Shown: piece after piece, positions 1 through 64,000 of the stretch
Position numbering within the stretch: position 1 is the first letter of the stretch
How the letters are laid out: each line of letters opens with the position of its first letter
Source: Maribacter dokdonensis DSW-8
GTDB taxonomy: Bacteria; Bacteroidota; Bacteroidia; Flavobacteriales; Flavobacteriaceae
Direction of reading: 5' to 3'
DNA length: 64,000 nt
NCBI RefSeq assembly: GCF_001447995.1
Contig: NZ_LDPE01000002.1
Span: 372,001 to 436,000 of the forward strand
The notes under the pieces: generated by a model
Databases searched by the model: none
The model's input: the letters and a program-made list of their open reading frames with translations, nothing else
Told to the model about the DNA's origin: nothing
Translations under genes and position numbers: made by a program

Positions 1-1298
1 TTACTTTTAAACATCAATTTAAGGATCAGGGTAATTTGACCGTAAACGCACATTACACGAATTTTGATTTAGATAGAAATCAAGATGTCAATTCTGACTA
101 CTTTGAACCCAATGGATCATTTATTCGCGATTTTAACTTTTCTACGCTTGCCGATCAACAAATAGAAATTAAAACCGCTCAAATAGATTACAACGATTAC
201 CTGGGCAGTGTCTTTTTTGAGACAGGAATCAAAAGTTCTTTTATAGACTCTAAAAGTAAACTAGATTATTTTTTGGAGAATAATGGTACCGAGTTTATTC
301 CAAATTTATCCGATGATTACACATACGATGAAAGTGTGTATGCTGGTTATTTTAGCCTTTCTAAAGACTGGGAAAAATGGAGTGTAAAAACAGGATTACG
401 TGCAGAACAAACAGAAAGTTCTGGGGTATCTGTAAATGTATCGACTATCAATGATCTTAGTTATTTTGAACTTTTTCCTTCTTTCTACCTATTACATAAC
501 ATTAATGACAATCACAGCTTATCTTTTGATTATGCTAGAAAAGTACAACGCCCTAGGTATGAAGATTTAAATCCCTTTAGAACCTATATCAATGAACGTA
601 CTTTTGAAGAAGGTAATCCTAATCTAATGCCTAGTTTTGGTCATAATTTTAATTTGAATTATACACTGAATCAGGAGTATTATTTTGATTTCTATTATCG
701 AGATAATGGTAGGTATATCTCTACACTTACTTTTCAAGACAATGATAATTTCGTTTTAAGGGATATCACACAGAATGTATTGGAAAGTACTTCGTATGGG
801 ATTGATTTTACCTATGGAAAATCCATTACCAACAATTGGTATTTGTATAGTTACATTTCACTGTTTCATGAAGATGAAACATTCATAGCCCTACAAAGCG
901 ATGATTACTCTTTTAAGAATGAGTATAATGGGGCCTATATAGACTTAACCAATTACGTAACGCTTTCCAACGATGGTAGTTTTAAGGGGGAATTAGGTTT
1001 TGTATATTTATCAGGCTGGTTGCAGGGTTCTTATATTCAAGAAGAATCCACAAATTTAACAGTAGGTTTAAGAAAGTCTTTTTTCAATAATAGAGCGGTT
1101 TTAAGTGTAAGTGCCAATGACTTATTAGGTAATTACAATTCTTATGTTTCTTCGCAGTATCTGAATCAAGACAACAGATTTCTAACCGTTCCTGAAACCC
1201 AATATGTAAAGTTCGGCTTTACCTACAATTTTGGAAATTTCCGTTTAGAGGACAATCAAAGAAGCATAGACAAATTAGAACTGGACAGATTGGAGTAA
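1..1298 (+). CDS. outer membrane beta-barrel protein (TonB-receptor-like), 5' end missing
   Basis: The reading frame is open from the window edge, so this is the C-terminal part of a larger protein; the first possible TTG at 36 is internal. The visible part of about 430 residues consists of alternating aromatic/polar beta strands and ends in a short polar tail. It carries the family signature RPRYEDLNPF followed by FEEGNPNLMP, also found in the next gene, so the two are tandem paralogues of the OMP_b-brl_3 type. Such proteins sit in the outer membrane and resemble TonB-dependent receptors; the substrate cannot be told. Plug and N-terminal domains would lie upstream of the window. Confidence 0.85.
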   Translation, partial: TFKHQFKDQGNLTVNAHYTNFDLDRNQDVNSDYFEPNGSFIRDFNFSTLADQQIEIKTAQIDYNDYLGSVFFETGIKSSFIDSKSKLDYFLENNGTEFIPNLSDDYTYDESVYAGYFSLSKDWEKWSVKTGLRAEQTESSGVSVNVSTINDLSYFELFPSFYLLHNINDNHSLSFDYARKVQRPRYEDLNPFRTYINERTFEEGNPNLMPSFGHNFNLNYTLNQEYYFDFYYRDNGRYISTLTFQDNDNFVLRDITQNVLESTSYGIDFTYGKSITNNWYLYSYISLFHEDETFIALQSDDYSFKNEYNGAYIDLTNYVTLSNDGSFKGELGFVYLSGWLQGSYIQEESTNLTVGLRKSFFNNRAVLSVSANDLLGNYNSYVSSQYLNQDNRFLTVPETQYVKFGFTYNFGNFRLEDNQRSIDKLELDRLE

Positions 1299-1409
1299 GA
1301 TAAAATGTTAACTATCAGCATCTTATTTTTTTGTTAAGAAAATATTAAGAGCACTGTAAGATAATTCAATTTTACTTTCCTACATTTAGTTAGAATTACC
1401 GCTTATTAA

Positions 1410-3809
1410 ATGATTAGGAGTACTTATTTAACGGTTATATTTTTTCTTACGTTTTCTTTAGCGTTTGCACAAGATTTTACCATCAACGGTTTGGTCGTAG
1501 ACGAGAGCAATACTCCCGTTGTTTTGGCCAATGTAATCTTGTTGAGTGAAGAAGGTGAATTCATTAAAGGTACGGTTACCGATGATCAAGGAGCTTATGA
1601 AATTAAGTCCGTCACCACTGGCAACTACCGTATAGTAGCTAGTTATATAGCAAATACCGTAGAAAGTGAAATTCTTTCCATAACCGGTAGTATTGAGATG
1701 CCACCACTTGTTCTTCAAAGCGCTCAAGAATTAGATGAGGTCGTAGTAACCCAGAACAAACCAAAATTAGAACAATTGGCAGATCGTCATATTTTCAACG
1801 TTGAAAACACGGCAATTTCTGATGGCGTTATTTGGGATGTTTTAAAGCGTACACCAGGCGTAATGGTAATGAATAATCGCTTGTATGTAAATGGTAGTTC
1901 TAAGGTAAATATTATGATCAATGGTAAGCTGGTCAACTTACCGGAAGAGGATATTATCAATTTACTTAGCGGTAGTTCTGCAAGTAATGTACAATCTATA
2001 GAAGTAATTACGAGTCCGCCGGCAAAATATAGTGCAGAGGGTGGTTTGTTAATTGATATTAAAATGAAGAAAAACCTTGTTGCAGGGTATAACGGTGCTG
2101 TTTTTAACAGATATACGCAAGGTGTTTTACCAAAACATACAGTAGGTACAGATCACTTTTTTAAAGGTAAAAGAGTAGATTTTTCAACGAACTACAGTTT
2201 TAGTCATGATAGGGATTGGACCAGATATTCTGATGCTACCACGTTTTTTGAAGACGGACAAGAAAATGAGATTTGGACTGCAGAGCAAAAATCTATATCT
2301 AAAGGAAAAAGTCATAATCTAAATCTGTTTTTAGATATTGAATTAAATGAAAAAAATGCACTAAGCTTTTCTTCTACCTCAAGTTTATCACCCGATAACA
2401 ATACAATATATACCTCATCAACCGATATTGAAAGTACCAATGCAGATATAATAGCGCGTTTAAAAGGTCTTAATACATTAGGTGATGATACCTATAACAC
2501 GTCTAATTATTTAGATTGGGTACATAAGTTGGATGATAAAGGGGCAGAAATAGCAACAAACGCCCACTTTACCTATTATGATTCTAAGGATAATCAAGAA
2601 TTAAATAATGACATTGTAGAAGGTTTTACCGAGAATACTTCTGAGAATACGTTAAATATAAGTTCAGACCAGATTATAAACCTTTTCAGCGCCCAAACAG
2701 ACCTAACATTACCGTTATCAAAACAGTCTACTTTAGAGACAGGCTTAAAATTTGCAAATATAAACTCAGTGTCAAGTATTCTACAGTCTGGTTTTGATGA
2801 GACCATTACCAACATTAACCCTTCAGAATCTGGAATTTTTAATTACGACGAACAAATTTATGCAGGTTACGTAAGCCTTAGCAACAGTTGGGAAAAATGG
2901 AAATTAAATGTAGGTCTTAGAGCAGAATATACAGACACAAAGGGAGAATTAAATATTTTATCATCAGCAAATACAAATTCTTATTTTGATGTATTTCCAA
3001 ACTTGTCTATGTCCTATACGAAAGACAAAAATGCTTTCATGGTTAAATATTACAGGCGAATTACCCGACCTAGATATAGCAGCATTAACCCTTTTCAATA
3101 TTATTTATCTGCAAACTCTATTTTTGAGGGAAACCCTAATTTAAAACCAGCTTATCGTAGCTATATAGAAGTTGATTATGTGTATGATAAAGACTATAAG
3201 TTTGCTTTATTTACGAGTATAAAATCGGACCAACAGGTACAACAATTTATTCAAGACAATACGACCAATTTTTTAATAGCGCAGTATATAAATTTAGAAA
3301 CCAATTATAATTTTGGTGCAGATGCTAGCGTATCTAAATATTTTACCTCGTATTGGTATTTTTATTTTTTAGTGAGCCAATATTACAATCAGAATAAATT
3401 TGTTGATGTAACTACCAACGCTATTATTGACAACTCTACTTGGACCACATACCTACGAGTTAATAATTATTTTACATTATTAAAAGATGAATCATTGTAT
3501 GCGGACATGGCATTCACTTATATTTCGCCATACGTACAAGGTAATGCCAGTTTTAGAGCCTATAGTAAATTGGGTATAAATTTCAGAAAGACATTTTGGA
3601 ACAAAGATGCTAGCATTTCAATAGGTGTAGAAGATATTTTTAATAAGGGAAATATTTATTCTACAAGAAACTATCTTGAACAAAATAATTCTACAAGTAC
3701 TAGACGCGAAAATCGACTGTTTGTATTGGGTTTTAGGTACAAATTTGGTAACACAAAAATTAGAGATAACTCTAAGAGTAAAAGCACAGATGAAAACAAT
3801 CGATTATAG
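1410..3809 (+). CDS. outer membrane beta-barrel family protein with carboxypeptidase-regulatory-like N-terminus
   Basis: A 799-residue exported protein. Residues 1-20 form a signal peptide ending AFAQ. Residues about 25-110 are a carboxypeptidase-regulatory-like beta sandwich, with the typical GTVTDDQGAYEI stretch. A plug-like region follows (RTPGVMV, VNGSSKVNIMINGK, about 145-225), then a long barrel. RPRYSSINPF and FEGNPNLKP match the preceding gene, from which it is separated by 111 bp. The family is TonB-receptor-like without an obvious TonB box. No SusD partner or degradative enzyme is nearby, so no substrate is proposed. Confidence 0.88.
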   Translation: MIRSTYLTVIFFLTFSLAFAQDFTINGLVVDESNTPVVLANVILLSEEGEFIKGTVTDDQGAYEIKSVTTGNYRIVASYIANTVESEILSITGSIEMPPLVLQSAQELDEVVVTQNKPKLEQLADRHIFNVENTAISDGVIWDVLKRTPGVMVMNNRLYVNGSSKVNIMINGKLVNLPEEDIINLLSGSSASNVQSIEVITSPPAKYSAEGGLLIDIKMKKNLVAGYNGAVFNRYTQGVLPKHTVGTDHFFKGKRVDFSTNYSFSHDRDWTRYSDATTFFEDGQENEIWTAEQKSISKGKSHNLNLFLDIELNEKNALSFSSTSSLSPDNNTIYTSSTDIESTNADIIARLKGLNTLGDDTYNTSNYLDWVHKLDDKGAEIATNAHFTYYDSKDNQELNNDIVEGFTENTSENTLNISSDQIINLFSAQTDLTLPLSKQSTLETGLKFANINSVSSILQSGFDETITNINPSESGIFNYDEQIYAGYVSLSNSWEKWKLNVGLRAEYTDTKGELNILSSANTNSYFDVFPNLSMSYTKDKNAFMVKYYRRITRPRYSSINPFQYYLSANSIFEGNPNLKPAYRSYIEVDYVYDKDYKFALFTSIKSDQQVQQFIQDNTTNFLIAQYINLETNYNFGADASVSKYFTSYWYFYFLVSQYYNQNKFVDVTTNAIIDNSTWTTYLRVNNYFTLLKDESLYADMAFTYISPYVQGNASFRAYSKLGINFRKTFWNKDASISIGVEDIFNKGNIYSTRNYLEQNNSTSTRRENRLFVLGFRYKFGNTKIRDNSKSKSTDENNRL

Positions 3810-3815
3810 ATTTGC

Positions 3816-4013
3816 TTAAGTCATCATAGATCCACAAATACCTAAACTAACTAGTAGGTAGATACCTGCTAAAATCAAAAAAACTTTACCGGCTTTTTTC
3901 TTTTGTTGAGAAAATAGAATAACTCCAATAATTAAAAACAATAATGCCGGACCAAACATTATAAGAAGTATTAAAGTAAATAGCCCATCAAGATTTCCAA
4001 CCTCTAAAATCAT
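3816..4013 (-). CDS. small two-helix membrane protein
   Basis: 65 residues with two hydrophobic segments (about 10-33 and 43-62) joined by a basic loop QQKKKAGK, a hairpin in the inner membrane. Its ATG overlaps the stop codon of the radical SAM gene by 4 bp (ATGA), so it is the third gene of a translationally coupled operon with the Lgt-like and radical SAM genes. I do not recognise a family. Context suggests an accessory membrane subunit, which is inference. Confidence 0.7.
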   Translation of the reverse strand: MILEVGNLDGLFTLILLIMFGPALLFLIIGVILFSQQKKKAGKVFLILAGIYLLVSLGICGSMMT

Positions 4014-5404
4014 ATCATTTCGTTTTGTAATTCCTTTAATCGTTCTATTTTATCATCTCTATAAAATAAGTTCATAGTTTCAAAAGGGATAATTTTATAA
4101 TCTTTGTTTACAATGTGCACACAAGATTTCTTAATGGCACGTACATCAAAATTATGGGCATCTATAAATTGCATGATAATGATACGAAACAGGTTATCAT
4201 ATCCAAGTTCTGGAGCATCAATTTCAGGTAGGCAGCACATAATACTTTTTAAATTTTCCGATGCTTTTTCAACAGAATTGCCTGTACTAAAAAGCTCGAT
4301 CATTTTGCCGTGCAGTTGTTCATCTTGCTCGTAAATAATGGTGTTTTTCCCTTCGTTCAATAAATCATCTGGGTTAATGAACCTAGTTAGCGGATTTACC
4401 TCATCGCCTAATTTTAGAGCATATGCCATCACCAAGGCATCGGGGTTACAGGGTACCGGTATTAAATCGTCTGGTTCAAAAATGGGCGATTGCTCTAAAA
4501 TTTTTCTACGTACTTCAGTTAAGGTAATACGGTTTTCATCTACTTCAAAATTTTCTAATCTACCAGCAATTTGTGTGGGTTGAAAAGTTACGCCGCGCAC
4601 ACATTTTTGTTTTAGGGCAAAGTCTATGGTGCTTCCCATTTCATGGTCGTTCAGCCCCTTTTGTAATGTGACTACCAATGTTGTGGAAAGGTTCAATTGA
4701 TTTAAGTGATCTAACGCTTGTAGACGAATATCTGCCAGGTCTGCACCTCTTAAGGTTTGTAGTACATGGTTATCCAAAGAATCAAACTGTAAATACACTT
4801 CAAAATCTGGTGCGTAAGTTGCCAATCGTTTCGCAAAATCAAAATCTTTTGCAATTTTAATTCCGTTGGTATTCAACATTAAATGCCGAATAGGGAGCGA
4901 TTTTGCGTAATCAAGAATTTCAAAAAAGTTAGGATGTATGGTAGGCTCACCTCCACTAAGCTGAACCACATCTGGTTCGCCCTCGTTCTTAACGATAACA
5001 TCTAACATTTTTTTAATCTCCTCTAATGTTCGGTGTCTACCATAAGTGGGAGATGACCCCGCATAACAAGTAGGGCAGGTAAGGTTGCAGCGGTCGGTCA
5101 GTTCAATAACCGTAAGACAAGAATGTTGCTCGTGATCAGGGCAAAGTCCGCAATCATAAGGGCATCCATAATGTGTTTTTGTATTGAAGGTTTTTGGGTA
5201 TTCAGAAGCCTTATTATAGTTTCTTATGTTCTTATAGTACTCAATATCGTCTGCAATAAGCACCTTAGACCTACCATGCTCTCTACAGTTTTTAAGCATA
5301 TACACCTTCTCGTTCTCAAAAACGATTTTGGCATCTACCCTACGTAAACATTCTGGGCATAGGCTTAATGTAAAATCATAATAGGTATAGTTTTTTTCTG
5401 ACAT
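4010..5404 (-). CDS. multi-cluster radical SAM protein, MJ0619/Tes-like family
   Basis: 464 residues. The canonical radical SAM CX3CX2C motif is C106-C110-C113 in TDRCNLTCPTCYAG. Upstream are extra cysteines: CPEC at 16-19 with C40, a rubredoxin-like knuckle, and CPYDCGLCPDHEQHSC at 81-96. This N-terminal pattern typifies the family containing archaeal MJ0619 (proposed pterin methylase) and the tetraether lipid synthase Tes, which joins lipid chains. SGGEP (about 150) is the SAM-binding GGE motif. The start overlaps the end of the Lgt-superfamily gene by 29 bp, and a small membrane protein follows. A role on membrane lipids or a pterin is inference; the radical SAM assignment is secure. Confidence 0.88.
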   Translation of the reverse strand: MSEKNYTYYDFTLSLCPECLRRVDAKIVFENEKVYMLKNCREHGRSKVLIADDIEYYKNIRNYNKASEYPKTFNTKTHYGCPYDCGLCPDHEQHSCLTVIELTDRCNLTCPTCYAGSSPTYGRHRTLEEIKKMLDVIVKNEGEPDVVQLSGGEPTIHPNFFEILDYAKSLPIRHLMLNTNGIKIAKDFDFAKRLATYAPDFEVYLQFDSLDNHVLQTLRGADLADIRLQALDHLNQLNLSTTLVVTLQKGLNDHEMGSTIDFALKQKCVRGVTFQPTQIAGRLENFEVDENRITLTEVRRKILEQSPIFEPDDLIPVPCNPDALVMAYALKLGDEVNPLTRFINPDDLLNEGKNTIIYEQDEQLHGKMIELFSTGNSVEKASENLKSIMCCLPEIDAPELGYDNLFRIIIMQFIDAHNFDVRAIKKSCVHIVNKDYKIIPFETMNLFYRDDKIERLKELQNEMI

Positions 5405-6158
5405 ATGTTATTCCCCGTAGGATGAATTTTTGGTAGTACACCAAACAAATTAGACATAATATTTGAATACTACTTAGCCCTAAGAAATAAAAAGAGTTGG
5501 GTTTTAGAAATTCAATACCGAACCGAAGGGAGAAATAGGTAACCATAAAGAGCTTAAAAATATCTCCGTTTTTAAAAGTAAGATTCAACTTTTGTAACCT
5601 TTTGATGATGACGAAAAGCACGGATAAAAACAGCACTTCATATAGTGCAATGGGATGCCTTAAAACACCATCACCTAAGTCCATACCGGTAAATAAGGAA
5701 GTTTCTTTTCCGTAGGTAAACTCTTTAACACCTGCTAAAAAGCAACCAATTCTGCCTATGATAATGCCTAAGATGATAGGCAGTGTAAACAAGTCTCCAG
5801 ACGAATGTTTTTCGCCAATAATCTTCTTCGCAAGCTCCACACCCAGCAAGCCACCAAAGAGTCCGCCAATTATGGTTTTGTTGTTTAGGTTGTAAAGCAA
5901 ACCTTGATCTAAGTGGGCTATAGGGTTTTCAAAAAACGCCACTAATCTTGATAAAAACAGCGCCCCAAAAATAGCACCTATGATAATGGAGAGTCGGTTA
6001 TTGGAAGAAATGACATCAGCGCTCTTTTTCCGTAGAAAAACATAGTATCTAAACCCTACAAAAAACGCTAGGTATTCAAGAATAAGGTGCATGTTTAATT
6101 TTACACCAAATACAATAGGCTCAAAAGGTAGCGAGACAATAAGTAGCGTATGGGTCAT
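5376..6158 (-). CDS. prolipoprotein diacylglyceryl transferase (Lgt)-superfamily membrane protein
   Basis: 260 residues with about seven hydrophobic segments. The Lgt signature region is present as GRIGCFLAG (Lgt: GRIGNFING) followed by RHPIALYE (Lgt: HPSQLYE), and a late RFGIEFLKP matches the conserved RF..EF. However, the periplasmic SFHGGL segment carrying the essential His of Lgt reads IIGGLFGGLLG, without His, and the Asn of GNF is Cys. It is therefore probably not the housekeeping Lgt but a relative acting on another acceptor. It is first in an operon with a radical SAM enzyme; the overlap of 29 bp implies coupling. A start at Met23 is possible. Confidence 0.75.
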   Translation of the reverse strand: MTHTLLIVSLPFEPIVFGVKLNMHLILEYLAFFVGFRYYVFLRKKSADVISSNNRLSIIIGAIFGALFLSRLVAFFENPIAHLDQGLLYNLNNKTIIGGLFGGLLGVELAKKIIGEKHSSGDLFTLPIILGIIIGRIGCFLAGVKEFTYGKETSLFTGMDLGDGVLRHPIALYEVLFLSVLFVIIKRLQKLNLTFKNGDIFKLFMVTYFSLRFGIEFLKPNSFYFLGLSSIQILCLICLVYYQKFILRGITYVRKKLYLL

Positions 6159-6368
6159 GAAGTTATTGTAAGCGCTTTATTTCAAAATTTGAAATATATT
6201 TCGAAGCGTAAATAAAGAGGTCATTTGGACACTAATTTACGCCGTTTCTACAAACAAGTGTTTTTAACAAGTAATAATAGCCTGTAAAAACCATAGAATT
6301 TACCAAAAAGCTTAAGTAATGCGCTTCCCGTATTTTTATATAACTTTGCAACCCAAAATTAGACAGCA

Positions 6369-7367
6369 GTGCCCAAGATAGGAGACATACAACTACCTGA
6401 TTTTCCGTTGCTTTTAGCGCCAATGGAAGATGTAAGCGACCCACCATTTAGAGCCCTTTGTAAAGAGCAAGGAGCCGATGTGGTGTATACAGAATTTATT
6501 TCTTCGGAAGGATTGATTCGTGATGCCGCAAAAAGCGTTATGAAGCTAGATATTTATGAGAAGGAACGCCCTGTAGGTATTCAAATTTTTGGCGCTAATT
6601 TGGATAGTATGTTACAATCTGTAGAGATTGTAGAAAAGTCAAAGCCCGATATCATTGATATTAATTTTGGTTGCCCTGTAAAGAAAGTGGTATCTAGAGG
6701 AGCGGGAGCCGGAATATTAAAGGATATAGACTTAATGGTCTCCTTGACCAAGGCTATGGTAGAGCATAGTAATTTACCCATTACGGTAAAGACCAGATTA
6801 GGTTGGGATGATAGTTCCATTAAAATTGTTGAGGTTGCAGAACGTTTACAAGATGTGGGCTGTGCTGCAATTGCAATACATGGAAGAACCCGTGCACAAA
6901 TGTATAAGGGAAGTGCAGATTGGAACCCTATTAGAGAGGTTAAGAACAATCCAAGAATGCATATACCCGTATTTGGTAACGGAGATGTAGATTCACCGGA
7001 AGCAGCCATGAAAATGCGTGATGAATATGGATTGGATGGCGCCATGATAGGTCGTGCAAGTATTGGCTACCCTTGGATATTTAGGGAAATAAAACACTTT
7101 TTTGAAACAGGAACCCATTTAGCACCACCAACAATGGCAGAACGTGTAGAAGCTGCGCGTCGTCATTTGCAGATGTCCATAGATTGGAAAGGGGAAACTT
7201 TGGGCGTGTTTGAAACAAGAAGACATTATACCAACTACTTTAAAGGAATTCCTAATTTTAAGGAGTATCGTATGAAAATGGTAACCAGTGATGATTCTGC
7301 TTCGGTATTCGCTGCTTTTGATGAGGTGTTGCAAAAGTTCGGCGATCACCAGTTTACCAATGCTTAG
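6369..7367 (+). CDS. dusB: tRNA-dihydrouridine synthase DusB
   Basis: 332 residues starting at GTG. An FMN-binding TIM barrel opens with LLLAPMEDVSDPPFR, the Dus hallmark. The catalytic cysteine is C102 in INFGCPVKKV, and VKTRLGWDD, AIHGRTRAQMYKG and GNGDVDSPEAA are the typical FMN and tRNA-binding segments. It reduces uridines in the D-loop of tRNAs. Length and motif order fit DusB. Its stop overlaps the convergent permease gene by 4 bp. No start nearer to the family N-terminus is available, which supports the GTG. Confidence 0.95.
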   Translation: MPKIGDIQLPDFPLLLAPMEDVSDPPFRALCKEQGADVVYTEFISSEGLIRDAAKSVMKLDIYEKERPVGIQIFGANLDSMLQSVEIVEKSKPDIIDINFGCPVKKVVSRGAGAGILKDIDLMVSLTKAMVEHSNLPITVKTRLGWDDSSIKIVEVAERLQDVGCAAIAIHGRTRAQMYKGSADWNPIREVKNNPRMHIPVFGNGDVDSPEAAMKMRDEYGLDGAMIGRASIGYPWIFREIKHFFETGTHLAPPTMAERVEAARRHLQMSIDWKGETLGVFETRRHYTNYFKGIPNFKEYRMKMVTSDDSASVFAAFDEVLQKFGDHQFTNA

Positions 7368-8569
7368 AGGTCTACCAACTTTTTATTGATTCGGCTACTT
7401 GCAATTTTAGAGGCAATTATGCCCAATACAAGAATGGTTGCCAGTACTATGACAATATTGATAAATTCAAACTTTACCGGGTAAGCCAAAGTAGCCGTTA
7501 TTTTTAGCCAACTGAAAGCAAGCTGCGACCAAACAATTAATACGCCAAGCAATACGCCAATTAATCCACCAAAACCAGTTACTAGAATGCCTTGTACAAA
7601 ATAAATTCGGCGCAATTCTTTGATCGTAGTACCTAGGCTGTAGAGTGTTTTAGAATTCTGTTGCTTGTCTAAAATCATCATGATAATAGCGCCGACAACA
7701 TTAAATAAGGCAATAATAAGTACTAAAGTAAAAATGAGATACGTGGCTATGTTTTCGGTATTCAGCATTTTGTAGAGTGTACTGTTCAGTTGCTGTCTGT
7801 TTTTTAGTTGTACGCCATCACCCAAAATTGTTTGAATTTCATCACGCACGGCGCTAGGTTCAACACCTTCATCCATCTTAAAATTTATACCGGAAATGGA
7901 GAGCGAATCTTTTTCCAATAAAGCTTGTGTCAATCGCAGATCGGCAAAAACGTATTTATTATCCAAATCAGCTTCTACGGCATACACGCCACCAATGACC
8001 ATGGGCAATTGATTGTAGAGCGATGAAATACTTTGTTGCGATATAGAACCCTTGCCCGGTTTAAAAGCATAGATCTGCATAGGGCTTCTATATTGATTGA
8101 TGGTAACACCTAGGATATTGGCAATACCCAGACCGGACACTACTTGAGATTCATTTAATGTCCAGTCGCCAATATAAAGCGTACTATCTACACCAGTTAC
8201 TTTAGTGTAGTTACTATCTACCCCTTTTATGTATGCAATATGGTTTTTTCCTCGGTGTTCAAGAGAAACTTTCTCTTCTATTTCTTTAGAGTAAAATGCC
8301 AATCCGTTGACCGATTGCAAACGTTCTTCCTGTTCTGGGGATAAGGTAAAGGTCTTACCAGCTACGGGTAACGCTTTTAATTGTGGGTCAAAAGATTCGG
8401 TAAAAGAAAGACTAAAAGTTTTTAAACCGGCGAAGGCAGATAATACAATAAATAGTGCGGCAGAGCCAATGACAATAACTAAAAAGGTGATAAAATTAAT
8501 AATGTTGACCGCGTTCTGGGTACTTTTAGAACGCACATATCTTTTAGCGATATAGAGAGGAAAATTCAA
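7364..8569 (-). CDS. ABC transporter permease, LolC/LolE-FtsX family
   Basis: 401 residues with the MacB/LolE layout: TM1 at about 24-50 after the amphipathic N-terminus NFPLYIAKRYVRSKS, a large periplasmic domain (50-265), and three TM segments in the C-terminal FtsX domain (275-395). Such permeases work with a LolD-type ATPase to move lipoproteins out of the inner membrane; no ATPase gene is adjacent. It begins 4 bp after rbfA ends, so the two are one operon. Substrate assignment to lipoproteins comes from family knowledge only. Confidence 0.85.
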   Translation of the reverse strand: MNFPLYIAKRYVRSKSTQNAVNIINFITFLVIVIGSAALFIVLSAFAGLKTFSLSFTESFDPQLKALPVAGKTFTLSPEQEERLQSVNGLAFYSKEIEEKVSLEHRGKNHIAYIKGVDSNYTKVTGVDSTLYIGDWTLNESQVVSGLGIANILGVTINQYRSPMQIYAFKPGKGSISQQSISSLYNQLPMVIGGVYAVEADLDNKYVFADLRLTQALLEKDSLSISGINFKMDEGVEPSAVRDEIQTILGDGVQLKNRQQLNSTLYKMLNTENIATYLIFTLVLIIALFNVVGAIIMMILDKQQNSKTLYSLGTTIKELRRIYFVQGILVTGFGGLIGVLLGVLIVWSQLAFSWLKITATLAYPVKFEFINIVIVLATILVLGIIASKIASSRINKKLVDL

Positions 8570-8573
8570 CCGA

Positions 8574-8966
8574 TCAGCTCTTTTTACGTTTAGGTAATAA
8601 ATCTCTGTTCTCTATTGGGTTTTCTTCGCGCTTCAGTGATTTTTCAATGTTCTCTATATAATCTAGAGAATCATCTAAATAGAACAATAGCTCAGGCACT
8701 CTACGTAATTGGTTACGTGTACGTTGAGAAAGTTCGTGTTTAATTAGGGGTTGGTTAGATTTTATGCCCTCCATTAACTCTCCCGCTTTCTCATTAGGAA
8801 AAATGCTCAAATATATTTTGGCAATAGAAAGATCTGTTGTAACCGAAACCTTAGATACGGAGATAAGGGTATTACGTAACCCACCATCAATGGCAGCTTT
8901 TTGTAGAATGTCTACAATATCTTTTTGAATAACTCCCGCTATCTTACGTTGTCTTTGCGTTTCCAT
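8574..8966 (-). CDS. rbfA: ribosome-binding factor A
   Basis: I chose the start METQRQRK at 8966 (130 residues); an upstream in-frame ATG at 9014 would add 16 residues with no family similarity. The protein has the KH-like fold typical of RbfA: RQRKIAGVIQKDI, then VSVTTDLSIAKIYLSIF, then HELSQRTRNQLRRVPELLFYLDDS. RbfA binds the 30S subunit and helps 16S rRNA 5'-end maturation. It is followed at once by the LolC/E-like permease and is divergent from the epimerase gene. Confidence 0.92.
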   Translation of the reverse strand: METQRQRKIAGVIQKDIVDILQKAAIDGGLRNTLISVSKVSVTTDLSIAKIYLSIFPNEKAGELMEGIKSNQPLIKHELSQRTRNQLRRVPELLFYLDDSLDYIENIEKSLKREENPIENRDLLPKRKKS

Positions 8967-9031
8967 ACTGCAAAAATACATAGAAAAATGTATCTTAACC
9001 CCTATATAATGCACTCTGAAGCAAATAAGGC

Positions 9032-9436
9032 ATGAAAAAGATCGAACATTTGGGTATTGCGGTAAAGAACATGGAAGATTCTAATGCCCTTTTTGAGAAA
9101 TTACTTGGTGTGGCACCCTATAAGCAAGAAGAAGTTGCATCGGAAGGTGTACTAACCTCCTTCTTTAAAAACGGACCTAACAAAATAGAGTTGTTGGCCG
9201 CCACAACGGCTAACGGACCCATTGCCAAGTTTTTGGAAAAAAAGGGAGAAGGCATACACCATGTAGCTTTTGAAGTGGAAGATATTTTTGCTGAAATGGA
9301 ACGTTTAAAAGCTGAAGGCTTTACTTTACTGAATGAAAAACCCAAGAAAGGGGCAGATAATAAGCTAGTTGCCTTTGTACACCCAAAGACTGCAAATGGG
9401 GTGTTGGTAGAGTTGTGCCAAGAAATTGTCAAGTAG
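9032..9436 (+). CDS. mce: methylmalonyl-CoA epimerase (VOC superfamily)
   Basis: 134 residues with two betaalphabetabetabeta modules of the vicinal-oxygen-chelate fold. IEHLGIAVKNM at the N-terminus gives the first metal His, HHVAFEVEDI the second, and VLVELCQ a C-terminal Glu ligand. The pattern GPNKIELLAA matches methylmalonyl-CoA epimerases, which interconvert the (S) and (R) thioesters in propionate/succinate metabolism. It is divergent from rbfA and monocistronic; the mutase is not in the window. Confidence 0.9.
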   Translation: MKKIEHLGIAVKNMEDSNALFEKLLGVAPYKQEEVASEGVLTSFFKNGPNKIELLAATTANGPIAKFLEKKGEGIHHVAFEVEDIFAEMERLKAEGFTLLNEKPKKGADNKLVAFVHPKTANGVLVELCQEIVK

Positions 9437-9568
9437 CGATGAAATTGTTTGTGTTGGTTAAAAATAAGTAGTAATATTGCATCCGCAATTTGCGGGTTTT
9501 GTAATGCAACTGGTTTGAGCACTAGTTTAACCGATTAAATTCGGGTTACGCCTTACAAAATGATAACC

Positions 9569-9632
9569 GGTCCTATAGCTCAGCTGGTTAGAGCACCTGA
9601 CTCTCCCGATAGCTATCGGGACAGGTGGTGAA
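9569..9632 (+). pseudogene. tRNA(CAU) 5' fragment, copy A
   Basis: The first 35 bases equal the functional tRNA at 9761. After CTGACTC the loop is replaced by the 18-bp palindrome, which with flanking CCTG/CAGG makes an extended hairpin in place of the anticodon arm. No T-arm or acceptor 3' strand follows. Confidence 0.85.
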
Positions 9633-9664
9633 AAGATTAAGAATTGAAATATTGAATTATAACC

Positions 9665-9728
9665 GGTCCTATAGCTCAGCTGGTTAGAGCACCTGACTCT
9701 CCCGATAGCTATCGGGACAGGTGGTGAA
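9665..9728 (+). pseudogene. tRNA(CAU) 5' fragment, copy B
   Basis: Identical to copy A and placed exactly 96 bp downstream. It ends 32 bp before the intact tRNA. Transcription of the intact tRNA may have to pass through or start within this copy. Confidence 0.85.
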
Positions 9729-9760
9729 AAGATTAAGAATTGAAATATTGAATTATAACC

Positions 9761-9834
9761 GGTCCTATAGCTCAGCTGGTTAGAGCACCTGACTCATAAT
9801 CAGGTGGTCCCTGGTTCGAGTCCAGGTGGGACCA
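9761..9834 (+). tRNA. tRNA with CAU anticodon (Ile2 or elongator Met)
   Basis: A 74-nt cloverleaf: acceptor GGTCCTA/TGGGACC with discriminator A, D-arm GCTC..GAGC, anticodon arm CCTGA-CTCATAA-TCAGG, and T-arm CCTGG-TTCGAGT-CCAGG. CCA is not encoded. A CAU anticodon may be elongator Met, or Ile2 read after lysidine modification. The C4-G69 and C5-G68 pairs match determinants described for TilS recognition of E. coli tRNA-Ile2, which leans to Ile2 but does not prove it. Length and lack of initiator features argue against fMet. Confidence 0.92.
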
Positions 9835-9840
9835 CATATA

Positions 9841-9879
9841 AAACTCCTTTAAAATCACTAGATTTAAAGGAGTTTTTTT
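9841..9879 (+). terminator. terminator after tRNA(CAU)
   Basis: Inverted repeat AAACTCCTTTAAA / TTTAAAGGAGTTT followed by a T-run. It lies 7 bases after the tRNA and ends about 10 bp before the ATG of the GIY-YIG gene. Confidence 0.8.
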
Positions 9880-9889
9880 ATTTCCAACC

Positions 9890-10189
9890 ATGTCTTCACA
9901 TACTTACATTCTATACAGCACAACACTTAACAAATTCTATATTGGTGCGTGTCATGAAGATTTAGACCAACGTATTGAAAATCACAACGCAGGTGCTTAT
10001 GGTTCAAAAAGCTTTACCTCGAATACAAATGATTGGGTCTTATTCTTGAAGTTTGATTGTGATGATTATGCCCATGCAATTCGCCTAGAACGAAAAATAA
10101 AATCAATGAGGAGCGGTGTTTACATTCGGAACTTGAATACATATGCCGAGCTACGAGACAAGATATTTAATGAAACCAAGAGCAGCTGA
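9890..10189 (+). CDS. GIY-YIG family nuclease
   Basis: 99 residues, a single-domain GIY-YIG endonuclease. The GIY strand is YIL at 6-8, YIG is at 17-19, the conserved Arg is R28 in QRIENH, and the catalytic Glu lies in RLERKIKSM. No DNA-binding domain is fused. The gene lies between a tRNA terminator and a duplicated piece of that tRNA with an identical palindrome. There is no room for an ordinary promoter between the upstream terminator and the ATG. The last codons run into the damaged tRNA copy. A homing or selfish role is inferred from this setting. Confidence 0.88.
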   Translation: MSSHTYILYSTTLNKFYIGACHEDLDQRIENHNAGAYGSKSFTSNTNDWVLFLKFDCDDYAHAIRLERKIKSMRSGVYIRNLNTYAELRDKIFNETKSS

Positions 10190-10235
10190 CGCTCCCGATA
10201 GCTATCGGGACAGGTGGTCAACTTTTGGAAAGGTG
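10183..10235 (+). pseudogene. damaged tRNA 3' part with palindrome, copy D
   Basis: The sequence GCTGAC, the palindrome TCCCGATAGCTATCGGGA, CAGGTGGT and, after a degenerate stretch, AGGTGGGACCAC matches the 3' half of the tRNA at 9761. The T-arm is not intact. The tRNA-proximal trailer ACATATAAAACTCC is also conserved. Confidence 0.75.
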
Positions 10236-10246
10236 GGACCACATAT

Positions 10247-10286
10247 AAAACTCCATTAAATCAAATGATCTAATGGAGTTTTTTCA
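10247..10286 (+). terminator. duplicated terminator after tRNA copy D
   Basis: AAACTCCATTA / TAATGGAGTTT with a T-run. Its position relative to the tRNA end is the same as for the terminator at 9841, so tRNA 3' end plus terminator were duplicated together. The remaining bases to 10571 hold no gene; a TAnnTTTG-like element near 10498-10507 may serve the peptidase gene. Confidence 0.75.
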
Positions 10287-10571
10287 TTTATGGACAAATC
10301 ACAAACATAAATTACACTTAGAGCTACTACTAATAGGTGCATTGTTTCGGTTCTTGTTGAGAAGAATTGTTGAAATAAAGTGATTTTAACAATATCAATC
10401 TTCCCACATGTAAGTAGATTTTATCTTTGGATAAACCATTTCCTCAAAAACACCCCCATCAAATCACGAACTCTGAAATTAACATTTCTTTTAACATAAT
10501 CTTTGTTTGTAAGATTTACGCAACTCTTTTCTATTTCTTAATTTCCTAGTTCAAACAAACTAATTCAAAAA

Positions 10572-13187
10572 ATGACTACAAAAAACTCATGGTACAAGGC
10601 GGCATTGCTGACCCTTGTACTGGCCATTTCGTGTATGCCCATGACCATGGCGCAAACCGTACCTTCACCTGAAGACGTTTTTGGTTTTAAAGTCGGTGCC
10701 GATTATAAATTGGCAGACTACAGCCAAATTGAAGACTATCTTTCTAAACTAGACGCTTCATCTAATCGTGTCAAAAAAGTAGAAATTGGAACTACGGTAC
10801 TAGGTAGAAAAATGTACATTCTGTTTATTTCTAGTGAGGAAAACCTAAAAGATTTAGATAAATGGAAAGACATTAGTACAAAACTTGCCCGTGTTCAGGT
10901 TTCTGACGAAGAAGCCATGAAATTATCTGAGGAAGGAAAAGCTGTAGTTTGGATAGACGGCGGTATGCACTCTACTGAGTTGGCACACGGACAAATGACA
11001 TCTGAGTTTGCATATACCTTGGCTACTGCAGAAACTACCGAGATTAAAAAAATTAGGGACAATGTGATTACCATATTAATGCCGGTAATGAATCCTGATG
11101 GGTTGGATATTGTTGTAGACTGGTACAAGAAGAATTTGGGTACGGCATATGAGACATCAAGACCTCCAATTTTATATCACTACTACATGGGGCATGATAA
11201 TAATAGGGATTGGTTTATGAATACCATGCCAGAAACCTATAACGTAACTAAGATTTTGTACAATGAATGGTATCCACAGATAGTATATAACCACCATCAA
11301 TCTTCACCATCTTGGACAAAAATATCTTTACCACCATATGCAGATCCTGTAAACCCAAGAATACATCCAGCAATCACTGCCGGTGTAAGTGAAGTAGGCT
11401 CTGCAATGACCAAAAGGTTTTCATTGGAGAATATGCCAGGTGCCATTGCCGATAATTTTTATACCATGTTCTGGAACGGCGGTGGGCGTACCGTGCCTTA
11501 CTATCACAATATGATCGGTATTTTAACTGAAGTTGGTCATACGAGTCCGACGCCGCGATTTTACGATCCTGAAAAATTACCTAAAACCGTTGCCGGTGGC
11601 ACACCAACAGATGGTACCGATATTATGTATCCAGACCCTTGGAAAGGTGGCGAATCTCATTTTCGAGATGCCGTAGACTATATGCTGACCGCAACTTGGG
11701 CAACTCTGGATTTAGCAGCTGATCGTAAGAGCAACTACTTGTACAATATCTATAAAATGGGAGCTTCGACAATTGAGAAATCAAAAGAGGAAGGTCCGTT
11801 CGCATATGTAATAGCAAAAGAGCAGTGGGATGCTTTTGAATCTGTAAACCTGGTAAACGTATTGTTAAAAGGCGGAATTGAAATTGAAAAAGCCACTAAG
11901 AATTTTGAGATCAACGGAAAAAAATATGAGAAAGGTTCGTATGTAATTTACACTGCACAAGCCTTTAGACCGTATTTAATGGATTTGATGGAAAAGCAGA
12001 ATTACCCAACGCGTTTTCAATATCCAGGTGGTCCACCGGACACTCCTTATGATCTAGCCGGTTGGACATTGCCCATGCAAATGGGTATTGCAGTAGATAA
12101 AATTGCAGAACCGTTCAAGGTAAGTACAGAAAAAGTGCTTGTATCTGCACCGTATTATGAAGGTGGTGTAAAGGGGAATGCTTCCTTTGGATATCTATTA
12201 AGTGCCAATAGTAATGCATCTGTTGCTGTGACCAATAAAGTATTAAAAGCAGGCGGGACGGCACATAAAACCAAAGCAGCGTTTAAATCGGGTAAAACTG
12301 AGTATCCTGCTGGGTCATATATTGTTTCGGGTGGTAGTGCATCTATAGATGACTTAGCGGCAGAATATGGTTTAGAAGTTGTTGGGTTATCTGCCGAACC
12401 AAAAGTGGAAATGACCAAGGTACATACGCCAAAAGTAGGATTGTATAAATCTTGGGTTTCCAATATGGATGAAGGGTGGACACGCTTTATCATGGATGAA
12501 TATTCGTTCGAGACCGATACGCTTCACGATACAGACATACAAACAAAAGATTTGTCGCAGTATGATGTACTGATCATACCATCACAACGCGCAAAATCAA
12601 TTTTACATGGTAACTCACCATTAAAAATGCCAGAGAAGTTTACAGGTGGTATCGGTTTAGAAGGTTCGCTTGCCTTGAGCAAATATGTAGAAAATGGCGG
12701 GACTTTAATGGCTTTTGATGCTGCCAGTAATTATGTGATAGAGCAATTTGGTTTACCCCTAAAAGACGCTACCGAAGACACAGATAGCAAAGAATTTTTT
12801 ATACCAGGTTCATTGATCAAGACAGGTATAGATACCACGCATCCGTTGGCATTTGGTATGCAAGATACCGTTGCTGTTTCCTTCAATAAAAGTCGTGCCT
12901 TTGTTATTGATAAGCAAAGTAAAAAAGGCGAAGGTGGTACAGAAGATATAAAAGATGCACCTGCTCCAGAAGTTGAGGTAATTGCCACCTATGCGGAGAA
13001 AGACCTTTTAATGAGTGGCTGGGCAATGGGCGAGAAAAAGTACATTGCTAAAAAACCAGCTATGGTCAAAGCAACATACGGTAAGGGTTCTGTTGTGTTG
13101 TTCGCATTTAGGCCACAATTTAGAGCACAACCAAGAGGTACCTATAAACTAATATTCAATACTATTTTTGAAGGAGCCGCAGAATAG
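10572..13187 (+). CDS. secreted M14-family zinc carboxypeptidase
   Basis: 871 residues. A signal peptide ends around MTMAQ at 28. The peptidase M14 domain spans about 45-390: HSTE gives zinc ligands H133 and E136, NPDG is the substrate-binding loop, and HDNNRDW and the GILTEVGH segment follow. A C-terminal half of about 450 residues includes repeated beta segments and a GATase/trehalose-utilisation-like region (LIIPSQRAKSIL, GGTLMAFD). The protein is probably periplasmic or outer-membrane exposed and degrades peptides or modified peptidoglycan. It is monocistronic with its own terminator. Confidence 0.85.
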   Translation: MTTKNSWYKAALLTLVLAISCMPMTMAQTVPSPEDVFGFKVGADYKLADYSQIEDYLSKLDASSNRVKKVEIGTTVLGRKMYILFISSEENLKDLDKWKDISTKLARVQVSDEEAMKLSEEGKAVVWIDGGMHSTELAHGQMTSEFAYTLATAETTEIKKIRDNVITILMPVMNPDGLDIVVDWYKKNLGTAYETSRPPILYHYYMGHDNNRDWFMNTMPETYNVTKILYNEWYPQIVYNHHQSSPSWTKISLPPYADPVNPRIHPAITAGVSEVGSAMTKRFSLENMPGAIADNFYTMFWNGGGRTVPYYHNMIGILTEVGHTSPTPRFYDPEKLPKTVAGGTPTDGTDIMYPDPWKGGESHFRDAVDYMLTATWATLDLAADRKSNYLYNIYKMGASTIEKSKEEGPFAYVIAKEQWDAFESVNLVNVLLKGGIEIEKATKNFEINGKKYEKGSYVIYTAQAFRPYLMDLMEKQNYPTRFQYPGGPPDTPYDLAGWTLPMQMGIAVDKIAEPFKVSTEKVLVSAPYYEGGVKGNASFGYLLSANSNASVAVTNKVLKAGGTAHKTKAAFKSGKTEYPAGSYIVSGGSASIDDLAAEYGLEVVGLSAEPKVEMTKVHTPKVGLYKSWVSNMDEGWTRFIMDEYSFETDTLHDTDIQTKDLSQYDVLIIPSQRAKSILHGNSPLKMPEKFTGGIGLEGSLALSKYVENGGTLMAFDAASNYVIEQFGLPLKDATEDTDSKEFFIPGSLIKTGIDTTHPLAFGMQDTVAVSFNKSRAFVIDKQSKKGEGGTEDIKDAPAPEVEVIATYAEKDLLMSGWAMGEKKYIAKKPAMVKATYGKGSVVLFAFRPQFRAQPRGTYKLIFNTIFEGAAE

Positions 13188-13255
13188 TATTAAGTATATG
13201 AATTAACATAGGATAAAGTGATATAATCTTTCAATAACAGAAAGGTTAAGTACCA

Positions 13256-13290
13256 AAAATGCCCATCGAATTTCGGTGGGCATTTTTTAT
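13256..13290 (+). terminator. rho-independent terminator after the M14 peptidase
   Basis: AATGCCCATCGAA / TTCGGTGGGCATT stem with a G-T pair and a following T-run. Confidence 0.8.
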
Positions 13291-13442
13291 TTAATTTTTT
13301 TTTGAATCAAAATATTCCTACAAACACCGTGGTAGTTGACCTTGTTAAATTATTACGGATTTCCGTAATAAATCCATTACAATATTTTTAAAAGCTAATG
13401 GTTAAGTATAGACCTAACAATAAATAAAATCAAAATTTAAGC

Positions 13443-14204
13443 ATGAGATCAATTAAAAACTTATTATTATTTTCATCTGTTGCAATCCTTAACTTTAGTT
13501 GTGATGATTCTACCTCAGACGAGTTTGAAGAAGTAAACGGTAAAGTAGAAACAAAGCTAATAAGCTCAATAGATGTGGCGTCTGCCGAAAATTCAGATGA
13601 TAGCAGCAGTATTATATTTTCTTATAATAGCGAGCTACAGTTGAATTCTATTTTTGATGGAACAGAAACCACTAATTTCATTTACGAAGATGGAAATTTA
13701 GCCAATGTTTCCGGTAATGTAGACAATGGTAATGTAGAAGAATTATACGAATCACCGTATGATGCTTTTGAAACTGGCCAAGTTGAGGAATATGATGAAA
13801 ATGGCAATCCATCAGTGATCAAGTTTATAGAATATGACTATGATTACATGACCGGTGAAGAAGAAGTAGTGTATTACACCGCTGAAATCTCTTATGATGA
13901 TAAGCCAAACCCATTTTATAAAACTGCAGAAGCAGCAGGTTTGATCGATGTTATGGATCAAATTAGATTAAATTTTGCGGCAGCACCACAAGCAGAAGAA
14001 ATTGTAAGGGCCAAAGCATTGTTCCCAAACAACAATCCGTCACAAGTACTATATAAAAATGAGGAAGGTGAAATAGAGTACACCATCAACATGTCATATA
14101 CTTATGACGGTGATTACCCTACAACTGCAACGGTTTCAACAGTATCTGAGCATTCAGATGAGAATGAAACTTACGTAACCACATTTTCTTATATAGGTGA
14201 ATAA
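13443..14204 (+). CDS. hypothetical lipoprotein
   Basis: 253 residues with lipobox LNFSC (C20) followed by an acidic DDSTSDE stretch, typical of flavobacterial lipoproteins. The remainder has repeated short beta motifs (IIFSYNSELQLNSIF, TTNFIYEDGNLANVSG) of the kind seen in YD-like or DUF4595-type proteins. Function unknown. It is flanked by terminators on both sides, so it is a single transcription unit. Confidence 0.75.
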   Translation: MRSIKNLLLFSSVAILNFSCDDSTSDEFEEVNGKVETKLISSIDVASAENSDDSSSIIFSYNSELQLNSIFDGTETTNFIYEDGNLANVSGNVDNGNVEELYESPYDAFETGQVEEYDENGNPSVIKFIEYDYDYMTGEEEVVYYTAEISYDDKPNPFYKTAEAAGLIDVMDQIRLNFAAAPQAEEIVRAKALFPNNNPSQVLYKNEEGEIEYTINMSYTYDGDYPTTATVSTVSEHSDENETYVTTFSYIGE

Positions 14205-14226
14205 ATAAAATAAATTGGATAAATTA

Positions 14227-14258
14227 AAAAGCAGCCGATAAGGCTGCTTTTTTTGTTT
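14227..14258 (+). terminator. terminator after the lipoprotein gene
   Basis: Stem AAAAGCAGCC / GGCTGCTTTT with a long T-run. The 380 bp from here to 14642 contain no convincing gene. They include the perfect 12-bp palindrome CCTAAATTTAGG near 14602. Confidence 0.85.
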
Positions 14259-14642
14259 TTATAATTATTGGGACTAAAATCACATAGAATTTATATCCAA
14301 TTTTTGTATTTCCTAATTAAATGTTAAATTGAGGCTGCCCTTAATATTAGTATACTAAAGTTCCCCCAGAATCTATTAGTGTTGCTCTTTATTAATGGGC
14401 TTTTTTTACCCTTTGATTGCACAAAAACTTTTTAGCATAATCTTTTCACCTTTACCTCAATAAAGAAAATGCTGCTAGAAGTAAATATAGCAGAGGTTTA
14501 GCATTGACAATTCATTGGCGTAATAAATAATTTTTCAATTAACTTTAATAGGTATATGTGTTGGGTAAGGTATTTCAATTCCCAAATTCAAAAGAATATT
14601 CCTAAATTTAGGCAAACACTAAAATAAATGCATTTGTAAACA

Positions 14643-14819
14643 ATGGCAAAAATTGAAATTAAAGGTTCCCCCGAAGAGCTAGAAAGAGTAGCCACTTTCT
14701 TGGCAAACAATAACGTAAAATTTGATATTGTCAATGATTACGGAAACCACTCTTTAGAAGATTTAGATAAGTATGCGCATTTAAAATCAAGGTTCTCTGA
14801 CCCAGTGCCAGAAAATTAG
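14643..14819 (+). CDS. small hypothetical protein (58 aa)
   Basis: ATG to TAG reading MAKIEIKGSPEELERVATF and ending DPVPEN. It has a predicted beta-alpha-beta start like small ferredoxin-like or KH-type folds. The next gene begins 8 bp downstream, so the two are an operon. Acidic and soluble; no family recognised. Confidence 0.65.
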   Translation: MAKIEIKGSPEELERVATFLANNNVKFDIVNDYGNHSLEDLDKYAHLKSRFSDPVPEN

Positions 14820-14827
14820 GATAAGAT

Positions 14828-15097
14828 ATGAAAGGCTTACAACAAATTAAATCTGAAATAGATCAGCTGGCGAACAATAGCAATAAGACCGAGTTAGAAG
14901 TGGTTGATGCTCTACATAAATACTACTTCAATAAAGCCGTTACGGCAGAAATAAAACACTACAAAAAGAAAACTAAAAAGGTGGCGCAAATTACCAAAGA
15001 CCTTAAAATAAGTCATCGTAGGTTTTATAAAATATTGGAAGATAAAAAAGTAGAGTTTACCAAATACAACAAGTCTAAGGACGATGTTGAAGAATAG
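14828..15097 (+). CDS. small helical protein with helix-turn-helix-like C-terminus
   Basis: 89 residues, lysine-rich. Residues about 50-80 (VAQITKDLKISHRRFYKIL) look like a helix-turn-helix of the Fis/homeodomain kind, so DNA binding is possible. AGGATAAG upstream is a plausible ribosome site, and the gene follows the 58-residue protein closely. The family is unknown to me. Confidence 0.65.
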   Translation: MKGLQQIKSEIDQLANNSNKTELEVVDALHKYYFNKAVTAEIKHYKKKTKKVAQITKDLKISHRRFYKILEDKKVEFTKYNKSKDDVEE

Positions 15098-15138
15098 CGG
15101 TTATACCTAAATCATGGACTTGCCAAAAAAGAAATGAA

Positions 15139-15381
15139 ATGACCAAAGAAGCCTTAGCTAAATTAAGTACCCAAGAACTGCTTAAAAAGCATACAGCAGC
15201 CAAAACTATGGTATGGCTCTTGGCAATTGTATTGTTCGGAATTTTACTCTTTTTGATCTACGTATCTATACAAGATGGCTTAACTCCGTTATTGGCAGTT
15301 CCGTTTGCATTGTCGGCAATTATTCCATTGAATGTAAAGCATATGAATACCTTTAAAAAGGAATTGGATTCCAGATTGTAA
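15139..15381 (+). CDS. small two-TM membrane protein
   Basis: 80 residues: a basic amphipathic N-terminus (KLSTQELLKKH), TM at about 24-46 and a second TM at about 51-66. Flavobacterial proteins of this shape are common and functionally uncharacterised. It lies 41 bp after the preceding small gene, possibly the same transcript. Confidence 0.6.
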   Translation: MTKEALAKLSTQELLKKHTAAKTMVWLLAIVLFGILLFLIYVSIQDGLTPLLAVPFALSAIIPLNVKHMNTFKKELDSRL

Positions 15382-15384
15382 AAC

Positions 15385-15478
15385 ACCTCAGAGCAAGCCC
15401 ATGAGGCATTCAAAGGAAACAAACTATTAAATTCGAGGCAAGCCTCGGGATATTATACCCTTTGGCGGTGCCAATAAA
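15385..15478. repeat. candidate intergenic palindromic repeat element
   Basis: This gene-free spacer has two nested inverted repeats: CCTCA..TGAGG (15386-15408) and CGAGGCAAGCCTCG near 15436, followed by a GC-richer tail ending in GGCGGTGCC. The composition differs from the AT-rich flanks. I believe similar sequence recurs in flavobacterial genomes, but only one copy is in this window. Confidence 0.4.
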
Positions 15479-15487
15479 TAAAGTAAT

Positions 15488-15676
15488 ATGAGAAAAGCAA
15501 TTTTTATTATTGGTATGGTTATAGCAATAATTGAAATAGCCTATAGCTTTGTTAGCAACAGTGAAACAGGTCAGTTTTTTGGAATTGACATGAATATCTG
15601 GATTTTCCGTTTAATTTGGGTTGCCCTATTTGGTGTGGTATTTAACGGGTATCTTAAGGAAAGCAAGAATGGATAA
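15488..15676 (+). CDS. small two-TM membrane protein
   Basis: 62 residues with two hydrophobic stretches (3-22 and 37-56) and a short extracytoplasmic loop. No family recognised. It lies 107 bp before the TlpA-like gene and shares its strand. Confidence 0.55.
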   Translation: MRKAIFIIGMVIAIIEIAYSFVSNSETGQFFGIDMNIWIFRLIWVALFGVVFNGYLKESKNG

Positions 15677-15783
15677 CTCCTTAAGAATTTGTACAAATTT
15701 AACCTAATTATAGTTTAATCTGACGCAAAGAGGTAATTACGTTTAACTGTTAGCAAACACTATGTTTTTCGACTCACACCCAT

Positions 15784-16350
15784 ATGAAAAAGAGGAAGTT
15801 CAAAATTAGTGATGTCATATTTGTGGGGTTTATTGTTTTACTATTAATACCACAGACCAGAACACCTATTCAAGTAGCGGTCAATAAACTAAAAGTAGCG
15901 GTTTGGTCGCCCAGTTTAGAAGACGCCAATGACCAAGATCAAGTGGCGCCATTTCAATACGCGGTTACAGATTTGCAAGGCGCTTCAAGAAATATTGCCG
16001 TTGGTGAAGGCAAGGTTACCTTCATTAGTTATTGGGCAACTTGGTGTCCGCCCTGTATTGCAGAATTACCAGGAATTCAAGAGTTGTATAAAGACTACGG
16101 GGACAAAGTCAATTTTATACTATTGACCCAAGAAGAACCAGAAAAAGTGGAGCGGTTTGTTCGTAAGAAAGGTTATGAGCTACCTATCTATTTTCCACAA
16201 ATGCAGACTCCGGCAATTTTACAAGAAAACAGTATACCTACCAATTATGTAATTGATGCTCAAGGTACCATCATCATTAAGGAGACCGGAGCAGCGGATT
16301 GGAACAGTTCTAAAGTGAGAAATTTGCTGAATGAGTTGATGGCAAAGTAA
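15784..16350 (+). CDS. TlpA-like thioredoxin-fold protein
   Basis: 188 residues: one N-terminal TM anchor (10-24), then a thioredoxin domain at about 55-185 with active site WCPPC (C88/C91) in a TWCPPCIAEL context and the cis-Pro region SIPTNYVID. Members reduce or oxidise thiols in the periplasm, for example in cytochrome c maturation or in repairing secreted proteins. The partner protein is not evident here. Confidence 0.88.
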   Translation: MKKRKFKISDVIFVGFIVLLLIPQTRTPIQVAVNKLKVAVWSPSLEDANDQDQVAPFQYAVTDLQGASRNIAVGEGKVTFISYWATWCPPCIAELPGIQELYKDYGDKVNFILLTQEEPEKVERFVRKKGYELPIYFPQMQTPAILQENSIPTNYVIDAQGTIIIKETGAADWNSSKVRNLLNELMAK

Positions 16351-16417
16351 TAGTTTAAAATAAAAAAAGCCGAAAACTGAATTCCGGCCTTTCCCACATT
16401 TCCCAATCAAAGAAACA

Positions 16418-16864
16418 TCAATCAATCATTTCACTAAGTACTTTTCCATCTTCATTGAAAACAACGTCCTTTTCGTTGTTCCATCCTTTTTCAAGTTCTA
16501 CTTCATATGTTGAACTTCCGTTTACCGTAGTTTTTTCAATGGAATCTACTTTATACCCGGCATAGCTTCCGCTTATGGCCGTTTTAATCGTTTGTGGTAA
16601 TTCTGCCTCGGTCAATTCTTGTTCCGTTCTCGTAGTAGTACCATCTGTAGCGTACCATATTTCATGTTCATTTTTATTCATATCGAATTCTACTTTATAA
16701 GACTGTCCGTCCATTTCCCACTCCACATCGGTAGCCTGAGGAAAACTTTTCTGAAAATTCTGTTTTAAATTTGATGGTACATTACTAGGGTTCATATCCT
16801 GCGCAAATATTGAGAATGCACCAAGTAATGTAAAAGCTGCAGTTATTATATTTCTATTCTTCAT
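16418..16864 (-). CDS. secreted PepSY-like (BLIP-like) domain protein
   Basis: 148 residues with a signal peptide ending IFAQ at 22. It holds two PepSY-like repeats: NVPSNLKQNFQKSFPQATDVEW and LPQTIKTAISGSYAGYKVDSI, each followed by a beta hairpin. The family (PF11396 type) is periplasmic and of unclear function. The gene is divergent from an OmpR-type regulator and kinase; such proteins are often the target of the adjacent two-component system, which is inference here. Confidence 0.82.
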   Translation of the reverse strand: MKNRNIITAAFTLLGAFSIFAQDMNPSNVPSNLKQNFQKSFPQATDVEWEMDGQSYKVEFDMNKNEHEIWYATDGTTTRTEQELTEAELPQTIKTAISGSYAGYKVDSIEKTTVNGSSTYEVELEKGWNNEKDVVFNEDGKVLSEMID

Positions 16865-17024
16865 AATCAGATAATTTTTAAATTCAGTTCAAAGAAAAGA
16901 ACCAAATCTAGAAGAAATTGGGAATGGAATTGATGTGCTCAATTTTAACAACTATTTAGTACTGCAACATTATTCCCATATCTTTCTAGAATTCTTTTAT
17001 ATTATTGATGCAAATAATGATGCC

Positions 17025-17702
17025 ATGAAAATTCTAATTATAGAAGATGAACCCCAAATGCTACAGAATATGCGCCAAACGTTAGAGCGTGAACAGTATA
17101 CTGTAGAAACGGCTTCTGATTATGAAACGGCAAAATCTAAAATTGGCATTTACGATTATGATTGTATTTTGTTGGATATCACCTTGCCCGATGGGAACGG
17201 ACTAGAATTGTTAAAACTTGTAAAACAACTTGGCAAAGATGATGGTGTAATCATTGTTTCGGCAAAAGATTCTTTAGATGATCGTATTAAGGGCCTTAAT
17301 TTAGGAGCGGATGATTATTTGCCAAAACCTTTTCATATGGCTGAGTTACATGCACGTGTAAACGCCATAGTTCGTCGAAGAACTTTTGACGGTAATAAAT
17401 TTATAGAGATAGGCAATATAAACATTGATCCAGACAGTAGAAGTGTACATATCAATGAAAATGAAGTAGTACTTAACAGAAAGGAATATGATGTACTATG
17501 GTATATGGTAGCTAATAAAACAAGGCTGGTGACCAAGACCGCATTGGCAGAACATGTTTGGGGCGATCATATTGACCAAACCGATAGTTTCGACTTTATT
17601 TATTCGCAAATAAAGAATTTACGTAAAAAGCTGTCAGATGCAGCTGCCACAATTGAAATTGAGGCGGTTTATGGTGTGGGTTACAAATTACTGGTCTTAT
17701 AA
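17025..17702 (+). CDS. OmpR/PhoB-family response regulator
   Basis: I took the start MKILIIEDEP at 17025 (225 residues); an upstream in-frame ATG at 16935 would add 30 residues unlike any receiver. The receiver domain (1-120) has acidic residues E7/D8, phospho-acceptor D51 in CILLDITLPDG, and K at about 102. A winged-helix Trans_reg_C domain follows, with RKEYDVLWYMVANK and AVYGVGYKL. It is 12 bp from the kinase gene and divergent from the PepSY-like gene, its probable target. Confidence 0.93.
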   Translation: MKILIIEDEPQMLQNMRQTLEREQYTVETASDYETAKSKIGIYDYDCILLDITLPDGNGLELLKLVKQLGKDDGVIIVSAKDSLDDRIKGLNLGADDYLPKPFHMAELHARVNAIVRRRTFDGNKFIEIGNINIDPDSRSVHINENEVVLNRKEYDVLWYMVANKTRLVTKTALAEHVWGDHIDQTDSFDFIYSQIKNLRKKLSDAAATIEIEAVYGVGYKLLVL

Positions 17703-17714
17703 TCAGCAGGTACT

Positions 17715-18989
17715 ATGAAACTTCTAAACCACACCACAAAATATTTTGCCTTACTACTCATAGTTCTTATTTCCGTTTGGGCGGTTATCTTCTATTTTGC
17801 CATGATAGATGAGGTGTACGACAGTTTAGATGATGGCTTGGAAAACCAAAAAGAACTAATTATTGATGCGGTAAAAATAGATCCCAGTTTATTGCAGGAT
17901 ACGGAGTTTGGGGTAAACAACTATACCATTAAAAGGGTAGCTCCAGTTAGTCACGACATCAATAAGGATAGTTATCGCGATACTTTAATGTACATGCAGA
18001 ATGAAGATGAGTTTGAGCCCATTAGAATGCTTGAAAGTACTTTTGTGCAAGATGACACCTATTATAAGATCAAGCTTATAACGTCAATGGTGGAAGAAGA
18101 TGATCAGATAGAGAACCTGTTTACTTATTTAGTGGGGCTGTATTTGGCGTTGGTATTGAGTATTGTGGTCCTTAATAATTTGGTCTTGAAAAAGGTGTGG
18201 AAACCATTCTATTCCTTAATTGATAAATTAAAAGGATTTAGAATTGAAAAAGACGAACCAATCCAACAAGAGCCCACGGATATAGATGAGTTTAACCTAC
18301 TGAACCAAAGTGTAGAAAAGTTAACCAAGAAATCTCGCGATAGTTATATTGCACAAAAGGAGTTCATTGAAAATGCCGCACATGAGTTACAGACCCCGTT
18401 GGCCATTGCAATGAATAAACTAGAACTTCTATTGGAGAAAAATGAACTTACAGGGCATCAGACCCAAGAAATAGGAGGAGTTCTTGATAACCTCACCCGT
18501 TTAACACGCCTGAACAAGTCGCTATTATTACTGTCTAAAATAGATAACCGTCAGTATTTGGAAGAGGAGGATATTGATTTTAATGCACTTATAGAGAAAG
18601 TCGCGGCAGATTTTTTAGATTTTGCCACCCATAAGAACATGCAGGTCAATGTAATATCTAATGCCAAAATCCGGTATACCATGAATACCGATTTGGCAAT
18701 TATAATGGTCACCAACCTCATTAAAAATGCCATAATCCATGGCGAAGAAGGTAAGGAAGTAGCCATTGTAATTGATGAAAATAGTGTAACCATCAAAAAT
18801 TATGGTAAAGAGAAAGCATTGGATTCCGGCGAATTATTTTCACGATTTAAAAAGGTTTCTGCAGATAGCCGTTCTACAGGGTTGGGTCTTGCCATTAGTA
18901 AAGCTATAGCTGATAAATACAACCTACAATTAAGGTATAGCTATAGCCGGCAACACCATTTTAGGATTCTATTTAAGGTAAAGGGTTAA
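17715..18989 (+). CDS. sensor histidine kinase
   Basis: 424 residues. TM1 at 11-30 and TM2 at about 136-157 enclose a 105-residue acidic periplasmic sensor. HisKA follows with H223 in ENAAHELQTPLA, then HATPase_c with NLIKNAIIHG (N box) and RSTGLGLAISKAIAD (G2 box). It is co-transcribed with the OmpR-type regulator. The signal is unknown; an envelope cue is suggested by the neighbouring periplasmic PepSY-like protein. Confidence 0.92.
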   Translation: MKLLNHTTKYFALLLIVLISVWAVIFYFAMIDEVYDSLDDGLENQKELIIDAVKIDPSLLQDTEFGVNNYTIKRVAPVSHDINKDSYRDTLMYMQNEDEFEPIRMLESTFVQDDTYYKIKLITSMVEEDDQIENLFTYLVGLYLALVLSIVVLNNLVLKKVWKPFYSLIDKLKGFRIEKDEPIQQEPTDIDEFNLLNQSVEKLTKKSRDSYIAQKEFIENAAHELQTPLAIAMNKLELLLEKNELTGHQTQEIGGVLDNLTRLTRLNKSLLLLSKIDNRQYLEEEDIDFNALIEKVAADFLDFATHKNMQVNVISNAKIRYTMNTDLAIIMVTNLIKNAIIHGEEGKEVAIVIDENSVTIKNYGKEKALDSGELFSRFKKVSADSRSTGLGLAISKAIADKYNLQLRYSYSRQHHFRILFKVKG

Positions 18990-19083
18990 GGTTTTTATAA
19001 AAAACGGATCAAAGCGCATTAGTTCCTATTTCTTTACAGATTTGAAGGCTATTTTTATATAAATAGTTTTAAATAAAGGAATT

Positions 19084-19968
19084 ATGACAACTAAGAATGC
19101 AACATTGAATATGGCTAAAGTAAAATTTTGGACCATTGCAGCCATTGTTTTAGGTATGGGTTTCCTTTTTATGAACTTTAGAGATTGGTTACCCTATGAT
19201 AGTGCTAATAAGGCAGTATATGAAATTTCAGAAAGATGGGAGTTGCCGGCAGAATTACGGGAAGTTTCAGGTATTTCATGGGTAAGTGAACATCAAATAG
19301 CTGCAATACAAGATGAAGACGGTATTATTTATATCTATGATCTTGAGCAGAGAAAAGTAGTAGAGGAAATTGAATTTGGCAACGCAGGTGATTATGAAGG
19401 CCTTGCCGTAAAAGGAAACAATGCCTATGCGCTTGAAAGTGATGGTACAATAACCATTATTGAGAATTTTCAAAATAATGATAGGAAGGTTACCGAGTAT
19501 AAAACCAGGTTTAATGAAAAGAACAACATGGAAAGTCTTTGGTTGGATTTATCCGCAAATCAACTATTGATGATCCCCAAAGACCGTGATATAGATGCTG
19601 ATAATACAAAAGGTGTTTATGCCTTCTCATTAAGCGAGTTCACTATGGGTTATAATCCAGTAATGCAACTAGATATGGATGATGAGGTATTAAAACACTT
19701 TAGGGAGAAAAAGATTTATAATAATTTTAGACCATCTGATATTGCAATTCATCCGCAAACAAAAGAAATATACATGCTAGAAGGGGCTAAACCCAAACTG
19801 TTGATATTGGATAAAAACGGAGTGGCTAAGAATGGGTATAGTTTAAGCAAGAAAGTATTTCCGCAACCAGAAGGCATTACTTTTAGCCCAGATGGAGACC
19901 TGTATATCTCAAGTGAAGGAAAAAAAGATGGTGTGGGCACCATCACAAAATTAAAATTGTTGCTTTAA
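19084..19968 (+). CDS. SdiA-regulated-like beta-propeller protein
   Basis: 294 residues with an N-terminal TM (16-31) and an extracytoplasmic beta-propeller. LPAELREVSGISWVSEHQIAAIQDEDG, read in pieces, matches the SdiA-regulated family (PF06977), as does GDYEGLAVKGNNAYALESDG and the final FPQPEGITFSPDGDLYISSEG. AAAGGAATT upstream is a plausible ribosome site. The following VTT protein starts 4 bp later, so they form an operon. Confidence 0.8.
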   Translation: MTTKNATLNMAKVKFWTIAAIVLGMGFLFMNFRDWLPYDSANKAVYEISERWELPAELREVSGISWVSEHQIAAIQDEDGIIYIYDLEQRKVVEEIEFGNAGDYEGLAVKGNNAYALESDGTITIIENFQNNDRKVTEYKTRFNEKNNMESLWLDLSANQLLMIPKDRDIDADNTKGVYAFSLSEFTMGYNPVMQLDMDDEVLKHFREKKIYNNFRPSDIAIHPQTKEIYMLEGAKPKLLILDKNGVAKNGYSLSKKVFPQPEGITFSPDGDLYISSEGKKDGVGTITKLKLLL

Positions 19969-19972
19969 TTAT

Positions 19973-20698
19973 ATGCCAAACAAAGAAGCCGATACATCTA
20001 AAAGTAAGCTACCATTATATATCTCTATAGGTATTTTGGTGGCGTTGGTAATAGCTTATTTTGTAGTGCCCAGTGTACAAGATTTTTTAAATGAAGCATG
20101 GTCTGTTTTAACAAGTGATAATGAAGAGCGCATTCAGCAATGGGTATCTGGATTTGGATGGTTTGGTCCGGTAGTACTGGTGTTGGCCATGGTAGCCCAA
20201 CTGTTTCTTTTGGTAGTGCCCAGTATTTTGCTAATGGTTGTTTCGGTATTGGCATATGGTCCCGTTTGGGGCAGTGTAATCATCATTGTTTCCGTATTTG
20301 CCGCTTCTACGGTAGGTTACTTTATAGGTAGTTATTTTGGCGATGCATTCGTGAAGAAAATTATAGGAAAGAAATCTGAAAAAAAAGTAGTATCATTTTT
20401 AGATGACTATGGGTTTTGGGCCGTAATTATTACCAGGTTGAATCCCTTTTTGTCAAATGATGCCATAAGTTTTGTTGGTGGAGTTCTAAGTATGGGGTAC
20501 TGGAGGTTCATGGGGGCAACGTTGGCAGGTATATTGCCATTGACCATATTCATAGCCGTTTTTGGTAAAAATATAGACAACTTAAAAATGGGGTTGCTAT
20601 GGGGTTCATTAGTGAGCTTGCTGTGTTTTATAGCTTACATTTGGTATGATAAAAAGAAAAAACCGAAAAGCAAGAAATTTAGCCAAGAGCATTCTTAA
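19973..20698 (+). CDS. TVP38/TMEM64 (VTT/DedA-like) membrane protein
   Basis: 241 residues with five or six hydrophobic segments. The VTT signature is seen in GYFIGSYFGDAF and then FWAVIITRLNPFLSNDAISFVGG, including the conserved R-NP. Proteins of this superfamily are lipid scramblases or flippases, some acting on undecaprenyl phosphate. It overlaps the end of the convergent kinase gene by 20 bp, which leaves no room for a terminator. Confidence 0.85.
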   Translation: MPNKEADTSKSKLPLYISIGILVALVIAYFVVPSVQDFLNEAWSVLTSDNEERIQQWVSGFGWFGPVVLVLAMVAQLFLLVVPSILLMVVSVLAYGPVWGSVIIIVSVFAASTVGYFIGSYFGDAFVKKIIGKKSEKKVVSFLDDYGFWAVIITRLNPFLSNDAISFVGGVLSMGYWRFMGATLAGILPLTIFIAVFGKNIDNLKMGLLWGSLVSLLCFIAYIWYDKKKKPKSKKFSQEHS

Positions 20699-21731
20699 TG
20701 TACCTAGCCATATAGTGTTTACGGTCCAGTGCTTTTTCCGCAAAATTAAAGAGACTAAGACAACGGTCTAAATTCTGATTTTCGTAGCTGACTTTGTAAT
20801 ATGTATTGTTGTTCAAATAGTCGGTCAACGCCCGTAAGCCATGAATAAAGGGCATAAATACAGCACCAAGCGGAAGACTTTCCTTTTCGGCTGATGATAA
20901 AATGGGTCCGTTAGATGCCAGGCCGTCTACAAATGAAGTAAACAATGCTTCGTTAAATGTAATTAAGCTATGATCTTGCTCATCTTCGGCAGCAGTATTG
21001 ACAATGGTTCTAATGGCATCACCAAAATCATAAAAGAAAAATCCCTGCATTATAGTGTCCAAATCAATTAGGCACAATGCTTTTTCAGATGTTTTTGAGA
21101 AGAGAATATTATTAAGCTTTGTATCATTATGGCAAACTCTAGTGGGTAGGCTACCTGTATTTAAATGGGCAAGCTCGGTTATAAAATGCTGTGATTTTTT
21201 GATAGCTTTATCGGCAACATTAAGCTTTTCTTTGGTAGCATTTTGCAAGGCTTGTTTAAACTCATCTTTTCTGTGAGATAGCTTATGAAAATTTGGCAAC
21301 GTGTCTTCAATAAGAGTTGTATCAATATGTTGTAATAGTTGATGAAACTTACCAATAATACGACCCGCCTCAAATGCGGTAGTTGGGTTGGTAGTGGTAT
21401 TATACGTAGTACTGTTGGGAATAAAGGTCATCATTCGCCAAAACTCATCGTTTTGAACAAGATAATTTTTGTCGCTTCTCGTTTTTAGAAAAGTTATTTG
21501 TTCATAGTCATCAGCATTTAGAACGGGCAATGTAAATTGAATATTTGCCATTAAAATACCGGCATTTTTAAATACCTGTGTGTTGATTTTCTGAAGGATA
21601 TACTGCTCACCATCATCTTCTTTTACTAAATAAGTGTCATTGATAAGTCCGTTATTTAGCGGTGTCCACTGGGTAGAATTTCCGTTGAGGTTGAATTCAA
21701 CCAGTATTTTTTTGATAGATGCCGAAGTCAT
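20679..21731 (-). CDS. APH-superfamily sugar kinase, N-acetylhexosamine-1-kinase-like
   Basis: 350 residues of the aminoglycoside phosphotransferase fold: N-lobe VKEDDGEQYILQKIN with the ATP lysine, catalytic loop VCHNDTKLNNIL (HND), and DLDTIMQGFFFYDFGDAIRT supplying the Mg-binding Asp. The DLDT..G...YDFGD version is like that of NahK-type anomeric kinases of N-acetylhexosamines rather than antibiotic kinases. The substrate is unproven. No sugar operon adjoins it. Confidence 0.8.
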   Translation of the reverse strand: MTSASIKKILVEFNLNGNSTQWTPLNNGLINDTYLVKEDDGEQYILQKINTQVFKNAGILMANIQFTLPVLNADDYEQITFLKTRSDKNYLVQNDEFWRMMTFIPNSTTYNTTTNPTTAFEAGRIIGKFHQLLQHIDTTLIEDTLPNFHKLSHRKDEFKQALQNATKEKLNVADKAIKKSQHFITELAHLNTGSLPTRVCHNDTKLNNILFSKTSEKALCLIDLDTIMQGFFFYDFGDAIRTIVNTAAEDEQDHSLITFNEALFTSFVDGLASNGPILSSAEKESLPLGAVFMPFIHGLRALTDYLNNNTYYKVSYENQNLDRCLSLFNFAEKALDRKHYMARYIKNALG

Positions 21732-21922
21732 TTATATGAAACAAGTTTAAGCATTTAAAGGTATAGAAAAAGGGGCTTTTGCGGTATAATAAATATACTT
21801 GTTTGATGATGAGGCGCGAATATTTAGTAAGAATATTCTATAATTTATGCAGTTGGCCTAATAATAATACGATTTTGAAAATAAAGTAGTTAGTATCATA
21901 ACCAATTATAATTCCCCCAAGA

Positions 21923-22477
21923 ATGAACAAGATTAAAACCTGTTTAAAGGTGGCTGTATTATGTATTACTTCTACATATGTACACGCCCAATGTGAAGTT
22001 TTTAAGAGTGAAATTAGCGATGTACAGCATTATATGCAGCAAGTGAGTCAGCTTTCGGATTCGCTCAGTACTTCTGCGGAAATTGCCGCTTTTGATGCTT
22101 CTTTGACCAAAGCAAGAAAGAACACCAAAACTGTAATGCTTTTAATGGGACAAGCGGTGAACGCTGCGGATGAGGCAGTAATTTTAGCATCTGAAGCGCA
22201 ATACGATTCTGAAAGTTGCGGTTTGGCAGAAGCCATTAGCTATACCATAGATGCTGAAAAGCATGCTATAGATACGAGAGACTTTTCTGCAGAAGCTTTT
22301 GAAAATGTAAAGAGTGCCGCAAAAGCGCGTAACCTAGGAAATTTACAATATCATATGCGCATTGCGCAACGCTTAATAAAAGAGGCGCAAGAGTCTGCAG
22401 ATGCTTCTGTTTACGCTGCGGATAATGCACATTACAGTTGTAGCCATGATCAGGATCACGCAAGTTTAGAGAAGTAA
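21923..22477 (+). CDS. secreted helical protein of unknown function
   Basis: 184 residues with a signal peptide to VHAQ (23). The mature protein is alanine-rich and helical, with three Cys spread over the chain (C24, one in SESCGL, one in HYSCSH). It resembles a four-helix bundle (AEAISYTIDAEKHAI, MRIAQRLIKEAQES). I do not recognise a family. Its last codons form half of a shared bidirectional terminator with the siroheme gene. Confidence 0.65.
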   Translation: MNKIKTCLKVAVLCITSTYVHAQCEVFKSEISDVQHYMQQVSQLSDSLSTSAEIAAFDASLTKARKNTKTVMLLMGQAVNAADEAVILASEAQYDSESCGLAEAISYTIDAEKHAIDTRDFSAEAFENVKSAAKARNLGNLQYHMRIAQRLIKEAQESADASVYAADNAHYSCSHDQDHASLEK

Positions 22478-22494
22478 TTTTACTTCTCTTTTTT
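22468..22494. terminator. bidirectional terminator built from two convergent gene ends
   Basis: AGAGAAGTAA / TTACTTCTCT with flanking T-run and A-run. It covers the stop codons of the helical protein (plus) and of siroheme synthase (minus). Confidence 0.75.
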
Positions 22495-23064
22495 GTTGAC
22501 CAGACCTTTGGTAAATTCATTTAGGGTTTCAACTTTTTCTTCAAAATCGCCCTTTATGGTTTTTCTAAATTCGTTGAGGTTTTTAACCAGGTCATCAATA
22601 TTTTCCGGTATAACATCTTCAAAAAACTGTCGTAGCCTTTTGGCCGTGGTTGGGGATTTACCGTTTGTTGAAATCGCCACTTTCACATTCCCTTTGGTAA
22701 CAATACCGCCCATGTAAAAATCACAGTATGGTGGGTTGTCCGCAACATTTACTAAAATTTGCCTTTCTCTACAATCATGATATACCTGTTCATTTACGGG
22801 TACGTTATCGGTAGTGGCAATGGCAATGTGTTTTCCTTTTAAAAATGATGCATCGTAAGTAGCATTGTGCATCTTAATATTGAATTTATTGGCAAGTTCA
22901 ATGGTTTCGTCCCTAAACATAGGTGCCACCATTTCTACTTGTGCATTAGGGCTAGACTTTAGAAGAAAAGTGAGTTTCTCTAGAGCCACATTGCCCCCAC
23001 CAATTATTAAGATATGCAGGTTAGATACTTTTAAAAATATGGGATATAGCTCATTCCGTTCCAT
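22480..23064 (-). CDS. precorrin-2 dehydrogenase / siroheme synthase N-terminal type
   Basis: Start chosen at MERNELYPIF (194 residues); an upstream ATG at 23106 would add 14 unrelated residues. The Rossmann motif HILIIGGGNVALEK, then ATDNVPVNEQVYHDC and NVADNPPYCDFYMGGIV, match the Met8/CysG-A NAD-dependent dehydrogenase that oxidises precorrin-2 and may insert iron. It supplies siroheme to NirB together with the methyltransferase at 28629. It overlaps the kinase gene by 14 bp, as the last gene of the nirB operon. Confidence 0.9.
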   Translation of the reverse strand: MERNELYPIFLKVSNLHILIIGGGNVALEKLTFLLKSSPNAQVEMVAPMFRDETIELANKFNIKMHNATYDASFLKGKHIAIATTDNVPVNEQVYHDCRERQILVNVADNPPYCDFYMGGIVTKGNVKVAISTNGKSPTTAKRLRQFFEDVIPENIDDLVKNLNEFRKTIKGDFEEKVETLNEFTKGLVNKKEK

Positions 23065-24901
23065 ATGAAATTTTGTTTTCTTCTGTTTTGTAATTGATAG
23101 TAACACGTGTGCCCCTACCTATTTCTGAATTTATAAAAAGGCGTCCGTTGATATAATCTATACGTTCTTTCATAAAGAAAAGCCCCATGCCACCCTCACT
23201 ATTGTTCTTTGGCAATTGAGCTAATAAAGTGTCATCAAAACCTTTTCCATCATCATCAATAACCACACTTAATATAGGATAAGAGTAATTTAAGGTAACC
23301 AAAATATAATTAGATTCGGCATACTTTATAGCATTGTTCACCGCTTCTTGTGTTACTCTATAAATGTTGGTTTCTGCCAAAGAGTCAAATCTAATGTTGG
23401 CATCTGTCTTATTTTTGAAGAGAATGGTCTTACCGGTCAATTTAGACAGTTCGGCAGTCATTTTCTGTAAAGCGGGAAAAATACCATGATCACCAAGTTC
23501 TGGTGGGGTAAGGTTAAAAGTAGCGGTTCTCACCCCTTTAATTAAATCTGATGTCAGTGCCTTTAAATAGGCGATTTTTTCTTTTGTCTTGGTCTTATCC
23601 TCAGTGTCAATGGACTCAATATTGAACTTTAGAGCGGTCAACATTTGTCCAATACCATCATGAATATCTTTTGCAATACGTTTGCGTTCTTCTTCTTGTC
23701 CCTCTACGATTTGACTTGCCTGCAGTTTTTTCTGTTGCATACGCTCCTCAAAATTCTGCTGGGTCAATTCTTGTACTTTTAGCTGGTTTTCTTTTCGTTC
23801 TGTGATATCTGAACATAGAATTAAAATATCCTGTTCTAGAGTAGAATGGTGCATGGGAACAATAGACATGTCCAACCATATGGTTGTGCCTTTAGTGGTC
23901 ACTACCTGCAACTCCTCTTTTCTAATGATATTTTTTCTGTTGATTTTTAGAACCTCTTTTAGATACGATTGCTGACCCTCTTCTACCGTTAGAATTTCTG
24001 AAATCGGCTTGTTTACCGGGGTGTTCGTGTGCCCTAATAGGTCAAGAAATTTTTTACTGATAAATACAATGCTACCGTCTTTACGTATACTGGCAAAAAG
24101 GGCGGCATTGTCAATTACGAAATTCAGCTCTTGTAGTTCTTTTAGCGAGCGTTCTTTTTCGTCATAGAGGGTTTGTATTTTTTCGAGCTGATTTTTAGAC
24201 TCCGCATCTTTTCCTATTAAATGGCCAATGGTATTTTTGATTTGGATGGATAAGGGCCTGAAAATAACAAAGATTTCAAGTAGAAGAATCAGTAGCGAAA
24301 AAGCAAGCAGCCAATATTCTTTTCGTTTTAATTTTTGAAGCTGTTCGTTACTTCGTGCATCATACTCATTAACAATTTGGTCCATGAGGTTTAAAAACTG
24401 ACGCTCATTATTTAATAAGGTGTCTAAATCTGCTTGCTCTACCGGTGCATTAATATTTTGTTGATGAGTGAATAATACATGTTCTATGGCATTGACCATG
24501 GCATTATGATGCGGATCAAGTTTTTTGAACAATGATTGTACTTTGGGGTCATCTTCATAAGGCAGGTTAAAGGAGGCATCGCCTAAGTGAAGGCCCATAT
24601 GGGAAACTTTCCAAATTTCTAGGGTTTTTGCAATTTCTGAAAGCACTAATTTTTTCTCCTCAGGGTTGTTCAGTGCTTTTAATAGCAAAGTCTCTTTAGT
24701 CAATTTTTGACTAAAGGCACGTTGCCTACCCGCAATGTTTATAAGTTGAGAATCTCCAGATTGTGCCTTTAAATGTAGTTGAATAAGTACTTGGGCAATA
24801 ATTACCGTAAGCGCAATAGCTGCCAATGCCAATAGGTACCATTTACGTATACGTATAAACGTAGCGGTGTCCAATGGTATGTTACGCTCGTTATGGTCCA
24901 T
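23051..24901 (-). CDS. NarX-like sensor histidine kinase (NIT/PilJ-type sensor, PAS, HisKA_3)
   Basis: 616 residues: TM1 22-41, a helical periplasmic domain 45-195, TM2 196-214, PAS 255-375 and HisKA_3 with H414 in EEERKRIAKDIHDGIGQML, then HATPase_c ending GMGLFFMKERIDYINGRL. The segment INIAGRQRAFSQKL (55-67) resembles the P-box of NarX-type nitrate sensors. It is encoded inside the nirB operon. The natural partner is the NarL/FixJ-type regulator at 37757; both are the only such proteins in the nitrate island. Nitrate or nitrite sensing is inferred. Confidence 0.88.
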   Translation of the reverse strand: MDHNERNIPLDTATFIRIRKWYLLALAAIALTVIIAQVLIQLHLKAQSGDSQLINIAGRQRAFSQKLTKETLLLKALNNPEEKKLVLSEIAKTLEIWKVSHMGLHLGDASFNLPYEDDPKVQSLFKKLDPHHNAMVNAIEHVLFTHQQNINAPVEQADLDTLLNNERQFLNLMDQIVNEYDARSNEQLQKLKRKEYWLLAFSLLILLLEIFVIFRPLSIQIKNTIGHLIGKDAESKNQLEKIQTLYDEKERSLKELQELNFVIDNAALFASIRKDGSIVFISKKFLDLLGHTNTPVNKPISEILTVEEGQQSYLKEVLKINRKNIIRKEELQVVTTKGTTIWLDMSIVPMHHSTLEQDILILCSDITERKENQLKVQELTQQNFEERMQQKKLQASQIVEGQEEERKRIAKDIHDGIGQMLTALKFNIESIDTEDKTKTKEKIAYLKALTSDLIKGVRTATFNLTPPELGDHGIFPALQKMTAELSKLTGKTILFKNKTDANIRFDSLAETNIYRVTQEAVNNAIKYAESNYILVTLNYSYPILSVVIDDDGKGFDDTLLAQLPKNNSEGGMGLFFMKERIDYINGRLFINSEIGRGTRVTINYKTEENKISYGTE

Positions 24902-24923
24902 AAAAAAGCAATCGTATATTAAA

Positions 24924-25514
24924 CTAGGCGTGTAGGGCCTTGGTAATTAAGTCTAAAGAGAATTTAGAAAGGGGAAGTTTTAGAGCTGCTTCTTGACCCT
25001 TGGTTGACATTTTTCTCCATGTTTTTTGAAGAATATCAATAGTTTTGTCCTCTGGGTGTTTATGGGCAAAGGGTTCAAAATAGAACTCTAAAAAGACCAA
25101 ACAAATAACATCTTCCAAAGTTTGGGTTTCTTCGTTTTTCTTTAGTTGTTTTTTTTGTAAAAGAAATTTGACATTGTTAATGGTTTCCTTGTCATAGCCT
25201 ATATCTTCTAAAATAGAAGCGGCTTTTGTGGCATGAAATTTTTTTAATTCTTGTCTCCATCTCAAATACCCTTCACGGTTCATCTCGTAAGACTCCCTAG
25301 GAATTTCCCATCTACAGATATGTTGACATCTTGCGGTTAGGCGTAATGCTTCAGATGCATTGGGGTCAAAGGCATTTAGCCTTTCTGTCATACGTATACC
25401 GTACAAAACTTCTTTTGGGTAGGTAGCACCTTCAAAAACTTCGGTATTAGGATCTTGCTTATTGGCTTCGTCAAATTGTTGAAATGCTAGTAGTAATTTA
25501 TCTGTGGTCGCCAT
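24924..25514 (-). CDS. DUF4202 family protein
   Basis: 196 residues, soluble and helical, with conserved LTARCQHICRWEIPRESY and LRWRQELKKFHA and a Glu/His-rich VFLEFYFEPFAHKH segment. This is the DUF4202 pattern; the His and Asp/Glu layout suggests a metal-binding helical enzyme. It sits between nirD and the sensor kinase on the nirB transcript. I know of DUF4202 next to nitrite-reductase genes in other flavobacteria, but its job is undefined. Confidence 0.85.
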   Translation of the reverse strand: MATTDKLLLAFQQFDEANKQDPNTEVFEGATYPKEVLYGIRMTERLNAFDPNASEALRLTARCQHICRWEIPRESYEMNREGYLRWRQELKKFHATKAASILEDIGYDKETINNVKFLLQKKQLKKNEETQTLEDVICLVFLEFYFEPFAHKHPEDKTIDILQKTWRKMSTKGQEAALKLPLSKFSLDLITKALHA

Positions 25515-25534
25515 AGTCTTTTATTTACTCAAAG

Positions 25535-25915
25535 CTATTCAGAAAAGCCAACATACACAAAGTCCGACTCTATTTTTACAGGATATGTAGCAATGGGATC
25601 TAAAGTCCCATTTAAATTTTCTCCGGTTTTTAAGGAAAATGTATTCTTGTGAAGTGGGCAGGCCACTTTAGCTTCCATATTTTCTTCACCGATCATACCT
25701 CTGGAAAGTACCATTTCCATTTTATGAGGACAAAGGTTTTGGCAGGCGTACCAAGTACCTTCTCTTGTAAAATTAAATACGGCGATCTGTTTGTCCTTAT
25801 ATTTTATACAAGCTCCGCCATTCTTAGGAAATTTGGAAATTGGCGCGGCCTTGAACCAAACCTTAACATCACTGGCAGCTACACTTGCATACGTATTCAA
25901 AACAGATAAAGACAT
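25535..25915 (-). CDS. nirD: nitrite reductase (NADH) small subunit, Rieske type
   Basis: 126 residues. A Rieske-like [2Fe-2S] fold with CPHK and, 19 residues later, CPLHKNTFSLKTG gives the two Cys/His pairs. GGACIKYKDKQIAVFNF is the typical NirD N-terminal hairpin. It assists NirB in six-electron reduction of nitrite to ammonium in the cytoplasm. It follows nirB by 91 bp on the same strand. Confidence 0.92.
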   Translation of the reverse strand: MSLSVLNTYASVAASDVKVWFKAAPISKFPKNGGACIKYKDKQIAVFNFTREGTWYACQNLCPHKMEMVLSRGMIGEENMEAKVACPLHKNTFSLKTGENLNGTLDPIATYPVKIESDFVYVGFSE

Positions 25916-26006
25916 AATTTCGTTTTTTTGATTTTTAATAAATTTCTACACTTAGATGATTGCAATAATGGTTTATAAATAACCAACAACTGTCAACCAT
26001 CAACCT

Positions 26007-28529
26007 TTACGCCCACTCCTTTGGCATTTTTTGTTCTCTTAAAGACACAAATTCAATATTGTTATCCGTTTCTTCAGAATTGACAAAGTGTGTATAGCGC
26101 TCTCTTATTTCTGGAGTTTCTACCGCTTCTTTCCATTCACATACATAAGAATCTACCAAGGCTTGCATTTCAGCATCCAATTCATCAACAATGCCCAAAG
26201 AGTCGTTGATAACAACGTTTTGTAAATAGGTAATACCACCTTCTAATTTCTCTAACCAAGGTGCGGTTCTTTGTAAAGGTTGCGCTGTTTTTATGTAGAA
26301 CATAATAAAACGATCTACGTATTTGATGGCGGTTTCCTTGTCAACTTTTTCAGCAAGTAAAAGGGCATGTTTAGGCGTAGCACCGCCATTACCGCCTACA
26401 TAAACATTCCATCCGCCTTCAACGGCAATGAATCCGAAGTCTTTGCCCCTTGCTTCTGCACATTCACGAATACAACCCGAAACGCCACCTTTAAATTTAT
26501 GAGGTGATCGTATGCCTTTGTATCGGTGTTCTATTTCAATAGCAAAACTTACGCTTTCATCCATACCATAGCGGCACCATGTAGATCCCACACAACTTTT
26601 CACTGTACGTAAAGATTTTCCATAAGCTTGGCCTGTTTCAAATCCTTCGGCAATCAATTCTTCCCAAATAGGAGGTAATTCGTGCAGTTTTGCTCCAAAC
26701 ATATCTATGCGCTGGCCACCGGTAATTTTGGTGTAGAGGTCATATTTTTGAGCTATTCTTCCAATGGCCATTAATTGTTTAGGTGTAATCTCTCCGCCAG
26801 CAACCCTAGGTACAACAGAGTAGGTACCGTTACGTTGTATATTGGCCAAATAACGGTCATTACTATCCTGTATGGTTTCTTGCCTGTTGGCGGTTTCATT
26901 ATATAGACTAGCAAATATTGCGGCAACTGCAGGCTTACATACCTCGCAACCATGCCCGGTACCTACTTCATCTAATAGGGTATCATAATCAGTAATTCCC
27001 TTTAATTTGGCAAGATCAAAAAGCTCTTGGCGAGAATAATCAAAATGTTCGCACAAGCGCTCTTTTACCGTTTTCCCTAAAGTCTTTAAGCTCTCCTTGA
27101 TTAAATCTGCCACCATAGGTTTACACCCGCCACAACCTGTTGTTGCCTTTGTGGCTTTGGCTACATCTTTCATGGTTTCATTGCCATCTTCTAATACAGA
27201 ACAGCAAACTTGGCCTTTGGTAACCGCTTCACAAGAACAAATAACTGCTGTATCGGGCAGGTCCATGGCACTACCAAAAGCAGAGCCGCCTTCACCTCTA
27301 GAACCAAAGATCAGTTCTTCAGCGTTATCGGGCAGTGGCATATTGTTCAAATACATTTGGTGTAAAATGCTATAATCTTCTGCATCGCCCACCATTATTC
27401 CCCCTAAAAGGGTTTTACCGTCATGGCTTACGTTTATTCTTTTATAGATACCCTTTGTTTTGTTCTCGTAGATAATGGAAAGTCCCTTTTCCGCAGGCAT
27501 ATAAGGAATACCGAAACTGGCAACATCAACACCTATTAATTTCAGTTTGGTAGACATATCTATTTCCGGTTTCATGACAACCTCGTTTTGCTCAAGAATT
27601 TGATTTACGGCCACCTCGGCCATTTCATAGCCCGGAGCCACTAAACCGTAGATCATTTGGTTGTATAACGCTACTTCACCAATGGCAAATATAGTTGGGT
27701 CAGAGGTTTGCATTTTATCGTTGACCACTATACCGCCACGCACGCCCATTTCTAGATTACAGGTTTTGCCCAATTCATCTCTTGGACGTATACCGGCGGA
27801 AATGACCAACATATCTACATCTAGTTTATCATCTTCGCCAAAGTCCATACCTGTAATGGCGCCATTGCCCATAATACTATTGGTAGCTTTTCCTGTATGT
27901 ATGGCAATACCTATGGATTCCAATGTTAATTGTAGTACGTTACTACTTCTGGAATCTAGTTGTCTAGGCATTAATTTTGGAGCAAATTCAACCACATGCG
28001 GTTCTAGCCCCATGTCCATGACAGCTTTTCCTGCCTCTAGGCCAAGTAGTCCGCCACCAAGAATAGCCGCTTTACCGTTAGGTTTAGCTTTTTTAATTTC
28101 TTCGGCATATGCTAGCATTGCCTCTAGGTCTTCTATGGTTCTATAAACAAAGACACCTTTTTTCTCTACGCCTTGTATTGGAGGAACAAATGGAGCAGAA
28201 CCCGTAGCCAATACCAGGTAGTCATATTTAAATTCTTTTTCACTGGCGGTAGTAATGGTCTTTTTACTTCTGTGGATATCGGTGACCCTTTCATTGACCA
28301 CTAATTCTATATCATTGTCCGCGTACCATTCCAAGGGAGCCATTTCTAGAGCTTTGGCATCTCTATTTTCAAAGAATTCGCTTAAGTGAACCCTATCATA
28401 GGCTGCGCGTGGTTCTTCACCAAAAACAATTAGTTTAAAATGTTTGCTTTCTTCCCTTGCGGCAAATTTTTCACAGAATTTGTATCCTACCATTCCGTTA
28501 CCGACAACAATTATTGTTTTCATACCCAT
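26007..28529 (-). CDS. nirB: nitrite reductase [NAD(P)H] large subunit
   Basis: 840 residues with the full NirB order. FAD/NAD domains (1-about 400) have VVGNGMVGYKFCEKF and AAILGGGLLGLEAG. Two BFD-type [2Fe-2S] domains follow, CSCEAVTKGQ..CGGCKP at about 430-480 and CEHFDYSRQE..CEVCKP at about 495-545. Then come the ferredoxin-like half domain GGEITPKQLMAIGR and the siroheme/[4Fe-4S] ligands CVGSTWC and GCIRECAEARGKDFG. It reduces nitrite to ammonium. Two Met codons (28529, 28523) are equally possible. A 7-2-7 operator lies 24 bp upstream. Confidence 0.96.
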   Translation of the reverse strand: MGMKTIIVVGNGMVGYKFCEKFAAREESKHFKLIVFGEEPRAAYDRVHLSEFFENRDAKALEMAPLEWYADNDIELVVNERVTDIHRSKKTITTASEKEFKYDYLVLATGSAPFVPPIQGVEKKGVFVYRTIEDLEAMLAYAEEIKKAKPNGKAAILGGGLLGLEAGKAVMDMGLEPHVVEFAPKLMPRQLDSRSSNVLQLTLESIGIAIHTGKATNSIMGNGAITGMDFGEDDKLDVDMLVISAGIRPRDELGKTCNLEMGVRGGIVVNDKMQTSDPTIFAIGEVALYNQMIYGLVAPGYEMAEVAVNQILEQNEVVMKPEIDMSTKLKLIGVDVASFGIPYMPAEKGLSIIYENKTKGIYKRINVSHDGKTLLGGIMVGDAEDYSILHQMYLNNMPLPDNAEELIFGSRGEGGSAFGSAMDLPDTAVICSCEAVTKGQVCCSVLEDGNETMKDVAKATKATTGCGGCKPMVADLIKESLKTLGKTVKERLCEHFDYSRQELFDLAKLKGITDYDTLLDEVGTGHGCEVCKPAVAAIFASLYNETANRQETIQDSNDRYLANIQRNGTYSVVPRVAGGEITPKQLMAIGRIAQKYDLYTKITGGQRIDMFGAKLHELPPIWEELIAEGFETGQAYGKSLRTVKSCVGSTWCRYGMDESVSFAIEIEHRYKGIRSPHKFKGGVSGCIRECAEARGKDFGFIAVEGGWNVYVGGNGGATPKHALLLAEKVDKETAIKYVDRFIMFYIKTAQPLQRTAPWLEKLEGGITYLQNVVINDSLGIVDELDAEMQALVDSYVCEWKEAVETPEIRERYTHFVNSEETDNNIEFVSLREQKMPKEWA

Positions 28530-28552
28530 ATTGTTTAGCTACTTAGCAATAT

Positions 28553-28568
28553 TACGTATAAATACGTA
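28553..28568 (-). promoter_or_regulatory. candidate NarL-type 7-2-7 operator before nirB
   Basis: TACGTAT-AA-ATACGTA on the plus strand, an inverted repeat with 2-bp centre. Read toward nirB it is the same 16-mer as in the operator before the nitrate reductase. A further TACGTA half-site lies at 28596 toward the methyltransferase gene. Confidence 0.65.
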
Positions 28569-28628
28569 TATAAATACTGATTTTATGAAAATAATTACGT
28601 ATTCTTGTTGAAGAATCGATAATTAATA

Positions 28629-29420
28629 ATGCTAAATACTATGAAGATGGAATTAGAAAAAACGGCAAAAGTAAGTTTAGTAGGTGCGGGTCCAGGAGCT
28701 AAAGACCTAATAACTATAAGGGGTTTGAAGGTTTTGAACCAAGCCGATATTATTTTGTACGATGCATTGATCAGTGATGATCTATTATCTGAAATACGTA
28801 CTGATATACCTAAGATATTTACGGGTAAAAGATGTGGTCAACATTCGCATTCCCAAGATGAAATCAATGAATTAATAGTAAAATATGCCTTTGAATACGG
28901 TCATGTGGTACGTTTAAAAGGTGGCGATCCTTTTGTATTTGGCAGGGCAAATGAGGAAATAGAATATGTAGAGTCATTTGGCATACCTGTTAGTGTAGTT
29001 CCTGGAATTTCCAGTGCTATAGCTGTACCATCTAGTCAAGGCATACCGATGACCAAAAGAGGAATAAGTAGTAGTTTTTGGGTGATGACGGCAACTAAAA
29101 GAGATGGTACGTTTTCGCAAGATTTGCAATATGCAGCAAAATCTTCTGCCACTATGGTTGTTTTAATGGGCATTAGAAAACTTGATGAAATAGTGAAAGA
29201 AGTTAGTAAATATAGGGGTTCAATGACGCCTATTGCGGTAATTCAAAACGGAACTACCCAACATGAAAAATGTTATGTAGCTACTTTAGATACATTGAAC
29301 AATAGTATAAGGGAGGTTGATGTTACCAAACCGGGAATTATTGTCATTGGAGACGTGGTAGCTGATCATCCATCATTTTTTGAAGAAGAAGTACAGCGTA
29401 TTCTACACCATGCTATTTAA
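28629..29420 (+). CDS. cobA: uroporphyrinogen-III C-methyltransferase
   Basis: 263 residues. VSLVGAGPGAKDLITIRGL is the SAM-binding start of SUMT enzymes, followed by DALISDDLL, RLKGGDPFVFGRANEE and VVPGISSAIAVPSSQGIP. It makes precorrin-2 from uroporphyrinogen III with SAM. Together with the dehydrogenase at 22480 it provides siroheme for NirB. It is divergent from nirB and shares its regulatory region. Met1, Met5 and Met7 are candidate starts. Confidence 0.94.
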   Translation: MLNTMKMELEKTAKVSLVGAGPGAKDLITIRGLKVLNQADIILYDALISDDLLSEIRTDIPKIFTGKRCGQHSHSQDEINELIVKYAFEYGHVVRLKGGDPFVFGRANEEIEYVESFGIPVSVVPGISSAIAVPSSQGIPMTKRGISSSFWVMTATKRDGTFSQDLQYAAKSSATMVVLMGIRKLDEIVKEVSKYRGSMTPIAVIQNGTTQHEKCYVATLDTLNNSIREVDVTKPGIIVIGDVVADHPSFFEEEVQRILHHAI

Positions 29421-29601
29421 TCAAATAAAGGAGATTTCACCTTTATAGTAGTCTAATAAAAGGTAAACGGCAAGGTATTTTAGTGACAGAAATTACACTA
29501 TTTCAATTTTTTTGAGCATTTATTTAGAATCGAATAATTGTAACAGGCTCATTTCCTTAATTCCTCAAAAATACGTAGTAATTTAAAATTATATTAAAAA
29601 C

Positions 29602-29617
29602 TACGTATAATTACGTA
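29602..29617 (+). promoter_or_regulatory. candidate NarL-type 7-2-7 operator before narK
   Basis: TACGTAT-AA-TTACGTA. An extra TACGTA half-site lies at 29572. The promoter element TAGGTTTG (TAnnTTTG) follows at 29628-29635 with no -33 box, which suggests an activated promoter. The TTG at 29633 lies inside this element, so it is not the start codon. Confidence 0.65.
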
Positions 29618-29665
29618 TTATTTATAGTAGGTTTGTATGCATTCAATAACGCAATCTGCTATATT

Positions 29666-31093
29666 ATGGAAAATCAATCTAAAAAGTCCACCACCTTAAA
29701 TTTAACGAATATAAAGAGTTTACCCATTCGTACTTTTTGGATAACTTCAATTGCATTTTTCATTTGCTTTTTTGCATGGTTCGGTATTGTGCCCTTCATG
29801 CCAGATGTTGTTAAAGATTTAGGGTTGACTCCCGATCAAAAATGGAACTCAATTATATTGGCGGTTACAGGAACCGTTTTCGCTAGACTATTAATAGGAA
29901 AGCTTTGTGATAAATATGGTCCTAGGTTATGTTATACCTATTTATTGATACTAGGTGCCATTCCTGTAATCCTTATCGGTTTTGTGCAAACGCCGCTTCA
30001 ATTTTTAATTTGCAGATTGTTTATTGGTTTTATAGGTGCTTCATTCGTAATCACCCAGTTTCATACATCTATCATGTTTGCACCCAATATTGTTGGTACC
30101 GCAAATGCAACTTCTGCCGGATGGGGTAATTTGGGTGGTGGTGCCAACCGTTTAGGTATGCCATTAATTGCTGCTGCAGTGGTAAGCTTTGGGGTTGCCG
30201 ATGAAATTGCATGGAGATATTCAATGATCATTGCAGGTATCATTGCCATGCTAATGGGGCTTGTATATTATTTCTTTACCCAAGACACACCAGAAGGTAA
30301 TTTTAAGGAATTAAAGGAGGCAGGTAAAATGCCGAAGCTAAAAAAAGATGAGGAATCGTTTTTAAGTGTTTTAAAAGATTATAGGGTGTGGATTCTTTTC
30401 ATTGTATACGCAGCATCTTTTGGAATGGAACTTACGGTGTATGGTACCATGGATGATTACTTGCAAAACACCTTTGGGTTAACAAGGTCCACTGCGGGTA
30501 ATTTAGTACTTTCTTTTGCCCTGATGAATATATTTGCCCGAACCTTGGGCGGCTTTTTCGGAGATCGTTTCGGTAGATTAAAAGGCTTGCGCGGTAGGGT
30601 ACTTTTCTTAACGGTCATATTGGCTTTAGAAGGAGTTATGCTCTCCGTTTTTTCAATGGCAACAAGCTTTGCCATGGGAATTATATTTTTAATTACCTTT
30701 AGTTTAACGGTACAAATGGCAGAAGGGGCAACGTTTTCGGTAGTGCCTTTTATAAATAAAAAAGCTATTGGTTCTATCTCTGGTATTGTTGGTGCAGGTG
30801 GTAATGTAGGTGCTTTTTTGGCGGCATTATTATTAAAATCAAAATCCGCTTTGGCAGAAACCAATGCCTTGGCAGCTAACGCTAATTTAGGTGAAGAAGC
30901 AATGAAGGCGGCTCAATCTGCTGCGGCATCGGGGGCTGTTTCAAGTGGATATTTACTTATAGGTGGCTTTGTTATAGTCACGGCACTTGTTACGCTGGCC
31001 ATTAAATTCTCCGCCGAAGATGAAAAACTAGTTAAGGAAGAATTACAAAAGGCAGATAAGTCCGTTATCAATTTATCGCCAAGTAGTATCTAA
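29666..31093 (+). CDS. narK: NarK/NasA-family nitrate/nitrite MFS transporter
   Basis: Start at MENQSKKSTT (475 residues), because the alternative TTG at 29633 lies in the promoter. About 12 TM segments. The nitrate signature is GWGNLGGGANRLGMP in TM5, and VGAGGNVGAFLAALL is its counterpart in TM11. It moves nitrate or nitrite across the inner membrane. It is followed by a Crp/Fnr regulator after 12 bp, so they share a transcript. Confidence 0.94.
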   Translation: MENQSKKSTTLNLTNIKSLPIRTFWITSIAFFICFFAWFGIVPFMPDVVKDLGLTPDQKWNSIILAVTGTVFARLLIGKLCDKYGPRLCYTYLLILGAIPVILIGFVQTPLQFLICRLFIGFIGASFVITQFHTSIMFAPNIVGTANATSAGWGNLGGGANRLGMPLIAAAVVSFGVADEIAWRYSMIIAGIIAMLMGLVYYFFTQDTPEGNFKELKEAGKMPKLKKDEESFLSVLKDYRVWILFIVYAASFGMELTVYGTMDDYLQNTFGLTRSTAGNLVLSFALMNIFARTLGGFFGDRFGRLKGLRGRVLFLTVILALEGVMLSVFSMATSFAMGIIFLITFSLTVQMAEGATFSVVPFINKKAIGSISGIVGAGGNVGAFLAALLLKSKSALAETNALAANANLGEEAMKAAQSAAASGAVSSGYLLIGGFVIVTALVTLAIKFSAEDEKLVKEELQKADKSVINLSPSSI

Positions 31094-31105
31094 ATTCATG
31101 TAGCT

Positions 31106-31864
31106 ATGCGAGCAGGTGCTAATCATATATCAACACGTATATCCGATCGATCGGAGCTGCTAGATAGTGCCTGTGGATTATGCTCCAATGAAAATTGTCT
31201 TATTCAAAAGAACATTCACACTTCTAGTATTGGCAAACTAGTAAAGGCAAGAAAAGAAATAAAGTGTAAAAAAGGACAGCAATTTATTATGGAAGGAGCT
31301 TCGGTAACCGGACTCTTCTTTCTTTTAAGTGGTAAGGTTAAAGTTTTAAGGACCGGGCTACATGGTAAAGAACAAATTGTTCGTTTTGCATCTCCAGGTG
31401 AAATCATTGGGCATAGAGGTTTTGGCACAGAAGAGACCTATCCTATTAGTGCCATTGCTTTGGTAGATTGCACCTTATGTTATTTTTCAAAAGAGTTACT
31501 TCAAGAAACATTAAGGGAAACACCTGGGCTTACGTATGATTTTATGTTGTTTTATGCCAATGAACTTAATCGTAGTGAAATAAGGGTAAAATCCTTATCT
31601 CAAATGACGGTTCGTGAACGGGTTATAGACACACTATTATATATTAACCGCAAATTTGGACAGGTAAATGGGTATTCTTCACTTTTATTAAGTAGGAGGG
31701 AATATGCAGATTATGCGGGTACTACCGAGGAGCAGGTCATAAGAATGTTCTCTATTCTCAAAAAAGAGGGCTTATTGATTACCAAAGGCAAAAGAATTGG
31801 TATTGCTGATATAGCATTGCTTAAAAAAGAAATCTCAGAGCACAATTTCTATTTGGATAGTTAA
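31106..31864 (+). CDS. Crp/Fnr-family regulator with FNR-like cysteines
   Basis: 252 residues: cyclic-nucleotide-binding fold (about 45-150), the dimer helix, and a winged helix with SRREYADYAGTTEEQVIRMF. N-terminal cysteines are C23, C26 and C31, with C122 and C125 in the sensor domain. E. coli FNR uses three N-terminal Cys plus C122 to bind an oxygen-labile [4Fe-4S]. The spacing here (CX2CX4C) is near but not identical. Co-transcribed with narK; probably regulates nitrate genes. Confidence 0.9.
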   Translation: MRAGANHISTRISDRSELLDSACGLCSNENCLIQKNIHTSSIGKLVKARKEIKCKKGQQFIMEGASVTGLFFLLSGKVKVLRTGLHGKEQIVRFASPGEIIGHRGFGTEETYPISAIALVDCTLCYFSKELLQETLRETPGLTYDFMLFYANELNRSEIRVKSLSQMTVRERVIDTLLYINRKFGQVNGYSSLLLSRREYADYAGTTEEQVIRMFSILKKEGLLITKGKRIGIADIALLKKEISEHNFYLDS

Positions 31865-32057
31865 TAGTACGTACTATCTAATCACACATACTTACGTAGT
31901 TATTCTCAATGTCCTCAGTATTTATATACTATTGATAAAGAGATTGTTAGTTGTGAAAACTGCTTTTTCGCAGTAAATGATATGTGTTTTAAAGGGTTAA
32001 TTATATGGTGCAAAAAGAGGTTTAAATATACCTAATAGCATTAACGAAAATTTAGCT

Positions 32058-32093
32058 TACGTATATATTTGCTTAAATAAGTATTAATACGTA
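32058..32093 (+). promoter_or_regulatory. nrtA promoter region with two TACGTA half-sites
   Basis: TACGTA at 32058-32063 and 32088-32093 flank the TATATTTG element at 32064-32071, a perfect TAnnTTTG. The half-sites are not in the 7-2-7 pairing. The rest of the 243-bp gap (31865-32107) holds another palindrome, ATAGTACGTACTAT, at 31864-31877 and no gene. Confidence 0.5.
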
Positions 32094-32107
32094 GAAAACT
32101 AAATGAT

Positions 32108-33502
32108 ATGATTATGAAAAACATTTTTACTTCATCTATTTTAACCCTTTCCCTCGCTTTGGTATTTACCGCTTGTGGAGATACAAAAAGTAAGAAAACC
32201 GAATCGGTTTCTGAAGAAGCTGTAGCCTCAAATACAAAAATGCTGGATATTGAAAAGCCACAGTTAACTTTTGGTTTTATAAAATTGACCGATATGGCAC
32301 CATTGGCCATTGCAAAAGAAAAGGGCTTTTTTGAAGAGGAAGGACTTTTTGTTTCGGTCGAGGCACAATCTAACTGGAAAAATGTATTGGACCGTGTTAT
32401 TGACGGTCAGTTAGACGGATCACATATGTTGGCAGGTCAGCCAATTGCTGCAGGAGCAGGTTTTGGTAGACAAGCAGAATTGGTTACTCCGTTCTCTATG
32501 GATTTAAATGGAAATGGAATTACGGTATCCAATGATGTTTGGTCAAAAATGAAACCAAATGTACCGGCAGATTCAGATGGTAAGCCAATTCATCCTATTA
32601 AGGCAGATGCATTAAAACCTGTAATTACCTCTTATAAAAATGAAGGGAAACCTTTTAAAATGGGAATGGTTTTCCCGGTATCTACCCATAATTACGAATT
32701 GCGTTATTGGTTGGCTGCAGCAGGTATTCACCCAGGGATGTATACTGCAGATAATGTACAAGGGCAAATAGATGCAGAGGTTTTACTTTCTGTTACACCT
32801 CCACCACAAATGCCGGCTACATTGGAGTCCGGTACTATTTACGGATACTGTGTAGGTGAGCCTTGGAACCAACAAGCGGTATTTAAAGGAATAGGTGTTC
32901 CGGTTACTACCAACTATGATATTTGGAAGAATAATCCTGAGAAAGTATTTGTAATGACCAAGCAGTTTGTAGAGCAGAACCCTAATACGGCAATTGCGGT
33001 TACAAAAGCATTGATCAGAGCCGGTAAATGGTTAGATGAGCCTTCTAATAGAGCAGAAGCGGTTGAGATCCTTTCTATGTCTCAATATGTAGGTGCGCCA
33101 AAAGAAGTATTGGCAAATTCTATGACCGGTACTTTTGAATTCGAAAAAGGAGATAAGCGAGAAATGCCAGATTTCAATGTATTCTATAAGTACAACGCAA
33201 CATATCCTTTCTATTCTGACGGAATTTGGTTCTTAACTCAAATGCGTAGATGGGGACAAATTCCAGAAGCTAAAACTACAGACTGGTACGCTAGTACCAT
33301 TAAGGATATCTACAGACCTGACATTTGGAAAAAGGCTGCGGATCTTTTGGTTGCCGAAGGTCAAATTCCTGCAACGGATATACCTGCAACAGATGGCTAC
33401 AAAGCCCCTACGGCAGATTTTATAGACGGTACAACCTATGATGCCAAAGATCCAATTGGGTATATCAATAGTTTTTCTATAGGTAACAAAGACAAAAAGT
33501 AA
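32108..33502 (+). CDS. nrtA: nitrate ABC transporter substrate-binding lipoprotein
   Basis: 464 residues with lipobox VFTAC (C23). The NrtA/CmpA family is recognised from [39 protein letters not shown] and [19 protein letters not shown], which shape the nitrate or bicarbonate pocket. It captures the anion in the periplasm for the following permease and ATPases. The nitrate context makes bicarbonate unlikely. A start at Met3 is also possible. Confidence 0.93.
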
Positions 33503-33535
33503 GCACATTTATTCATTGACTTTAAACAAATTATT

Positions 33536-34636
33536 ATGGAGCAAGAAATGGTCTTAAAAAACGAAAAAAGCATGTCTGCAAGTTTTAAGCAGGTACTTTT
33601 AAAACTTACACCAAGTGTAAAAAAGGATGGCATTATAAAATCTATGAAGAATGCTGGGATAACACTTCTATCCATCTTATTGTTTATAGGTTTATGGCAT
33701 ATGGGATCTAAAGCCCTTTACAACAAAGAGGCAGATTACAAGGTAGAAAAAGCGTTGCAAGAACGGGGTGAAGAAGCTGCAGCGGCAGAACGAGCTTGTA
33801 TAGAGTCGGGTGACAGTAGTTGCCAGCCCAACACCCTACCATCACCTACACAGGTTTGGGCATCTTTAAAATCTTTGGTCGCAGATCACCAAGTTATAAA
33901 AGCGGACAAGGCTGCGTTTGCAGAAAAATTGTCGGCTACCAATGAAAAATTAATTGCTCAGGGCAAAGATCCTATTGTTTATACGGGTAGGGCGTCATTT
34001 ATAGATATTGTACTTACTAGTATTAAAACGGTATTTGCAGGTTTTCTGTTGGCATTGTTGATTGCTGTGCCCATAGGTATCATAATAGGTCTTAGTCCTT
34101 CTTTACGTAGTGCGTTCAACTGGTTTATCCAAGTTTTTAAACCAGTATCGCCTGTAGTATGGTACTTATTGGTTTTTATGATCGTAAAAACTTTGTACAT
34201 AGGCGATAGTTCAGATAATGCCTTTGTTATTTCTTTTATCAGTGTTGGGCTATGTGCCATGTGGGCAACTTTGGTTAATACGGCAATGGGGGTATCATCG
34301 GTAGATAAAGATTATATCAATGTAGCCAAAGTATTGAAGTTAGGCACGTTTCAAAAAGTATTCAAAGTAATACTGCCATCTTCGTTACCCTTAATTTTCA
34401 CAGGTCTAAGAATTACCCTTTCTGTTGCCTGGATGGTTTTGATCGCTATTGAATTGCTTGCACAAAGTCAAGGTTTAGGTCTTTTCGTTTGGGAGGAATT
34501 CCAGAATGGTGCCAACGACTCCAATTCAAAAATCATTGTGGCCATGTTTGTCATAGGTATCATTGGGTTTTTATTGGATAGGTTGATGTTGACCGTACAG
34601 AACATGGTTTCTTTCAACAAAAACGAGATGGCATAA
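33536..34636 (+). CDS. nrtB: nitrate ABC transporter permease
   Basis: 366 residues, longer than the usual about 275. TM1 lies at about 41-60, then an 80-100-residue acidic/charged insert with two Cys ([17 protein letters not shown]). The BPD_transp_1 core follows with five TM segments and the EAA-like loop [22 protein letters not shown]. The C-terminal [17 protein letters not shown] is typical of the nitrate/sulfonate permeases. Encoded between the binding protein and the ATPases. Confidence 0.9.
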
Positions 34637-34653
34637 TTTATAAAAAGAAGAGC

Positions 34654-35493
34654 ATGGCATACTTAGAACTAAATAATATATACAAAACCTATGGTGAAGG
34701 AGATGGAAGTACAGAAGTACTGTCTAACATTAACCTCACCATGGATGAAGGAGAATTTGTTGCCATTGTAGGGTTTACGGGTAGCGGTAAGACCACCTTG
34801 GTAAATTTAATCAACGGTTTATTGCAGCCAACAAGCGGCGAAGTACTTTTTAAAGGAAAACCGGTAACCGATACCAGCCATGAACGTGGAGTTATTTTTC
34901 AAAACTATTCGCTATTGCCATGGTTAACTGTAGGGCAAAATATTTACATGGCGGTAAAAGAAGCTTTTCCAAAAGAAAGTAAAGCGGATTTAATGAAAAG
35001 GGTAAAGGAGTATGTGGCTATGGTAAGTCTTAGTCCCGCAATCAATAAAAGACCTAAAGAGCTTTCTGGAGGAATGCGCCAAAGGGTAGCGGTTGCACGT
35101 GCCTTGGCCATGAACCCTGAGATGATCATTATGGATGAACCTTTAGGAGCTTTAGATGCTTTGACCAGAGGTAATCTGCAAGATGAGATCTTGAATATTT
35201 GGAGCCAGGACAAGCGTACGGCATTATTGATTACCAATGATGTTGATGAAGGTATTTACATGGCAGATAGAATAATACCTCTTAAGCCAGGACCAAACGC
35301 AACTTTGGGTCCGGAGTTTAAAATAGATATAGAAAGGCCAAGGGATAAAACGGCCATGAATGACAATCCTGTTTACAAGAAAACCAGAAATGCCATTATA
35401 GAATATCTAATGGATATAGGCGAAGAGAGAAAAACGGTATCTAATGTAGAATATAAATTGCCAGAGCTTACACCAAAAAGTTTTGTCGCTTAA
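34654..35493 (+). CDS. nitrate ABC transporter ATP-binding protein (first of two)
   Basis: 279 residues. Walker [11 protein letters not shown]-loop [12 protein letters not shown], signature [16 protein letters not shown], Walker [13 protein letters not shown] and switch-region [12 protein letters not shown], where the usual switch His is Asn (TND instead of THD). It corresponds to the NrtC/NrtD pair but lacks the C-terminal NrtA-like domain of cyanobacterial NrtC. With an altered switch residue, it may be the less active half of a heterodimer. Confidence 0.9.
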
Positions 35494-35504
35494 AGAATTG
35501 GAAA

Positions 35505-36329
35505 ATGAATACAATAGAACAATCTAACGAAGTATATTCAGAGAACGGTATTATCTACCCATCCAAGGTAATGCTAGATTTGGCCGACTTAAAAAAAGTG
35601 TACCCTACGCCAAAAGGGGACTACGTAGTTCTTGAAGATTTGAATTTACAGATCTTAAAAGAAGAATTCGTAACCATTATTGGGCATTCAGGATGTGGTA
35701 AAACAACCATGCTTTCCATGATAGCAGGTCTTAATCCTATCTCTGGCGGTAATATTTCAGTTCTGGGAAATCCGGTAAAAGGTCCGGGTCCAGATAGGGG
35801 GGTTATTTTTCAATCTCCAAGCTTAATGCCTTGGATGACCGCACTTCAGAATGTCTTGTTAGGGGTCAACCAGGTTTTTCCTCAAGCCACTAAAGGACAG
35901 CGAGAAGATATTGCCAAATACTATTTACACAAAGTAGGTCTTGAGAATGCCTTTCATAAAAAAGCATCAGAACTATCTCAAGGCATGCAACAACGTGTAG
36001 GTATTGCAAGAGCCTTTGCCATTAAACCAAAAGTATTGTTGTTAGACGAACCTTTTGGAATGCTAGACTCGTTGACCAGGGGAGAGTTGCAAGATATTCT
36101 CATAGAAATTTGGAACAAGGAGAAAATTACGGCGGTCATGATTACCCATGATGTGGATGAGGCCATTTTTTTAGCTGATCGTGTTATTATGATGACCAGT
36201 GGGCCTAGGGCAAAAATTGGGGATATACTCTCCATTGACTTTGAACGACCACGAACTCGCAAATCTGTCTTGGAAAGCGACGATTATTATACCTACAGAA
36301 AACACTTAATAGATTTTCTTGAACACTAA
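35505..36329 (+). CDS. nrtD: nitrate ABC transporter ATP-binding protein (second of two)
   Basis: 274 residues. Walker [11 protein letters not shown]-loop [12 protein letters not shown], signature [16 protein letters not shown] (SQG replaces SGG), Walker [13 protein letters not shown] and switch [12 protein letters not shown] with intact His. It starts 11 bp after the first ATPase. The two paralogues carry complementary deviations (Asn switch in one, LSQG in the other), as in asymmetric ABC heterodimers. Confidence 0.9.
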
Positions 36330-36364
36330 CCATTAACTAACTCAAAATTTTAATTATAAAGATT

Positions 36365-37645
36365 ATGAAAAAACAATACCTAATCATCACCCTATTATTA
36401 CTAACGGCTAACGCCATATATGCACAATTTACACTAGATGGTCAGTTTAGACCAAGAACGGAATACAGACATGGCTTTGGTAGTTTAATACCAGATGCGG
36501 CAGATGCCGGATTCGCCATTTCTACACGTGCTCGTTTAAATGCCAAGTATGAATCTGAGGCGTATCAGTTTTACCTAAGCCTACAAGATGTAATGGTTTG
36601 GGGAGAGAACAGACAAATTCTACCAGATGATCAAAACGATTCTTTTGCCGTATTTGAAGCATGGGCAAATATAAATTTAGGAAAAGGTTGGTCTACTAAA
36701 TTGGGCCGTCAGGTGATATCTTATGATGACCAACGAATATTTGGCGGGTTAGATTGGGCACAGCAAGGAAGAAACCATGATGCCGGATTATTAAAGTACA
36801 AGAAAGATAAATTTATCTTGGACATAGGTTTGGCCTTTAGTCAAGATTTTGACAACCCAACAGGTTTTCAGTCTGTAGGTACGGCATATAATACAGCAGG
36901 ATTTTTTACCTATAAGACCATGCAATATGTATATGCAAAACAACAATGGGATGGTTTTTCGGCAAGTTTCTTAGCCCTGAACAATGGCTTTCAAAATTTT
37001 GATGATACAGACGCTGCAGACGGTGTAAGCAATTTGCAAACAATAGGTACACACTTAAATTTTAAGCAAGGAAAGTTCAATGCTAATGCCAACTTGTTTT
37101 TACAAACGGGAGAAAGACAAAACGAAGTAAAATCTAGTGCCTATTTATTAGGTTTGGAATTGGGTTATAAAGCAAGTGATAAAGTAGCGTTGGGTATTGG
37201 TACAGAAGTAATCAGTGGTAATAAAGCGGATACTACGGACAAAACTGAGGCATTTTTTCCATTGTACGGTACCAACCATAAGTTCAACGGATTTATGGAT
37301 TATTTCTACGTGGGTAACCATGCCAATTCTGTAGGTCTTTTTGATATTCATGCGAGTGCAAAATTCGATTTAGGCAAGCAGTCTAGCCTATTGGTAAAGG
37401 TGTTGAACTTTAGTGGCGAGCAAGAATTACCAAGTGGCGAGAAATCATTGGGTACTGAAATTGATTTGGTATTTGCGAAAAAATTCAAAGGCTACGGTTT
37501 GGCAATCGGGTACTCTCAAATGTTCGCTGCAGATGGTATGTATGAACTTAAGGGAATTACAGAAGATCTAGCTGCCAGTAGCCAAAATTGGGCATGGGTA
37601 CAGTTAACCATCAAGCCTCAATTTTTGAATACCAAAAAAGAATAA
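36365..37645 (+). CDS. outer membrane porin, alginate-export-like family
   Basis: 426 residues with a signal peptide to IYAQ (21). Amphipathic strands of a barrel begin QFRPRTEYRHGFG, with STRARLNAKYESEAYQFYLSLQDV and the family pattern GRQVISYDDQRIFGGLDWAQQGRNHD of alginate_exp-like porins. It follows the ABC importer on the same strand, so a role as nitrate entry pore in the outer membrane is likely but inferred. A strong terminator follows. Confidence 0.82.
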   Translation: MKKQYLIITLLLLTANAIYAQFTLDGQFRPRTEYRHGFGSLIPDAADAGFAISTRARLNAKYESEAYQFYLSLQDVMVWGENRQILPDDQNDSFAVFEAWANINLGKGWSTKLGRQVISYDDQRIFGGLDWAQQGRNHDAGLLKYKKDKFILDIGLAFSQDFDNPTGFQSVGTAYNTAGFFTYKTMQYVYAKQQWDGFSASFLALNNGFQNFDDTDAADGVSNLQTIGTHLNFKQGKFNANANLFLQTGERQNEVKSSAYLLGLELGYKASDKVALGIGTEVISGNKADTTDKTEAFFPLYGTNHKFNGFMDYFYVGNHANSVGLFDIHASAKFDLGKQSSLLVKVLNFSGEQELPSGEKSLGTEIDLVFAKKFKGYGLAIGYSQMFAADGMYELKGITEDLAASSQNWAWVQLTIKPQFLNTKKE

Positions 37646-37671
37646 TATTAGAACTTAAATTAGTTTGGTTT

Positions 37672-37712
37672 TACGGTCTATACAGCACTTTTTGTATAGA
37701 CCGTATTTTTTT
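37672..37712 (+). terminator. terminator closing the nrt-porin operon
   Basis: 13-bp stem TACGGTCTATACA / TGTATAGACCGTA followed by T7. Confidence 0.9.
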
Positions 37713-37736
37713 AAAATTATATGTAATTTAGCGGCA

Positions 37737-37752
37737 TACGTATAATTACCTA
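37737..37752 (+). promoter_or_regulatory. candidate 7-2-7 operator at the response-regulator start
   Basis: TACGTAT-AA-TTACCTA, one mismatch from the narK site and with the same spacing. It lies only 4 bp before the TTG start, so binding there would most simply repress its own gene. Confidence 0.55.
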
Positions 37753-37756
37753 TATT

Positions 37757-38431
37757 TTGAGTGAAATAACAAGAATAGTATTGGCAGATGATCACGCTTT
37801 GGTAAGGGACGGTATACGTTCTTTATTGGAAACAGAGTCTGATCTACAAGTAATTGGTGAAGCGTCTAACGGTAAAGAGGCCATTGATTTGGTAGGGGTA
37901 GTAAATCCCGATATTTTGATCATTGATATTAGAATGCCCGTTATGAACGGTATTGATGCCGTTGCCGAATTGACGCAAAGCAAATCTTCGGTGAAAACTA
38001 TAATCTTGTCAATGCATGATTCTGAAGAGTATATCTTGAAATCCATTAGCTCCGGCGCCAATGGTTATTTATTGAAAGATACTGATAAATCAGAGTTCAT
38101 TAAAGCTATACATACCGTTAGGGAAGGTGGTAAATATTTTAGCGGAGATATTAGTAATGTATTGGTAAACAATCTTTTGGGCAGCAAAAATGAGATTGTA
38201 AAAAAAGAAGAAACACCAAAAAAGACAGGTGAAAATGTTTTTGATCTTACCAATAAAGAATTAAAAGTGTTAGAGTTGGTACTCTCTGGCTTAACCAATC
38301 AGCAAATTTCCGAAAAGCTTCAGAATAGTAAGCGTACTATTGAAACGCATCGTTTTAATTTAATGCGTAAGATGGATGTAAAAAACCTCATTGATCTTTC
38401 TAAAAAATCGCAGAAGTATAATTTAATTTAA
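37757..38431 (+). CDS. NarL/FixJ-family response regulator
   Basis: 224 residues starting at TTG; no in-frame ATG lies upstream before a stop, and the receiver begins directly (ITRIVLADDHALVRDG). Acidic D11/D12, phospho-acceptor D57 in ILIIDIRMPVMNG, and the LuxR-type HTH at about 168-215 (LTNKELKVLELVLSGLTNQQ). It probably pairs with the NarX-like kinase at 23051-24901. Paired heptamers before nirB, narK, nasA and its own start are candidate binding sites. Confidence 0.93.
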   Translation: MSEITRIVLADDHALVRDGIRSLLETESDLQVIGEASNGKEAIDLVGVVNPDILIIDIRMPVMNGIDAVAELTQSKSSVKTIILSMHDSEEYILKSISSGANGYLLKDTDKSEFIKAIHTVREGGKYFSGDISNVLVNNLLGSKNEIVKKEETPKKTGENVFDLTNKELKVLELVLSGLTNQQISEKLQNSKRTIETHRFNLMRKMDVKNLIDLSKKSQKYNLI

Positions 38432-38634
38432 TATCGTTTGTATTTGAGGTTGTTGTGCTACAAAAGAGAGCTGTAGCCTAAAACGGATATGATGATAAAC
38501 AACTCTTTTTCAAATAGAGCTGAGGTTTAATACTTTAACGGGTATTAGCTCTAGAATGCTATTCTTTGACTTATTCTCAGTATTTGTCCGTTTTAATTTT
38601 GAATCACTAGTTTTTAGGCAAAACATTTATCATA

Positions 38635-38662
38635 AAAAAGTACGTATTTATACGTACTTTTT
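38635..38662 (+). promoter_or_regulatory. 28-bp perfect palindrome (7-2-7 operator) before the nitrate reductase
   Basis: Arms AAAAAGTACGTAT and ATACGTACTTTTT with centre TT, the core being TACGTAT-TT-ATACGTA. The element TATAATTTG at 38662-38670 follows, close to TAnnTTTG, so the TTG at 38668 belongs to the promoter. The 200 bp before this palindrome show no gene. Confidence 0.7.
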
Positions 38663-38706
38663 ATAATTTGCAGTATACTTCTAAACCATTCTTTATCTCT
38701 GGTAAA

Positions 38707-41700
38707 ATGAATAGTACTAAAACTCATAAAACAATATGTTCTTATTGCGGTGTAGGCTGTGGTATGTTGGTAGACGTTGATGCAAAAGGAACAATAAGCG
38801 TAGATGGTAACCCTGATTATCCTTCAAATAAGGGCATGCTTTGTACCAAAGGGCGTAATCTAAATTACGTAGCGCAAGACACTACAGATAGAATTTTATA
38901 TCCAGAGATGAAGTGGAGCCGCAATCACCCATTACAACGTGTTTCTTGGGATGCCGCCTTTGAACGTGCTGCGGCGGTTTTTAAGAGTATCATTGCAAAA
39001 CACGGTCCAGATAGTGTGGGATTTTATGTGTCAGGCCAATGCCTAACAGAAGAATACTATCTAATAAACAAATTGACCAAAGGTTTTATAGGCACAAATA
39101 ATATAGATACCAATTCTAGACTGTGCATGAGTTCTGCCGTAGTAGGATATAAGAAAACTTTAGGGGAAGACTCCGTTCCAATTTGTTATGAGGATATAGA
39201 ATTGGCAGATTGTTTTTTAATAGCAGGAGCAAATCCGGCTTGGTGCCATCCTATTTTATATAGAAGATTGGAAAAGCATAAAGAAGAAAATCCGCAGGTT
39301 AAAGTAATTGTCGTAGATCCTAGAAAAACCCAAACCTGTGCTGGGGCAGATTTACATTTGCAGATTTTACCGGGTACCGATGTAATTTTATTTAATGCCA
39401 TTGCGCGTAGATTAATAGATAAAAGAAAAATAGATGTTGCCTTTATTAAAAAACACACAGCAAATTTTGAAGCGTGTAAAGAAATGGCTTATACATTAAC
39501 GCTCAAAGAGGCGGCTAAAAAATGTGGTATTCCAGTAGCGGATATACGTAAAGCGGCAGAGTATATAGGCAATGCCAAAAAGTTCATTAGTATGTGGACC
39601 ATGGGGCTGAACCAAAGTGTTATAGGTGTTGCTAAAAATGTTTCGTTATTAAACCTATCGTTATTAACAGGTCAAATAGGAAAACCTGGTTCTGGTCCGT
39701 TTTCATTGACAGGGCAACCAAATGCCATGGGGGGTAGAGAAGTTGGTGGTATGGCCAGTTTATTGGCAGCCCATAAAAACTTGGGTAACCCTAAGCATAG
39801 AAAAGAAGTGTCCGACTTTTGGGGAGGTGGGGAAATTCAGGCAGAACCAGGGTATACCGCTACAGAAATGTTTGATGCCTTGGATGAAGAAAAACTAAAG
39901 GCCATTTGGATCATCTGTACCAATCCTGCAGTTAGTATGCCCAACGTAAAAAAGGTAGAAAGAGCATTGAAAAAGGCAAAATTCGTGGTGGTACAAGACA
40001 TATCACATAACTCGGAGACGACTAAATTTGCCGATCTTTTGCTACCTGCGGCGGGTTGGTTAGAAAAAGAAGGTACCATGACCAATTCTGAAAGAAGAAT
40101 TAGTTATCTGCCAAAAGTAATAGATGCGCCAGGAGAGGCCTTGCCAGATGCAGAGATTATTTGGCGTTTTGCACAAGCAATGGGCTATACAGGATTTGAT
40201 TATGCAAATAGTAGTGAGGTCTATGATGAGCATTGTTTGCTTACCAAAGGCACGGAAATAGATATATCTGGTCTATCTTATGAAAGGTTGATCAATGAGG
40301 GTAGTTTTCAATGGCCCGTACCGCACAAAACACATAAGGGGACACCTAGATTATTTACAGACCGTAAATTTTTCACCAATGATAAAAAAGCACATTTTAA
40401 TGCCCCATCAACGCTTTATAACAAGTCAGAGGAAACGGATAACGAATATCCATTAATATTAAATTCAGGTAGGGTTCGCGATCAATGGCATACCCGTACC
40501 AAGACCGGTAAGGTTAAGAGGTTATTGACCCATATTCCACAACCTTATTTAGAAATGAATGCTGTTGATGCCTACTTAAGAAAAATTAAGGATGGAGATA
40601 TTGCAGTGGTCAAAAGCAGACGTGGGCAGGTACAGGTGAAGGTACAGCTCAACTATGATATAAGAGAATCGGTAGTTTTTTTACCAATGCATTGGGGTAA
40701 AGTATTGAACAATGATTTTGGTAGGGCAAATAACCTGACCAACGATTTGGTAGACCCAATATCTAAAGAGCCGGATTTTAAATACTGTGCGGTTGAGGTC
40801 TCCAAATTTGTAAAAGAGAAGCAGAAGGTAGTAGTCGTAGGTGCCGGTGCCGCTGCATATCGTTTCATACAATCTTACAGAGAAAAAAATACAGAAGATG
40901 AACTTCATGTGTTTTCAAAGGAAAAAGATCCTTTTTACAATAGGGTTCTACTACCGGAATATGTTAGTGATGAACTTTCTTGGGAAGCTTTGGAAAAATT
41001 GAAGGAAGGTGAGTTGCAAAAGCTAGATGTCACCTTGCATTCCGGTATTTGTATAGACAATATCAATGCAGATGAAAAGACGATTTTAGATTCTTTGGGT
41101 AATGTGCATTCTTATGATTTGCTTATTATGGCAACGGGTAGTAGGGCATTTATCCCTAGTGATGTTCAAATAAAATTACCTGGTCGCTTTACCATGCGTG
41201 AAAGAGGCGATGCCGATAAACTTAGAAAATATTTAGCGGAAACCGGTCTAAAGGCAAAAGATCAGAATGTGGTCATTGTAGGTGGCGGACTTTTAGGTTT
41301 GGAGCTTGCAGCGGCATTGAAAAAGATCAACATCAACATTAGCATTATTCAAAGGGCACCGCGTTTAATGGAACGTCAATTGGATAGTGTTGCAAGTAGG
41401 CTACTGGCAGAAGATGTAATGGAGCGCGGCATAAACCTCTATTTTGATAATGAGGTAAGTACCGTTTTTGAGGATAAGGGCCAAAAACATAGTCTTTTAG
41501 TAAATCTAAAAACTGGTAGAACCATTCAATGTAATGCCATTGTGTATGCCATTGGTACTAGGCCCAATATAGAATTGGCAAAACAGACTGGGGTTCATAC
41601 CCGTAGGGGAGTCGTTGTAAATTCATACTTACAAAGTAGCGACCCTTCTATTTTTGCACTAGGTGAAATAGCGGAATACAAAAATTCACTTTTCGGAATT

Positions 41701-42237
41701 ACGTCGGCAGCTGAACAACAAGCTGATATTGCGGCAAATTTTATTCTTGGCGATTTCAGCAGTATTTACAACGGCTCTGTTTTAATGAATATTTTAAAGT
41801 TCGAAAATTTAGATCTCTGCAGCATTGGCATGGTCAACTCACCGTTAGGGGATCCATCGTATGAAGAAATTATTCTAATGGATGTCAGCAAGCGCTTTTA
41901 TAAGAAATGTATCGTAAAAGACGACACGCTTAAAGGTGCCATTTTAATGGGCGATAAAAATGAATTTGCAGAATTTAAAAGGCTCATAGAAGAGGAAATT
42001 GAACTCTCTGAAAAGCGGGATGAGCTGTTGCGTGGCGCTTCTACCTCTGTTCCGTTAAAGGGTAAATTGGTCTGTTCCTGTAGTCAAGTGGGTGAAGGTA
42101 ATGTTATTGATGCTATTAATGGCGGATGTTCCGAGTTCAACAAATTATGCTCAGAAACAGGTGCAGGTTTGGGCTGTGGTAGCTGTAAGCCAGAGATTAA
42201 GGAGTTATTACAAAAACAGCTTGTATTGGCTAATTAA
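38707..42237 (+). CDS. nasA: assimilatory nitrate reductase fused to NAD(P)H/FAD and BFD [2Fe-2S] modules
   Basis: Start at MNSTKTHKTI (1176 residues); the upstream TTG at 38668 is in the promoter. The molybdopterin part spans about 1-700: CSYCGVGC plus a fourth Cys in GMLCTKGRN bind [4Fe-4S], and NSRLCMSSAV holds the probable Mo-ligand Cys. The FAD/NAD(P) part (about 705-1010) has VVVVGAGAAAYRF and VIVGGGLLGLELAA as in NirB. A C-terminal BFD domain has CSC..CGSCKP. The fusion could take electrons from NAD(P)H without a separate NasB/NasC subunit. It reduces nitrate to nitrite in the cytoplasm. Confidence 0.93.
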   Translation: MNSTKTHKTICSYCGVGCGMLVDVDAKGTISVDGNPDYPSNKGMLCTKGRNLNYVAQDTTDRILYPEMKWSRNHPLQRVSWDAAFERAAAVFKSIIAKHGPDSVGFYVSGQCLTEEYYLINKLTKGFIGTNNIDTNSRLCMSSAVVGYKKTLGEDSVPICYEDIELADCFLIAGANPAWCHPILYRRLEKHKEENPQVKVIVVDPRKTQTCAGADLHLQILPGTDVILFNAIARRLIDKRKIDVAFIKKHTANFEACKEMAYTLTLKEAAKKCGIPVADIRKAAEYIGNAKKFISMWTMGLNQSVIGVAKNVSLLNLSLLTGQIGKPGSGPFSLTGQPNAMGGREVGGMASLLAAHKNLGNPKHRKEVSDFWGGGEIQAEPGYTATEMFDALDEEKLKAIWIICTNPAVSMPNVKKVERALKKAKFVVVQDISHNSETTKFADLLLPAAGWLEKEGTMTNSERRISYLPKVIDAPGEALPDAEIIWRFAQAMGYTGFDYANSSEVYDEHCLLTKGTEIDISGLSYERLINEGSFQWPVPHKTHKGTPRLFTDRKFFTNDKKAHFNAPSTLYNKSEETDNEYPLILNSGRVRDQWHTRTKTGKVKRLLTHIPQPYLEMNAVDAYLRKIKDGDIAVVKSRRGQVQVKVQLNYDIRESVVFLPMHWGKVLNNDFGRANNLTNDLVDPISKEPDFKYCAVEVSKFVKEKQKVVVVGAGAAAYRFIQSYREKNTEDELHVFSKEKDPFYNRVLLPEYVSDELSWEALEKLKEGELQKLDVTLHSGICIDNINADEKTILDSLGNVHSYDLLIMATGSRAFIPSDVQIKLPGRFTMRERGDADKLRKYLAETGLKAKDQNVVIVGGGLLGLELAAALKKININISIIQRAPRLMERQLDSVASRLLAEDVMERGINLYFDNEVSTVFEDKGQKHSLLVNLKTGRTIQCNAIVYAIGTRPNIELAKQTGVHTRRGVVVNSYLQSSDPSIFALGEIAEYKNSLFGITSAAEQQADIAANFILGDFSSIYNGSVLMNILKFENLDLCSIGMVNSPLGDPSYEEIILMDVSKRFYKKCIVKDDTLKGAILMGDKNEFAEFKRLIEEEIELSEKRDELLRGASTSVPLKGKLVCSCSQVGEGNVIDAINGGCSEFNKLCSETGAGLGCGSCKPEIKELLQKQLVLAN

Positions 42238-42248
42238 AATGATAAGAT

Positions 42249-43685
42249 ATGAACGATGATCTTCATAGAATATTGATCAAGGGAGGGGTTACTTCCCCGG
42301 GCGAATTAAAGGATATAATTACCATGCTAGAGTCTGCCGGTCTAACCAGTGTAAACTTTGGTTCAAGACAAGATATTTTGTTTCCGTTGAAAGATGCCAA
42401 AGAAGAGCAATTGGAAAGTATTTCAAAATTCAATACTGATATCATTGCCAATAGATCGTATCAGAATATTGTAAGCTCTTACGTATCTGCAGATATTTTT
42501 GACATGACCCACTGGTTAAAGGGGTCTACGTATTTATATATTTTAGAAGGTTTTGATTTTTTGCCAAAACTCAAAATCAATATTACTGATCCTAAACAAA
42601 GACTAGTACCTATTTTTAGTGGCAATCTCAATTTTATTGCATCTGATCAAGAAGATTATTGGTATTTAAACATTAAACTTCCACACTGGAAATCATCTGC
42701 TTTTTATCCGGTTTTGATCTATAGTTGGGATATAAATTCCATTTCAAAGCAAATAGAGGAAATTCATGAAGACATTTCAGATATAGATGAGTTGTTCTTT
42801 GTAATGAACAAAAACTTGGAGACGAACAATAAAACCATGGAAAAGGAATTAAAGGTTTCTTTTCAGACCTTCCCGTACTATGAGGGTATGAACCGGTTGG
42901 GTACCGATCTTTATTGGTTGGGACTGTACTGGAGAAATAATAAATATGACCTATCGTTTTTAAAGGCGTTTTGTGGTTTTTGTTTAGATAACAGTATTGG
43001 TAAAATCTGTATTACACCCTGGAAATCTTTCGTGGTAAAAGGAATTAAAAAATCAAGTAGACCAGAACTTGAAAGGTTTTTGGGCAAAAGGGGAATTAAT
43101 GTTAGGCACTCTCAGTTAGAGATGAACTGGCACGTACCAATTGATGACGGTGAAGCCCTTGAGCTTAAAAAATATTTGGTCAGAAGTTTTGATCAAAATG
43201 ATATTAGTACCTACGGTCTTACTTTTGGTATAAGCAATGAAGTGGGTAAGCGTTCGCACTTTGCCTCGGTGATTATTGAAAAGAACAGCTTGCCCACCAT
43301 TGTTAAAGAGTTTGAAGTTCGCCCAACGTACAATGTGCTACATTTTGAACATTTTGATCCCAATAGTCAAAAGTATATTACCTACGCCCAGGATATTGAT
43401 AAAATAGAACTGCCCGGTCTGTTAATGGAGTTGAGTAAGATGTATTTTGACCAACTAGGGCAAGTTGACGATTTGGAAAAAACTACAGATGTTGAGGTGG
43501 TTGAAACTAAACAGCAGTTATATCAATGTCAAGATTGCTTTACGGTATATGATGAATCATTTGGAGATGAAGATTTCAATATAGTTGCCGGCACAAAATT
43601 TCAAGATATAAGTGAGGCATATGAGTGCCCGGTCTGCTCCGCTCCTAAATCAAAGTTTAAGGAAGCCATGATACAAATGGGCTAA
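42249..43685 (+). CDS. rubredoxin-fused protein with nitrite/sulfite-reductase-like scaffold
   Basis: 478 residues. Residues about 425-473 are a rubredoxin: YQCQDC and ECPVCSAPKSKF give the four iron Cys. Before it, GGVTSPGELKDIITMLESAG and FGSRQDILFPL resemble the ferredoxin-like half domain of nitrite/sulfite reductases. A second half lies at about 240-270 (IGKICITPWKSFVVKG). The Cys pairs that hold siroheme/[4Fe-4S] in true reductases are absent. It begins 11 bp after nasA. An electron-transfer or assembly role with nasA is inferred. Confidence 0.8.
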   Translation: MNDDLHRILIKGGVTSPGELKDIITMLESAGLTSVNFGSRQDILFPLKDAKEEQLESISKFNTDIIANRSYQNIVSSYVSADIFDMTHWLKGSTYLYILEGFDFLPKLKINITDPKQRLVPIFSGNLNFIASDQEDYWYLNIKLPHWKSSAFYPVLIYSWDINSISKQIEEIHEDISDIDELFFVMNKNLETNNKTMEKELKVSFQTFPYYEGMNRLGTDLYWLGLYWRNNKYDLSFLKAFCGFCLDNSIGKICITPWKSFVVKGIKKSSRPELERFLGKRGINVRHSQLEMNWHVPIDDGEALELKKYLVRSFDQNDISTYGLTFGISNEVGKRSHFASVIIEKNSLPTIVKEFEVRPTYNVLHFEHFDPNSQKYITYAQDIDKIELPGLLMELSKMYFDQLGQVDDLEKTTDVEVVETKQQLYQCQDCFTVYDESFGDEDFNIVAGTKFQDISEAYECPVCSAPKSKFKEAMIQMG

Positions 43686-43826
43686 TAACACTATATGATT
43701 TTCTACTTGCCCTATATTCAATAAGTTAGTGTATATTTAATGGAGGTAATAAATTCGCTTTTGGAGTTAAAACTTAAAAAAGTGAAGCCATAATTTTGTG
43801 GTATTATTCTAAATAAACCAACACTC

Positions 43827-43952
43827 ATGACCAGGGTAAATATAAATGAAAGCCGTAAAGAACCGGTATTGGCCAAAGCATTAAAGTTCACTATTGTAAT
43901 TGCCGTTATCGGTATTATGTTATGTGTACTGTTTATGGCTTTTGGTATTTAA
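43827..43952 (+). CDS. single-TM micropeptide (41 aa)
   Basis: ATG to TAA: a polar, basic N-terminus (MTRVNINESRKEPVLAKAL) followed by one hydrophobic helix (about 20-40) ending MAFGI. Sequence organisation and a separate 140-bp upstream gap argue that it is real. It is monocistronic, between the rubredoxin gene and the convergent HD-PycTM gene. No family recognised. Confidence 0.55.
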   Translation: MTRVNINESRKEPVLAKALKFTIVIAVIGIMLCVLFMAFGI

Positions 43953-44001
43953 TCTTTACAGTTATTGAAAAAACACCGTAATCAGCCTTACCAGTTTTCT
44001 A

Positions 44002-45213
44002 CTATGGTTGCATTACAGGAAGTTCAAGTATGCGGTCTGGTCCGTAGAATTTTAAAGCAATACCGAACACGATTACAGATAATACCATACCTATCATAAA
44101 AATGGTATATGTCCATCTTAGAATGCGATACTTTCTTTCCAGGACCACACCCAGAAAATATAGGTCTTTAGTTAGAGAACTATATATATAATCCTTGTCC
44201 TTTATAAGTTCTTTCATAGCCCAATTGTACTGCTCTAGTTTCATTTTGTGAAAATTACCAAAGAACAATAAATTGACTTTTTTGGTGGTAACCTCTTCTT
44301 CTGTAAACTGCCCAGTGGTTACGTTAGGTTTTGTGGCAATAATGGACATTACCATAGAAACTACACTAAAAACGATGAACAAAAAGGTAGGGTAAAATAA
44401 ATAATCGTTTGTGGGGTTGTCTAATTTGGGCACCAAATTAGCGAGCGCCATAGATATGATAATGGCATTTACGGACAATAGAATGTTTGCTTTGGTGTCT
44501 GCAATATCACTAAGTTTTAAATGATTTTGTAACGTAACTCTATACAATGTCTGTATTCCCCTATCTGGCAGTTCTCCTTTGAACTTAGCTTTTAAACTTT
44601 CTTTTTTTACGAGCTCTTTGTGCTTTTTTCTCGCTTTAATGAGCCTCTTAATATTTTTATCTTTTCCCTTTTGCCAATTATTTATGGCATAATCTGTATA
44701 AAAGCGATGATTGGTACGTAAGAATTTTATATTCTCTTTGCGCCAATCTGCCGTTGTAAAGCTTTGTTTGCCAATAAGGGCGAGTTCTTCACGTAAAAGC
44801 TCTGTAGATGCAACAAAATTTTTAATATGAAAGTGTGATGAGTCTGCATCGCGAATTATTTTCTCTAATTCGTTTACTGGCTCGTAATTTTTTTTAGTGG
44901 CCATAATAAGGCTACAAACAACTTCTGAGAAGGAAACGGACATTTTATGTTCTGCCAAGAAATCTTTTACCAATAGGCAACTTTGCTCTTCGTGATCGGT
45001 GTAAGATTTTGTGTAGCCCAAATCATGAAACCAGGCGGCAACCAATAATTGTTCACTTTCTTCGTCTGAAATATTTTCTCCTTCGATCAATTCTTTAGTA
45101 CTCTCTACAACACGTTGGGTGTGCCTAAGATTATGATATAAAAATCTTGGGTCAATATTGCCGGTCAAGAGATCTGTGGCAAATACTTCGGCTTTTGAAA
45201 CTATTGTAGACAT
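44002..45213 (-). CDS. HD phosphohydrolase fused to PycTM/DUF5706 membrane domain
   Basis: 403 residues. The N-terminal HD domain (about 10-190) has H31 in NLRHTQRVV, H63-D64 in WFHDLGY and H74. The C-terminal region (about 215-400) is the PycTM effector-like domain: YRVTLQNHLKLSDIADTKANILLSVNAIII, read in pieces, and two further TM segments near 275-297 and 372-394. PycTM proteins are membrane effectors of the Pycsar cCMP/cUMP antiphage system. No PycC cyclase adjoins here, so a housekeeping role is as likely. Confidence 0.85.
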   Translation of the reverse strand: MSTIVSKAEVFATDLLTGNIDPRFLYHNLRHTQRVVESTKELIEGENISDEESEQLLVAAWFHDLGYTKSYTDHEEQSCLLVKDFLAEHKMSVSFSEVVCSLIMATKKNYEPVNELEKIIRDADSSHFHIKNFVASTELLREELALIGKQSFTTADWRKENIKFLRTNHRFYTDYAINNWQKGKDKNIKRLIKARKKHKELVKKESLKAKFKGELPDRGIQTLYRVTLQNHLKLSDIADTKANILLSVNAIIISMALANLVPKLDNPTNDYLFYPTFLFIVFSVVSMVMSIIATKPNVTTGQFTEEEVTTKKVNLLFFGNFHKMKLEQYNWAMKELIKDKDYIYSSLTKDLYFLGVVLERKYRILRWTYTIFMIGMVLSVIVFGIALKFYGPDRILELPVMQP

Positions 45214-45267
45214 AAGTTTAATGAAAAAGATAATACTTTAGAAATGTACAAAAATTATCTGCTTATG

Positions 45268-48200
45268 TTAAATTGATAGACCAAAACCAACCTGAATAAG
45301 ATTACTTTCCTTAGAATTAAAATATCCAATATTAAACGTAAGTGCCTTTAAGCTGCTGATCCAAAAACCGCCGCCTTGGGAAGTATGCCAAACATTTGAA
45401 CTTTCATTGGGCATCCATACCCTACCATAATCAAACCCACCGTACATACCAATGGTTACAGGAGATACAGCGGTTATGTAACGCTTTAGTTTCAGTTTAA
45501 GATCTGAAGATTGGTAGAAATAAGACTTGCCGGTAAAACGTTCATCCCTAAATCCTCTAAGTCCGTTACCACCACCAATAGAGGGTGTATGGTAAAAATA
45601 TACATCATTGTAATCAAAAAGTCCTTTGTATTCCGCAGTAGTACTAAATACAAGGTTTCCCTTATGTTCTAATTTATGGTCAAAACCTACTTTCAAAGAA
45701 GCATAACCAAACTTGTTGTCATTATTGGCGATATTCATTTTATAACCAGCGGAGAAGCCAAAGTAAATAGCTTTTGATGGAAAATCACCTGCATCATCAC
45801 GATCATATTCCCCCGTCAATTCTAGTCCTCCGTAGTTTTGGGTTTCAAATATTTCATTATTAAGATTGTTGCTATTGAACAATCTGTTTGGGTTGTCATC
45901 TACCTTAAACGACTCAAATAACCCTCTGATACGAAGGCTGTAATATGCTAAACCGGCACTTGCCTTTAACATTCTAATTCTGCCTCTATAATAATCTCTA
46001 TCAAGGGCATCTTCATTGTTTACAGTTTCGTTACCAAAGCCAAAAAAGTTCTTTACATAACGATCATTGGCAAAGTAGGCACTTGTTTCAAAATTCCATC
46101 CGGGGAAAACACTTCCGTAAATACCGGAGTAAGACAGTTCAGCAGCCTTAAAATTAAAGTAGTAATTGGCACTAATGCTATGCTGTTGTCTAAATGAATT
46201 ACCGTCTATTCCTTTTTGGGTATAGGTGTTTGATGCTCCTAGAAAAAAACCATCGTCCGTTCTAAACCCTAATGTGGGCACCAATACATTGGTATTAGGC
46301 TCAAAATATCTAAAATGAAAAGTGTTCGTCTTATAATTATCGGTTAATAGGGTTTTAGGTTTTTGATCTTGAATATCAATCTTTTCATGTTCCCAATCGT
46401 ACAATTTTACTTTTTTCTTATTGCCTATGGTGTAAGTATCGTCACCATAACCTCCAATTATTCTTAATTTGGTTTTAGGGTTTTCTTCACCTTCAACAAC
46501 AAAAACATCATCATCACCTAAACCATAGATCCAGACTTCTTTCGTTAAACTATCATTGAATGTTCTTGAGTAGACCAATTCATTTTTTTCATCACTTAAA
46601 ATACGTTTTACTACAACCTTGGTTTCACCATTTTTCATTCTGGTCATGGTAAAGATGTCGTCTTTTTCGGTACCGAGTACGGCTACAATTTTATTAAGGT
46701 AATTTGCATACGCTTCAGCGGTTTTAGGCAATGTTTCTAGTCGTTGTTTTAAACTTTGCTTAATATATTCTGAAGTTTCATCTTGCACCGCCATGGGCAA
46801 ACGTTTAAAGGCTTTTTCTATAACCTCTGCCGTCATTCCATCTTGTATGGCTCTTGCCTCTTCTACCCATGCCTCTGGTCCATAACTAGTGGCCAATGTT
46901 CTATCTAATCTGTTACCGGAAAGGTTCAGCCATTTTACATTATCTACATCCTCATCATAGGTTTCCCAATTTCTTGTACCGGGAACAAACCACTGTACAA
47001 AAGGGATTACTTTGCCATCGAACCTTGGGAATGCATTGTCCCTATCTCTTGGAACGGGCATAAACTCTTTCTCACCATCCGGACTTTCATATTCGATCCA
47101 CCTCCATTGATCTTGGTGGCGGTCCCAATCGCCAATAAGCATATCGAAAATTCTAGCTCTAATAAAGCTCTTTTCATCTACCCAATAAGACTCATCGCTC
47201 TTTATTTTTTCTAACATATCCGTAGTACTTTCATAGTCTACCACTTCACCGGAATTTTCATGGATTGTTCTTCTATAGCCCTTATAATGTGCTTGTTCTT
47301 CAGACGGTCTACGCTCTATATAATATAATTCATCACCATAGTTTTCATTGAATTGTTTAAGGCTGTCTTGCTTTGGAACATAAAACAAATCTGTATCAGA
47401 ATGGTTTATTCCTACGGATTTAGCTAAGGGATTAATGACCAGCTGCATGTATGGGTGGGCAGTGGTAAAGAAATCTGAAATTGCTTTTTCTGCCCAAGTA
47501 TCTTGATAATCTTGCGTATTATACGATATGCCCGGAATCTTGAATTTTAAAAACTTAAGCGCGCTTTTCTTTAATGATCTCATGGCATATTGTTTGCCGT
47601 TTGCATCTTCTAAACGAAGGGAGAAAGATTGGTGTCCGCCTCCTTCTTTAACAACCGAGAGACCTCCGTAAAGGGTGTCTAATTGAACTATGGGGGCTTC
47701 TACAGGCTTACCATAATAGTTGCGATAACGCTCTCCCCACAAAAATTTATAAAATCCACTTTTATTATAATCCTTTGGGTCGTCTAAGATATTGGTCTCT
47801 TCTATTTCCTTACCATTTACTGTAAATTGATCAAATTCTTTTTCAGGTTCTTTTTTAGAAAGGACATTAAAGGTCTTGCTAGATGAAAGATCGTTTTCAG
47901 AAACAAACGTTACTTTAGAACTACCATCTTTAAAATAGTCTAGCCTTGCAAAGCCACGCTCGCCATACACATATTCACCATGATAATCAATAGAACCACC
48001 TATGGCGGTAATTCTACCAGCTGTTAATTTGGCAGCACTTTTTTCTCCTAAAGAGCCACTTACTATTTGGTGAATGCCACCACCTTCCAATAATTGCAGA
48101 CTTTCTTCATGACCGGAAATCAAGGTAATTCTATCATTGGCCTGTGCCAAGGCACTTACTGCAATACGTAGATAATTATATCTTCTGGAATTTACATGTT

Positions 48201-49008
48201 CAGGATCAAACGCACCCAAGTCCATCACGGCATTTTTAATAGTACCCACTAACGGTAGCGGTGTAGCGTGATCTTTAACCGTTGTTTTACCAGCGTAGGT
48301 ACCGTTGGTAAATACGGGGTGATGCATAGCTATGACAATATTCTTGCCTTGGCCATCGCCTATGTACCCTTCCAACTCCTCCATAAATCTTCTACGGGTA
48401 ATAATATCAGAGCACTTTTTGTTGATATCTTCAATTCTGGACCAGTTGGATACAAACCATTTAGAGTCCACTAAAATAAGATCAAGATCGTCATTTATGA
48501 CCTTGTGTTCTATAGGGCAGCCATTATTTGGAAGTACTGCAGTGTTTTGTCTTTCAACATCTTTTAGATAGTTTTCTACTTTTTCTATCTTGTTTAGCTT
48601 ATAACTTTTCCATTCGTTATTACCTGGCAAGAATATGGTTTCTCCCTTAAAATTAGATGAAAGATCCAACTGTTGTTGAATAAAAAGGCTATCGATCAGC
48701 CAATTATTGGTCTCTGGAGATATATTATCACCCGTAAAGACCAACGTACTATTTTCTGTAGCTAGATCTAGCTCTTCTTTAAAGCGCTGTAAAAGTGCAT
48801 TGTTAGGTACCGAAGATGCATTGCCCAGACCGCCTGCAATGTAGAAGGTATGGGTGATATCATTTGTATTTTCCACAGTTGAGTCACTGTGAATATTGCT
48901 TTGCTCTTTGTATGTTGCGCAAGAAGATATAAACAGTAAAGCAATTAGAATACTAAAAGGTTTTACGGTCAAATAATTTGCCCAAGAATGGTATGGTGGG
49001 TTGGTCAT
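45268..49008 (-). CDS. lipoprotein with metallophosphoesterase domain fused to Omp85-like barrel
   Basis: 1246 residues. Lipobox ISSC puts the lipid on C30. The metallophosphoesterase domain (about 50-370) has FTGDN, LPGNNEW, MHHPVF and SGHEE, the calcineurin-like set. A middle region of about 450 residues includes a HIPDRHQD-like kinase-type stretch (MLIGDWDRHQDQWRW, VPRDRDNAF). The C-terminal quarter is a surface-antigen/BamA-like barrel ending GFGLSI. It is probably anchored at the outer membrane with the enzyme in the periplasm. Substrate unknown. Confidence 0.85.
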   Translation of the reverse strand: MTNPPYHSWANYLTVKPFSILIALLFISSCATYKEQSNIHSDSTVENTNDITHTFYIAGGLGNASSVPNNALLQRFKEELDLATENSTLVFTGDNISPETNNWLIDSLFIQQQLDLSSNFKGETIFLPGNNEWKSYKLNKIEKVENYLKDVERQNTAVLPNNGCPIEHKVINDDLDLILVDSKWFVSNWSRIEDINKKCSDIITRRRFMEELEGYIGDGQGKNIVIAMHHPVFTNGTYAGKTTVKDHATPLPLVGTIKNAVMDLGAFDPEHVNSRRYNYLRIAVSALAQANDRITLISGHEESLQLLEGGGIHQIVSGSLGEKSAAKLTAGRITAIGGSIDYHGEYVYGERGFARLDYFKDGSSKVTFVSENDLSSSKTFNVLSKKEPEKEFDQFTVNGKEIEETNILDDPKDYNKSGFYKFLWGERYRNYYGKPVEAPIVQLDTLYGGLSVVKEGGGHQSFSLRLEDANGKQYAMRSLKKSALKFLKFKIPGISYNTQDYQDTWAEKAISDFFTTAHPYMQLVINPLAKSVGINHSDTDLFYVPKQDSLKQFNENYGDELYYIERRPSEEQAHYKGYRRTIHENSGEVVDYESTTDMLEKIKSDESYWVDEKSFIRARIFDMLIGDWDRHQDQWRWIEYESPDGEKEFMPVPRDRDNAFPRFDGKVIPFVQWFVPGTRNWETYDEDVDNVKWLNLSGNRLDRTLATSYGPEAWVEEARAIQDGMTAEVIEKAFKRLPMAVQDETSEYIKQSLKQRLETLPKTAEAYANYLNKIVAVLGTEKDDIFTMTRMKNGETKVVVKRILSDEKNELVYSRTFNDSLTKEVWIYGLGDDDVFVVEGEENPKTKLRIIGGYGDDTYTIGNKKKVKLYDWEHEKIDIQDQKPKTLLTDNYKTNTFHFRYFEPNTNVLVPTLGFRTDDGFFLGASNTYTQKGIDGNSFRQQHSISANYYFNFKAAELSYSGIYGSVFPGWNFETSAYFANDRYVKNFFGFGNETVNNEDALDRDYYRGRIRMLKASAGLAYYSLRIRGLFESFKVDDNPNRLFNSNNLNNEIFETQNYGGLELTGEYDRDDAGDFPSKAIYFGFSAGYKMNIANNDNKFGYASLKVGFDHKLEHKGNLVFSTTAEYKGLFDYNDVYFYHTPSIGGGNGLRGFRDERFTGKSYFYQSSDLKLKLKRYITAVSPVTIGMYGGFDYGRVWMPNESSNVWHTSQGGGFWISSLKALTFNIGYFNSKESNLIQVGFGLSI

Positions 49009-49045
49009 ATAAATGTTTAAGTTGATACTGGTCTAAGAGGTTTTT

Positions 49046-49216
49046 TTAATTGGTAAAAAACACGTTTGAAACAATGATCCCAATTATGAGAATGACCAAA
49101 AATGATATTAAAATGGTTACGCCCAGTTTTGTTTTTTTGTTTTTCTGAAGGATAAATTCCCTGGTTTCTTCTTCGGGTTCTTTTACGAACTTTGTCTCTT
49201 TTGTATTCTCTTTCAT
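49046..49216 (-). CDS. small single-TM protein
   Basis: Start at MKENTKETKF (56 residues); an upstream ATG would overlap the dehydrogenase gene and add an unlikely tail. A charged Glu/Lys-rich N-terminus is followed by one TM (about 33-54). Downstream of the aldehyde dehydrogenase on the same strand. No family recognised. Confidence 0.6.
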   Translation of the reverse strand: MKENTKETKFVKEPEEETREFILQKNKKTKLGVTILISFLVILIIGIIVSNVFFTN

Positions 49217-49220
49217 GTTT

Positions 49221-50582
49221 TTATTTTTTAATGTATACTGTTTTTTTGTTAACGAATTCCAATATGCCTTCCCTAGACAGTTCTCTACCATAACCGGAAG
49301 CTTTTGTACCTCCAAATGGTAATCTAGGGTCAGATTTCACCATGTCATTGATAAAGAATGCTCCATCTGGAATTTGTGATATCATATCCATGGCACTATC
49401 TATATCTTGGGTAAATAACATACTACCCAGTCCAAATCTAGAATTGGTCGCTAATTGTATTGCCTCTTCTCTATTTGCCACTTTGGTAATAGCAGCTACA
49501 GGACCAAAAGTTTCTTCTTTGAACACTGGCATTTCTTTGGTGACATTGGTAAGTATGGTAGGGGAAAAATAGGCGCCATTTCTTTCATTGCCCAAAATAA
49601 TTTCTGCACCCATATCAATGGAATCCTGTACTTGTTTTTGAAGTTCTTCAGCCAAATCTTCCCGCGCCATAACACCAATAAAAGTATCTTTATCCATTGG
49701 GTCACCTACTTTAAAAGATTTAATTTCTGCGGTAAACTTTTCTATGAAGTCATCATAAATATCAGCACATACAATGAACCTTTTTGCGGCAATACAACTT
49801 TGCCCCGTATTCTGCATACGTGCAGTGGCCATTGTTGATATATATTGGTCCAGATCAGCATCTTCCCATATAATACATGCATTGTTCCCACCAAGTTCCA
49901 GGACAGATTTTTTAAGATTTTCACCTGCTGTACGGGCAATAGACCTACCTGCTTTCTCACTTCCGGTGAGGGTTACGGCCTTAATACCTTCGTGGGCAAT
50001 AAGTTTTTCTATTTCTTCATGACCTGATTTTATACTTTGTAAACACCCTTCTGGATATCCGGCATCTAAAAACAATTGCTCTATGGCCAGAGAACATCCC
50101 GTAACGTTTTTTGCATGTTTCAATAAAGCGGTGTTACCAGCGGTCAATGTAGGTGCTGCAAACCTTAACACTTGCCAAAATGGATAATTCCAGGGCATAA
50201 CGGCCAAAATGCATCCTAAGGGATCATGACTAATAAAACTTTCATTTGCATCTGTATCAATAAGTTCATCGGCTAAAAGGTCCTCGGCATTTAAAGCATA
50301 AAAATCACAGACCCAAGCGCACTTTTCAATTTCGGCAATGCCTTGTGATATTGGCTTGCCCATTTCTTGGGTCATTAGCTTGGCGTATTCCTCTTTACGT
50401 TCTATAAGCAACTCGGCCACATTGGTCAACAATTGACATCTATCTTCAAATTCCATGTTGGCCCATGAAGTTTGGATTTCCAATGCTTTCTTTAACTTAG
50501 ATTGTATAGACTTGCTATCATCTAAAGTGTAAGTAGCTATGGTATCGCCAGTGTATGGGTTTTTTAAATCGTAATCTTTCAT
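49221..50582 (-). CDS. NAD(P)-dependent aldehyde dehydrogenase, succinate-semialdehyde type
   Basis: 453 residues. Cofactor region VMPWNYPFWQVLRF, TGSEKAGRSIA, catalytic Glu in LELGGNNACI and catalytic Cys in NTGQSCIAAKRFIV. The C-terminal PFGGTKASGYGREL is typical of the succinate-semialdehyde dehydrogenase/lactaldehyde group. The gene is monocistronic or pairs with the small TM protein. The precise aldehyde cannot be told. Confidence 0.9.
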   Translation of the reverse strand: MKDYDLKNPYTGDTIATYTLDDSKSIQSKLKKALEIQTSWANMEFEDRCQLLTNVAELLIERKEEYAKLMTQEMGKPISQGIAEIEKCAWVCDFYALNAEDLLADELIDTDANESFISHDPLGCILAVMPWNYPFWQVLRFAAPTLTAGNTALLKHAKNVTGCSLAIEQLFLDAGYPEGCLQSIKSGHEEIEKLIAHEGIKAVTLTGSEKAGRSIARTAGENLKKSVLELGGNNACIIWEDADLDQYISTMATARMQNTGQSCIAAKRFIVCADIYDDFIEKFTAEIKSFKVGDPMDKDTFIGVMAREDLAEELQKQVQDSIDMGAEIILGNERNGAYFSPTILTNVTKEMPVFKEETFGPVAAITKVANREEAIQLATNSRFGLGSMLFTQDIDSAMDMISQIPDGAFFINDMVKSDPRLPFGGTKASGYGRELSREGILEFVNKKTVYIKK

Positions 50583-50781
50583 AACGGCAAATTTAGGTGT
50601 AAGGGGTTGTGTGTATTAATGCGTTCCATATTATTCTTAACCCTTTAAGTTAGGTATTGTTACGGTCAATATTATAAGGTTTTGAGTTAAGTAATTGTAT
50701 AGGTATTAAAGAACTTTGTTGAAGATGATAGCTAGACCGCTATTATTGAATAAAAGAAACGTTTAATCTAAAATTTAAAAT

Positions 50782-51114
50782 ATGAACAATAGTGGAAATA
50801 CATTATTAGCAATTATTGCAGGTTCTGCCATTGGTGCAGCCTTAGGAATTCTTTATGCACCGGATAAGGGTGAGAATACAAGAAGATTAATTGCAGATCA
50901 AGCAGCATCTACAAGAGATAATTTTACAGAAAGTGCTTTAGATCTAAAGAACAGAGTAGTTTCAAAAATGTCTGATGAAAGAGAGACTTTAGATACCAGG
51001 GTAGAATCTTTGGTTTCAGATATAAGTTATAAAACCGAAGATGTTATTTCAACATTGGAGAAAAAATTGGCCGAGTTGAAGACCAAAAATAAGAAACTGC
51101 AGAAAACAGTATAA
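50782..51114 (+). CDS. YtxH-domain protein
   Basis: 110 residues. A glycine-rich TM helix (LLAIIAGSAIGAALGILYAPDKG) is the YtxH/gas-vesicle-type signature, followed by a long charged coiled coil. The family is stress-linked. It is the first gene of a three-gene operon whose members abut (51114/51115). Confidence 0.88.
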   Translation: MNNSGNTLLAIIAGSAIGAALGILYAPDKGENTRRLIADQAASTRDNFTESALDLKNRVVSKMSDERETLDTRVESLVSDISYKTEDVISTLEKKLAELKTKNKKLQKTV

Positions 51115-51462
51115 ATGGGAGTAATTGATTCACTTAACGAAACGTCTAATAAAGCTATTGATGTAGGAGAGGTTTATTATAAAAAAACCCAAGAGTACTA
51201 CAGGCTAAAAGTGTTTCAACAATTAACTATGACCACTGGTATGCTGCTGAAAACAGCTGTATTTGGTGGTCTTGGTTTTATGGCACTTGTTTTTATTACG
51301 GTTGCCGGCGTTGTGTACTTGGCAAAGATTATTGATAGTATGGTAGGCGCATGTCTAATTGCCGGTGCTTTCTTTATCCTTTTATTGATATTGGCCTATT
51401 TATTTAGGAGCAAAATTGATAATCTGTTGGTGAAAAAGCTGTCGGTCAAATTCTTTAATTAA
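51115..51462 (+). CDS. YqjE/holin-like superfamily membrane protein
   Basis: 115 residues, two long hydrophobic segments (about 42-70 and 77-98), an amphipathic N-terminus and a basic C-terminus. It resembles YqjE (PF07332), named phage holin family but common in stress operons. Its ATG begins directly after the YtxH gene stop. No phage genes are nearby, so a lytic role is not supported. Confidence 0.8.
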   Translation: MGVIDSLNETSNKAIDVGEVYYKKTQEYYRLKVFQQLTMTTGMLLKTAVFGGLGFMALVFITVAGVVYLAKIIDSMVGACLIAGAFFILLLILAYLFRSKIDNLLVKKLSVKFFN

Positions 51463-51470
51463 ATAGAGCT

Positions 51471-51665
51471 ATGTATAAAAATTTTGAGGAAGTAGAGTTT
51501 CATTTAAAGCGCTTGAAATTAGAGCGTGAAATTGCTTTAGAAGAACTTAAGGGCATAAAGAATGACGTAAAACAAGATTTGAGTCCGTACAACTGGGTTT
51601 CCACTGCAATCTCCGCTGCCAAAAAATTTGGAATGCTTTATTTGGTACGTAAAGTGGTCAAATAA
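51471..51665 (+). CDS. small charged protein of the YtxH-YqjE operon
   Basis: 64 residues: a charged N-terminal helix (HLKRLKLEREIALEELKGIK) and a C-terminal amphipathic helix ending VRKVVK. Similar small proteins follow YqjE in other bacteria (YqjK-like position). It ends just before the shared terminator. Confidence 0.7.
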   Translation: MYKNFEEVEFHLKRLKLEREIALEELKGIKNDVKQDLSPYNWVSTAISAAKKFGMLYLVRKVVK

Positions 51666-51690
51666 AATATAACCATTTAAAAAGCATAAA

Positions 51691-51727
51691 AAAAGCACCT
51701 CATTTAATGAGGTGCTTTTTTTATGTG
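51691..51727. terminator. bidirectional terminator between the YtxH operon and dps
   Basis: Stem AAAAGCACCTCATT / AATGAGGTGCTTTT with T-run and A-run on either side. Confidence 0.88.
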
Positions 51728-51742
51728 TAATGTTTGTTGATG

Positions 51743-52210
51743 TTATTCTTTGGTCCACGCATCTAACATCCAACTTACTTTTTCAATTTCGCCAATGTAT
51801 CCACCGATCATATCAATGGTTCCTTCATCGCCACCAGCTTCTGCAACTTTAACAACCTTGCTCATCTGCTTTAATAAGGTCTCATGCTGATCAAGTATAT
51901 TTTTTACCATTTCGGTATCAGAGATCAGGGAAGACGTTTCTTTGATGGACGACATTTCAAAATATTTTGAAAATTCACTGGTTGGGTTATCTCTTAACGT
52001 TAAAATACGTTCAGCTATTTCATCAATTTTTATTCTAGCATCAGTATACAGCTCTTCAAACTTAATGTGTAGGTCAAAAAAGTTTTTACCGGACACATTC
52101 CAGTGATAGCCTCTTAAGTTTTGATAGTAGAGATTGTAATCTGCCAACAATGTATTTAATTCATTGACAATTGGTTTAATATCCTTTGATTTTATATCTA
52201 AGTAGCTCAT
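51743..52210 (-). CDS. dps: Dps-family ferritin-like protein
   Basis: 155 residues with a four-helix bundle. NLRGYHWNVSGKNFFDLHIKFEELYTDA, read in parts, has the ferroxidase residues: the WH, then the H-x6-E-x2-(Y/D) motif. EIAERILTLRDNPT is the usual Dps continuation. It stores iron and shields DNA during stress or starvation. Convergent with the YtxH operon across a shared terminator. Confidence 0.93.
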   Translation of the reverse strand: MSYLDIKSKDIKPIVNELNTLLADYNLYYQNLRGYHWNVSGKNFFDLHIKFEELYTDARIKIDEIAERILTLRDNPTSEFSKYFEMSSIKETSSLISDTEMVKNILDQHETLLKQMSKVVKVAEAGGDEGTIDMIGGYIGEIEKVSWMLDAWTKE

Positions 52211-52319
52211 AAAAATTTGTTTAATTGTTTAGTACAAAATTAATCATGTTAACGGTAGGGTGTTGACCCAGAAAGCTTAATGATCAACACTTTAACCTTT
52301 TTTAACGTTAGTAGTGTTA

Positions 52320-52991
52320 TTAAGGCTTTACAAGGGGCTTTAGGTTAATGTATGAATAGTTTATTTCACCAACATGTTCATACTCGGTAGAGTTTTGTTT
52401 TAAGGAACCCCAATCAAATTGATCATCCAAATTGTTCTCTTTGTAGAAATTGGTCAAGCCTTCGGTAAATAGCAAATACTCATTCATTCTTACCTTATTC
52501 TTTAAAAGCTTGTGGGCAATGATAAGGTCTTCGCCAAACAGCTTAATGCTGTTGCCAACCTTGGTCAATGCTATTTCTTTTCCATAATGCAGGATTATTT
52601 TAAGACCTAAAATTTCCGGTATGGAAGCGGCATCTTTGTTTTTCTTATATTTTTCTCTCAACGCATCCAATTCTTTATAGAATTCAGTGTAGAATATTCT
52701 ACACTGTTCAATGAGTGCTTGTAATGATGGCATTTCTCCGGTCTTAAAAAAGAGTACGGCATCACCTTCAATTTCAGAAACTTTTAATCCGATCTTATTC
52801 GTGTAGATGATCTGATTTAAAAGCGCAGGAATAATTTTTGAACTTAGTTCAAAATCCGTTTCGCTCATAAATTCAGTAAAGCCACTAATGTCTGGTATAC
52901 AAATTAACATGGGTGATCCTTTCATATGCGGCAGTATAAAGATATTGGGGCAAGGTAGAGAACTTCTATTATCAAAAAGACCTCGTTTCAT
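52320..52991 (-). CDS. DUF2652 protein with class III nucleotide-cyclase fold
   Basis: About 200-230 residues; the start may be Met at 52991 or 52925, or 53012. IPDISGFTEFMSE and, later, EIEGDAVLFFK correspond to the two metal-binding Asp regions of class III cyclases. The final segment FGEDLIIAHKLLKN matches the catalytic VN.A.RL helix, but its Asn and Arg are replaced by Ile and Lys. A working cyclase is therefore doubtful. It may bind nucleotides. The nearest cNMP-related gene is the PycTM protein 7 kb away. Confidence 0.75.
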   Translation of the reverse strand: MKRGLFDNRSSLPCPNIFILPHMKGSPMLICIPDISGFTEFMSETDFELSSKIIPALLNQIIYTNKIGLKVSEIEGDAVLFFKTGEMPSLQALIEQCRIFYTEFYKELDALREKYKKNKDAASIPEILGLKIILHYGKEIALTKVGNSIKLFGEDLIIAHKLLKNKVRMNEYLLFTEGLTNFYKENNLDDQFDWGSLKQNSTEYEHVGEINYSYINLKPLVKP

Positions 52992-53150
52992 AAAAATGAT
53001 ATCACAATCCAACTAGCAAGTGAAAAGTCATTTAGGCTATAAAACAGTTTTTTTGGGCACTAAAAAGATGACCTCATTATTTATTTTTGTTTCATGATAC
53101 ATTAAAAAGTATAAACAAAAATAGATACGTTTCACTTTACTTCTCTAAAA

Positions 53151-54227
53151 ATGAATTATTCAGAACTATTGGCTAGTGAGCCCCATGATATTGCTGCCCA
53201 TATGCAGTTAAAATATGTAGATAGAGAAGCCTTGACCATACAAAGGGTGAAAGAAAAAGACAAGTTTCTGTATTTGCTGAAGAATAAACCTTTGCAAAAA
53301 GAAACTGAATTAAAAAGGATAAAAAAGTTAGTAATTCCACCTGCCTGGCAAGAAGTTAAAATAGCATCGATAGCCAACGCACATTTACAAGCAGTGGGCT
53401 ATGACTTAAAACATAGATTGCAATATAGGTATCATGAACTTTGGCTAAGGGTAAGAAACCGTACCAAGTTTTTGAGAATGCATCATTTTGGGCAGGCATT
53501 GCCCAATATACGCAAACAGGTAGATGAAGATCTACAATTACAAGGCTGGCCAAAAGATAAAGTACTTGCACTTATAGTTAGGTTAATGGAAGAAACGCAT
53601 ATTCGTATAGGTAATCAACAATATGCCAAAAGAAACAAGACCTATGGGCTGTCTACACTTAGAAACAAGCATTTAAAAACCAGTAAGAACAAATTAAAGT
53701 TTGAGTTTATAGGTAAAAAGGGCAAAAAGCATAGCATAACTCTTAACAATAAACGTTTGCGTAGGTTGGTACTTCAATGCGAGGAGATACCGGGTTGGAA
53801 TCTTTTTCAATTTTTTGACGAGGACGGAATTAAAACCAATGTAGATAGTGGTATGGTCAATGAGTATCTACAAGAAATAAGCGGAGACCTGTTTACTGCA
53901 AAGGACTTTAGAACTTGGTCTGGCACCATTATCTTTTTTGAGTCATTGCTAGAGAATGCACCAACCAATGATGAAACCCAAATTAAAAAGAATGTAATCA
54001 AGGCTTTTGACGCCACGGCCAAAGCTCTTGGTAATACCAGAAATGTTTGTAAGAAGTATTATGTGCACCCATACGTGGTAAGCACTTATGAAAATGGAGG
54101 GTTACATAAGGTATTTCAGAATTTGGAGAAACAGTCCTCGTCAGCATATCAAACAGCGGCAGAGAAAGCATTGATAAAATTAATTTCGGATTTTAATCCG
54201 TTATTGAATTTGTCCAAAAAGAATTAG
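53151..54227 (+). CDS. DNA topoisomerase IB (poxvirus type)
   Basis: 358 residues. The N-terminal DNA-clamp domain is followed by the catalytic domain. The set is R in EETHIRIGN, K in LRNKHLK, R in AKDFRTWSGT, and the nucleophile Tyr in CKKYYVHPYVV with adjacent His. It relaxes supercoils by transient 3'-phosphotyrosine. Monocistronic and near stress genes. Confidence 0.93.
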   Translation: MNYSELLASEPHDIAAHMQLKYVDREALTIQRVKEKDKFLYLLKNKPLQKETELKRIKKLVIPPAWQEVKIASIANAHLQAVGYDLKHRLQYRYHELWLRVRNRTKFLRMHHFGQALPNIRKQVDEDLQLQGWPKDKVLALIVRLMEETHIRIGNQQYAKRNKTYGLSTLRNKHLKTSKNKLKFEFIGKKGKKHSITLNNKRLRRLVLQCEEIPGWNLFQFFDEDGIKTNVDSGMVNEYLQEISGDLFTAKDFRTWSGTIIFFESLLENAPTNDETQIKKNVIKAFDATAKALGNTRNVCKKYYVHPYVVSTYENGGLHKVFQNLEKQSSSAYQTAAEKALIKLISDFNPLLNLSKKN

Positions 54228-54239
54228 GGTATTTTCACC

Positions 54240-54452
54240 TTAATCGGCGCGGTCAACCTCGCTCTCACTTTTTAGAACGTAATCACCATCATCTTGTTTT
54301 ATATATAGTGCTTTATCGTCACTACTGCCATTTCTAGTAACCTCACTTCCTTTTATGGTCTTTGTGGTTTTAGATATATATGTTTCTTCAACAGTACCTT
54401 CTGCAGTACCATTACCCCATGACCATTTTACTACTGTACCTTTTCTTATCAT
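54240..54452 (-). CDS. DUF2945 (HVA/Tudor-like) small protein
   Basis: 70 residues: KGTVVKWSWGNGTAEGTV and KGSEVTRNGSSDDKALYIKQ form the small beta barrel of DUF2945, often called hypervirulence-associated Tudor domain. Members are frequent in stress regions next to Dps or catalase. Convergent with topoisomerase IB, 12 bp apart. Confidence 0.85.
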   Translation of the reverse strand: MIRKGTVVKWSWGNGTAEGTVEETYISKTTKTIKGSEVTRNGSSDDKALYIKQDDGDYVLKSESEVDRAD

Positions 54453-54719
54453 ACTTATTTATTGTTGTTTGTGCATTTCCATCACTTCTAGTTTTTTGGA
54501 GAACCAGTGATGGAAATTACCTTTTTCAGGGGCACAAACACGAGAACTAAAATTTGATATTGCAATTTCTATAATATTTGAAATTATTGTGTGAAATGCC
54601 GCATTTATTTTTTGCTCTAAACACCTGAATATTAACCCAATTCAAAGGAGTTAATGCTTCCTTTTTTAAGGATAAAAAGAACCGATGATCACGTATATAT
54701 TTGATATCAAAACAATACG

Positions 54720-54962
54720 ATGATAGATTTTGTTATAGGGATATCGATAATGATAGGTCTAGGGTATCTAGGTTTTTTGGTAAGTGAATATTTGATCGAT
54801 AATACTGTTGATGATTTGAGCAAAACCCAAAGAGATGAGTTTTGCGAAATTGATTTAGATCATATGTTGATGTATTCCGATCAAAGCAAAGCGAAAGATT
54901 TGAACGAGCTAAAAAGAAAATTACAAGATTTTAAAAACAGAAATAAATTTTACAAGATGTAA
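54720..54962 (+). CDS. small membrane-anchored protein
   Basis: 80 residues: N-terminal TM (3-24), then an acidic/charged helical region with LDHMLMYSDQSKAKDLNEL. The element TATATTTG at 54696-54703 upstream fits TAnnTTTG. The next gene (four-helix-bundle protein) begins 50 bp later. No family recognised. Confidence 0.6.
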   Translation: MIDFVIGISIMIGLGYLGFLVSEYLIDNTVDDLSKTQRDEFCEIDLDHMLMYSDQSKAKDLNELKRKLQDFKNRNKFYKM

Positions 54963-55012
54963 TAGTGATCAACATCTTTAAAAAAGAGGTCACGTAATTA
55001 AAACTATATAAA

Positions 55013-55462
55013 ATGAGTACATATACAGAAGAAGTTGGAAATAAATTAAATGAGTTGTTGGAGAAAACCTATGATGCCGAGAAAGGCTTTAAAAAAGCGG
55101 CCGAAAACATTGATAACCCTCAATTAAAGGCGTTTTTTGAATCAAAGGCAAAACAACGTTATGATTTTGGTCATGAGTTAAAAACAGAAATTATGTCATT
55201 TGGTCAGAAAATTGATAAGGGTGATAGTATTACCGGTAAAGCACACAGAGCTTGGATGGACGTTAAAGCCTTATTTTCACTTGATAATGCAGAATCCATG
55301 TTAGAAGAAGCTATTAGAGGTGAAAAAGCAGCTATTGAAGAGTATGAAGATGTATTGGAAGATACCTCCTTACCGTCTACCACGGCTACAATTTTAAGAA
55401 GTCAAAAAGAGGCGATCAAAAATGGTTTGTCCAATATTAAAATTTTAGAAGACGCACGATAA
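55013..55462 (+). CDS. PA2169-type four-helix-bundle protein (DUF2383)
   Basis: 149 residues. LNELLEKTYDAEKGFKKAAEN, FFESKAKQRYDFGHEL and EAIRGEKAAIEEYEDVL form the ferritin-like bundle with paired Glu residues. Family members may bind metal and are stress-induced in other bacteria. Followed by a terminator at 55486. Confidence 0.88.
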   Translation: MSTYTEEVGNKLNELLEKTYDAEKGFKKAAENIDNPQLKAFFESKAKQRYDFGHELKTEIMSFGQKIDKGDSITGKAHRAWMDVKALFSLDNAESMLEEAIRGEKAAIEEYEDVLEDTSLPSTTATILRSQKEAIKNGLSNIKILEDAR

Positions 55463-55485
55463 ACAATAGTGTTTAAACTAATGAA

Positions 55486-55516
55486 AGAGGCTTATTTAAG
55501 CCTCTTTTTTTTGGAT
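55486..55516 (+). terminator. terminator after the four-helix-bundle gene
   Basis: AAAGAGGCTT / AAGCCTCTTT hairpin followed by T-run. Confidence 0.85.
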
Positions 55517-55634
55517 TGTATGCAAGAATTTAAGTAGTACATAAACTTATTTTTAATGCGTCATCATTTTTAGTTTCTGCAATAAGAGATCCTTGCTAAA
55601 TAACTGAACTTTATGTCTAAAGCAAAAGATTGAT

Positions 55635-56327
55635 ATGTATTTTAAAATTTCGAATACAGCAAAGATGAAGGAGATAGAGCGAGACGTAAATGCTTTGTTC
55701 AAATATCCCAATTTATATACCCCCCAAGTTGTTATCAGCGGTCTAACGGAAGTGTCTATACCCATAGTAACTATGGATGAGCCAAACACCATATCTTTAG
55801 CTATCTGGGGTCTATTGCCCAGTAGTTTTAATGAGGATTGGGAGCTTTTTCAAAAACTGAACAATACACTCAATATACCCACCCATAAGATGGATACTGA
55901 AATCTGGTATCATGATTCTTTTTTAAACAGAAGGTGTATAATACCCGTTACAGGTTTCTTTACATCAGTACTAAGAAATGGAGAAATTTATCCGTACCAC
56001 GTTAGTAGAACAAACGGTGAAATATTATACCTGGCAGGTATTTATACCATCTTGGACGATGGGTTTTTAACATGTTCGTTACTTACAGGACCACTGGAAG
56101 AAGTGGTTATAGACTATCAGAATTTAGTGGATTACATGCCTAGCATTATAGACCATGAAGATAAACAAGAATGGCTATCTGGTGATATTTCAGTAGAACA
56201 AGCTAAAGCACTATTAAGACCACCGCATAGAACAGATCTTGCGGTAAGACCGATTGCTAAAAGTCTTTTTAATCAAGACATATCATACGATAGCATGCTC
56301 AACTCTTGCGAGTATCCTGAAAATTAA
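55635..56327 (+). CDS. SRAP (YedK/HMCES)-family protein lacking the catalytic cysteine
   Basis: 230 residues with the SRAP fold: SLAIWGLLPSSF (usual WGL.P), RRCIIPVTGFF (usual RCL.PADGFYEW), YLAGIY, SLLTGPLEEVV and DYMPSII. The mature N-terminal Cys2 that crosslinks abasic DNA is Tyr here (MYFKIS). The Glu after GFY is Thr/Ser, and the His before D-R-M-P is missing. The reading frame is intact. It is probably a DNA-binding pseudoenzyme rather than a working abasic-site shield. Confidence 0.85.
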   Translation: MYFKISNTAKMKEIERDVNALFKYPNLYTPQVVISGLTEVSIPIVTMDEPNTISLAIWGLLPSSFNEDWELFQKLNNTLNIPTHKMDTEIWYHDSFLNRRCIIPVTGFFTSVLRNGEIYPYHVSRTNGEILYLAGIYTILDDGFLTCSLLTGPLEEVVIDYQNLVDYMPSIIDHEDKQEWLSGDISVEQAKALLRPPHRTDLAVRPIAKSLFNQDISYDSMLNSCEYPEN

Positions 56328-57361
56328 CGTATAGATGAGTTTTTGTTCTTTATATGCTTTCTATACTCGGTTGGTAGTATATCATATGCTTCAAAGAAAA
56401 TTTTAGAGAAATAACTTCTACTTTTAATACCTATGGCATAGACTATTTCTGAAACGGAGAGATCGGAATTTTTTAGGTAATTCTTGGAAATTTCAAGCTT
56501 TAAAGATCGTACATACTCATTGACTGTTTTTGAATATAAAATTTTAAAACCTAATTGTAATTTTTTAGGGCTAAGTCCAGACTCTTCACTTAAGGTGGTA
56601 ATTGATATATTCTCGGATATATTTTCAATAATATAAGTGGTCAATTTGTGAATTTTTAGAATATCCTCTTTAGAAATAGCTTCAGGTAAATTCATATTTT
56701 CTTCAAAATTTTTATGTTCTAATAATTGTAGAGATAGTATAAGATAGACCCTACCCTCTAGTGATAAGGATCTTAGCATGCCGTTGTCAATATCTATGTT
56801 GTTGAGCAATTTTATTTCTTCCGCAATTCTTAGACTATAACTACCACCGTGCTGAAAAGCGGTGTTGCATTCATTGTCATTGAAAATTGAAACCAATAAT
56901 TGATTTAATTGCGAAATGTCATTGTTCTTCTTTTGTAGATACTCTTGACGTTCTACCCGTATAAAATTGATTTTTAAATGCTCACCTTTTGGAAATAGAA
57001 ATGTTTTTTTGGCATTTCTTTTATGGGAGATAATCGTATTTTGAAACTGCTTAAGCCTATTGAAAGCATCGGTGTAGTTTTCGCTATACTCAAAATAGCC
57101 TTTTGTAATAAAAATGAATTCAATTGGAGATAGTTCATCGGTATCAAACACAATTTTTACATCTTCGTTGAGCTTAATATCACAATCAATTAGAGATAGG
57201 CCCCAATTAAAATCAATGGTTCTCAGCGTACCTTTTCCTGTGCTATTATTGAAGGTTATGATTTTTTCGCCCCAGTCACCTTTAAGTTTACCCTGCAAAC
57301 ACGTTTGTATCTGGGTAAAAATGTTTTCTGACTTAGTACTATTTATAATCAACTCCCTCAT
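56324..57361 (-). CDS. AraC-family regulator, first of a tandem pair
   Basis: Start at MRELIINSTK (57361), because it aligns with the start of the neighbouring paralogue; 57406 is an alternative. A cupin-like N-terminal sensor (about 1-220) precedes a C-terminal double HTH (about 245-340) with SGLSPKKLQLGFKILY and IGIKSRSYFSKIFFEAY. It overlaps the SRAP gene's 3' end by 4 bp. The effector is unknown. Confidence 0.9.
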   Translation of the reverse strand: MRELIINSTKSENIFTQIQTCLQGKLKGDWGEKIITFNNSTGKGTLRTIDFNWGLSLIDCDIKLNEDVKIVFDTDELSPIEFIFITKGYFEYSENYTDAFNRLKQFQNTIISHKRNAKKTFLFPKGEHLKINFIRVERQEYLQKKNNDISQLNQLLVSIFNDNECNTAFQHGGSYSLRIAEEIKLLNNIDIDNGMLRSLSLEGRVYLILSLQLLEHKNFEENMNLPEAISKEDILKIHKLTTYIIENISENISITTLSEESGLSPKKLQLGFKILYSKTVNEYVRSLKLEISKNYLKNSDLSVSEIVYAIGIKSRSYFSKIFFEAYDILPTEYRKHIKNKNSSIR

Positions 57362-57530
57362 TGTTTTATCATTGGTATACACTGGTAATTGTATACTACA
57401 AAACAACTGTAAAAAGCAGAATTAGGTTAACACTTTTGAAATGTTAATTGACACAAATGGGTACTTTTAATTTTGTATGAAATGTTAAAAAATGAATGAA
57501 AGCAACTTTGATTAATTTTAAAAAGCATAT

Positions 57531-58580
57531 CTAAATAGCAGTGGTATCATCTTTTTCCTTGGTAGCTTCTAATTTTTGCATATACTGTTTTGGCGACATT
57601 GAATATCGTTCTTTGAACAATTTAGAGAAGTAACTTCTAGAGGTAATACCAATTCTATAAGTAATTTCAGTGATGTTCAAATGAGTACTTTCCATTAAAT
57701 GTCTGGCTTTTTCCATGCGTTTGTTTTGCAAATATTCTTTGACCGAAAGTCCAAATAAGCTTTGAAAACCGTTTTGTAGTGTATTTTGATTTAAGCCTAC
57801 TTTTTTTGAAAGTGTTAAAACATCTGGTGCCTGGTCTAAACTCTCATCTATAATATTTGCGGCGTGTTCTATTTTAACAACGGTAGACTGTCTAAGAATT
57901 GTTCTTTTTTCGCTTGGGGAGGCATCATCTACATATTGCCTTAGATGGTGTGCCAGTATTTCATAGCATTTGCCTTCAATAAATACACTTTTTGTAAAAC
58001 CTTGATCTTCCGTTTGGTTGATTTCCTCAATACATTTTGCAATATCAAGGCTATAATGAGCTTTGTGAAAAAAAAGGTTAATACCGTTAACATCTCTAAA
58101 CAGACCCTCTAGGTCTTCGTTCATTTCCGGTAAAAAAGACTCAATTTTTTCTTCGAACAATTTTCTGTTGATCTCTAAGCTAAAGAAGCAAACAGGTTCT
58201 TCGGCTTTAAGTGTAAGTACATTTCCGTATTTACTGTTACAAGAAAAAATGGCACTTTCTAAATGCTTTATTTCTGTTAGTTTTTCTTGGCCTTCAAACT
58301 CATGCCAAATACTCTTTTCCCTATTAAATACAATTTCCAATGGCTGCACTAAAGATTGATTAAGCACAAACCGGGTGTCTTTCTTAAGGGTAATATCAAC
58401 ATCTAAAATGCCCACACCATGAGAAAAACTAATTGCTTTTATATGACCGGTACCAGCCTCTTTAGGGATATCCATACAAATTTCATTGTTCTCTTCCCTA
58501 TAATCAACATCTAATCTGTGGGCAATATCCTTTACGATATCAACCACGTTCAACTCCTTAAACTCTTTTTTTGTACCCAT
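57531..58580 (-). CDS. AraC-family regulator, second of a tandem pair
   Basis: 349 residues, same plan as the downstream paralogue: sensor domain about 1-225, then HTH_18 with VGLNQNTLQNGFQSLF and ITYRIGITSRSYFSKLFKERYSMSP. Identity with the neighbour is clear across both domains. It is separated by 169 bp, so each may have its own promoter. Confidence 0.9.
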   Translation of the reverse strand: MGTKKEFKELNVVDIVKDIAHRLDVDYREENNEICMDIPKEAGTGHIKAISFSHGVGILDVDITLKKDTRFVLNQSLVQPLEIVFNREKSIWHEFEGQEKLTEIKHLESAIFSCNSKYGNVLTLKAEEPVCFFSLEINRKLFEEKIESFLPEMNEDLEGLFRDVNGINLFFHKAHYSLDIAKCIEEINQTEDQGFTKSVFIEGKCYEILAHHLRQYVDDASPSEKRTILRQSTVVKIEHAANIIDESLDQAPDVLTLSKKVGLNQNTLQNGFQSLFGLSVKEYLQNKRMEKARHLMESTHLNITEITYRIGITSRSYFSKLFKERYSMSPKQYMQKLEATKEKDDTTAI

Positions 58581-58843
58581 ACTAATTGGATTATGTGTAC
58601 AAGATAAGTCAATTTACGAAAGGATATTTGGCTTAATAAGGTTTTAGATTAACACAAAAATGTAGGTAATGAATTATATGTTAGTCAATTAGCCATATTG
58701 TTTGGATGAGTTAAGATTTAATTTTTTACAACCAAGCAAAACAGGGTATTAGTGTCATTTTTGTACCAACAATAATGAGATACTGTTTAGAGCATTTCAT
58801 TATGAACAATCAAAATATTAACCTAATTATTAAAATCTATATT

Positions 58844-59026
58844 ATGAGAAAGTCACTATTAATGTTCTTATTTGCTATTATGACTGTTGGCGTTGCAATC
58901 AGTTGTAGAGAAGAAAAATCAGCAGGAGAAAAAATGGAAGAAGGTATTGAAGATGTTGGTGATGGTATTGAAGACGGTGCAGAAGAAGTTGAAGATGCGG
59001 TAGAAGATGCTACTGACGACAACTAG
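58844..59026 (+). CDS. small acidic lipoprotein
   Basis: Start at MRKSLLMFLF (60 residues); a longer frame from 58775 adds no signal. Lipobox VAISC (C21), then an almost purely acidic repeat (EEGIEDVGDGIEDGAEEVED). Function unknown; the repeated acidic motif could bind cations or basic partners. The spacer 58581-58843 shows no other gene. Confidence 0.7.
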   Translation: MRKSLLMFLFAIMTVGVAISCREEKSAGEKMEEGIEDVGDGIEDGAEEVEDAVEDATDDN

Positions 59027-59049
59027 TATAAAAATTGCTATGAAATTTA

Positions 59050-59080
59050 AAGCCAGATAGATTTTCTATCTGGCTTTTTT
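59050..59080. terminator. terminator between the acidic lipoprotein and the AsmA-like gene
   Basis: AAGCCAGATAGA / TCTATCTGGCTT stem with T-run; can serve both convergent genes. Confidence 0.85.
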
Positions 59081-59096
59081 ATGTTTGACCTTTAGA

Positions 59097-60653
59097 CTAT
59101 TCTTTTTTGCCATTGCTGGTAAGTACATCTACTAGGCCATCTTGTAGGTTTATCCACAAATAATTGAAAAACGATTTATGTTGTGTGCGTTCAACGGAAA
59201 TTGTACCATACCTAAAACCGTTTTCATCTGCTTTTGAGCCATCGTTAACAAATAAATTACCAATAAAGGAAAGCACTTTTTTTACACCGTTCCTTTCTTT
59301 GTTCAACAATTGAAATTTAAAATCTTCATATCGCATTTTGATGTCTCCGCTAGAGGTGTATTTATCACCCGATATGGTAAAATAGAGTTGTTCAATGGTT
59401 CCGGTAGTTTGAGTTCTTAAGTTAGGCACAAGAAAATCGTTTAGCTTTTCAGTATAAAAATTTGAAAGCTTGCCAGATATTAAAAAAGAATTATGTGGGT
59501 CGTTCACATTGAACTTCCAATCTAAGTGCAGTGCACCGGCATCCATTAAATTCGCGTTGAGTTTTATGCTTACTGTATCGTTAACTGTTGTCAAATTGGA
59601 TAGATTATTAATATCTGCATTTAAATTAGTAAATCGTAAAGCACCCGCTTTTACATTATTAGGTGCATCTTCTCTATAAACAATTGTTCCTTGCTTAATT
59701 AAAATGGTATCTATTGCGATCATAAAGGGTAATTTTCTTAATAGTGTACCGTAAAGTGGCTTTGTACTTAAATCTTCCAATGGAGACTTATCCCTATAAA
59801 TTTCTAAGTTGGGCTCTATGAATTTTACTTCTTTGAAATTAATTTGAAGTGAATCTTTGTTGGCCACATAATTGTGATCGTTGATAGAAATAGCCGGAAT
59901 TGTTAAGCTTACATGATCTCTCTCATAGGTAATTTGCTTACTGAGTTCTGCTTTAGAATACTTGGTTAAAAGAGAAATATCAGTCATGTCTATAGAAGAA
60001 TTGTTCATCACTAAAGAGGCCATTTGCAGATTTTCGTATTCCCCAAGGGGAGCTTTAAATTGCGCTATTTCTATTTGATAATTAGAAAATGTAAACGGAA
60101 CATATTTGGTAATTGTCTCGGGGTCGGTAGCTACATCTTTTAAATGAAGACCTAAAGATGCTACTGAAATGAGTTCAATTTCTTCATTGGCGTCCCAAAT
60201 TTCCACAACACCAGATTCGAACTTTAATTCTTCAACAAAAATTTCTTTCAGGAGATTAATGGGATTGCTTTTGTTGGCAACTACGTTGTTAGGGTCTTTT
60301 GGGCAAGTTTTAAAATGAAGATGAGGTGTTGACAGTGTCAAGGTTTTTATATGAACAGACTTTTGAAAAAGTATTTTCCAGTAACTAAATCCTTCAATGG
60401 AAAGCTCGTTGGCATTTACTCTTATTTCGCACGAAGAGGTTTGCTTGCCTAAACTGACTACGGCAACGTCGGTAAAAGCAATGTTGCCCTCTAATAGGTT
60501 TATTGCAAGTTCATCATATGAAAAATTAATGTGATCGGGTACTTTTCGCTCTAAAAAACTGATGATTTCATGCTTCATTTTCCATTCGGCAAGCATATAA
60601 CTACCTATGGAGAAAATGAGAATAACAACTAGCCACTTTAAAATCTTTGACAT
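59097..60653 (-). CDS. AsmA/DUF748-like membrane-anchored protein
   Basis: Start at MSKILKWLVV (60653, 518 residues); a longer frame adds 12 residues. One N-terminal TM (4-22), then a long beta-rich repetitive region (LNANLMDAGALHLDWKFNVNDP, SISDLK-like repeats) as in AsmA and TamB-type bridge proteins, ending with a short tail. Such proteins span the envelope and may conduct lipids. The C-terminal AsmA signature is weaker, so DUF748 is the better label. Confidence 0.72.
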   Translation of the reverse strand: MSKILKWLVVILIFSIGSYMLAEWKMKHEIISFLERKVPDHINFSYDELAINLLEGNIAFTDVAVVSLGKQTSSCEIRVNANELSIEGFSYWKILFQKSVHIKTLTLSTPHLHFKTCPKDPNNVVANKSNPINLLKEIFVEELKFESGVVEIWDANEEIELISVASLGLHLKDVATDPETITKYVPFTFSNYQIEIAQFKAPLGEYENLQMASLVMNNSSIDMTDISLLTKYSKAELSKQITYERDHVSLTIPAISINDHNYVANKDSLQINFKEVKFIEPNLEIYRDKSPLEDLSTKPLYGTLLRKLPFMIAIDTILIKQGTIVYREDAPNNVKAGALRFTNLNADINNLSNLTTVNDTVSIKLNANLMDAGALHLDWKFNVNDPHNSFLISGKLSNFYTEKLNDFLVPNLRTQTTGTIEQLYFTISGDKYTSSGDIKMRYEDFKFQLLNKERNGVKKVLSFIGNLFVNDGSKADENGFRYGTISVERTQHKSFFNYLWINLQDGLVDVLTSNGKKE

Positions 60654-60733
60654 AAGGTAAAAGTTAGAGCGTAACAAAAGGTAAAGCACCTATTTGTTGA
60701 GAAGTAGATTCTAAAATGGGATTTAGGACCTTG

Positions 60734-61129
60734 CTACTTATAAGGCTTTTCTATACCCGCGCTGTCAGGGTCCATATATTGTTTAAAATCCGATGCGCTG
60801 GTAAGTTCTATGAAATCTTTTCCTTTAATGACAATGGCATTTTTTAAAAGACTAGGTTTTTTATCTAAAATTTTCAACCAACCATCATCATCTAAATTAA
60901 CGGTTTTATCGCCATACTCATCCTTAAAATCCGGGTGGTCGGTATTTATCAATTCAGAGATGGTCTTGCCTAGGCCATCTGCCAGCTCTGCCCATTGGGT
61001 GCCGGTGACATTTGTCTTAGAGATATCTATTGTTAAATGTTCTTTACCAGAAGATTCCACGTAAGCGTTCAATTGCTTACCAATTGAATTTTCTGAACTG
61101 TAATAAAGGGTTATCTGTTTTTTATCCAT
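60734..61129 (-). CDS. ArsC/Spx-like thioredoxin-fold protein without cysteine
   Basis: Start at MDKKQITLYY (131 residues); GGGAG lies 9 bp before it as a ribosome site. The ArsC-like fold is visible (TLYYSSENSIGKQLNAYV, then KPSLLKNAIVIKGKDFIEL in place of the ArsC C-terminal strand). There is no Cys in the protein, so arsenate reduction by the family mechanism is impossible. It may be a regulator or a structural relative. Confidence 0.75.
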   Translation of the reverse strand: MDKKQITLYYSSENSIGKQLNAYVESSGKEHLTIDISKTNVTGTQWAELADGLGKTISELINTDHPDFKDEYGDKTVNLDDDGWLKILDKKPSLLKNAIVIKGKDFIELTSASDFKQYMDPDSAGIEKPYK

Positions 61130-61274
61130 AGCAATTACTCCCATCACTTTTTTTTAAAAGTACTCACAACCACAACGAGTAATTAACTCGTTTAAAACTA
61201 AAAATATCTTGAAAGGTTAATTAGGGGGTACGCCGCGCGATTTTATAGTATATTGTTGATAAACAATTTATAAG

Positions 61275-62702
61275 GTGGTGAATACTTTTTTTTGGGTTGC
61301 ATATATAGCGGTAACGGTGTGGAGTATCGTCAATATTATTTTCAATGGATCAAGGGCAACTAAGATGATTAGTTGGTCTTTGTCTGTTATAATATTTCCT
61401 TTTTTGGGTCCGCTGTTATACTATTTGTTCGGTATTAACAGAAGAAAGTTCAAGCTGTTTAAATTAAAACAAACAGAGAAAAGACGATTATATTCTGAAA
61501 CCTATAAAGAGTTGGAGGGCGGCGAACAAAGCGTTCATGATTTTGATGACTACAAGAGAGATAAATTAGCATCACTAATAAGAAAGAACAGTTATTTTGC
61601 CCCTTATGAAGGTAATGAGGTAACCTTGCTCAATAGTGGAGAAGAAGCCTTTGGAGCCATATTCAAAGCCATTAAAGGGGCTAAGAAATTCATACACATC
61701 CAATACTATATTTTAGAAGATGGAATGTTGTTAGACAAGTTTTATGAACTGTTCAAAGAGAAGGTAAAAGAAGGTGTAGAAATTAGAATGTTGTATGATT
61801 CTTTTGGTAGTAATTCAATGCGAGGTAAAAGAGTACAGCGATTTAAGGATATTGGGGTAAAAGCATTTTCTACGATGCCCATTCGTTTTGGAAACCTTCT
61901 GTTTACCCTTAACTATAGAAATCACAGAAAAATTGTAATCATAGACGGTAACGTTGGTTTTACCGGTGGTTTCAATGTGTCCGATAAGTATATGAAGCCA
62001 GTGTCAGAGCTGGGAATATGGCAAGATTTGCATGTACAGATCAAAGGGCCGGCAGTAAATAGCTTGCAGCGTGTTTTTGTAAAGGATTATCATTTTGCAG
62101 GTAAAGAAGAATTGTTGCTACAGGATAAATATTTTCCCAAAGTAGACTCTTCTGGCAAAACGGTTGCGCAGATTATTTCAAGCGGACCAGATTCTAGATA
62201 CCCTGCAATTATGCAGCAATATTTGGCAATGATCAATATAGCCACAAAGAGTATTTGCATTGCCAACCCTTATTTTATCCCTGGTGAGCCGGTCTTGGAA
62301 GCCATAAGAATTGCGGCATTGAGCGGAGTAAAGGTCACATTGTTGACCCCTAAGATTTCAGATTCATTGTTAGCACAATATAGTATGTTTTCAACTTTTG
62401 AAGCATTACTTGAAGTGGGCGCCAATATATATTTAAGACCAGATTTTTCTCATAGCAAGGTCATTATTATTGATGGGGAAATAGTATCCGTAGGCTCAGG
62501 TAATTTTGATTACAGAAGTTTTGAGCACAATTTTGAGACCAATGCTATTTTATACGATAAAGAAAAAGCATCGCATATAGAAAAACTGTTTACAAAACAC
62601 TGTACGGAAGAAGTCAAAGTAGATTTAGAAAAATTTAGGCAGAGGTCACCGTTCAGTAAATTTTTAGAAGGGCTTGCCAAATTCTTTAGTCCGCTTTTAT
62701 GA
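61275..62702 (+). CDS. cls: cardiolipin synthase (phospholipase D superfamily)
   Basis: 475 residues beginning GTG GTG after AAGG. Two N-terminal TM segments (about 3-20 and 33-55) with PLDc_N, then two HKD motifs: HRKIVIIDGNVGFTGG and HSKVIIIDGEIVSVGSGNFDYRS. It joins two phosphatidylglycerol molecules, or PE and PG, to form cardiolipin. The next gene overlaps it by 4 bp (ATGA). Confidence 0.93.
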   Translation: MVNTFFWVAYIAVTVWSIVNIIFNGSRATKMISWSLSVIIFPFLGPLLYYLFGINRRKFKLFKLKQTEKRRLYSETYKELEGGEQSVHDFDDYKRDKLASLIRKNSYFAPYEGNEVTLLNSGEEAFGAIFKAIKGAKKFIHIQYYILEDGMLLDKFYELFKEKVKEGVEIRMLYDSFGSNSMRGKRVQRFKDIGVKAFSTMPIRFGNLLFTLNYRNHRKIVIIDGNVGFTGGFNVSDKYMKPVSELGIWQDLHVQIKGPAVNSLQRVFVKDYHFAGKEELLLQDKYFPKVDSSGKTVAQIISSGPDSRYPAIMQQYLAMINIATKSICIANPYFIPGEPVLEAIRIAALSGVKVTLLTPKISDSLLAQYSMFSTFEALLEVGANIYLRPDFSHSKVIIIDGEIVSVGSGNFDYRSFEHNFETNAILYDKEKASHIEKLFTKHCTEEVKVDLEKFRQRSPFSKFLEGLAKFFSPLL

Positions 62703-63328
62703 TTACATCAGCATCCATCAATAAATTAAACTATTTAATCTTATTTATATTCAGTTTCCCTATGGTTGCATCTGCACAACATATAATTCCAGAAGTAATA
62801 ACCCAAGAAGCAAAAATTGCGCTTTCCCATTATCCGGAACTTACAGATGTTGCTATTGAATTTAAGTTCAAGAAGAACATTAAAAAGTCTACCATGCAGG
62901 CACAACCTTCTTTTTGGAGTGTTTTTAAATCAAAGAAAAACAGGTCATATAAAATATTGATAAGCGAAAGAATAAAAATTGCCGATTCTGTGTACTATAC
63001 CAAAGACATTCCGTCAGAAATTATGATCGGATGGTTGGGTCATGAACTTGGGCATGTGATGGATTATCAACAGCGGAGTGGTTTGAATTTAATTGCATTT
63101 GGGTTTAAATATATAACCTCTAAAAATTATATACGTGAAGCAGAACGCCGTGCAGATTCTTATGCGGTAAACCACGGTATGGAAACCTATATACTAGCTA
63201 CAAAAGAGTTCATTTTAAAGAAAGCTGGCTTAACCCAAAAATATGTGGATAGAATTAAGAATTTCTATCTATCCCCAGAAGAAATAATGGTATTGGTAGA
63301 AGAGAGAGACGCCGCACTTAACGAGTAG
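62699..63328 (+). CDS. secreted zincin-type metalloprotease-like protein
   Basis: 209 residues with a signal peptide to ASAQ (27). Zinc motif HELGH (H115, E116, H119) is followed by a third ligand region EAERRADSYAVNHG. It is translationally coupled to cardiolipin synthase (4-bp overlap). Periplasmic location is expected. The substrate is unknown. Confidence 0.85.
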   Translation: MITSASINKLNYLILFIFSFPMVASAQHIIPEVITQEAKIALSHYPELTDVAIEFKFKKNIKKSTMQAQPSFWSVFKSKKNRSYKILISERIKIADSVYYTKDIPSEIMIGWLGHELGHVMDYQQRSGLNLIAFGFKYITSKNYIREAERRADSYAVNHGMETYILATKEFILKKAGLTQKYVDRIKNFYLSPEEIMVLVEERDAALNE

Positions 63329-63329
63329 C

Positions 63330-64000
63330 TTAAATATTATGATGTTTTTTAACGAACTCTTCCCACTCGGCAAACTTTTCCTCTTTCATAACTCGCTCCA
63401 TTTTTACTTGTCCGCCTTTCTTTTTGTTACTATCGTTCCAATCGTAAAAAACTTCTGGATTTACCGTGAATACTTTCACTCCTTTCAAAGCTTTAGACCT
63501 GGCAACCTTGTAATTTTTATTGGCAGCTTTTAATGATTTGTCAAGTTTTTCCGCAATCTTTTCAGGGTTTTGAGTAGTGGTAGTGCCTAGGTACCATGTA
63601 TGGTAAAAACCATCATCGTACTTTTTTGCACAAAGGGTATATTCTGGTATTTCAATGTCAAAGGTTTCCATGATATCTTGTAGCGCATCATCCAATTTAT
63701 TGACAGATAACTGTGAACCCACGGTGTTTAAGAAAAATTTGGTGCGCCCCGTAATTTTTATTTCGGCACGTTCCACATCTGTAAATTCTATGGTATCTCC
63801 AATTAGGTAACGCCAAGCACCGCTGACCGTACTGATAATGAGCACGTAGTTTTGTCCTTTTTCAACTTCAGAAAGAGTTAATGATGGTGCATCTTGAGCA
63901 AGAGAACCATCTTCAAGAATATAATCTGGATCAAAAGGAACAAACTCAAAGTAAATACCATTGTCGGTCACCAACTTCATGGCATCGGTTTCTGGTCTTG
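63330..64000 (-). CDS. GH3 auxin-responsive promoter-like protein, C-terminal part
   Basis: The frame is open to the right edge, so the N-terminal half is outside; the ATG at 63980 is internal. The visible 220-odd residues belong to the GH3 family: PFDPDYILEDGS, VSGAWRYLIGDTIEF, GRTKFFLNTVGSQLS and GGQVKMERVM. Plant members conjugate amino acids to jasmonate or auxin; bacterial relatives are adenylating enzymes of unknown substrate. Convergent with the zincin gene, with a 1-bp gap. Confidence 0.88.
   Translation of the reverse strand, partial: RPETDAMKLVTDNGIYFEFVPFDPDYILEDGSLAQDAPSLTLSEVEKGQNYVLIISTVSGAWRYLIGDTIEFTDVERAEIKITGRTKFFLNTVGSQLSVNKLDDALQDIMETFDIEIPEYTLCAKKYDDGFYHTWYLGTTTTQNPEKIAEKLDKSLKAANKNYKVARSKALKGVKVFTVNPEVFYDWNDSNKKKGGQVKMERVMKEEKFAEWEEFVKKHHNI

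Follow-up and report, generated by a model that had tools for sequence, protein, structure and literature searches.

The closest described counterparts of the locus reported here are the NarX-NarL and NarQ-NarP systems of Escherichia coli, with which it shares a PilJ-type periplasmic nitrate-sensor kinase and a NarL/FixJ-type regulator encoded beside nitrate/nitrite genes, as well as inverted heptamers with a 2-bp centre (7-2-7) and extra single heptamers. The available portion of PMC4549865 describes repression by NarL at frdA from a 7-2-7 site in the core promoter, and NarL activation sites at narG that lie upstream. In Bacteroidetes, a class of nitrate-sensing kinases has been outlined that have a NarX-like sensor, no HAMP domain and, in Flavobacteriales, a PAS domain; the part of that review at hand (PMC8199190) gives no DNA sites or regulon, whereas operators and targets are proposed here. 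Bacteroidota are major marine heterotrophs, and our literature search returned no account of nitrate assimilation gene control in this phylum among the matches listed, most subscription journals lying outside the search.

The window analysed is a 64,000-nt stretch of Maribacter dokdonensis DSW-8 (contig NZ_LDPE01000002.1), and all coordinates are positions in it. Its nitrate island comprises the following genes.

23051 to 24901, minus strand: NarX-like sensor kinase (PilJ sensor domain, PAS, HisKA_3, HATPase; P-box-like INIAGRQRAFSQKL)
25535 to 25915, minus strand: nirD-like Rieske protein
26007 to 28529, minus strand: nirB, NADH nitrite reductase large subunit
28629 to 29420, plus strand: cobA, uroporphyrinogen-III C-methyltransferase (sirohaem)
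29633 to 31093, plus strand: narK-type nitrate/nitrite MFS transporter, slightly below the NCBIfam cut-off
31106 to 31864, plus strand: Crp/Fnr-family regulator, proposed activator of nrtA
32108 to 36329, plus strand: nrtABCD-type nitrate ABC transporter (three of the four genes found by scan; 34654 to 35493 named by position)
37757 to 38431, plus strand: NarL/FixJ-type response regulator (receiver and GerE), proposed operator-binding protein
38668 to 43685, plus strand: nasA-reductase fusion and NIR_SIR_ferr/rubredoxin protein

The island thus encodes both a NarX-like kinase and a NarL-like regulator, as a preliminary description of this DNA had stated. The kinase contains PF13675 (6.7e-11), PF07730, PF02518 and PAS_9, and the domain scan found no HAMP at E 0.001. 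Read by eye against the motif in the available part of PMC8199190, its P-box fits G-x-x-R, several other P-box positions being different. By its domains and G-x-x-R, the kinase fits the Bacteroidetes nitrate-sensing class, with which it shares the PilJ/NarX-like sensor, PAS, HisKA_3 and nearby nitrate genes; nitrate binding is putative. The regulator combines a receiver (PF00072, 6.2e-28) with a GerE/LuxR DNA-binding domain (PF00196, 1.4e-16). Among proteins of solved structure its best match is NarL (E 3.8e-34), and it scores below the curated models for NarL (146.4 bits; cut-off, 250) and NarP (138.2; cut-off, 343). Unlike its E. coli counterparts, the system would control assimilation genes, from operators placed on most target core promoters. 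Five such operators were found in the window.

28553 to 28568, unstranded: nirB operator TACGTAT-AA-ATACGTA, between nirB (minus) and cobA (plus), about -26 to -11 of nirB
29602 to 29617, plus strand: narK(-crp) operator TACGTAT-AA-TTACGTA, about -38 to -23
32078 to 32093, plus strand: nrtA operator TAAGTAT-TA-ATACGTA (TAAGTATTAATACGTA), about +3 to +18
37737 to 37752, plus strand: regulator-gene operator, degenerate, TACGTAT-AA-TTACCTA, about +2 to +17, immediately 5' of the TTG start
38641 to 38656, plus strand: nasA operator TACGTAT-TT-ATACGTA, about -35 to -20

The nirB, narK, regulator-gene and nasA 16-mers occur with the coordinates and letters given in the preliminary description, which had also correctly recognized their 7-2-7 layout and the identity of the nirB and nasA copies when each is read toward its gene. 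Before nrtA it had noted only TACGTA half-sites; one is present at 32058, and the full operator at 32078 to 32093 had been overlooked. Its comparison with the NarL heptamer held in part: position 4 is G instead of Y (202 of 202 sites, in a tally that scanned for TAMGTATNNATACKTA at up to one mismatch and hence leans to that form), but position 3 is free to be C or A, and TACYNMT, the E. coli half-site given there, is not matched. The half-site here is TAMGTAT, and the relaxed consensus, TAMGTAT-N2-ATACKTA, precedes cluster genes in all 46 cluster-bearing Flavobacteriaceae genomes.

Within the window, 10 matches to TACGTATNNATACGTA at up to three mismatches were detected, whereas 100 shuffles averaged 2.84 and all stayed below 10. 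A whole-genome search had been suggested previously; in the 4.43-Mb genome, all four places at zero or one mismatch to TACGTATNNATACGTA (28553, 29602, 32078 and 38641) lie in the island and are not scattered. Exact TAMGTATNNATACKTA occurs at three places in the genome, all in the island, and at one mismatch at the island narK site and at three places outside; these seven places compare with six for the reversed control. The regulator-gene site (37737) has two mismatches, and at that level matches across the genome do not rise above background (24 places at up to two mismatches versus 19 for the reversed pattern). This site is believable only because it is conserved: 16 of 32 relatives with the regulator gene in the fetched locus have a site at up to two mismatches 10 to 18 bp before the estimated start (hand count). 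The background level would also suit an origin of the 16-mers as chance or structural repeats in AT-rich promoters. However, an unbiased count of 138 upstream regions found TAAGTA-N4-TACTTA in 42 and TACGTA-N4-TACGTA in 23, while any 6-n-6 repeat reached at most 4 in 20 single-base shuffles. Likewise, 80 named loci held 37, 90 and 136 sites at zero, one and two mismatches, versus 0, 0 and 16 for the reversed pattern. We give such an origin practically no weight, and for the nirB, narK, nrtA and nasA sites the shuffles and reversed-pattern controls rule it out.

The operators are present in orthologous clusters, both in Flavobacteriaceae and in other families. The nasA fusion was found in 46 of 199 Flavobacteriaceae genomes (E=0), with weaker matches only in 8 further genomes, and the kinase in the same 46. 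All 46 have a regulator orthologue (43 near the kinase; the three further ones, at 53%, lie beyond the stretch fetched around it), and all 46 carry an operator at up to one mismatch 5' of a cluster gene. At nasA, no site at this level lies within 260 bp in 20 of 43 regions, in some of which nasA is directly behind narK. Outside Flavobacteriaceae, a full operator at up to one mismatch is present in 12 of 21 kinase loci, among them a locus of GC 0.59 (L177) carrying TACGTATTAATACGTA. A full operator was not found in seven kinase loci, all from a single other family; two of these (L164 and L176) are rich in half-sites, and in the remaining five (L171 to L175) half-site numbers run from fewer than expected to 1.9 times.

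The comparison with relatives suggests that the operators are candidate landing sites of the cluster's own NarL-like regulator, and we consider this protein, the best candidate, to be probably their binder. The proposal of a single regulon under the NarX/NarL-like pair is in keeping with the operators tracking the kinase and regulator rather than the Crp/Fnr gene (46 versus 35 of 46 cluster genomes). As kinase, nasA and regulator co-occur perfectly, presence and absence separates the Crp/Fnr protein from the regulator but leaves the regulator itself unproven. These co-occurrence data would also be compatible with another conserved regulator, encoded outside the cluster. Exact TAMGTATWWATACKTA is present in 44 of the 46 cluster genomes and in 15 of the 153 others, which is near the rate of the reversed control (11 of those 153). 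Counted as matches, the cluster-less genomes hold 28 exact sites versus 11 for the control, so some operator copies there are outside the regulon and unexplained, and these favour an outside binder. On the other hand, the present genome has no place at up to one mismatch to TACGTATNNATACGTA beyond the island, and the scan of cluster proteins found a DNA-binding domain only in the regulator and the Crp/Fnr protein. An outside regulator is thus improbable.

The Crp/Fnr-family protein contains PF00027 (7.8e-19; cNMP-binding) and PF13545 (1.3e-11; HTH_Crp) and reached no NCBIfam equivalog cut-off. That it binds the TACGTAT operators instead had been considered in the preliminary description. Its gene lies in the cluster, behind narK, and where it stands apart, its own promoter often carries a TACGTAT-type operator. 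Moreover, FNR and CRP sites have a G at 4.5 bp from the dyad, like the invariant operator G. Nevertheless, an orthologue (E up to 1e-50) is found in only 35 of the 46 cluster genomes, and the other 11 clusters all keep operators, although other Crp/Fnr proteins may be encoded in these genomes. The 21 kinase loci outside the family gave no Crp match in the fetched stretch, and 12 of them have full operators. The Crp helix hardly changes across the 80 loci, while the operator varies. Finally, a different palindrome marks nrtA.

32028 to 32041, plus strand: degenerate Crp/Fnr-type site ATACCTAATAGCAT of nrtA, centred at about -41.5, assigned by alignment

ATG-N8-CAT lies 36 nt 5' of the nrtA -7 box in 58 of 74 nrtA promoters from loci that have the Crp/Fnr gene, though not in this consensus form in the window, and is rare at the other cluster promoters. 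It is absent at that position in nine distinct nrtA regions, from loci without a Crp/Fnr gene nearby (whole genome searched in four). Binding of the TACGTAT operators by the Crp/Fnr protein is therefore very unlikely; it seems to own the separate site ATG-N8-CAT, from which it would activate the nrtA operon independently. A 14-bp palindrome with a predicted centre at about -41.5 would resemble the arrangement of class II CRP/FNR activators, whose TTGAT or TGTGA half-sites differ from the ATGGT found here; the left half is degenerate in Maribacter. The centre is counted from a predicted start, with the -7 box T placed at -12 by analogy with F. psychrophilum (available part of PMC9723704). The preliminary description had mentioned neither this probable Crp/Fnr site nor the overlap of operators with the -7 box. 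What emerges is a defined operator with its list of targets, and two candidate regulators, each with a putative site of its own.

The recognition helix of the NarL-like regulator aligns as SKRTIETHRFNLM with TESTVKVHVKHML of NarL and has E, T and F in place of K188, V189 and K192, the base-reading residues of NarL; no paper on NarL contact residues was among the matches listed in a literature search. Among family regulators, helix ETHRFN goes with C as third half-site base in 63 of 90 cases and helix EVHRFN in 32 of 144, counts that ignore descent and include one genome (G177) twice. Outgroup loci with the ET helix have 33 C versus 13 A (hand count). The association may reflect one event; it offers a natural test of NarL/FixJ helix change against DNA preference (ET to EV against TAC to TAA).

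The position of the operators relative to the -7 box, for which the Bacteroidota form TAnnTTTG was used, bears on their mode of action. TAnnTTGY is an alternative -7 box in F. psychrophilum, according to the accessible part of PMC9723704.

28547 to 28554, minus strand: nirB -7-like box TAATATTG, one mismatch to TAnnTTTG, its TA being the operator's last TA
29628 to 29635, plus strand: narK -7 box TAGGTTTG, exact TAnnTTTG
32064 to 32071, plus strand: nrtA -7 box TATATTTG
37724 to 37731, plus strand: regulator-gene -7-like box TAATTTAG, one mismatch, an interpretation
38655, plus strand: nasA alternative -7 box TACTTTTT, one mismatch to TAnnTTTG
38664 to 38671, plus strand: nasA likely -7 box TAATTTGC, form TAnnTTGY

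Given the narK box, the true narK start is probably downstream of 29633. The operator's final TA often doubles as the TA of TAnnTTTG. The nirB operator is kept in relatives, and in 45 nirB regions the -7 box is at offset -2 in 34 exact and 8 one-mismatch cases; at narK sites, offset +10 occurs in 15 of 30. To the right of the operator, nnTTTG was present in 41 of 73 nirB, 28 of 48 crp, 25 of 53 narK and 13 of 46 nasA windows, compared with 2, 2, 4 and 0 at the mirrored flank, a control that excludes palindrome symmetry as the cause of the overlap.

All window operators fall within about -38 to +18, the expected RNA polymerase footprint, and for this reason we infer occlusion. A dimer of the regulator, partnered by the PilJ-PAS kinase, would sit on TAMGTAT-N2-ATACKTA, in many cases joined by a further half-site at a distance of roughly two or three helical turns, and block polymerase until a nitrate signal removes it. 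If the regulator is the binder, occlusion is somewhat favoured as its main mode and ranks above activation; for binding by the regulator and occlusion together, the chances are about even. DNA binding by a NarL-like protein in the presence of nitrate normally means phosphorylation, so a repressor of nitrate assimilation would need inverted logic. Constancy of the -2 offset across several unrelated promoters is also more suggestive of a constraint on an activator.

The regulator might instead activate: covering the spacer and reaching the margin of the -7 box, it would contact or remodel polymerase from within the core promoter in the manner of MerR- or GcrA-type activators. The shared TA in several unrelated promoters would fit this, as would the lack of TTG at -33 (0 of 104 operator promoters versus about 8% of 168 other candidates, a weak difference among related promoters with many offsets scored). 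However, the Maribacter narK and nasA operators are 9 to 12 bp further upstream, those of nrtA and the regulator gene lie downstream of the -7 box, and the mirror test at nrtA gave 2 right versus 8 left of 79. Such varying positions exclude a single activating geometry, and the narG precedent has activation sites upstream. Activation is thus rather unlikely. We offer only tentatively a joint reading. In it, a Bacteroidota NarL-family regulator acts within the core promoter, through an operator fused in constant register with the -7 box, and switches the nitrate-assimilation promoters in one of two ways: it activates them directly from this position, or it responds to nitrate in the opposite sense to the E. 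coli system. The Crp/Fnr protein, whose gene would come under the same operator wherever it is separately placed, serves in this reading as class II activator of the nitrate ABC transporter.

Additional half-sites accompany the operators.

28596 to 28601, unstranded: TACGTA, 33 bp from the nirB operator on the nirB strand, beside cobA
29572 to 29577, unstranded: TACGTA, 30 bp 5' of the narK operator
31868 to 31898, unstranded: TACGTA, TACTTA and TACGTA (31868, 31889 and 31893), directly 3' of the Crp/Fnr gene
32058 to 32063, unstranded: TACGTA, immediately 5' of the nrtA -7 box

The TACGTA copies at 31868 and 31893 bear out the earlier report of half-sites in the spacer behind the Crp/Fnr gene, and some relatives have sites 184 to 228 bp 5' of nrtA. 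At the 33-bp offset, 36 half-sites were counted among 64 distinct nirB promoters, and at the 30-bp upstream offset 10 among 51 narK promoters. At nrtA, offsets of -19 to -23 account for 75 half-sites among 79 promoters.

The window is a nitrate-assimilation island of a Maribacter-like genome and carries nirB, a nirD-like gene, a DUF4202 gene and the gene of the NarX-like kinase (23051-24901) on the minus strand. The plus strand carries cobA, narK, the Crp/Fnr gene (crp, 31106-31864), nrtABCD, an alginate-export-like porin gene, the NarL/FixJ regulator gene (37757-38431), a nasA-reductase fusion and a NIR_SIR_ferr/rubredoxin gene (the domain scan took in the nrt genes except 34654-35493). The kinase comprises PilJ, PAS, HisKA_3 and HATPase domains, and its stretch INIAGRQRAFSQKL retains the G-x-x-R motif of nitrate sensors as given in a review (PMC8199190). 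The review also describes a Bacteroidetes class of nitrate-sensing kinases that lack HAMP and, among the Flavobacteriales, have PAS; the window kinase fits it. The DUF4202 gene (24924-25514) lies between nirD and the kinase gene in most clusters, and none was found near the kinase gene in several loci of other families. Next to the island, the product of 44002-45213 combines an HD domain with the transmembrane domain of Pycsar effectors (PycTM).

The four 16-mer operators that the preliminary description placed at nirB, narK, the regulator gene and nasA are present letter for letter, and a fifth full operator, TAAGTATTAATACGTA, was found before nrtA (32078-32093). In a whole-genome check, TACGTATNNATACGTA at up to one mismatch occurred at 4 places in 4,434,543 bases, all 4 in the island. 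Likewise, exact TAMGTATNNATACKTA occurred at 3 places, all 3 in the island. At 37737, the site of the regulator gene itself departs from the operator at two positions, and its support is conservation in 16 of 32 loci.

Conservation in related nitrate islands was also confirmed. In 80 loci, retrieved with the Crp/Fnr protein as query, sites with zero, one and two mismatches numbered 37, 90 and 136, versus 0, 0 and 16 for the reversed pattern. They precede nirB/cobA, narK, nrtA, the regulator gene and nasA, and in relatives crp often has an operator in front where it does not lie behind narK. Matches of <35 to 40% identity (tblastn) or with short coverage were left out here and in the locus counts below. 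Across 138 upstream regions, the commonest inverted repeats of the 6-n-6 form were TAAGTA-N4-TACTTA (42 regions) and TACGTA-N4-TACGTA (23); no repeat exceeded a count of 4 in 20 single-base shuffles. Among 202 sites at up to one mismatch, a tally that retains identical sites from related loci, position 4 was always G and position 3 was C or A. After masking of half-sites, second palindromes were TATTC-N1 (10/138 regions) and CAATT-N5 (7/138), against a maximum of 3 in 10 shuffles; common descent of related species may account for their sharing.

In a set of 199 Flavobacteriaceae genomes, the nasA fusion (E=0) and the kinase occurred in the same 46, with a few of the kinase matches partial or weaker (e.g., G002, G030, G082 and G180). 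Regulator orthologues (matches without HRFN left out) were present in all 46; in 43 they lay in the stretch retrieved around the kinase gene, and in the other 3 the orthologue (53% identity) lay beyond it. All 46 also had an operator at up to one mismatch before some cluster gene. The Crp/Fnr protein, whose window sequence is identical in two Maribacter records, had orthologues (E up to 1e-50) in 35 of the 199 genomes, all inside the 46. It was the first suspect as reader of the operators because a G stands 4.5 bp from the operator dyad. We rejected this hypothesis, as the 11 of 46 clusters without a Crp/Fnr orthologue keep their operators and nrtA has a different palindrome.

The kinase also occurs in several other families. 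Among 21 kinase loci outside Flavobacteriaceae, 12 had a full operator at up to one mismatch and none had a Crp match within the stretch; L177 (GC 0.59) carries TACGTATTAATACGTA and TACGTATTAATACTTA. L165 likewise has operators and no Crp match. Counting against the association, no full operator was found in the seven loci of one other family (L164, L171-L176). GC-rich L164 has half-sites only, with 12 TACGTA versus 2.6 expected from base composition, several forming arrays before nirB and nasA. Half-site counts were about 1.1 to 1.9 times expectation in L171-L174, lower than expected in L175 and 2.4 times expectation in L176.

Exact TAMGTATWWATACKTA occurred in 44 of the 46 cluster genomes and in 15 of the 153 others, where the reversed control occurred in 11. 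The cluster-free genomes held 28 exact matches to TAMGTAT-WW-ATACKTA versus 11 to the reversed control, so there is some unexplained excess beyond the regulon. Such copies include loci L116-L123; G033 has 4 copies, G156 3 and G039 2. None of the 10 flanking proteins scanned at L116-L118, L120 and L121 in G033 and G156 was nitrate related; they include FtsZ, a phosphoesterase, a P450 and a peptidase. In cluster genomes, eight outside copies were fetched among the matches listed, and the seven scanned (all but L195) adjoined gliding genes, aconitase, integrase, AraC, nrtA, MFS and one gene without a family; among the matches listed and scanned, only nrtA fits the regulon.

Most regulators have the helix RT-x-E-x-HRFN; in a few outgroups HRYK, HRHN, HRAN or HRSN takes the place of HRFN. 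The third operator base was C in 63/90 half-sites of 13 family genomes with an ET helix, in 32/144 of 29 with EV and in 1/4 of one with EA; three genomes without a regulator in the fetched stretch were excluded. The ET-EV difference gave a Mann-Whitney p of 4.6e-6, a statistic that ignores descent and counts G177 twice. By hand count, ET outgroup loci had C 33 times versus A 13 times, with some half-sites shared between a few overlapping sites. Across the 80 loci, the Crp helix TTEEQVIR hardly varies. These patterns suggest a joint change of operator and regulator, which may have happened a single time.

PMC9723704 places the Flavobacterium psychrophilum -7 box, TAnnTTTG, at -12 to -5, and the window positions below assume this register.

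Operator positions in the window (F. psychrophilum register)
nirB operator: about -26 to -11
narK operator: about -38 to -23
nasA operator: about -35 to -20; box TAATTTGC
nrtA operator: about +3 to +18
regulator operator: about +2 to +17

Across the 46 genomes, the operator's last TA was the TA of TAnnTTTG in 34 exact and 8 one-mismatch cases among 45 nirB regions, in 17 and 4 among 32 at narK (G177 counted twice), in 5 and 13 among 43 at nasA (20 without a site) and in 3 exact cases among 19 at nrtA (two being one G177 site; its two fetched stretches overlap). Because both flanks are A- and T-rich, right flanks were compared with mirrored left flanks; duplicate windows were left out of this comparison and of the half-site counts that follow. 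nnTTTG was found 41 versus 2 times among 73 at nirB, 28 versus 2 among 48 at crp, 25 versus 4 among 53 at narK and 13 versus 0 among 46 at nasA; the box is therefore strand specific at these four. At nrtA (2 versus 8 among 79), it lies upstream of the operator. Extra half-sites occurred upstream of the operator at 19 to 23 bp (75 among 79 nrtA promoters), 20 to 21 bp (16 among 45 crp promoters) and 33 bp (36 among 64 nirB promoters). In many Maribacter-group loci the nasA box is TAnnTTGC (38664-38671 in the window), versus TAnnTTTG at other promoters. As TAnnTTGY is a separate F. psychrophilum promoter class in PMC9723704, nasA may use another sigma factor.

Repression by occlusion of polymerase would be the somewhat favored mode, because every placement in the window falls inside the footprint expected for polymerase, with two downstream of the -7 box, and because NarL itself acts as a repressor of frdA through a 7-2-7 site close to its start (PMC4549865). 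Nitrate would then have to take the regulator off the DNA at repressed assimilation genes. Activation from within the promoter, for which the recurrence of the -2 register at unrelated promoters is the main argument, is less likely. A comparison of the -33 position found TTG in 0 of 104 operator promoters versus about 8% of 168 other candidates, too weak a contrast to choose between the two modes. The kinase class and the 7-2-7 layout, the latter shared with Escherichia coli NarL sites, are already known, whereas the heptamer, recognition helix, target set and fusion of operator to -7 box differ. No description of these operators was found among the best-ranked literature matches, with subscription journals mostly outside their scope.

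At nrtA, TAnnTTTG lies just upstream of the operator in 73/73 nrtA loci of the 80 and in the window. ATG-N8-CAT (search pattern [ACG]TG-N8-CA[TC]) stands exactly 36 nt upstream of this box in 58/74 and at 37 nt in 2 more. Its center, about -41.5, corresponds to the position typical of class II CRP/FNR activators. Over the 110 bp ahead of the operator end, [AG]TG-N8-CA[TC] matched 2 times in 66 nirB, 2 in 51 narK, 1 in 36 nasA and 1 in 47 crp promoters; only the crp match had offset -36. The palindrome is missing from this position in 9 distinct nrtA regions with no Crp/Fnr gene seen nearby (genome-wide search for four, L111-L114; neighborhood only for five), one of which has a match 295 bp upstream. 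Maribacter sequences, the window among them, have a degenerate left half-site (ATACCTAATAGCAT, 32028-32041); by alignment, we infer a Crp/Fnr-type site in the window's genome.

In loci with a Crp/Fnr gene (L024-L103), another strongly conserved stretch, TAAAAAGAGGTTT, precedes the nrtA -7 box by 60 to 100 nt, and many of these loci have a hairpin-like AAACCTG...CAGGTTT farther upstream. An extra operon fills the crp-nrtA gap (3.0 to 6.5 kb) in 36/73 relatives, with gene content seen in L025 only (11001-14522: globin, Tll0287-like, a small protein, a ferredoxin-reductase-like protein with a 2Fe-2S domain and multihaem cytochrome c). An operator at up to one mismatch lies within 450 bp behind crp in 31/36 such gaps, and the operon may belong to this regulon and serve in the handling of NO or nitrite.
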